A stretch of 20,746 nt of DNA from a virus. A program made the translations under genes and the position numbers. Within the stretch, counting starts at the first letter, position 1. Every line of letters starts with the position of its first letter. The notes under the pieces were generated by a model, which saw nothing but the letters and a program-made list of their open reading frames with translations, made no database searches and was not told the DNA's origin. This document shows positions 1 to 20,746 of this stretch, piece after piece. Location of the stretch: the IMG/VR virus record IMGVR_UViG_3300008110_000519, positions 1-20,746 of that record; one strand, 5' to 3'.

Positions 1-690
1 CATTCCGCAAAGTTCCTGAAAGAGAAAGCGATGATCGATTACACCGAAGAGCGCGGCACCAACCTTAAACCGGTCCGCAGAAATGATGAGTTCCGGGATA
101 TTCCCCACCCTCATCTGATCAACGCCTACAAAGGTCTGGCCGTTCACGCTGCGATCATTGCCGAGTTCATCTCTTCCTCTGAAATTGAGGATATCAAAAA
201 GCCTGATCACGAAGACCTGGACAACTACAAAGTGACCGGCTTCCACATCTCCGGAGAAGATCGTGACCAAATCGTTTTAACGGGCCAGAAAACGCTCAAG
301 ACTGGCAAGATCCTCACGTTCAACACTCCGGTGCTCAGGATGACAGATGACGGCGAGAATGCCTACAAGTTTGCTCCAGAGCTGCACGCTGCTGTTGAGA
401 AGTGCCAGGAGAGGGTTCGCGACTATCTGAACGGTACCGTTGCAGAGGATCCACAAGGCCAGATTCAGTTTCCGGAAGATAAAACCAACAAGGTGAAAGT
501 TCTCCCAGCTGAGAAGCCTGTCCTGGGCAAGTTTCCTTCCGATTCACCCAATGCCATTTCTGACCCCGAATTAAGCCCATTACCGCCAGATGGTGTCGTG
601 GCGGAGACTGATGCCGGCGCGGTGGTGATCCCCGTAAAGAGGAGCCGGAAAAAGCCCCAGACACCAGAGAATCCTTCAGGCTTGAACTAA
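1..690 (+). CDS. Conserved phage early protein of unknown function, 5' end cut off by the window
   Basis: The reading frame is open from base 1, and an ATG at 31 is preceded by in-frame sense codons, so the gene probably starts outside the window and the ATG at 31 may be internal. At least 219 residues are visible. I see no catalytic motif. The central part (about residues 60-105 from the ATG) alternates short hydrophobic strands with charged turns (GFHISGEDRDQIVLTGQK) and looks like a compact beta-rich domain. The last 70 residues are rich in Pro, Lys and Asp and look disordered. It stands directly upstream of the replication genes, so a role in DNA metabolism, for example single-strand binding or recombination support, is possible. 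That is inference from position only; I do not recognise the family. Confidence 0.75.
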   Translation, partial: HSAKFLKEKAMIDYTEERGTNLKPVRRNDEFRDIPHPHLINAYKGLAVHAAIIAEFISSSEIEDIKKPDHEDLDNYKVTGFHISGEDRDQIVLTGQKTLKTGKILTFNTPVLRMTDDGENAYKFAPELHAAVEKCQERVRDYLNGTVAEDPQGQIQFPEDKTNKVKVLPAEKPVLGKFPSDSPNAISDPELSPLPPDGVVAETDAGAVVIPVKRSRKKPQTPENPSGLN

Positions 691-708
691 TCAAAAAATC
701 AAGAAGCA

Positions 709-906
709 ATGAACCAGGATCAGCTACAGCAGAGGTATGATCAACTATATGAGAAAGTCCGACGGATGAGGGAGTACCAGAAAAAATACTTCCAATTCCG
801 GACTCAGGCTGACCTCAATGCCTCAAAGAATTGTGAGCGTGAAGTAGATCACCTTCTGGCCAGCGAAACAAAAAGAAGGGCTTCAGGCCAAAGTGAGATG
901 TTTTAA
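709..906 (+). CDS. Small charged, predicted coiled-coil protein of unknown function
   Basis: This 65-residue protein is almost entirely helical in character: it opens with a Gln/Tyr/Arg-rich heptad-like stretch (QQRYDQLYEKVRRMREYQ) and has no Gly or Pro until residue 60. It is preceded by the purine-rich AAGAAG a few bases before the ATG, which supports the start. It sits 18 bases after the preceding gene and 23 bases before the replisome organizer, in the same direction, and is therefore probably part of the early transcript. No enzymatic motif is visible. Small acidic/basic helical proteins of this type are common in early phage operons; the function is unknown. Confidence 0.65.
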   Translation: MNQDQLQQRYDQLYEKVRRMREYQKKYFQFRTQADLNASKNCEREVDHLLASETKRRASGQSEMF

Positions 907-929
907 ACCAATTTATCTAGGACTACTGT

Positions 930-1742
930 ATGCCGAAGATCAGGACGATAAAGCCCGAATTCTGGGAAGATGAAAAGATTGCATCCTTACCTAGAGAGTG
1001 TAGGCTGTTGTTTATAGGGCTTTTGAATTTTTGTGATGATGGAGGTGTGATCAAAAGCAATCCGCTGTTTATCAAGAGTCGAGTTTTCCCCTTGGATAAT
1101 GACGTGACAAAATCCACAGTTGACAACTGGATGGGTAAACTGGAAGCCTTGAAACTGGTATCCAGGATCATCTACAAAGGGGAGGGATTCTACCACATCA
1201 CCAAGTTCTCCCTCCACCAGCTGGTCGACAAGCGATGGGCGAAGTATTCGATACCATTGGAAGAGCTGAAAGCCTTAACAGAACTCAATCACAGTGTTTC
1301 TCAAGAGGCCACAGCGAGGCCACAGGGAGGCCACGCCGCTGTATTGGATATGGAAAGGAAAGGAAAGGAAGTGGATATGGAGGGGGATGTAGGGGGAGGT
1401 GCTGTCGCACCCCCTCCACCCCCAGACAGCGACGAATCTCTTTTTAAATCCTTCCAGGAATGGATTCAGAAAAATGCCCCATTGGTGAGCAAGATGAAAG
1501 AACCAATCCGACTTGATCAGTACAAGCGATTACGTGAAGACTATTCCCGGGACCTGGTTCAGAAGATCCTTCAGGAGATGCACAACTGGAAACCGCTCTG
1601 TAAGAAAAACACATCAGCCTATTTGACGATCAGGAGCTGGGCTGACAAGAGGATTCAAGACACAAAACAAACTTTAAAAACTAATGAGCAAAGCTATAGA
1701 GAGCAAGAGGGAAAGGCGCTCCTTGAACAGGCCGGAATCTGA
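930..1742 (+). CDS. Phage replisome organizer / replication initiator (O-like, winged-helix N-terminus)
   Basis: The protein of 270 residues has the layout of lambda O / DnaD-like replisome organizers. Residues 1-110 form a compact domain beginning KIRTIKPEFWEDEKIASLP, a start typical of phage replication initiators with a winged-helix fold (Lin1244/Lin1753-like). Residues 120-170 are a low-complexity linker with Gly runs and five prolines, and residues 171-270 form a helical domain (YKRLREDY, YLTIRSWADKRI) that in this family contacts the helicase or its loader. By analogy it binds the phage origin and recruits the DnaB-type helicase encoded immediately downstream, whose start codon lies inside this gene (59-base overlap). 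The linker-coding DNA carries three tandem iterons (1305-1337), so the gene may contain its own origin. The family assignment is from sequence pattern; iteron function is inference. Confidence 0.8.
   Translation: MPKIRTIKPEFWEDEKIASLPRECRLLFIGLLNFCDDGGVIKSNPLFIKSRVFPLDNDVTKSTVDNWMGKLEALKLVSRIIYKGEGFYHITKFSLHQLVDKRWAKYSIPLEELKALTELNHSVSQEATARPQGGHAAVLDMERKGKEVDMEGDVGGGAVAPPPPPDSDESLFKSFQEWIQKNAPLVSKMKEPIRLDQYKRLREDYSRDLVQKILQEMHNWKPLCKKNTSAYLTIRSWADKRIQDTKQTLKTNEQSYREQEGKALLEQAGI
1305..1337 (+). repeat. Three tandem 11-bp iterons inside the replisome organizer gene (candidate origin)
   Basis: Three directly adjacent copies are seen: GAGGCCACAGC (1305-1315), GAGGCCACAGG (1316-1326) and GAGGCCACGCC (1327-1337). 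The first eight bases are identical in all three. The period of 11 is about one helical turn and is not a multiple of three, so the copies are read in three different frames and encode different residues; the repeat is therefore not a protein repeat. They lie in the linker between the N-terminal DNA-binding and C-terminal domains, the same place as the iterons of oriO in lambdoid phages. A purine-rich strand (1346-1400) follows. Origin function is inferred. Confidence 0.6.
1346..1417 (+). repeat. Polypurine tract with GGAAA and GGATATGGA repeats and a GC hairpin, linker-coding
   Basis: The plus strand is almost all purine from 1346 to 1400. It contains three and a half copies of GGAAA (1352-1370), flanked by two copies of GGATATGGA (1346-1354 and 1373-1381). 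It ends in an imperfect hairpin: GGGGGAGGTGC (1392-1402), loop TGTC, GCACCCCCTCC (1407-1417). It encodes the Gly/Pro linker of the replisome organizer. The strand asymmetry beside the iterons recalls phage origins, although it is richer in G than a usual unwinding element. It may also simply be a slippage-prone linker. Confidence 0.45.
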
Positions 1743-3144
1743 TCTGAATACGCTGGTGTATGGCAAGGTTCCGCCACAAGCAAAGGAAGTTGAAGAGGCA
1801 GTCTTGGGTGCGATAATGCTTGTGCCCACTGCTTACGAGACAGTTGCGGAACTCCTGACCGAAGAAAGCTTCTATGTGTATTCTCATCAGCTAATCTTCC
1901 GGGCGATGCGTAATGTGGCATCAAGAAATGCGCGGATTGATCTTGTTACGATCGTACAGGAACTGAAAAACAACGGAGATCTTGATACTGTGGGTGGGCC
2001 GTTTATTGTAGCTAAGCTCACTAATTCTGTGACCTCTGATGCTAACATTGAAACGCATGCCAGAATTGTAAAGGAGAAGTTTCTTGCCAGAGAGATGATC
2101 CGTATCGCTGGAGAGTATGTGCAGAAGGGCTACGATGAATCTCAGGACGTTTTTGATGTTCTTGAAGGTTTCGAAAAGGACGTGATGTCGTTGGGATCTC
2201 AGCATATCTCAACCCCGGTTGTGAGCATGGATGAGGTGATGATGCAGGCTGTAAAGAAGATTGAGTACTGGAGAACCTTAGACAGCACAATGACCGGCGT
2301 TACTTCCGGATTCAAAGAGATCGACCGGGCTACGCGTGGATGGCAACCTGGAGATTTGATCATCCTTGGCGCCAGGCCATCGGTAGGTAAAACAGCCGCA
2401 GCACTTAACCTGGGTAGAAATGCGGCACTTGCTGGAACACCGGTGGCAATATTCTCTCTTGAGATGCTTGCTGTCTCTCAGGGGCTTAGAATGCTTTCTG
2501 CGGAGAGCGACATCTGGCTGGTCCAGATCCAAAGCGGAAGATTGGATGATCAGCAGATGCATCAACTGCTTGAAAAGGGAGTAAAACCTTTACAAAATTT
2601 ACCAATCTACTTCGAAGAAAAAACCAATATAAGCATCAGCCAGTTTCGCACATCAGTTCGTCGACTCTACAAGAAAAAAGGAGTTCGCCTGGTGATCGTA
2701 GACTACCTGCAGCTGATGCAAGCCGATAACAAAAAGGCCACACGTGAACAGCAGGTTAGCGAGATAAGCCGCGAAATGAAGACCCTTGCTCTGGAACTTC
2801 AGATCCCCATCATTGCACTATCCCAGATGTCCAGGGATATGGAAAAACGAACCAATCCTGAACCCCAGCTGAGCGACTTAAGGGAGTCTGGCGCTATTGA
2901 GCAGGACGCAGATCTGGTGGCTTTCCTTTGGGCACCATCAGAGGAAGATGTAAAGAGAGATCCTTCCTTGGCAAAGGTCCGGCACTTCAAAATCGCAAAG
3001 CACAGGAATGGTGTGTTGATCAAAGAAGATTTACGCTTCCTTAGCCATGTGCAGAGATTTTCAGATAAAACACCGGATATACCATCTGAGCTTCCAGAAG
3101 GAAACTGGAGGCCACTAGCAGAACAAGAAAAACTACCATTCTAA
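1684..3144 (+). CDS. dnaB: Replicative DNA helicase, DnaB family
   Basis: A 486-residue protein of full DnaB length. Residues 30-150 match the helical N-terminal domain (PPQAKEVEEAVLGAIML, typical of the DnaB start). The RecA-like motor follows: Walker A GARPSVGKT at 229-237, Walker B LVIVDYLQLM at 336-345, the IALSQMSRDMEKR segment, LRESGAIEQDADLV, and KHRNG near residue 440, which corresponds to the arginine-finger region. It unwinds DNA at the phage fork as a hexameric ring on the lagging-strand template. It starts inside the replisome organizer gene, and its TAA overlaps the next ATG by one base, so the genes are translationally coupled. No separate helicase loader is apparent, so the organizer may load it. 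The SVGK form of Walker A (commonly SMGK) is a minor variation. Confidence 0.96.
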   Translation: MSKAIESKRERRSLNRPESDLNTLVYGKVPPQAKEVEEAVLGAIMLVPTAYETVAELLTEESFYVYSHQLIFRAMRNVASRNARIDLVTIVQELKNNGDLDTVGGPFIVAKLTNSVTSDANIETHARIVKEKFLAREMIRIAGEYVQKGYDESQDVFDVLEGFEKDVMSLGSQHISTPVVSMDEVMMQAVKKIEYWRTLDSTMTGVTSGFKEIDRATRGWQPGDLIILGARPSVGKTAAALNLGRNAALAGTPVAIFSLEMLAVSQGLRMLSAESDIWLVQIQSGRLDDQQMHQLLEKGVKPLQNLPIYFEEKTNISISQFRTSVRRLYKKKGVRLVIVDYLQLMQADNKKATREQQVSEISREMKTLALELQIPIIALSQMSRDMEKRTNPEPQLSDLRESGAIEQDADLVAFLWAPSEEDVKRDPSLAKVRHFKIAKHRNGVLIKEDLRFLSHVQRFSDKTPDIPSELPEGNWRPLAEQEKLPF

Positions 3145-3605
3145 TGGGACTAACAATCAAGGATCTGGAGAAGCTCCAGAAGTTGGGAAAGATCAGGGGG
3201 TTTCAGGTGAGAGAGTTGAAGCCGGTAAAGGTGGAAGTGGGTGGAAGGATCGTGACGAAGCATTGGGGAAAGGTTAGTAAGGAGAAAGACTGGCTGGGAT
3301 CCAATCTGTTGATGTGGGCAAACGATAAGGCACTTACCCTGGAGGAAGAGTACCGATTTCACGTGGAACGGAAATGGAGGTTTGATTGGTGCATTCCCGC
3401 TATCAAAACAGCAATCGAGTATAATGGCATTTTTAGCCACAAGAGCAGGCACACCACTCCTGCGGGGTATAGTGCTGATTTGGAAAAGATAAACGCTGCA
3501 CAGGTAGCAGGATGGATTGTGGTGCAGGTTACGCCGATGAATTACAAGTCAGTCATTGACCAGTTAAACCAGATTTATGAGACGCACTTACGTGGCCGTG
3601 ATTGA
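3144..3605 (+). CDS. Vsr/DUF559-like PD-(D/E)XK endonuclease
   Basis: A 153-residue protein whose centre reads ERKWRFDWCIPAIKTAIEYNG (split by no gap; key residues D81 and E92), followed by a SHKSRH segment and SADLEKINAAQVAGWIVVQVTP. This order (R-x-F-D, hydrophobic-E-x-x-G, a His/Arg loop, D-x-x-K-x-N, then a hydrophobic strand) is the layout of small phage nucleases of the very-short-patch-repair/PD-(D/E)XK type, which cut branched or mismatched DNA. Its place after the helicase suggests resolution of replication or recombination intermediates before packaging. The family call is by motif; the substrate is inference. It starts on the last base of the dnaB stop codon (TAATG) and overlaps the next gene by 29 bases. 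Confidence 0.75.
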   Translation: MGLTIKDLEKLQKLGKIRGFQVRELKPVKVEVGGRIVTKHWGKVSKEKDWLGSNLLMWANDKALTLEEEYRFHVERKWRFDWCIPAIKTAIEYNGIFSHKSRHTTPAGYSADLEKINAAQVAGWIVVQVTPMNYKSVIDQLNQIYETHLRGRD

Positions 3606-3825
3606 GTATCGAGGAAAAGAGGTTTTCCGGTCAGATCCGATGGAGCAGCATTTGGCGAGGATGGCCATTGCAGACTGGAAGGCCGATAATCCGGACAAGG
3701 TAAATGTGCTAATGAGATCCTGGTTGGAGACTATGAGCACGCCACCATACCTGCCGGAGCCAAAGAACAAGCGCAGGCAAGAGAAATCAGAACAAGAAAA
3801 AACAGTTGAAAAATATCTGCAATGA
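3577..3825 (+). CDS. Small phage protein of unknown function
   Basis: This 82-residue protein begins with a short strand-like segment (TYVAVIEYRGKEVFRS), followed by a helix (MEQHLARMAIADWKADNP) and a very basic, Lys/Glu-rich tail (KNKRRQEKSEQEK). The start overlaps the nuclease gene by 29 bases, and its stop overlaps the following ATG (ATGA). This packing in a phage early operon makes it a probable real gene. I recognise no family. The basic tail would allow nucleic acid or protein contacts, but nothing specific can be claimed. Confidence 0.6.
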   Translation: MRRTYVAVIEYRGKEVFRSDPMEQHLARMAIADWKADNPDKVNVLMRSWLETMSTPPYLPEPKNKRRQEKSEQEKTVEKYLQ

Positions 3826-4076
3826 ACACCATAACACGAAAAAGGAAAGCTTACAGATTAAAGCGGCACACTGAAGTAGATGAAAAAGGACTGGCTGAAC
3901 AGGATTACCAGATTCTGAGACTACTCCAGCAAGGCCACACCCAAACCACTATAGGTCTGGAGATCCACTTAAGCACGACAGCAGTGCAGTACCGAATCAA
4001 GGATATGCTGCTGAAGTTTGAGTGTGTTAACGCAACGCAATTGATTTACAAACTCACAAAACAGGGAGCTATATGA
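3822..4076 (+). CDS. LuxR/GerE-type helix-turn-helix protein
   Basis: The 84-residue protein consists of a basic N-terminal tail (residues 1-20, seven Arg/Lys) and a GerE-type HTH. Residues 24-75 read EQDYQILRLLQQGHTQTTIG, then EIHLSTTAVQYRIKDMLLKF and a final helix with NATQLIYKL. This matches the pattern of LuxR C-terminal domains: an initial helix with a conserved Leu-Gly pair, a turn, STxxVxxRIxxMLxKF, and a final helix ending in A. It has no sensory domain, so it would be a stand-alone DNA-binding regulator. At the end of the early block it could control later phage transcription, possibly through the motif at 6163 or 19169; this is inference. The start and stop both overlap their neighbours by four bases. 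Confidence 0.72.
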   Translation: MNTITRKRKAYRLKRHTEVDEKGLAEQDYQILRLLQQGHTQTTIGLEIHLSTTAVQYRIKDMLLKFECVNATQLIYKLTKQGAI

Positions 4077-4705
4077 AACCGATTCTATTTAGTACGCCAA
4101 TGGTGCAGGCAGTATTGGCCGGAAGAAAAACGCAGACGAGGCGGCTGGTAAAATTTCCAGATGATTTTGATGGAAGAGAAGTTTATAAAAATGGTCAGTT
4201 TGGAGTTAAATACAGCCGTGAAGATGGGACCCTTTACCGACATTATCCAAAGTACCAACCCGGCGACATCCTGTATGTGCGGGAGACGTGGCAAGTTGTA
4301 AGATATGCGCCGCCCGGATCTTCACAGCTTCAGGATTTGTATGTTTTTAAGGCCGATACCACCGATGTTGGCGAGTACGAGATAACCAAATGGAAGCCAT
4401 CCCTATTCATGCCAAAAGAAGCCGCCCGGATATTCCTTCAGGTTACAGATGTAAGGGCTGAACGGTTGCAGGATATCACCGAGGAAGATGCTATTGCGGA
4501 GGGGGTTGAATCATTTCTTGAACACAATGGAAGGCTTTACAGAGACTATTCAATCGATCCCGAAGATAACGAGGGTCACAACTACTTCAGAAATCAAATT
4601 CATTCTTTTAAATCACTCTGGGACAGTATCAACAAAAAGACCAGCCCATGGGAAAAGAACGATTGGGTATGGGTTTATACATTCGAAAAAATACAGAAGC
4701 CATGA
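4073..4705 (+). CDS. ASCH/PUA-like phage protein
   Basis: A 210-residue protein beginning MKPILFSTPMVQAVLAGRKT with TRR following, then YQPGDILYVRETW near residues 62-74, LFMPKEAARIFLQVTDVRAERLQDI near 106-130, and a C-terminal NDWVWVYTFEKI. This series (an ‘ILAGRKTQTRR’-like start, G-D-x-L-x-V-R-E-x-W, R-I-x-L-x-V, E-R-L-x-D-I, and W-V) is the signature of the widespread phage protein with an ASCH domain, a fold related to the PUA RNA-binding domain. Members are sometimes annotated as morphogenetic protein. An RNA or modified-nucleotide binding role is expected for the fold but is not established for this phage branch. It overlaps both neighbours by four bases. Confidence 0.75.
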   Translation: MKPILFSTPMVQAVLAGRKTQTRRLVKFPDDFDGREVYKNGQFGVKYSREDGTLYRHYPKYQPGDILYVRETWQVVRYAPPGSSQLQDLYVFKADTTDVGEYEITKWKPSLFMPKEAARIFLQVTDVRAERLQDITEEDAIAEGVESFLEHNGRLYRDYSIDPEDNEGHNYFRNQIHSFKSLWDSINKKTSPWEKNDWVWVYTFEKIQKP

Positions 4706-4806
4706 AATCAATTCTTCGCAATATCGCCGGGGTGTTCATCTTCCTGGCATACATTTTCCTAATCATCGCCGAAGTGATATCCGGAAAAAAACTTATCGAT
4801 CCATGA
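4702..4806 (+). CDS. 34-residue predicted single-span membrane peptide
   Basis: A short frame runs from the ATG at 4702 to the TGA at 4804-4806. Residues 8-25 are strongly hydrophobic (IAGVFIFLAYIFLIIAEV), preceded by KSILRN and followed by SGKKLIDP, consistent with one transmembrane helix with positively charged ends. The start shares four bases with the stop of the preceding gene (ATGA), and its own stop shares four bases with the next ATG at 4803, so it fits a perfect chain of translational coupling. It is too short for a usual gene caller. A role in host membrane takeover or superinfection exclusion is possible, but nothing in the sequence shows it. Confidence 0.6.
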   Translation: MKSILRNIAGVFIFLAYIFLIIAEVISGKKLIDP

Positions 4807-5045
4807 AGAACCAAGACATCTGGACAGAGGTTCAGGACAAGCTCAAGCAGATCAAGGCAGAGGAACCGTACTGGCCGGAGCATGTAGCCAGCCAGGTAGC
4901 GATGATGTGCAACGAGCCGTGCAAGATGTTGAGTCTTGCCATAGATCAGAAGTACCATGGCAGGGACCAGCAGGAGGCGATGAGACATACTGCGATTAGG
5001 ACAATCGCTTGGAATATCCGATTTTTGGAGGCCATGAAAAAGTAA
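4803..5045 (+). CDS. Small phage protein of unknown function (80 residues)
   Basis: The reading frame is open far upstream (from 4488), but that part overlaps the ASCH-like gene in another frame. The ATG at 4803 overlaps the stop of the membrane peptide (ATGA) and gives an 80-residue protein, which I prefer. The protein is mainly helical: it opens with IWTEVQDKLKQIKAEEPYWP, followed by a segment with two Cys residues (CNEPCKMLSLAI), a QQEAMRHTAIRTIAWNIRFLEAM helix and a KK end. The two cysteines are three residues apart, but there is no matching second pair, so a zinc site is unlikely. It is the last gene of the early block before the XRE regulator. I do not recognise the family. Confidence 0.65.
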   Translation: MKNQDIWTEVQDKLKQIKAEEPYWPEHVASQVAMMCNEPCKMLSLAIDQKYHGRDQQEAMRHTAIRTIAWNIRFLEAMKK

Positions 5046-5086
5046 CGCTATGACATTTCAGATCCGTACCCTATATTTACCCTCCC

Positions 5087-5494
5087 ATGACAGAGCAGGA
5101 GGCTATACGTTCCCGCCTATTTCAGGCCATTGACCAGTGCGGGGAAACCCTCAAAGAAGTCGCAGAGCGTACCGGCACCAACTATTCATACCTGTCCTCA
5201 CTGCGTAACAAGACCAATTTCGACATCTCAGCTCTTCTGATCGCCAAATTCTCCAAAGCCTACAAGGTGAACCCCATATGGCTACTTACCGGAAAGGGAG
5301 AGATGAAGCAAACCAAAGCCCCCGGCGGGGACATCGCCAAACGCCTGCAATCAATCGAGGACAGCCTGCAAGCCCTCATGCAGAGAGACCAGATCCTCGA
5401 AATGATGCTGGAAGCACTACTCACCCCAAAACCAATGCAGAAACTCACAGACCTGCAGAAGCTCATGACAGAAGCCAGAAGGCGAAAAAACTAG
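5087..5494 (+). CDS. XRE-type (Cro/CI) transcriptional regulator without a peptidase domain
   Basis: This 135-residue protein has an HTH_3 domain at about residues 5-65: LKEVAERTGTNYSYLSSLRN is the helix-turn-helix, and NPIWLLTGKGEM near residues 61-72 is the end-of-domain signature of CI-like repressors in Bacteroidota phages. Residues 80-135 form a helical, probably coiled-coil tail (AKRLQSIEDSLQALMQRDQI) for oligomerization. There is no S24 peptidase domain, so RecA-stimulated self-cleavage is not expected. A TATATTTA element at 5072-5079, seven bases before the ATG, resembles the -7 box and could give an almost leaderless transcript; no clear -33 box is seen. The gene converges on the minus-strand regulator at 5545. 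It may be the lysogeny repressor or a Cro-like switch; which one cannot be decided here. Confidence 0.8.
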   Translation: MTEQEAIRSRLFQAIDQCGETLKEVAERTGTNYSYLSSLRNKTNFDISALLIAKFSKAYKVNPIWLLTGKGEMKQTKAPGGDIAKRLQSIEDSLQALMQRDQILEMMLEALLTPKPMQKLTDLQKLMTEARRRKN

Positions 5495-5544
5495 TTGCTG
5501 TCACCCTTCCTCGTCCATCGCTCACGCATCATCTTGGCATAGTC

Positions 5545-5775
5545 TCAATTGCCTTCCTTCTCTTCAACAAAAAAGTAGGCATTTAGGGCGTGGCATACTA
5601 TCAGGAATTGCTTTAGGTTCGGCCAAAACTTGGCATCTTCCATGCGCTTAATGGTCTGTATGCCCAATCCGGTAGCATCGGCCAAGTCTTGCTGGGTCAT
5701 GCCCAGTTCTTTTCTGCGGTTTACGAGAAAGCCCGCGATCAACTCACGGGCTTGGTTTAAAAGTATGTTGTTCAT
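5545..5775 (-). CDS. Small XRE-type transcriptional regulator, minus strand
   Basis: A 76-residue protein made almost wholly of an HTH domain: ARELIAGFLVNRRKELGMTQ then QDLADATGLGIQTIKRMEDA (recognition helix GIQTIKRMED), ending with a short hydrophobic tail and FVEEKEGN. I place the start at 5775 because it shares four bases (ATGA) with the stop of the upstream gene; an in-frame ATG at 5787 would add four residues. It is the second gene of a two-gene minus-strand unit driven by the promoter at 6051-6081. The 18-bp palindrome in that promoter is the obvious candidate operator for this protein, giving negative autoregulation (inference). It could be a phage repressor or the antitoxin half of a small operon. 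Confidence 0.8.
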   Translation of the reverse strand: MNNILLNQARELIAGFLVNRRKELGMTQQDLADATGLGIQTIKRMEDAKFWPNLKQFLIVCHALNAYFFVEEKEGN

Positions 5776-5999
5776 TTCTTCAAGCAATTTTTGAAAATCG
5801 GTTTGCAGTAGATGCTCTCTTGCTTTGATTCATCGTAAACATCAACCTGAGCGTTATCATGCTGGCTGAACTCGTTCCTCCATGCCAGCCCGCCAGTGCG
5901 GTAATAAGCGGCTTGCTTCAGGGCTTCCTTCTTGTTGTTGTAGTTACCAATGGTGATGCTGTCGGTGTTGGTCTGGATTGATACGTGGTAAGTAGTCAT
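5772..5999 (-). CDS. Unknown 75-residue protein, first gene of the minus-strand unit
   Basis: The sequence starts with a strand-like segment (TTYHVSIQTNTDSITIGNYN), followed by a helix (KKEALKQAAYYRTGGLAWRN) and a second beta-like region (NAQVDVYDESKQESIYC), ending in a basic tail (KPIFKNCLKK). The beta-alpha-beta order and small size would suit a small globular binding protein. It shares four bases with the XRE gene that follows, so both are translated from one message, and its ATG is about 45 bases from the predicted transcription start. Linkage of a small protein to an autoregulated XRE regulator also fits toxin-antitoxin operons, but I see no RelE, HigB or HipA motif, so no function is assigned. 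Confidence 0.65.
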   Translation of the reverse strand: MTTYHVSIQTNTDSITIGNYNNKKEALKQAAYYRTGGLAWRNEFSQHDNAQVDVYDESKQESIYCKPIFKNCLKK

Positions 6000-6050
6000 A
6001 ACATTTTCGCCGTAGTTATAGAGTTGCCGCCTCTGTTGTTATTGATGAAT

Positions 6051-6081
6051 CAAAGATAAGTACCAATTTTGGTACTAGCAA
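6051..6081 (-). promoter_or_regulatory. Bacteroidota-type promoter for the minus-strand regulator unit
   Basis: Read on the minus strand, TTG (6081-6079) is followed after 20 bases by TATCTTTG (6058-6051), a full match to TAnnTTTG. This is the known -33/-7 arrangement of Bacteroides and Flavobacterium promoters. Transcription would start near 6044 and leave a leader of about 45 bases before the ATG at 5999. Confidence 0.7.
6059..6076. promoter_or_regulatory. 18-bp palindromic operator between -33 and -7
   Basis: AGTACCAATTTTGGTACT is a perfect inverted repeat with 8-bp arms and a TT centre. It fills exactly the spacer of the minus-strand promoter (the -7 box begins at the next base, 6058). 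A dimeric XRE protein bound here would block RNA polymerase. The natural candidate is the XRE protein encoded at 5545-5775; the one at 5087-5494 is the alternative. Confidence 0.7.
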
Positions 6082-6095
6082 GCAAAACAACATAA

Positions 6096-6108
6096 ATTTC
6101 GTCGAAAT
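6096..6108. repeat. Short palindrome in the control region
   Basis: ATTTCG-T-CGAAAT is a perfect inverted repeat with 6-bp arms and a single central base. It lies 20 bases upstream of the first palindrome and outside both predicted promoters. It may be a second regulator site of different sequence. Its short arms make chance possible. Confidence 0.35.
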
Positions 6109-6123
6109 GCCAAAATTTAGAAG

Positions 6124-6155
6124 GTTTTCAACGTTATCCACGATATGTTGAAAAC
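6124..6155. repeat. 9-bp inverted repeat overlapping three DnaA-box-like 9-mers
   Basis: GTTTTCAAC (6124-6132) and GTTGAAAAC (6147-6155) are perfect reverse complements separated by 14 bases. The element contains TTTTCAACG (6125-6133, 7 of 9 to TTWTNCACA), TTATCCACG (6134-6142, 8 of 9) and, on the minus strand, TTTTCAACA (6154-6146, 8 of 9). An AT-rich stretch follows (6151-6180, five G/C in 30 bases). It may be a DnaA-binding origin element or a large operator; the sequence alone does not decide. Confidence 0.45.
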
Positions 6156-6162
6156 AAATTAA

Positions 6163-6192
6163 ATATTCTATAAGCAAATCAGAGTAAGTTTG
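6163..6192 (+). promoter_or_regulatory. Probable late promoter upstream of terminase
   Basis: TAAGTTTG (6185-6192) matches the TAnnTTTG -7 box in full. No TTG lies 17-23 bases upstream; instead that interval holds ATATTCTATAAGCAAAT (6163-6179), repeated with one change upstream of the second tube-like gene at 19169-19185. This suggests a promoter helped by a phage activator rather than by a -33 contact. The start would be near 6199, twelve bases before the ATG. Confidence 0.45.
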
Positions 6193-6210
6193 GTCTGGTT
6201 AAGGCTCTGA

Positions 6211-6597
6211 ATGAGTAGCAATAGCGAATATACCATAGAAGAAATCAGGCCACTTATTGCCAAATACGCTGAACATCGTGCAGGTGGTTTCAGCAAAGAG
6301 TCATTTCCAGATTGTGACTACAGAACAATCGAATCACACCTCAACAACAACCCTGATTTGCAGCCCGAAAAGGAACTCGTACTGAAAGCGGAGAGAGAGG
6401 GGCGCATGGAATGGGAGCAGATAGGCAAGGATCTCGCAAAAGGCACAATCCAAGGCAACGCCACTTCCTACATCTTTAACATGAAGAACAGGTACGGATG
6501 GGCAGACAAGCAGACGATTGAGCAAACCAATACACACAGGATTACAATGACGGATGACGATGGTGAGCAAATCAATCCAGAAAACACGGATTTATAA
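6211..6597 (+). CDS. Terminase small subunit-like protein
   Basis: The 128-residue protein has an N-terminal half with helix-turn-helix-like character (YTIEEIRPLIAKYAEHRAGG, YRTIESHLNNNPD) and a C-terminal segment GNATSYIFNMKNRYGWADKQ preceded by EWEQIGKDLAKG. The sentence-like motif ‘W..IG..LA.G...GN..S.IF.MKNR.GW.D’ is typical of small terminase subunits in phages of Bacteroidota. Such proteins bind the packaging start site as a ring and load the large subunit. It is the first gene of the late block and overlaps the large subunit by 44 bases, which supports the call. The end of the protein (MTDDDGEQINPENTDL) is acidic and probably flexible. Confidence 0.82.
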   Translation: MSSNSEYTIEEIRPLIAKYAEHRAGGFSKESFPDCDYRTIESHLNNNPDLQPEKELVLKAEREGRMEWEQIGKDLAKGTIQGNATSYIFNMKNRYGWADKQTIEQTNTHRITMTDDDGEQINPENTDL

Positions 6598-7720
6598 GGC
6601 TAACCAGCAAGCTCTTTTACATAGCGGCAAGCGGTATGTGGTGAATGAGGGAGGTGCAAGGTCGGGCAAGACCTATTCCATCCTGCAACTGCTTATAGGC
6701 ATAGCAGACAACTGGAAAGGTTTATCGATCACAGTTTGCTCTCACTCCTTACCTCACCTGAAACGTGGTGCACTCAGGGACTTCCTTGAGATCATGGATA
6801 AATGGGGGCTGTACGATGAAAGCAGCCACAACCACACAGACCAGGTATATCAGTTCCCATCCGGCAGCTACATTGAATTTGTGGGGCTGGAGGATCCGGG
6901 AAAGGCTAGGGGGCCGGGTAGAGATATCTTGTTCATCAATGAGGCCAATCTGGTTAGCAAAGCTTTGTTTGACCAGCTGGATATGAGGACCCGTAAGAAG
7001 GTGCTGCTGGATTTAAACCCGGCAGATTTTGACTGCTGGTGTTACGGTGTTGCTGATGGACCAGATGCGGTTTGTATCCGGTCTTCGTACAAAGACAACC
7101 CATATCTACCACAGAGTCAGATCAGGGTGATTGAAGCGTACAAAGATGCCGATCCGTTGATGTGGAAGGTATTCGGATTAGGGGAGAGAGGCACCAGTGC
7201 AGAGCAGATTTACACCCATTGGAAGCTGTGCGATAAGATGCCGGAAGGTGGTGAGAGGTGGTACGGGATGGACTTCGGTTACACGGTACCCACAGGAATG
7301 GTGAAGGTGGTGCACTATGAAGGTGCGATCTATGCCGAGGAGATGATCTACCAGACGCACATGGCTACGCAGGATAGGATTGAGAGGCTTAAATCTTTGG
7401 CGATCAGTGAGTGGGATGAGATTATAGCGGACGCAGCAGAGCCAGACAGTATTGCCGAGATGTACAATGCGGGATTCAATATGTACCCAGCCGTGAAAGA
7501 TGTGTGGGCCGGGATCATGAAAGTAAAATCAATGCCGCTGTACGTGCTGAAGAGCAGCAAGAATTTGATAAAGGAATTGGGATCGTACAAGTGGAAGAAA
7601 GATAAGAACGACAAGATATTGGAGGAGCCGGTAAAGGAGAATGACCACTTGGTAGATGCGCTTAGGTATGCAGTATTCACAAAACTCAAGAATCCGGGAA
7701 TGGATTTCTTCATAAAGTAA
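6554..7720 (+). CDS. terL: Terminase large subunit (packaging ATPase and nuclease)
   Basis: The 388-residue protein has the two domains of large terminases. ATPase: Walker A GGARSGKT at residues 33-40, and Walker B ILFINEAN at 125-132 with catalytic E130. RNase H-like nuclease: YGMDFGYT with D240, IIADAAEP with D293, and DHLVDALRYA with D368, giving the expected acidic triad. It cuts concatemeric DNA and drives it into the prohead through the portal. The start is ATG 6554 or ATG 6560; both lie inside the small subunit gene. The length is a little short but normal for PBSX-type terminases. The portal gene begins five bases after the stop. Confidence 0.97.
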   Translation: MTMVSKSIQKTRIYKANQQALLHSGKRYVVNEGGARSGKTYSILQLLIGIADNWKGLSITVCSHSLPHLKRGALRDFLEIMDKWGLYDESSHNHTDQVYQFPSGSYIEFVGLEDPGKARGPGRDILFINEANLVSKALFDQLDMRTRKKVLLDLNPADFDCWCYGVADGPDAVCIRSSYKDNPYLPQSQIRVIEAYKDADPLMWKVFGLGERGTSAEQIYTHWKLCDKMPEGGERWYGMDFGYTVPTGMVKVVHYEGAIYAEEMIYQTHMATQDRIERLKSLAISEWDEIIADAAEPDSIAEMYNAGFNMYPAVKDVWAGIMKVKSMPLYVLKSSKNLIKELGSYKWKKDKNDKILEEPVKENDHLVDALRYAVFTKLKNPGMDFFIK

Positions 7721-7724
7721 CTGA

Positions 7725-9140
7725 ATGAATGTATTAGACAGGATGGCGGTTAGGTGGCTGGCAGGTAGGGTAAAGGGTATGAACCCCAACCAGACCGGAG
7801 CCATGATACCCGTTAATTCAGTGACCATACAGGGGTACAAATCCGAGGACTTTGTAAAGGCCTATGCCTCGTCATCGGGATTGTTCTCTGTGCTGAATCT
7901 GATCATCCGGAAAGCATGTACAATGCCCTGGTACCCGTATCAAGTGAAGAAAGGGGCAGAGGCGAAGGTTGCGCTGAATAGGTGGGTAGCGAAGAGCAAG
8001 ACACCGGGAGCATTGACATCAGGAACGATTGACACGATCATCAAAGAGCGCAAGGCTGCTTTTGATGACAGCATGATAGTAGACGGTTCACCACTGGCAA
8101 AGCGTTTAGCGAAACCTAGTGAGTACCAGAGCCAAGATGAGTTCTTTGAAAACTGCCTGGGATATATGCTCACTTCTGGTGAGGCAAATATCTGGGGTAA
8201 CACCGGTGATCCGAATGATACGGAGGGTGAGTTTGCCGAGATACTGGTACTACCTACGCAATTCATCGATGACTTCAATGATCCCAATGATCTGCATGGA
8301 TTGTTAGGGTACAGGTTTGCAGCAGGAAGTGGTATCAACATCAAGAAGGAGAACCTAGTCCGCTGGAAAAACTGGCATCCTGATTTCGATGCGGTGGATA
8401 GAAGGCACATGAGGGGGATCAGCCCGGTAGAGATCGCATGGAGGACGTACCTGATGGAACTTGAGGGTGGAAACTCTATGGCAAATACGCTTAAGAATGG
8501 TGGCGCGAGGGGAGCATTTGCGCCTGCACAGGTAACCCAAGGCATGCCAACGAAGTGGAGTGAAACACAGGTGGAGATGGCATTTCGGGAGCTGCAGAAG
8601 TGGGCCAAAGGGAATAGTAATAACGGTACGATCGGCATATTGGGATCACCTGTGGATTACCACAATTTCGGATTAAGCCCAGTGGATATGGACATCATCA
8701 AAGTGATGGACTTGACACTGCATCAGTGGTGCCGGGTGTTTGGTGTTCCTACGGTGCTGTTTGATTCTGAGCATACGAGTGACAACAACTACCAGAATGC
8801 GATGCGGGACCTGGTAAGCAATACGGTGGTGCCGATGCTTTCCAGGCTGAGGGATAAGCTCAATGGGTGGTTGCTGCCGAGATATGGGTTAGAAGGTAAG
8901 GTGTGGATCGATTTCGATATTTCTGCCCTGCCTGAGCTACAGAGAGACATGGAGAAGATGGTTAACTGGATCGTGAAGGCGTGGATGTTGTCACCCAACC
9001 AGCAGCTTGAAATGATGGGTTACGAGCCTAGCCCGGATCCATTGATGAATGAGATCTACATACCCGGGAATCTGAAGAAGCTGAGCGACGTTGGTATGGA
9101 TTTATCACCATTACCGAATGATCCCAATGTGCAGTATTAG
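7725..9140 (+). CDS. Portal protein (HK97/phage portal family)
   Basis: A 471-residue protein located directly after the large terminase, as usual. Family-like landmarks are an N-terminal SSGLFSVLNLIIRKACTMPW segment (the ‘v..cv..ia..va.lp..’ pattern), EFFENCLGYMLTSGEANIWG in the centre with the typical ‘l...GnAyi’ feature, a RGISPVEIAWRT segment (usual R-G-x-S-P), and a GGARGAF motif followed by the stem/crown region with a helical DLVSNTVVPMLSRLRDKLNG near the C-terminus. Portals form the dodecameric ring through which DNA is packaged and to which the tail connector binds. Length and position fit the family well. Confidence 0.93.
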   Translation: MNVLDRMAVRWLAGRVKGMNPNQTGAMIPVNSVTIQGYKSEDFVKAYASSSGLFSVLNLIIRKACTMPWYPYQVKKGAEAKVALNRWVAKSKTPGALTSGTIDTIIKERKAAFDDSMIVDGSPLAKRLAKPSEYQSQDEFFENCLGYMLTSGEANIWGNTGDPNDTEGEFAEILVLPTQFIDDFNDPNDLHGLLGYRFAAGSGINIKKENLVRWKNWHPDFDAVDRRHMRGISPVEIAWRTYLMELEGGNSMANTLKNGGARGAFAPAQVTQGMPTKWSETQVEMAFRELQKWAKGNSNNGTIGILGSPVDYHNFGLSPVDMDIIKVMDLTLHQWCRVFGVPTVLFDSEHTSDNNYQNAMRDLVSNTVVPMLSRLRDKLNGWLLPRYGLEGKVWIDFDISALPELQRDMEKMVNWIVKAWMLSPNQQLEMMGYEPSPDPLMNEIYIPGNLKKLSDVGMDLSPLPNDPNVQY

Positions 9141-9303
9141 GGTGATATGTGGAAGATTGTTTGATGTGTACCAGGTGGTATTAAATGGGAGTGTTATTGC
9201 GGAGTACTGGATAAAGGTGGAGAGTGATTTAACGATAAAAGAGGTTGTCCGTGAGCATAGAAGAGCAGCAGTTATGGAAGATGGTTATGGCAAGGTATCC
9301 TAA
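9127..9303 (+). CDS. Possible 58-residue protein between portal and head genes
   Basis: The frame from ATG 9127 reads CGRLFDVYQVVLNGSVIAEY and then VESDLTIKEVVREHRRAAVM, with a regular pattern of hydrophobic residues. GTG 9142 is an alternative start that would avoid overlap with the portal gene. No Shine-Dalgarno sequence is visible before either start. The next small gene starts inside it at 9251. The pattern of a beta hairpin followed by a helix is protein-like, but I do not recognise it. Confidence 0.45.
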   Translation: MCSIRVICGRLFDVYQVVLNGSVIAEYWIKVESDLTIKEVVREHRRAAVMEDGYGKVS

Positions 9304-9406
9304 GCTGGAGAATGAGCGGACCTGTGCGATCGAGAAGAGGCTGAGGGATTTGGCGCGGCAATCGATGTTTGAAAAACTGAAGAAGCAACACACAAAAACT
9401 ACATGA
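9251..9406 (+). CDS. Small 51-residue protein with GTG start
   Basis: A frame begins at GTG 9251, preceded by AGAGG seven bases upstream (9239-9243), one of the better ribosome sites in the window. The product is highly charged and helical (SIEEQQLWKMVMARYPKLEN then ERTCAIEKRLRDLARQSMFE), with a basic end (KLKKQHTKTT). It overlaps the possible gene at 9127-9303 by 53 bases and ends two bases before the next ATG. The family is unknown. Its position between portal and minor head genes suggests a small structural or assembly protein. Confidence 0.5.
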   Translation: MSIEEQQLWKMVMARYPKLENERTCAIEKRLRDLARQSMFEKLKKQHTKTT

Positions 9407-9407
9407 T

Positions 9408-9644
9408 ATGACAGAGTTGGAGCAATTGATTTATGACAGTCTGGTGGCGCCCATTGATTATCCAGATGAAACTGCTGAAAAAGATGTAGAGAAACTTTGG
9501 GAAGAGCACAGAAAGGTTTTTGAGCAGGTGTACAGAGAAACAGCAGGGAGAATAGCTAAAGCTGTTTTGGAAAACGGTTACGTCAAAGGCGATTTGGTAT
9601 TGAGGGGTGAAGAATTGGTCACAAAGATTGCAAGAGTAGGTTAA
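9408..9644 (+). CDS. Small helical protein of unknown function
   Basis: A 78-residue acidic protein: TELEQLIYDSLVAPIDYPDE, then KDVEKLWEEHRKVFEQVYRE and AGRIAKAVLENGYVKGDLVL. The single substantial helix in the middle is amphipathic. It begins two bases after the preceding stop codon and is followed directly by another short frame. It lacks a recognisable motif. In the head gene cluster it could be a minor structural or assembly protein, but the sequence offers no direct indication. Confidence 0.6.
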   Translation: MTELEQLIYDSLVAPIDYPDETAEKDVEKLWEEHRKVFEQVYRETAGRIAKAVLENGYVKGDLVLRGEELVTKIARVG

Positions 9645-9746
9645 ATGAAAACATCAATCAGTATTCCGATAGCGGCAATTAGGTTGAATGCAACGCAGGT
9701 TTTGGCGATGATTGGAGAAAGGATGTTTGTTTTTAGTTATGAATGA
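9645..9746 (+). CDS. Possible 33-residue leader-like frame coupled to the MuF-type gene
   Basis: A short frame from ATG 9645, which directly follows the stop of the preceding gene, to TGA 9746. The product (KTSISIPIAAIRLNATQVLA, then MIGERMFVFSYE) is moderately hydrophobic. Its stop overlaps the likely start of the MuF-type gene (ATG 9739), so translating it would bring ribosomes to that start. It may be a real micro-gene or only a spacer. Confidence 0.3.
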   Translation: MKTSISIPIAAIRLNATQVLAMIGERMFVFSYE

Positions 9747-10581
9747 GCAGGACAGGACAGCATATTGGATCGAAGCGGAGCGGATGCGGCTAAAGGTTGA
9801 GCTGAAGTACGTCCCTAAGATATTCAAGGCCCTGAAAGCTCATATCAGTTCTTTCATTACGGCGTACAAGGTAGATCCCAGCGGAGCAGTGGGAGCGATC
9901 AACATGGAGCTATGGAATGATGACCTGCTAAAAGTTTACAATGCCATGTTCCGGGAGAGCTTCATGATCACTGCGAAGGCCACGTACAAAAGCCTGAAGC
10001 GGATCAAGCTAATTCCTGGCATGGGAGTGAATGAGGAGTGGACACAGATTGTGAACGATTGGCTGGCACGTAACGGGCTTCAGATGGTGACGAGGATGAG
10101 CGGCCGCACAAGGGAGATTATCCTCGCAATTGTCAACGAGACGCTCCAGGAAGGGGTTCAGAACGGATGGGGTGCTGAGGTGGTGGCTAGAACAGTGGTG
10201 AAGCGGTTGCAGGATGAGGAATACACCTTCTCTCTCAACCGGGCGAGGATGATAGCCAGAACAGAAACCGGCAGGGCAGCGAATGAGGGACACATGGCTG
10301 GCGCGAGGTCATCAAGGATAGTGCTGGATAAGGTCTGGATCAGTGCGAAGGATAACCGGACGCGAAGGATGCCGCGGGATGAGTTTGATCATCTCAATTT
10401 GGACGGTCAGACAGTAGGGATGGATGAGCAGTTTGTAGGGCGTAGTGAAATGGGAGAGTTGAGGGTAAATCAGCCGGGGGATGTGAGCGCACCAGCGGGG
10501 TTTACGATCAATTGCAGGTGCAGGGTAGCGTTCCAACCGAGAAGGGACGCAAATGGTAGGGTGATAAGAAGATCAATCTGA
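9739..10581 (+). CDS. Minor head protein, SPP1 gp7 / Mu gpF family
   Basis: A 280-residue protein. The C-terminal half carries the MuF signature: ARTETGRAANEG near residues 173-184, KDNRTRRMPRDEFDHLNLDG with the conserved D-x-R-T-R and H-x-x-L-x-G, LRVNQPGDVSAPAGFTINCR, and the paired cysteines C259 and C261. Proteins of this family sit inside or near the portal and take part in head morphogenesis or DNA delivery. The N-terminal half is helical. The frame extends upstream to a TTG at 9712, but I prefer ATG 9739, which begins with MNEQDRTAYWIEAER. It precedes the prohead protease by four bases, as in many siphophages. Confidence 0.88.
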   Translation: MNEQDRTAYWIEAERMRLKVELKYVPKIFKALKAHISSFITAYKVDPSGAVGAINMELWNDDLLKVYNAMFRESFMITAKATYKSLKRIKLIPGMGVNEEWTQIVNDWLARNGLQMVTRMSGRTREIILAIVNETLQEGVQNGWGAEVVARTVVKRLQDEEYTFSLNRARMIARTETGRAANEGHMAGARSSRIVLDKVWISAKDNRTRRMPRDEFDHLNLDGQTVGMDEQFVGRSEMGELRVNQPGDVSAPAGFTINCRCRVAFQPRRDANGRVIRRSI

Positions 10582-10585
10582 AATC

Positions 10586-11293
10586 ATGATACGAAAATAC
10601 ATAGAGACAAAGGCCGCAGACGTGGACACTTCCAACCGAAAGGTAAAGGTGGTGATTTCCCGGATGGGTAACCTTGATCTCGATAAAGACATTATTGAGC
10701 TGGGGGCTTTTGCCAAGACCATCGCCGAAAAAGGTCCCAAAGGATCCCAGATGATCTGGCACCTGGCAGACCATGGATGGAGGGTTGCGGAATCGGGCCT
10801 CAGCAAGTATGAAGAACTGTATGTGGAAGGGGATAAACTGATTGGTATAGCTCCTTACCGTGATACGTGGCTGTGGAGGGAGCAGATGTGGCCGCTATAC
10901 GTTGCGGGTGACATCAACCAGCACTCCATCGGTTTTTCCATCGTGAAGAGTGAAAGGAATGAGCAGACCGGCATCAGGGTTATCAAAGAGGTTGACCTGT
11001 ATGAAGGATCCGCGGTATTGTGGGGGGCAAACCCAGAAACCCCAACTGAGGAGGTTATGAAGAATCTGTTTCTACAGAAGAAAGAGAGCTTTGAGGACAG
11101 GGTGCAGTGGGTTTGCAAAGCCATCAAAGATGGCAAGTACAAAGATGATGAATCGCTATTGATATTGGAATTGAAGCAACTTGAAGACATCTACCAGGCC
11201 AGCCGAAAGGGCACTCAGCCGGGAGGGGATCCCACTGAGCCGCAAAAATGGAAAGAGGAGATGGCTTTCATTTTAGCCAAGCATTTCATCTAA
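10586..11293 (+). CDS. Prohead protease, HK97 gp4-like (herpesvirus assemblin fold)
   Basis: The 235-residue protein starts with a beta-rich domain (RKVKVVISRMGNLDLDKDII) that contains the family motifs: MIWHLADH (H59 or H63 candidate catalytic His), GDINQHSIGFS with S114 as likely nucleophile, and DLYEGSAVLWGANPETPT around E140. It cleaves the scaffold-like N-terminal part of the capsid protein during maturation. Residues 160-235 are a charged, helical extension that may bind the capsid shell. Its position between the minor head and capsid genes is standard. The stop TAA is followed by the A/T-rich leader of the capsid gene. Confidence 0.93.
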   Translation: MIRKYIETKAADVDTSNRKVKVVISRMGNLDLDKDIIELGAFAKTIAEKGPKGSQMIWHLADHGWRVAESGLSKYEELYVEGDKLIGIAPYRDTWLWREQMWPLYVAGDINQHSIGFSIVKSERNEQTGIRVIKEVDLYEGSAVLWGANPETPTEEVMKNLFLQKKESFEDRVQWVCKAIKDGKYKDDESLLILELKQLEDIYQASRKGTQPGGDPTEPQKWKEEMAFILAKHFI

Positions 11294-11329
11294 GCAAACA
11301 AAATTTATTTAAATCAAACTTTTACGCAA
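11289..11329 (+). promoter_or_regulatory. A/T-rich leader of the capsid gene
   Basis: The 36-base gap after the protease is rich in A and T (for example AAAATTTATTTAAATC). It has no Shine-Dalgarno sequence, as is usual for strongly translated genes of Bacteroidota. TCTAAGCAAACAAAATTT (11289-11306) resembles the TCTAnnAGCAAAT core at 6167-6179 and 19173-19185 with two bases missing. No full TAnnTTTG box follows. It is therefore a weaker third member of that motif or a translation enhancer. Confidence 0.35.
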
Positions 11330-12556
11330 ATGGAAATGAAAGATTTTCTCTCGGCGCTGGATTCAAAGATGGAAGCCTACAAAACAGGTCTTTCCACTGA
11401 GAACCAGAAAGCACTTGACGGTATCAAAGCCGAAATCAAGGCCGCATTCGACAAGGCTGAAGAAGCCAAAACATCCGCTGCTGAGCTGAAAACCGCTCTG
11501 GACAAGCTGGAAGAAAAAGCAGACAAGATCCTGGCAAAGGCTGGCCGTCCCGGTTCTGGTGCGTCAGTAAAAACTTTCGAAGGAGAGCTCAATGAAAAGC
11601 TTGCTGAGAAATCTGAACTGCTGAAAAGCGCAAGGCAGTCAAAGAAAGGCTTTGCCATCGAACTGGAAAGCAAAGTGGTAGGTAACATGGGATCATCTGC
11701 GAACCTGACTGGTACCTACTTCGTGCCCCCTACCGTAGTTCCCGGCGTGGTGCCTTTCCCCTATGAAAGCGTACACGTGCGCGACCTGTTCCCTAAAGGT
11801 ACTACCAACAGCAACGTGGTAAGGTACATCAGGGACAACAACGGTGAAGGTGGACCCGCTACTGTTGCGGAAGGAGCTCTGAAGCCACAGGAAGACAGGG
11901 ATTTTGCGATCCTTGACGCTCCCGTGCGGAAGATCGCAACGTACTTCCGTATCCCTGAAGAGATGATCGAGGACATCGACTTCCTGTCATCTTACCTGTC
12001 TGGTATCGGTACTCAGGAGGTAATGGCGGTGGAAGACGCGCAGCTGCTGTACGGTGACGGTACTGGTCAGAACCTGACTGGTTTGAACGTTGCTGGTACT
12101 GCATTTGCTGCCGGCACTTCCGTGATCGGTGCTTCTGCAAACCAGTTCGACGTGCTGGGTGCTGCTAAGAAGCAGCTTCGCAATGCAAAATTTGGTGGTC
12201 CATTGGTGGCACTCATCAACCCTACCGACTATTTCGATATGAGGTGGAGGAAAGACACTGCCAACAACTACATCTTCCAAAGCAACCAAGGCCTTACCCC
12301 ATTGCAGATTGATGGTATTACCATCCTGGAGCATACGGCGGTAACTGCTGGCGGTTTCTTTGTGATCAGCCCAAGTGCTGCGCAGGTGTTTGACCGCAAA
12401 GGCCTGACTGTACGTTTGTACGATCAGGATCAGGACAACGCGATCCGCAACATGTGGACAATGGTGATCGAGAAGCGTCTTGCCTTCCCGGTTTACCAGC
12501 CCGGAGCAATCATCCGTGGTACGTTCACTGCTGGTATCACAGACTTGACATCGTAG
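11330..12556 (+). CDS. Major capsid protein, HK97 family, with N-terminal scaffold domain
   Basis: A 408-residue protein. Residues 1-75 are a helical, Ala/Lys/Glu-rich region (LDGIKAEIKAAFDKAEEAKT and on), the delta domain that acts as scaffold. A linker of Gly/Ser/Lys follows to about residue 105. The HK97 fold starts around residue 115, with TYFVPPTVVPGVV, VRDLFPKGTTNSNVVRYIRD (N-arm and E-loop region), VRKIATYFRIPEEMIEDIDF (spine helix), and LLYGDGTGQNLTGL (P-domain/A-domain landmark). Cleavage by the neighbouring protease probably falls between residues 100 and 120; the exact bond cannot be seen. The gene is followed by a hairpin at 12566. Confidence 0.95.
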   Translation: MEMKDFLSALDSKMEAYKTGLSTENQKALDGIKAEIKAAFDKAEEAKTSAAELKTALDKLEEKADKILAKAGRPGSGASVKTFEGELNEKLAEKSELLKSARQSKKGFAIELESKVVGNMGSSANLTGTYFVPPTVVPGVVPFPYESVHVRDLFPKGTTNSNVVRYIRDNNGEGGPATVAEGALKPQEDRDFAILDAPVRKIATYFRIPEEMIEDIDFLSSYLSGIGTQEVMAVEDAQLLYGDGTGQNLTGLNVAGTAFAAGTSVIGASANQFDVLGAAKKQLRNAKFGGPLVALINPTDYFDMRWRKDTANNYIFQSNQGLTPLQIDGITILEHTAVTAGGFFVISPSAAQVFDRKGLTVRLYDQDQDNAIRNMWTMVIEKRLAFPVYQPGAIIRGTFTAGITDLTS

Positions 12557-12565
12557 TCATAAAAT

Positions 12566-12587
12566 GGGAGGGTGTAACAGCCCTCCC
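12566..12587 (+). terminator. GC hairpin after the capsid gene
   Basis: GGGAGGG (12566-12572), an 8-base loop, and CCCTCCC (12581-12587) form a perfect 7-bp GC stem nine bases after the capsid stop. There is no run of T after it (TAATTCAAA), so it is a weak terminator at best. A role in 3' protection of the capsid message, or partial attenuation of the genes that follow, is equally likely. Confidence 0.5.
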
Positions 12588-12599
12588 TAATTCAAATGT

Positions 12600-12809
12600 A
12601 TGAGGGTACGTTACGATTTTGTTGGCAATCTGGTGGTTTACACAAGCGTGATCAATGGTGAGGCATTTCAGTCTATCCACAAACGCGACGGCATGACTGA
12701 TGAACAGGCCAAAGGATCATTCCACAGAGACCACGCCCGTGAGATTGTCATTTTACAACAACAAAAACTACAAAATGAGAGTAAAAGCATTACGCAGCCT
12801 ACATGGTAG
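12600..12809 (+). CDS. Small phage protein of unknown function
   Basis: A 69-residue product: VRYDFVGNLVVYTSVINGEA is strand-like, and later DGMTDEQAKGSFHRDHAREI is helix-like. The C-terminal end overlaps the following gene (start 12775) by 35 bases. Codon pattern and hydrophobic spacing are protein-like. No family is recognised. Position between the capsid and connector genes suggests a small accessory protein of the head, for example decoration or completion, but this is only context. Confidence 0.5.
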   Translation: MRVRYDFVGNLVVYTSVINGEAFQSIHKRDGMTDEQAKGSFHRDHAREIVILQQQKLQNESKSITQPTW

Positions 12810-12987
12810 CTACGGATCACTGGCTGAAGGTCAGGAAACCGTTATCAAGGATAGCCTCGCAAAAGAATTGATTGAAGCCGGATTGGTGGAGCAGGTGAGC
12901 GAAGAGCAGCCCGTGGACAAAGATCCAGAGCCTGCAAAATCTTCTATCAAGGTCACAGGTGGCAACAAGGGTAAAGTAAAAGAATAA
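12775..12987 (+). CDS. Small head-region accessory protein
   Basis: I take ATG 12775, preceded by an A-rich sequence, rather than the upstream in-frame ATG at 12700, whose extra 25 residues overlap the previous gene and look unlike protein. The 70-residue product reads VKALRSLHGSYGSLAEGQET, then VIKDSLAKELIEAGLVEQVS and a Lys/Pro/Asp-rich tail. The first part fits small phage proteins found between capsid and connector genes, which have a short strand, a ‘G..v.v....a..Li..Gl.e’ pattern and a charged tail. Their function is not known to me. Its stop shares one base with the next ATG. Confidence 0.65.
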   Translation: MRVKALRSLHGSYGSLAEGQETVIKDSLAKELIEAGLVEQVSEEQPVDKDPEPAKSSIKVTGGNKGKVKE

Positions 12988-13181
12988 TGGAACGCTCACA
13001 TCAACCGAAGAGGGAGATCGTGGTGATCAAGAAAAAGCAGATCCAAGTAAAGAAGAAGCAAACATCTCACATCAGCAAGCATGAATTTGATCCTTTCAAA
13101 ACCACAGATAGTACAGGACCTGGCGGCGGAGATCATCAGCCCAACGGAGCTAAAGAACTGGATGCAGATCAGCTTCAATGA
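12987..13181 (+). CDS. Possible small basic protein overlapping the connector gene
   Basis: The frame starts on the last base of the preceding stop (TAATG), a sign of coupling. Residues 1-31 are very basic (KREIVVIKKKQIQVKKKQTS). The last third (PFKTTDSTGPGGGDHQPNGA and on) lies inside the connector gene, out of frame. Because the connector start at 13081 is well supported by similarity of its N-terminus, the 101-base overlap is unusual. The frame may be a true gene with a short basic product or only the untranslated spacer. Confidence 0.4.
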   Translation: MERSHQPKREIVVIKKKQIQVKKKQTSHISKHEFDPFKTTDSTGPGGGDHQPNGAKELDADQLQ

Positions 13182-13620
13182 GCAGGATGACGAGGTTTAC
13201 CAGGTATGTAAGTCTGCACGCACATTGCTGGAGGAGTACACCAGCAAGTCGTTTGGGACGAAGACCATGCGTGCAGAAATTGAAGTGGATGAGGACTTTG
13301 TAAGGCTTCCGTACGGTCCGCTGCAATCAGTGGTATCAATCGTGTTGCATGTTGGCTTCGGAAATAACGAGACCCTTGTGGCTGGAACCGATTATGAAGT
13401 GGTGGGAACCAGAGTAAGGGTGTTACGCCAAGGGTTTATGACGTTTACCTGCCGTGTTGGCATGGTGGATCTTCCGGAGGATCTGAGGGCTGACATTCTC
13501 AGGCTTGGGGCTTGGATGTTCCAGAACAGGGGGATTCAGTTTGAAACGGGTGACGAGATCAAAAAGTATCCTGATTGGGCGGCGCTGGCTGCAAACAGGT
13601 ATATCGAAAGGGTGATATGA
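13081..13620 (+). CDS. Head-tail connector protein, HK97 gp6-like
   Basis: The 179-residue protein begins LSKPQIVQDLAAEIISPTEL and continues LKNWMQISFNEQDDEVYQVC and ARTLLEEYTSKSF. This is the typical start of gp6-like adaptor proteins (‘..Is.eelK.wlri....dD.li..li..Are.lE.yt.rsl’). The middle is beta-rich (VRLPYGPLQSVVSIVLHVGF, with a conserved L-P-x-x-P-L-like segment), and the C-terminal helix carries DLPEDLRADILRLGAWMFQN. It forms the ring under the portal to which the tail attaches. Its stop overlaps the next ATG (ATGA). Confidence 0.87.
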   Translation: MNLILSKPQIVQDLAAEIISPTELKNWMQISFNEQDDEVYQVCKSARTLLEEYTSKSFGTKTMRAEIEVDEDFVRLPYGPLQSVVSIVLHVGFGNNETLVAGTDYEVVGTRVRVLRQGFMTFTCRVGMVDLPEDLRADILRLGAWMFQNRGIQFETGDEIKKYPDWAALAANRYIERVI

Positions 13621-14048
13621 GCAAAGGGTTTTTTATAGAGCTGGACGGGCTGCAGCCGCTCATAGCGAAGCTGAAAGGGATGGGTAAAGACATTGAGGAG
13701 ATAGTGGCAGCAGAGATTGAAGGCACGGCCAGGGAGATCGAGGAAAAGGCGGCACAGAGGGTGCCAAAAGATACAGGAGGATCGGGGCTCGCTGGAGCGA
13801 TAACCTCTAGGGAGGTAAACAAATTGAATTGGGAGGTGGTAGCGCAAAAGAACTACGCCGCCTATGTGGAGTTCGGAACGGGAGGGCTGGTAGATGTGCC
13901 GGCAGGGCTGGAGGATTACGCGATACAGTTTAAGGGCCGGGGGATAAAGCAGATCAACATGAGAGCGCGGCCGTATCTGTTCCCCAGCTATTTGGAGGAG
14001 ACCAGGAAGCTGATTAAGATACTCAAAGAAGAACTTAAAGCACGATGA
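13617..14048 (+). CDS. Tail completion / head-tail joining protein, HK97 gp10-like
   Basis: The ATG at 13617 overlaps the connector stop and gives 143 residues; the frame extends a little further upstream, but that part overlaps the connector. Landmarks are IEEKAAQRVPKDTGGSGLAG (the ‘.A...aPv.TG.Lr.si’ pattern), KNYAAYVEFGTG (the hallmark Y-A-x-x-x-E-x-G-T), and RARPYLFPSYLEETRKLI (‘.a.PFl.pa.e..’). These are diagnostic of HK97 gp10-type proteins, which complete the tail end before it joins the head. It overlaps the following gene by four bases. Confidence 0.9.
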   Translation: MSKGFFIELDGLQPLIAKLKGMGKDIEEIVAAEIEGTAREIEEKAAQRVPKDTGGSGLAGAITSREVNKLNWEVVAQKNYAAYVEFGTGGLVDVPAGLEDYAIQFKGRGIKQINMRARPYLFPSYLEETRKLIKILKEELKAR

Positions 14049-14464
14049 AAGATATTGGAGCATCACTAAGGACAATTTACGGCACTCTACTGTCCGCTAT
14101 CACCTATGGGGGTAGTGATGTTCCTTTCTATGACCATGAACCGTATGTAACCACGCCAAAGAATTACATCTTCTTTCAGGGTTACAATTTCGGGTCAGAC
14201 AACAACGATCAGCATTTTGTGAGTGAGGGTACTGTAACATTACAGGTTGTTACGAAGAGCAACATGAAAAACGATAAGACGGCGTGCGATGCGATCGCAA
14301 ACAGTGTGCTTCAGGCGTTGCTGCCATACGTGGACAGGTTCGATGCTTATTTTCAAATTGAAATAACAGGGGCAGAGCTGCCCGGTGATATACATTCTCA
14401 GGATGGTACCGTACACATCAACAGGAAAATTTTAAACATTAATAACCGATTAAATCAGATTTAA
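14045..14464 (+). CDS. Tail terminator-like protein
   Basis: A 139-residue protein directly after the gp10-like gene and directly before the tail tube, the standard place of the tail terminator (lambda gpU-type or DUF3168-type). The content fits: an N-terminal helix (DIGASLRTIYGTLLSAI), a segment VPFYDHEPYVTTPKNYIFFQ, a beta strand TVTLQVVTKSNMK, a helix CDAIANSVLQALLP, and final strands (HINRKILNINNRL). The family resemblance is by order of elements rather than by a strict motif. It probably caps the tube at the end of tail polymerization. Confidence 0.7.
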   Translation: MKDIGASLRTIYGTLLSAITYGGSDVPFYDHEPYVTTPKNYIFFQGYNFGSDNNDQHFVSEGTVTLQVVTKSNMKNDKTACDAIANSVLQALLPYVDRFDAYFQIEITGAELPGDIHSQDGTVHINRKILNINNRLNQI

Positions 14465-14899
14465 ATGGCAGAATTACAGGGCAAACTTCTCCCGTTAGAA
14501 GTGGATTTCACAGGCGCAGGCTCCACCTACAAGATCATGGTGTGCATGCAGAATTTCGACTACAACTTGGACGTGCCTATCGATGTGCAGGAAACTGACT
14601 GCGGTCAGATTGCCTCTCCCGGCGTTCCAGGGGTCAACGTAAACCTGACCGTTGTGGAAGAGCTGGCACCATCAGGATCACAGGCCTCTTTCAAAGAGGT
14701 GCATGATGCAGCACTGGCCGGAACGAAGGTAAAGGTACGGGTGCAGAATCCTGTTGTGGGATCTGTTCTTCTCGGTACCAGGATCTTCTCAAATTTCGAT
14801 GCGTACTTCAGTAACGTAACATTGAACAAGCAGACCACAGGTCCTGTGACGTTCAGCGCGACTTTGCAAAGTACAGGAGCAATTGACGGAACAGTTTAG
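14465..14899 (+). CDS. Major tail tube protein
   Basis: A 144-residue, beta-rich protein immediately upstream of the tail assembly chaperones, as expected for the tube subunit. Landmarks include IMVCMQNFDYNLDVPIDVQE, ALAGTKVKVRVQNPVVG and a final VTFSATLQSTGAI, which matches the end of TP901-1/lambda-gpV-like tubes (‘..fs.tl.s.G.i’). Its layout is similar to that of the second tube-like protein at 19204-19677: both have NFD in the first third, a LAG/V-R-V strand in the middle and FS-x-T-LQ-x-x-G near the end. Start and stop are tightly placed (spacing of 0 and 2 bases). Confidence 0.82.
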   Translation: MAELQGKLLPLEVDFTGAGSTYKIMVCMQNFDYNLDVPIDVQETDCGQIASPGVPGVNVNLTVVEELAPSGSQASFKEVHDAALAGTKVKVRVQNPVVGSVLLGTRIFSNFDAYFSNVTLNKQTTGPVTFSATLQSTGAIDGTV

Positions 14900-14901
14900 T
14901 T

Positions 14902-15360
14902 ATGATTGGATACACACAAGCTACTATCCTCGGTAAAGTCCGGGGCTTAAAATTCGGGTCTCTTGCTGCTGAGAATATAACGATGGAGTTAGTAGCTCTC
15001 GGTGCTGCCACCGGGGGCAACTATTCCACGTCCATGATCACTGTTATCATCTATTGGGGACTGTATAACAACGCATGGAGCAAAAAGGAAGACATTGACT
15101 TCACATTCGAGCAGGTGAGCGATTGGGTGGATGAGAACGCCGGTAATGATGAGCTGGTTGAGGTGTTTGGCGAGATAGCGAAATGCTATGAGGCCAGCAC
15201 ATCTACAAAGCAAACCATTGAGCGGTTGGAGCAGAAGTTGGACGAGATAAAAAAAAAGACAGTGTTGACCTCGGAAGCAGGGCAGGATGGGCAACCATCA
15301 GGGGGTTCGCAATGGGTAAACTTGGATGGTCCATCGATGAGTACTACAGTACAACCTTAG
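14902..15360 (+). CDS. Tail assembly chaperone, short form (G-like)
   Basis: This 152-residue frame lies between tube and tape measure, the position of the lambda G/T chaperones. Residues 1-50 include ITMELVALGAATGGNYSTSM and ITVIIYWGLYNNAWSKKEDI; residues 65-115 are helical and acidic (WVDENAGNDELVEVFGEIAK, TIERLEQKLDEIKKK). A run of nine A bases at 15249-15257 ends residue 119. Most ribosomes would continue to the stop at 15360 and add a Gly/Ser/Thr-rich tail. Some should shift to -1 and extend into the next frame. The protein keeps the tape measure soluble during tail assembly. Confidence 0.85.
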   Translation: MIGYTQATILGKVRGLKFGSLAAENITMELVALGAATGGNYSTSMITVIIYWGLYNNAWSKKEDIDFTFEQVSDWVDENAGNDELVEVFGEIAKCYEASTSTKQTIERLEQKLDEIKKKTVLTSEAGQDGQPSGGSQWVNLDGPSMSTTVQP

Positions 15361-15608
15361 CCGACCTGATCCTGGCATACCGGGCGTACAATGAGAAGGT
15401 GACGGACGAGTGGCGGCAGACGCGATTGGTGATGTTCACGATGGGGCGGCTGTGGGGAGATCCAAAGAAGCCGATCAACAGGCCAGAAGATTTATTCCCA
15501 CTGCAAGGTGATGAGGTTGTAGGTGGTGAATTGACTAAGGAGGAAGTGGCAGAGGCACTAAAACAATTTGAACAACAGTTAGGGTATGGAGCAGTTTCTG
15601 AAAGTTAA
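14902..15608 (+). CDS. Tail assembly chaperone, frameshifted long form (GT-like)
   Basis: Predicted product of the -1 shift: 119 residues of the short form, then about 116 residues from the -1 frame, giving about 235 in all. The extension begins KDSVDLGSRAGWATIRGF (after the site) and continues with GWSIDEYYSTTLADLILAYR, TDEWRQTRLVMFTMGRLWGD and a C-terminal region with TKEEVAEALKQFEQQL. The ‘e.y..ltl.dl......y......w...r....’ content is typical of T-domains, which recruit the tape measure. An ATG at 15312 could also start the -1 frame alone (98 residues). It overlaps the tape measure gene by 23 bases. The existence of the fusion follows from the sequence and known siphophage practice. Confidence 0.78.
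15249..15258 (+). promoter_or_regulatory. Programmed -1 frameshift site A_AAA_AAG
   Basis: The zero frame reads ATA AAA AAA AAG, so A_AAA_AAG (15252-15258) is in the correct phase, with A_AAA_AAA just before it. Slipping by -1 enters the frame that holds the next ORF. That frame has its last upstream stop at 15219-15221 and is open to 15608, so the shift must occur between 15222 and 15360, and this is the only strong slippery site there. I see no obvious stimulatory stem after it. Confidence 0.8.
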
Positions 15609-17196
15609 GATAGGGGCGGACGTTGGAGATCTCACCAAAGGTGTGAATGATGCCAACCGCGCTCTTTCCAGCCTTAAGCAACCCGTAGCCAATGCAGGAG
15701 CCACATTGACCAATTTCAACAGGATAGTACAAGATGCGCCATTTGGTTTAATCGGTATCCAAAACAACATCGAGCCACTATTCACTTCTTTTGGTCAGTT
15801 GAAAGCGCAGGCCGGCGGTACGGGTGCAGCATTAAAAGCATTGGGTGCTTCATTGGTTGGTCCGCTGGGTGTTGTGGCCGGCATTTCCTTTGTTACATCC
15901 CTTACTACTACCCTGGTCCAGAAATACGGATCATTAGGTGCTGCGGTGGAGGCATTGACCAGGGCAAACGATCCATACTTCAAGCAGCAGCAGCAGATTG
16001 CCGCCATCAGGAAAGAAGCGGTGAAAGATGCCGGTGAAGAAATTGCAAAGCTTAATGTACTTGCTACTGTTTCAGCAGATACAAGCGTATCACTCGAGAA
16101 CAGAAAGAATGCAGCCAATGAGCTGTTGAAGGTGTACAAAAAATACCTGCCGGCGCTCACTCAGGAAGCTATTTTGAATGGCCAAGCCGCAGATGCCATT
16201 AATAAGGCAAAAGACGCTATTCTCAATAAAGCCCTTGCCCTTGCTGCTGAAAAGAAACTGGCAGAGGTGGGTGCTAAGATACTTGATAACCAACTGGCAC
16301 AGATCGACGCTGTGAACAGGTACAGTACTGCTCAGAAAGAGTTGAGCGATCAGGTTGCAAAGGCCAATAAAGAAGGTCTGAGAGGCCGTGAGGGTGTGAA
16401 TACGCAGACGGTGTTCTTCAATACCCAACTGGAAAAGTCCGAAGGCAATTTGAAAAAGCTTGGATCTGAGGCGCAGAACCTGCAAAAAGAATACGATACC
16501 CTATTAAAACTTGCTACTGGATTTGCCATCAAAGCGGGTAGCGCATTTGCTCCTCCAGGTAAAGAATCCGCGCCAAAGATCACACAGGTCATTCAACGGG
16601 CGCAGGAGTTGAGGATCATCCCGGACAAGGTGCGAATTGATGCGAGTGAGACCACAGCAGATATTGAGCAGGCAAGGAATTTCCTGCTGGATAACGGGCT
16701 GAATATTCCGATCAATATTGACGTGCCACGCGAAACCTTTGACAATCTGGCGAAGCTCGGTGAAGCTGCTAAAAATGCATTTGACCTCGAATTGTACCGG
16801 GCAAAGGCTAAGGAGTTCAAAGCGATCCTGGCTGAAGGCCTCGCACAACCATTGGGAGACCTGATATTCAACTTTCTCGATCAGGGCAAGGTAGGCTTCA
16901 AAGAATTTGCTGATGCAGCCATTTCATCTATAAAGCGCATTGTGGCGCAGCTGATCGCTACCAAGATCATTCAATTGATCGGCAATCTGGTATTCCCTGG
17001 CGCGGGTGGTGTGATTGGCAAGGGAATAGGATCCGCAATCGGCAGCGCGATATTCGGCGGCGTAGTGAATCCGAACCTTTCCGGATTATCCGGCGGCGGG
17101 CTTGCACTATTTGGCGGCGTAAGTTTTGAGATTAAAGGGCCCAACCTCGTAGGGGTCCTGAATAACACTAACGCATCAATACAGAGGGCGGGATAA
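15586..17196 (+). CDS. Tape measure protein
   Basis: A 536-residue protein following the chaperone pair. It opens LKVKIGADVGDLTKGVNDAN, the typical ‘..i.aD.s....l..a...l..l’ start, and is helical and Ala/Lys/Gln-rich over most of its length. A hydrophobic segment at about residues 86-111 (GPLGVVAGISFVTSLTTTLV) and a Gly-rich hydrophobic end (about 470-515, GGVIGKGIGSAIGSAIFGGV) may insert into the host membrane during DNA entry. At about 0.15 nm per residue, the tail would be near 80 nm long (inference). It is short for the family. Its stop shares one base with the next ATG. Confidence 0.88.
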   Translation: MEQFLKVKIGADVGDLTKGVNDANRALSSLKQPVANAGATLTNFNRIVQDAPFGLIGIQNNIEPLFTSFGQLKAQAGGTGAALKALGASLVGPLGVVAGISFVTSLTTTLVQKYGSLGAAVEALTRANDPYFKQQQQIAAIRKEAVKDAGEEIAKLNVLATVSADTSVSLENRKNAANELLKVYKKYLPALTQEAILNGQAADAINKAKDAILNKALALAAEKKLAEVGAKILDNQLAQIDAVNRYSTAQKELSDQVAKANKEGLRGREGVNTQTVFFNTQLEKSEGNLKKLGSEAQNLQKEYDTLLKLATGFAIKAGSAFAPPGKESAPKITQVIQRAQELRIIPDKVRIDASETTADIEQARNFLLDNGLNIPINIDVPRETFDNLAKLGEAAKNAFDLELYRAKAKEFKAILAEGLAQPLGDLIFNFLDQGKVGFKEFADAAISSIKRIVAQLIATKIIQLIGNLVFPGAGGVIGKGIGSAIGSAIFGGVVNPNLSGLSGGGLALFGGVSFEIKGPNLVGVLNNTNASIQRAG

Positions 17197-19142
17197 TGGC
17201 ATACGCGGTAAAATATCAGTACGATTTCAGGGCATTCCAAGGGGATAGCTGCACCGTTTACTTTTTCTTCAATGAATATTCCGGCCCGGTCACTGAGCTA
17301 TCGGCAGGACCCAAAGGATTTGTGCTTCGCGAGTTCAACACCAATCAAGAATTTTTTAAGCATATCAGGGGCTTTCAAGCAGAGATGGAGATCCTTTCTG
17401 ATGGGGTAACTATTGATGATTTCCTGACCGAAAACGAAACAGACATACAGGTGCAGTTGTGGGTGAATGGTTTCGTGTACTGGATCGGCTGGCTCATGCA
17501 GGACGATTTTCAGGATGAGTGGAGGAATAGCCGGCACTTCTTCATTTTGAGGGCCACGGACGGACTAGGCCAGCTCGCTACATCCGGCACCAACCCCAAC
17601 GGAGGATTGAACCAGGTGGAGAGTTATTTGGTGTACGCGCTGGACGGCACGCCTCTAAAGTACCAAGGTGCCACAATCATCAATCAGTTGTTTTACGAGG
17701 GGATGAATACTGCGTCCAATGCAAATGCACTGGCTCAGGCATACCTTGACGCGAAAACATTTGAGGGTGACGGTGCGGAAAAGATCGTGGAGAAGATCAA
17801 CAAGGCATACAATCAAACGATATTCCAGTATCAAGGCAGGTGGTGGATAGTGCGCATGGAGCATTTTCTTCACCCGGGCAATATCTCCGGCTTTGTCAAG
17901 AACTTCCTCAGCAATACGCCGTTCTCAAAGAGCTTCATTGTCAATGTTGGCGTTACCCAGGATATTGTTCCCATACAGCCCTACATGCAGAAGTTGTTCC
18001 GAAGAGGGTTCAAGATCGACAGGATCAATTTTCTTTATGAGTTTCCCAATGAAATCATCTGCAACCAGAGCTTTTTAAGGGGTGCCAGGATATTACCAAC
18101 CACGGATAAATACTATGTGGAGTGTTGGACGCTCTACAGGGGCAATCTCGGTTCGTACAATCCTGGCACAGCTCAGTTTTACCGGAAAGAGGAGTATGAT
18201 GTGGATGGGAATATAACAGACAACTATGTGGTGATTGAGCGCGATCCGGCCCAACCTCATTTCATGCGCTCCAGTGGGTTGATCATGAACACGGGTGATA
18301 GTATTCAGGTTGAGGTTGATTACAGAACGCAAAGGAACCCACAGAACGGGATATCAAACATAAACGTAGGGGTAGTACAGTTAGAGCCATTTGCCGGGAC
18401 AACCAATTACACCCTTGACGATGACGGCGTATGGTACCCGACAAATCTTACCTATTCAACCAACGTTAAAAGTTTGACCCTTGCCCTTTCTGCAGGTGAG
18501 AGTGACGGCAACTGGAACACGTATTCCGTGAGGTCTAAAGGGGTACCTGTACCGGGAAAGATTTACATCCTGCTTTACAATGTCCACACCCTTAGAAACT
18601 CTGACGCTAATTTCAAAGGTCTTCAGATTACCATCAGGGAGAGCAACCGCCAGCTGGGGGTGAGTGGGGATTTCGACAGATACACCAGGCCGGAAGATGT
18701 GCGCCAGAACTATGAGGAGCAGACCTATATCGACGATGCCAATAACCGGGTACACAAGGGGGCGTTGTTTTTTAACGGCGAACTGACCGGCGACCGGTGG
18801 TTCAGGGGATCATTCCCATCCGAAAGGCTGACATTCAAAAGGCACAAAGCCATTGCTCACATGCTGCTGGACAGAAAGCGCAGGTACAAGATCGACGCGA
18901 CCCTGCTGGGCATCATGTGGACAGATGGTGGGGTGCGAAAACCCATCGGGCTGATGAACAGGTTTGTGTTTACGGATGATGCGCCTGGCAAGCAGTTCAT
19001 GATCCTGAACCTGAAAGAGATAGACTTTGTGGCGGGCACGATGAGTGTTACGCTGATTGAGACATGGGACAGTGGGGATGATGATAACCCGGCGAACTAC
19101 CCGACGCATGATTTTGGATACATCTATGAAAGTGGTAATTAA
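17196..19142 (+). CDS. Distal tail / tail hub protein with an inserted beta-sandwich domain
   Basis: A 648-residue protein starting on the stop codon of the tape measure gene. Residues 1-115 are beta-rich and aromatic (AYAVKYQYDFRAFQGDSCTV, VYWIGWLMQDDFQDEWRNSR), like the baseplate/Dit-type proteins of phages of Bacteroidota; residues 150-230 form a helical part with FQYQGRWWIVRME. Residues 349-485 look like a separate beta-sandwich (GDSIQVEVDYRTQ, TLALSAGESDGNWNTYSVRS) similar in pattern to carbohydrate-binding modules. The end (RRYKIDATLLGIMWTDGGVR, MILNLKEIDFVAGTMSVTLI) is again hub-like. It probably closes the tail tip and carries a receptor- or glycan-binding domain. Hub assignment rests on position and general pattern. 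Confidence 0.7.
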   Translation: MAYAVKYQYDFRAFQGDSCTVYFFFNEYSGPVTELSAGPKGFVLREFNTNQEFFKHIRGFQAEMEILSDGVTIDDFLTENETDIQVQLWVNGFVYWIGWLMQDDFQDEWRNSRHFFILRATDGLGQLATSGTNPNGGLNQVESYLVYALDGTPLKYQGATIINQLFYEGMNTASNANALAQAYLDAKTFEGDGAEKIVEKINKAYNQTIFQYQGRWWIVRMEHFLHPGNISGFVKNFLSNTPFSKSFIVNVGVTQDIVPIQPYMQKLFRRGFKIDRINFLYEFPNEIICNQSFLRGARILPTTDKYYVECWTLYRGNLGSYNPGTAQFYRKEEYDVDGNITDNYVVIERDPAQPHFMRSSGLIMNTGDSIQVEVDYRTQRNPQNGISNINVGVVQLEPFAGTTNYTLDDDGVWYPTNLTYSTNVKSLTLALSAGESDGNWNTYSVRSKGVPVPGKIYILLYNVHTLRNSDANFKGLQITIRESNRQLGVSGDFDRYTRPEDVRQNYEEQTYIDDANNRVHKGALFFNGELTGDRWFRGSFPSERLTFKRHKAIAHMLLDRKRRYKIDATLLGIMWTDGGVRKPIGLMNRFVFTDDAPGKQFMILNLKEIDFVAGTMSVTLIETWDSGDDDNPANYPTHDFGYIYESGN

Positions 19143-19203
19143 CAAGGTGTGTGTAATTAGGGCCTCATATATTCTAAAAGCAAATTAAATTTGATTATAG
19201 CAA
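19143..19203 (+). promoter_or_regulatory. Possible internal late promoter before the second tube-like gene
   Basis: This 61-base gap is the largest within the tail genes. It holds ATATTCTAAAAGCAAAT (19169-19185), one base different from 6163-6179, and then TAAATTTG (19186-19193), a full TAnnTTTG box. The latter is also part of the palindrome CAAATT-A-AATTTG (19181-19193). The start would fall close to the ATG at 19204, so the message would have almost no leader. Confidence 0.4.
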
Positions 19204-19677
19204 ATGGCTGATGTTGTAAATGGGAAGTATCTGGTTCTTTACGCACAGATCGGGGCCGACCTTCTGCCCTTTGCCTGTGCTAAGAATTTCGATATGGTCA
19301 TTACCACAGAGGCCATTGAATTAGCACCCAAAACAGATTCCACATTCAGGGCTTTCAAGCCAGGGAAAAAAGATATCAAGTTCAACGGCGGCGGCCTTAT
19401 AAAATTGGTCCAGACCGGGATAAACACCACGACGAGCATAGTAGTGGCGCAGCTTGCCGGGCAGACGTTCAAGGTTAGATTTTCACTGACTGACCCGCAA
19501 AACAATGAGGTGTATTATGAATGTGATGTGATGGTTCTTGAAACCAACCAATCAAAAACATCAGGCAGCACAGCGTCATACACTTTCTCATTGCAGGCGA
19601 TTGGTAAAGTGACGATAGTGGGCGGCACAAATGTGGGCGGGGTATTCACTCAACAGTACACAACACAATTCGTTTAA
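19204..19677 (+). CDS. Second tail-tube-like protein
   Basis: A 157-residue beta-rich protein: VLYAQIGADLLPFACAKNFD, then TTEAIELAPKTDSTFRAFKP, an ITI/V-type central strand set with AQLAGQTFKVRFSLTDPQNN, and TASYTFSLQAIGKVTIV near the end. This is the layout of tail tube proteins of phages of Bacteroidota (‘l.a.sts..l......e......t..wr...p’ ending in ‘f...lq..G.l’). A tube protein already stands at 14465, so this is a second member, located after the hub. It could be a tail-tip extension, a fibre anchor or a moonlighting tube variant. Its own promoter-like leader supports separate control. Its stop shares one base with the next ATG (TAATG). Confidence 0.7.
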   Translation: MADVVNGKYLVLYAQIGADLLPFACAKNFDMVITTEAIELAPKTDSTFRAFKPGKKDIKFNGGGLIKLVQTGINTTTSIVVAQLAGQTFKVRFSLTDPQNNEVYYECDVMVLETNQSKTSGSTASYTFSLQAIGKVTIVGGTNVGGVFTQQYTTQFV

Positions 19678-20405
19678 TGGCAACAATACCATCCATACGG
19701 TCCAATATTGCAGCACAGATCACCAACAGCTCTGGCATCAATTCCATTAGCGAGGGCGATGTAGGTAATAATGTGGACGCGCTTGCTTTAGAGGTCAGGG
19801 ATCGCGGCATTGTATTCGTGGCCGATGATACCGCTGCGCTAGCCTATGACTTCACCGATAGCAAGATAGTCCTGTCACTTTCCAGCGGTAGGATTTTCAG
19901 GCATAACGGCACGTCATGGGTTATGGTGCTGGATCCGGCATCTGCTGCCGACACCTCAGCGCCATTTATCATTCAGGCGTTTCTCATCTCAAGCAATATT
20001 GTGAGGATACTGTTCAACAAAAAGATGCAGCTCACCAATACAACAGGCTGCTCTTTCTCCAGTCCTACGGGTAATCCGATCACAGCGTTTAGCGGATCAG
20101 GCACCAACACTTTGGATTTCACGCTTACAAATCCAATATCGTCCGGCACGCTTGTACAGTTTTCATACAATTCGACGCTTGGTGATTTAAGAGATACAAC
20201 GCCTAACCAGAACGAGTTGCAGACGATTTCCGGTTATCTGGTGGTGAACACCTTGCAGATAACTAGCATATCGGAGCTGAGTGATGTGGGTAGCATATCA
20301 GGAGCTACCAATGGGCAGGCATTAGTTTTTGATGACACTTTAAATGTATTCATTCCCGGTGATGTTTCGGGCAGTGGCGGCGGCGCGCTTGAGGGTGTCC
20401 TATAA
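19677..20405 (+). CDS. Tail fibre-like protein with Ig-like (SwmB-type) domain
   Basis: A 242-residue protein. Residues 1-90 include ISEGDVGNNVDALALEVRDR and a segment (IVFVADDTAALAYDFTDSKI, GRIFRHNGTSWVMV) typical of phage fibre attachment regions. Residues 91-190 (DTSAPFIIQAFLISSNIVRI, NKKMQLTN, TLVQFSYNSTLGDLRDTT) match the pattern of bacterial Ig-like/SwmB domains used in adhesion. Residues 196-230 (ITSISELSDVGSISGATNGQ, ALVFDDTLNVFIPGD) match a short fibre motif (‘l.dl.dV......nGqvL.yd....w..’). It probably connects the tail tip to the beta-helix protein encoded next. The end is Gly/Ser-rich. Confidence 0.72.
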   Translation: MATIPSIRSNIAAQITNSSGINSISEGDVGNNVDALALEVRDRGIVFVADDTAALAYDFTDSKIVLSLSSGRIFRHNGTSWVMVLDPASAADTSAPFIIQAFLISSNIVRILFNKKMQLTNTTGCSFSSPTGNPITAFSGSGTNTLDFTLTNPISSGTLVQFSYNSTLGDLRDTTPNQNELQTISGYLVVNTLQITSISELSDVGSISGATNGQALVFDDTLNVFIPGDVSGSGGGALEGVL

Positions 20406-20415
20406 ATTTTTAAGT

Positions 20416-20746
20416 ATGGCAGAAATTAATATATCGCTAAAGAGAATGACCAATACTGGCGGGCTGTATCGCAAGCTCGATCCTGCTGCTGTGGTGGATA
20501 ATATTTGGTCATTTCTGGACTCCGATGGATCTAAGGTTGAGATCGTAGACAGGAAATCCCCATACATAGCAAGGCTTGGCGGCGTGCTACCTGGATCAGA
20601 TATGACCACACGGGTGCAAAATATTGTCAATCATGCCGATGTAAAGGAAATAGTATTCGATAGCGGAGATATCACAATTAATGGCACTTTAACGATACCG
20701 GACGGTAAAACTATTCACTTTAAGAATGCCGCACAACTTACAGGTA
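20416..20746 (+). CDS. N-terminus of a beta-helix tail spike / fibre protein, cut by the window
   Basis: From ATG 20416 the frame is open to the last base (110 full codons), so the gene runs out of the window. The start AEINISLKRMTNTGGLYRKL and a short linker are followed at the visible end by DITINGTLTIPDGKTIHFKN and AAQLTG. The ‘i.i.gtltIP.gktl.f...a.l.G’ pattern is that of the first rungs of a right-handed beta-helix, as in pectate-lyase-like tail spikes that bind or cut surface glycans. Enzyme activity cannot be judged because the helix itself is missing. It begins ten bases after the preceding stop. Confidence 0.65.
   Translation, partial: MAEINISLKRMTNTGGLYRKLDPAAVVDNIWSFLDSDGSKVEIVDRKSPYIARLGGVLPGSDMTTRVQNIVNHADVKEIVFDSGDITINGTLTIPDGKTIHFKNAAQLTG

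Follow-up and report, generated by a model that had tools for sequence, protein, structure and literature searches.

Two genes in the late region of an uncultivated phage are preceded by nearly the same 17 bases. This raises the question of whether the repeated 17-mer marks late promoters driven by a phage activator, as the initial annotation proposed, or whether both genes are read from promoters of the host's ordinary type. We favor the latter reading, two ordinary host-type promoters that share an AT-rich upstream stretch, with a probability of about three in four, because it is the bacterial promoter box, and not the 17-mer, that is found again in related phages.

The phage and its probable host

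The window, that is, the whole stretch of DNA analyzed, is a complete IMG/VR virus record of 20,746 bases and is probably a fragment of a phage genome. PHROG matches were obtained for the small and large terminase, portal, head morphogenesis, protease, capsid, adaptor, and tape measure proteins, and for two tube-like proteins, both assigned to phrog_1407. The small terminase subunit gene (TerS; 6211–6597, + strand; phrog_309, E 8.6e-05) is the first of the late cluster, and the second tail-tube-like gene lies at 19204–19677 (+ strand; phrog_1407, E 7.6e-08). The two phrog_1407 (major tail protein) matches, 14465–14899 and 19204–19677, flank the tape-measure gene, one on each side. Directly 3′ of the capsid gene, at 12557–12599, there is a strong inverted repeat (GGGAGGG...CCCTCCC), which was terminator-like on the minus strand in our scan and is possibly an attenuator lowering the expression of the genes after the capsid.

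The candidate activator named in the initial annotation is an 84-residue LuxR-type (GerE) helix-turn-helix protein encoded at 3822–4076 (+ strand; 27.5 bits, cut-off 23.5). Among the named phages of the phage collection, neither this protein nor the second tube protein had a match, and a wider search for relatives of the latter (alignment A1) again returned three loci, none beyond the earlier set. The best named relatives of the large terminase (TerL) share about 36% identity with it and belong to phages of Bacteroides, Phocaeicola, and Parabacteroides. A scan of host genomes gave a single match, the L126 contig in a Gammaproteobacteria MAG; we took this contig as likely misbinned. The assignment was for this reason left at Bacteroidota, with no genus given, and the TerL matches together with the promoter type point to a host of the Bacteroidota type.

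The 17-mer pair

The two copies, ATATTCTATAAGCAAAT (6163–6179) and ATATTCTAAAAGCAAAT (19169–19185), are both on the + strand and have a single mismatch. As had been reported, they occupy the non-coding gaps that form the leaders of TerS and the second tube-like gene. Each is followed by a TAnnTTTG box (6185–6192 and 19186–19193), at a distance of 5 bases in the TerS leader and none in the other, in agreement with the initial annotation. By eye, the 17-mer has no palindromic or repeated internal structure. The only further copy in the 20.7 kb is a minus-strand match with three mismatches at 19189–19205, so that with two copies it does not recur before several late genes. A shortened form, TCTAAGCAAA (11289–11298, + strand), does exist ahead of the capsid gene as claimed; it overlaps the stop codon of the protease gene, which ends at 11293, and no TAnnTTTG box follows it. 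We rejected it as part of a promoter, and it is not a leader element.

How surprising the pair is depends on where one looks. In 40 dinucleotide shuffles of the whole window, 17-mer pairs with at most one mismatch occurred 1.6 ± 1.6 times, and the real sequence has one; this count is unremarkable, and the only notable point is that both copies sit in gaps. Pairs of this kind between different non-coding gaps were found in 0.1% of 1000 gap shuffles, or in 2 of 1000 with a corrected gap list, and a length-free local comparison of the TerS gap with the second-tube gap gave shuffle fractions of 0.0005–0.0015. These gap-restricted figures are post hoc, because the pair was first picked by eye and the restriction, which follows the framing of the initial annotation, was set after it had been seen. 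Even so, 2 in 1000 sits uncomfortably with an origin of the pair by pure chance.

The search for the 17-mer in related phages revealed that it is absent from their late leaders. In the 33 other non-redundant TerS leaders the mean best match was 10.12 of 17 bases, against 10.28 in shuffled sequences, and the 17-mer was absent from the orthologous second-tube leader of L086. Across IMG/VR, with A and T both accepted at the variable base, there were 39 matches, three of them contigs of the same phage; the 36 outside matches compare with 34 for a reversed-pattern control. Of these 36 (the three same-phage contigs left out), 29 lie in open frames of 100 codons or more, and none is followed by a TAnnTTTG box. 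The 17-mer was therefore rejected as a wide promoter motif on the reversed-pattern control and the 33 leaders. Its distance to the core promoter is not fixed either: when the two window leaders are aligned with their boxes in register, only 13 of 32 bases agree (shuffle fraction 0.14). The proposal of a promoter family with the 17-mer as its activator-bound motif is not supported by these results: the motif is missing from the leaders of relatives, is at background level in IMG/VR, and is out of register by 5 bases.

The −7 boxes and the predicted promoters

On the + strand of the window TAnnTTTG occurs at three sites only, two of them in these gaps and the third in the capsid gene. The box before the second tube gene, TAAATTTG, fits both TAnnTTTG and TAHHTTTG, and the one before TerS, TAAGTTTG, fits only the former, having G at the fourth position. 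According to the available portion of the work on Flavobacterium johnsoniae promoters (PMC6847099), TAHHTTTG is the Flavobacterium refinement of the −7 element, transcription starts 4–5 nt after this element, the −33 motif is weak and much less evident, and AT-rich motifs lie at −18 and −28. The claim that both boxes lack a TTG at −33 holds for an exact TTG 17–23 nt upstream, which neither promoter has; it needs the qualification that TTA, with two of the three bases, stands at this place 23 nt before the TerS box (6159–6161, + strand). TTG takes the place of TTA in the TerS leader of L008 and in the second-tube leader of L086. Since the −33 motif is weak in the Flavobacterium promoters described in that portion, its absence here would not call for an activator.

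Our model is that the two gaps carry promoters of the type used by sigma-ABfr, the housekeeping sigma factor of Bacteroidota. One would start the late operon just before TerS, and the other, an internal promoter, would serve the second tube-like gene. RNA polymerase would recognize the boxes at 6185–6192 and 19186–19193, and by the Flavobacterium spacing, as given in the part of PMC6847099 at hand, RNA would start at about 6197–6198 and 19198–19199, leaving leaders of about 13–14 nt (TerS) and 5–6 nt (second tube). The same spacing puts the 17-mers at about −34 to −18 and −29 to −13 of the predicted starts, where an AT-rich upstream stretch is expected, and the 17-mers would be part of that stretch. 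Their near identity would then be due to chance in AT-rich sequence or to a short-lived shared stretch, and not to a conserved binding site. From the sequence we infer the sigma factor, the start sites, the timing, and the function of both promoters.

The occurrence of the box in related phages agrees with this model. From 80 TerL loci we obtained 72 rows with a TerS candidate, 54 distinct leaders of 120 nt, and 34 non-redundant ones; a script picked the TerS starts, and some of its choices may be incorrect. TAnnTTTG was present within 70 nt before TerS in 16 of the 34 leaders, compared with 1.5 ± 1.25 over 500 shuffles, whose maximum was 8; L004, the window's own phage, is counted among both the 34 and the 16. 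The remaining 18 had no such box in their last 70 nt. The stricter TAHHTTTG was found in 15 of 34 at −70 to 0, in 2 at −140 to −70, in 5 at −210 to −140, and in 1 and 0 of 34 in two regions inside the TerS gene. Of 17 boxes found, 16 obey TAHHTTTG, the sole exception being the window's own TAAGTTTG. For the second tube we examined the gene following homologues of 17196–19142, with 37 of 46 loci used (L084 and L085, which are the same phage, L178–L181, L187, L201, and L202 were dropped) and 19 distinct next-gene leaders counted, the remainder running off the contig end, lacking a next gene, or being duplicates. A box was present in 3 of the 19 (L086, L199, and L200) and in none of the other 16; in L199, L200, and several others, the next gene was taken as the second-tube homologue by the look of its first 40 residues only. 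We read the TerS counts and the three second-tube boxes as a sign that the −7 box keeps its position ahead of the corresponding genes of related phages; the leaders without a box in both sets weigh against the model. On this point the initial annotation fared well: late promoters are very probably present in both gaps, relatives having boxes in the corresponding position.

In some relatives the box is very close to the gene or is followed by a hairpin. It ends 4–5 bases before the start codon of TerS in L015, L017, L018, and L037 and of the second tube gene in L199, L200, and L086, which, with the known 4–5 nt spacing, predicts leaderless or near-leaderless late mRNAs. Five TerS leaders (L008:3092–3130, L009, L011:1440–1496, L012, and L007:1480–1540) have a G+C-rich hairpin directly after the −7 box and then a T-run that ends at the start codon of TerS, an arrangement that looks like a terminator or a stabilizing 5′ hairpin overlapping the late promoter; fold z-scores are about −2.4 to −3.5 for L008, L007, and L012. 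The window phage has no such element. Its predicted transcripts fold no better than shuffled sequences (6197–6260, z 0.09; 19198–19260, z 0.65), and an RNA hairpin in the window leaders was rejected on these scores. The longer stretch 6100–6240 does fold (z −2.42), because a DNA palindrome lies upstream of the start site.

The TerS leader and competing explanations

This palindrome, TTTTCAAC / GTTGAAAA (6125–6154, + strand), is centered at about −57 and is a candidate regulator site. It can be followed into L005, whose large terminase is 91% identical to that of the window phage and which holds the orthologous TerS leader. L005 retains the palindrome, with a left arm one base shorter, a 20-base identical run from its 3′ arm, ATAAGCAAA, and the distance of 38 bases from the right arm to the box. 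It has changed 4 of the 17 bases of the 17-mer, and TAAGTTTG has become TACTTTAG; even the nearest relative thus conserves the TerS box poorly. Conservation of the leader as a whole (74 of 101 aligned columns) does not exceed that of the TerS coding DNA (286 of 387). Elsewhere in IMG/VR, the palindrome pattern was found in no contig besides those of the window phage and L005. With a box that departs from the consensus in both phages and this shared palindrome, the TerS promoter is the less ordinary of the two; a regulator may act there, and the palindrome would be a better candidate site for it than the 17-mer.

The surroundings of the palindrome differ between the two phages. A homologue of the helix-turn-helix gene 5087–5494 ends just upstream of it in L005. 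The 614 bases that follow this gene in the window (5495–6108), exactly absent from L005, hold a minus-strand cassette with an HTH_3 repressor-like gene (5545–5775, − strand), a second small gene for a protein of 75 residues (5772–5999, − strand), and a promoter (6051–6081, − strand) consisting of TTG, 20 nt, and TATCTTTG, a full consensus match, with the inverted repeat AGTACCAAAATTGGTACT (6059–6076) in its spacer. Three 8-mers of the TTWTCMAC type start within 30 bases in the window, at 6125, 6134, and 6147 (TTTTCAAC, TTATCCAC, and TTTTCAAC in reverse). L005 (1055–1083) has two of them and TTTCAAC, the middle one being TTATCCACA, which we take to be a DnaA box. These DnaA-box-like 8-mers adjoin an AT-rich stretch beside TerS and could belong to a packaging or replication site.

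The likeness of the two leaders was also compared between phages. The second-tube protein of L086 is 66% identical to that of the window, and the leader of its gene has the form TTG-N23-TAATTTTG five bases before ATG. Aligned by the box, this leader and the TerS leader of L008 agree at 22 of 32 positions upstream of it and at 15 of 23 in the spacer (shuffle fraction 0.002), and when the L008 leader is slid along L086, the second-tube leader ranks first. L008 and L086 are 91.7% identical over 2,495 bases; since they are separate contigs, we can only presume that they are the same phage. The window TerS leader matches the L086 second-tube leader at 19 of 32 bases (0.0025), and the window second-tube leader matches the L008 TerS leader at 18 of 32 (0.005); most of the 36 leader pairs examined were at or near chance. 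The stretch shared within a phage would be the 17-mer in the window phage and TATTGAATAnnATnTAnnAAAGTTT before TAAnTTTGAA in the L008/L086 sisters. The two promoters might then be a co-evolving pair, alike within a phage and drifting between phages, as if each phage's own regulator read its own version. We hold this to be improbable, and such a claim would need more than two promoters in two lineages; were it correct, it would suggest that phages encode a class of regulators not yet described.

A more restricted role for an activator is that the 17-mer is its site in this phage only, bound for example by the LuxR-type protein 3822–4076, with relatives using other sequences. We consider this unlikely, even with a GerE protein encoded in the window, a pair that so few gap shuffles reproduce, a low fraction in the direct gap comparison, and the resemblance between the L008 and L086 leaders. 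Such a site would have to tolerate a shift of 5 bases relative to the box and four substitutions in the L005 orthologue, and it would have neither internal symmetry nor a third proper copy. The opposite view, that the pair arose purely by coincidence and that one or both gaps lack a working promoter, with transcription from upstream reading the gene, draws on the 1.6 pairs expected per window, on the off-consensus TerS box that L005 does not keep, and on the many homologous leaders without a box. It is hard to reconcile with two of only three + strand TAnnTTTG sites falling in these gaps and with the strong positional enrichment of the box in relatives, and we would give it little weight. It is also rather improbable that the TerS leader serves mainly as a site of packaging (cos/pac) or replication, with TerS or DnaA binding the palindrome and the DnaA-box-like TTATCCAC, and the 17-mer as part of the AT-rich flank beside them. 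The clustered 8-mers in both phages and their position next to TerS fit such a site; the restriction of the palindrome to the window phage and L005 does not, and the second 17-mer before the tube gene would be left unexplained.

If two ordinary promoters are indeed present, the late genes of uncultivated phages of the Bacteroidota type could be read by the host rule, TAHHTTTG with little or no −33 element. This rule would show where the late operon begins and would place another promoter within the tail module, with no new activator invoked. Among the papers listed in our literature search, none dealt with the late promoters of Bacteroidota phages; the search turned up PMC6847099 and PMC10309648, both available in part.

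As far as the available part of PMC6847099 goes, the predicted window promoters resemble the sigma-ABfr promoters (TTTG / TAnnTTTG) of F. johnsoniae in having a −7 box, a weak or missing −33 element, AT-rich sequence upstream, a gene start a few bases downstream, and a box position that is kept before the late genes of relatives. They differ in that the TerS box has G where the Flavobacterium consensus avoids it. Late promoters that need an activator, such as the C-dependent ones of phage Mu (PMC4461284), are similar in serving late genes, and the TerS leader adds an imperfect core promoter and an upstream palindrome. Unlike promoters of that kind, the window has no conserved site common to both promoters, its 17-mer is out of register with the core promoter, and its activator is only a candidate.
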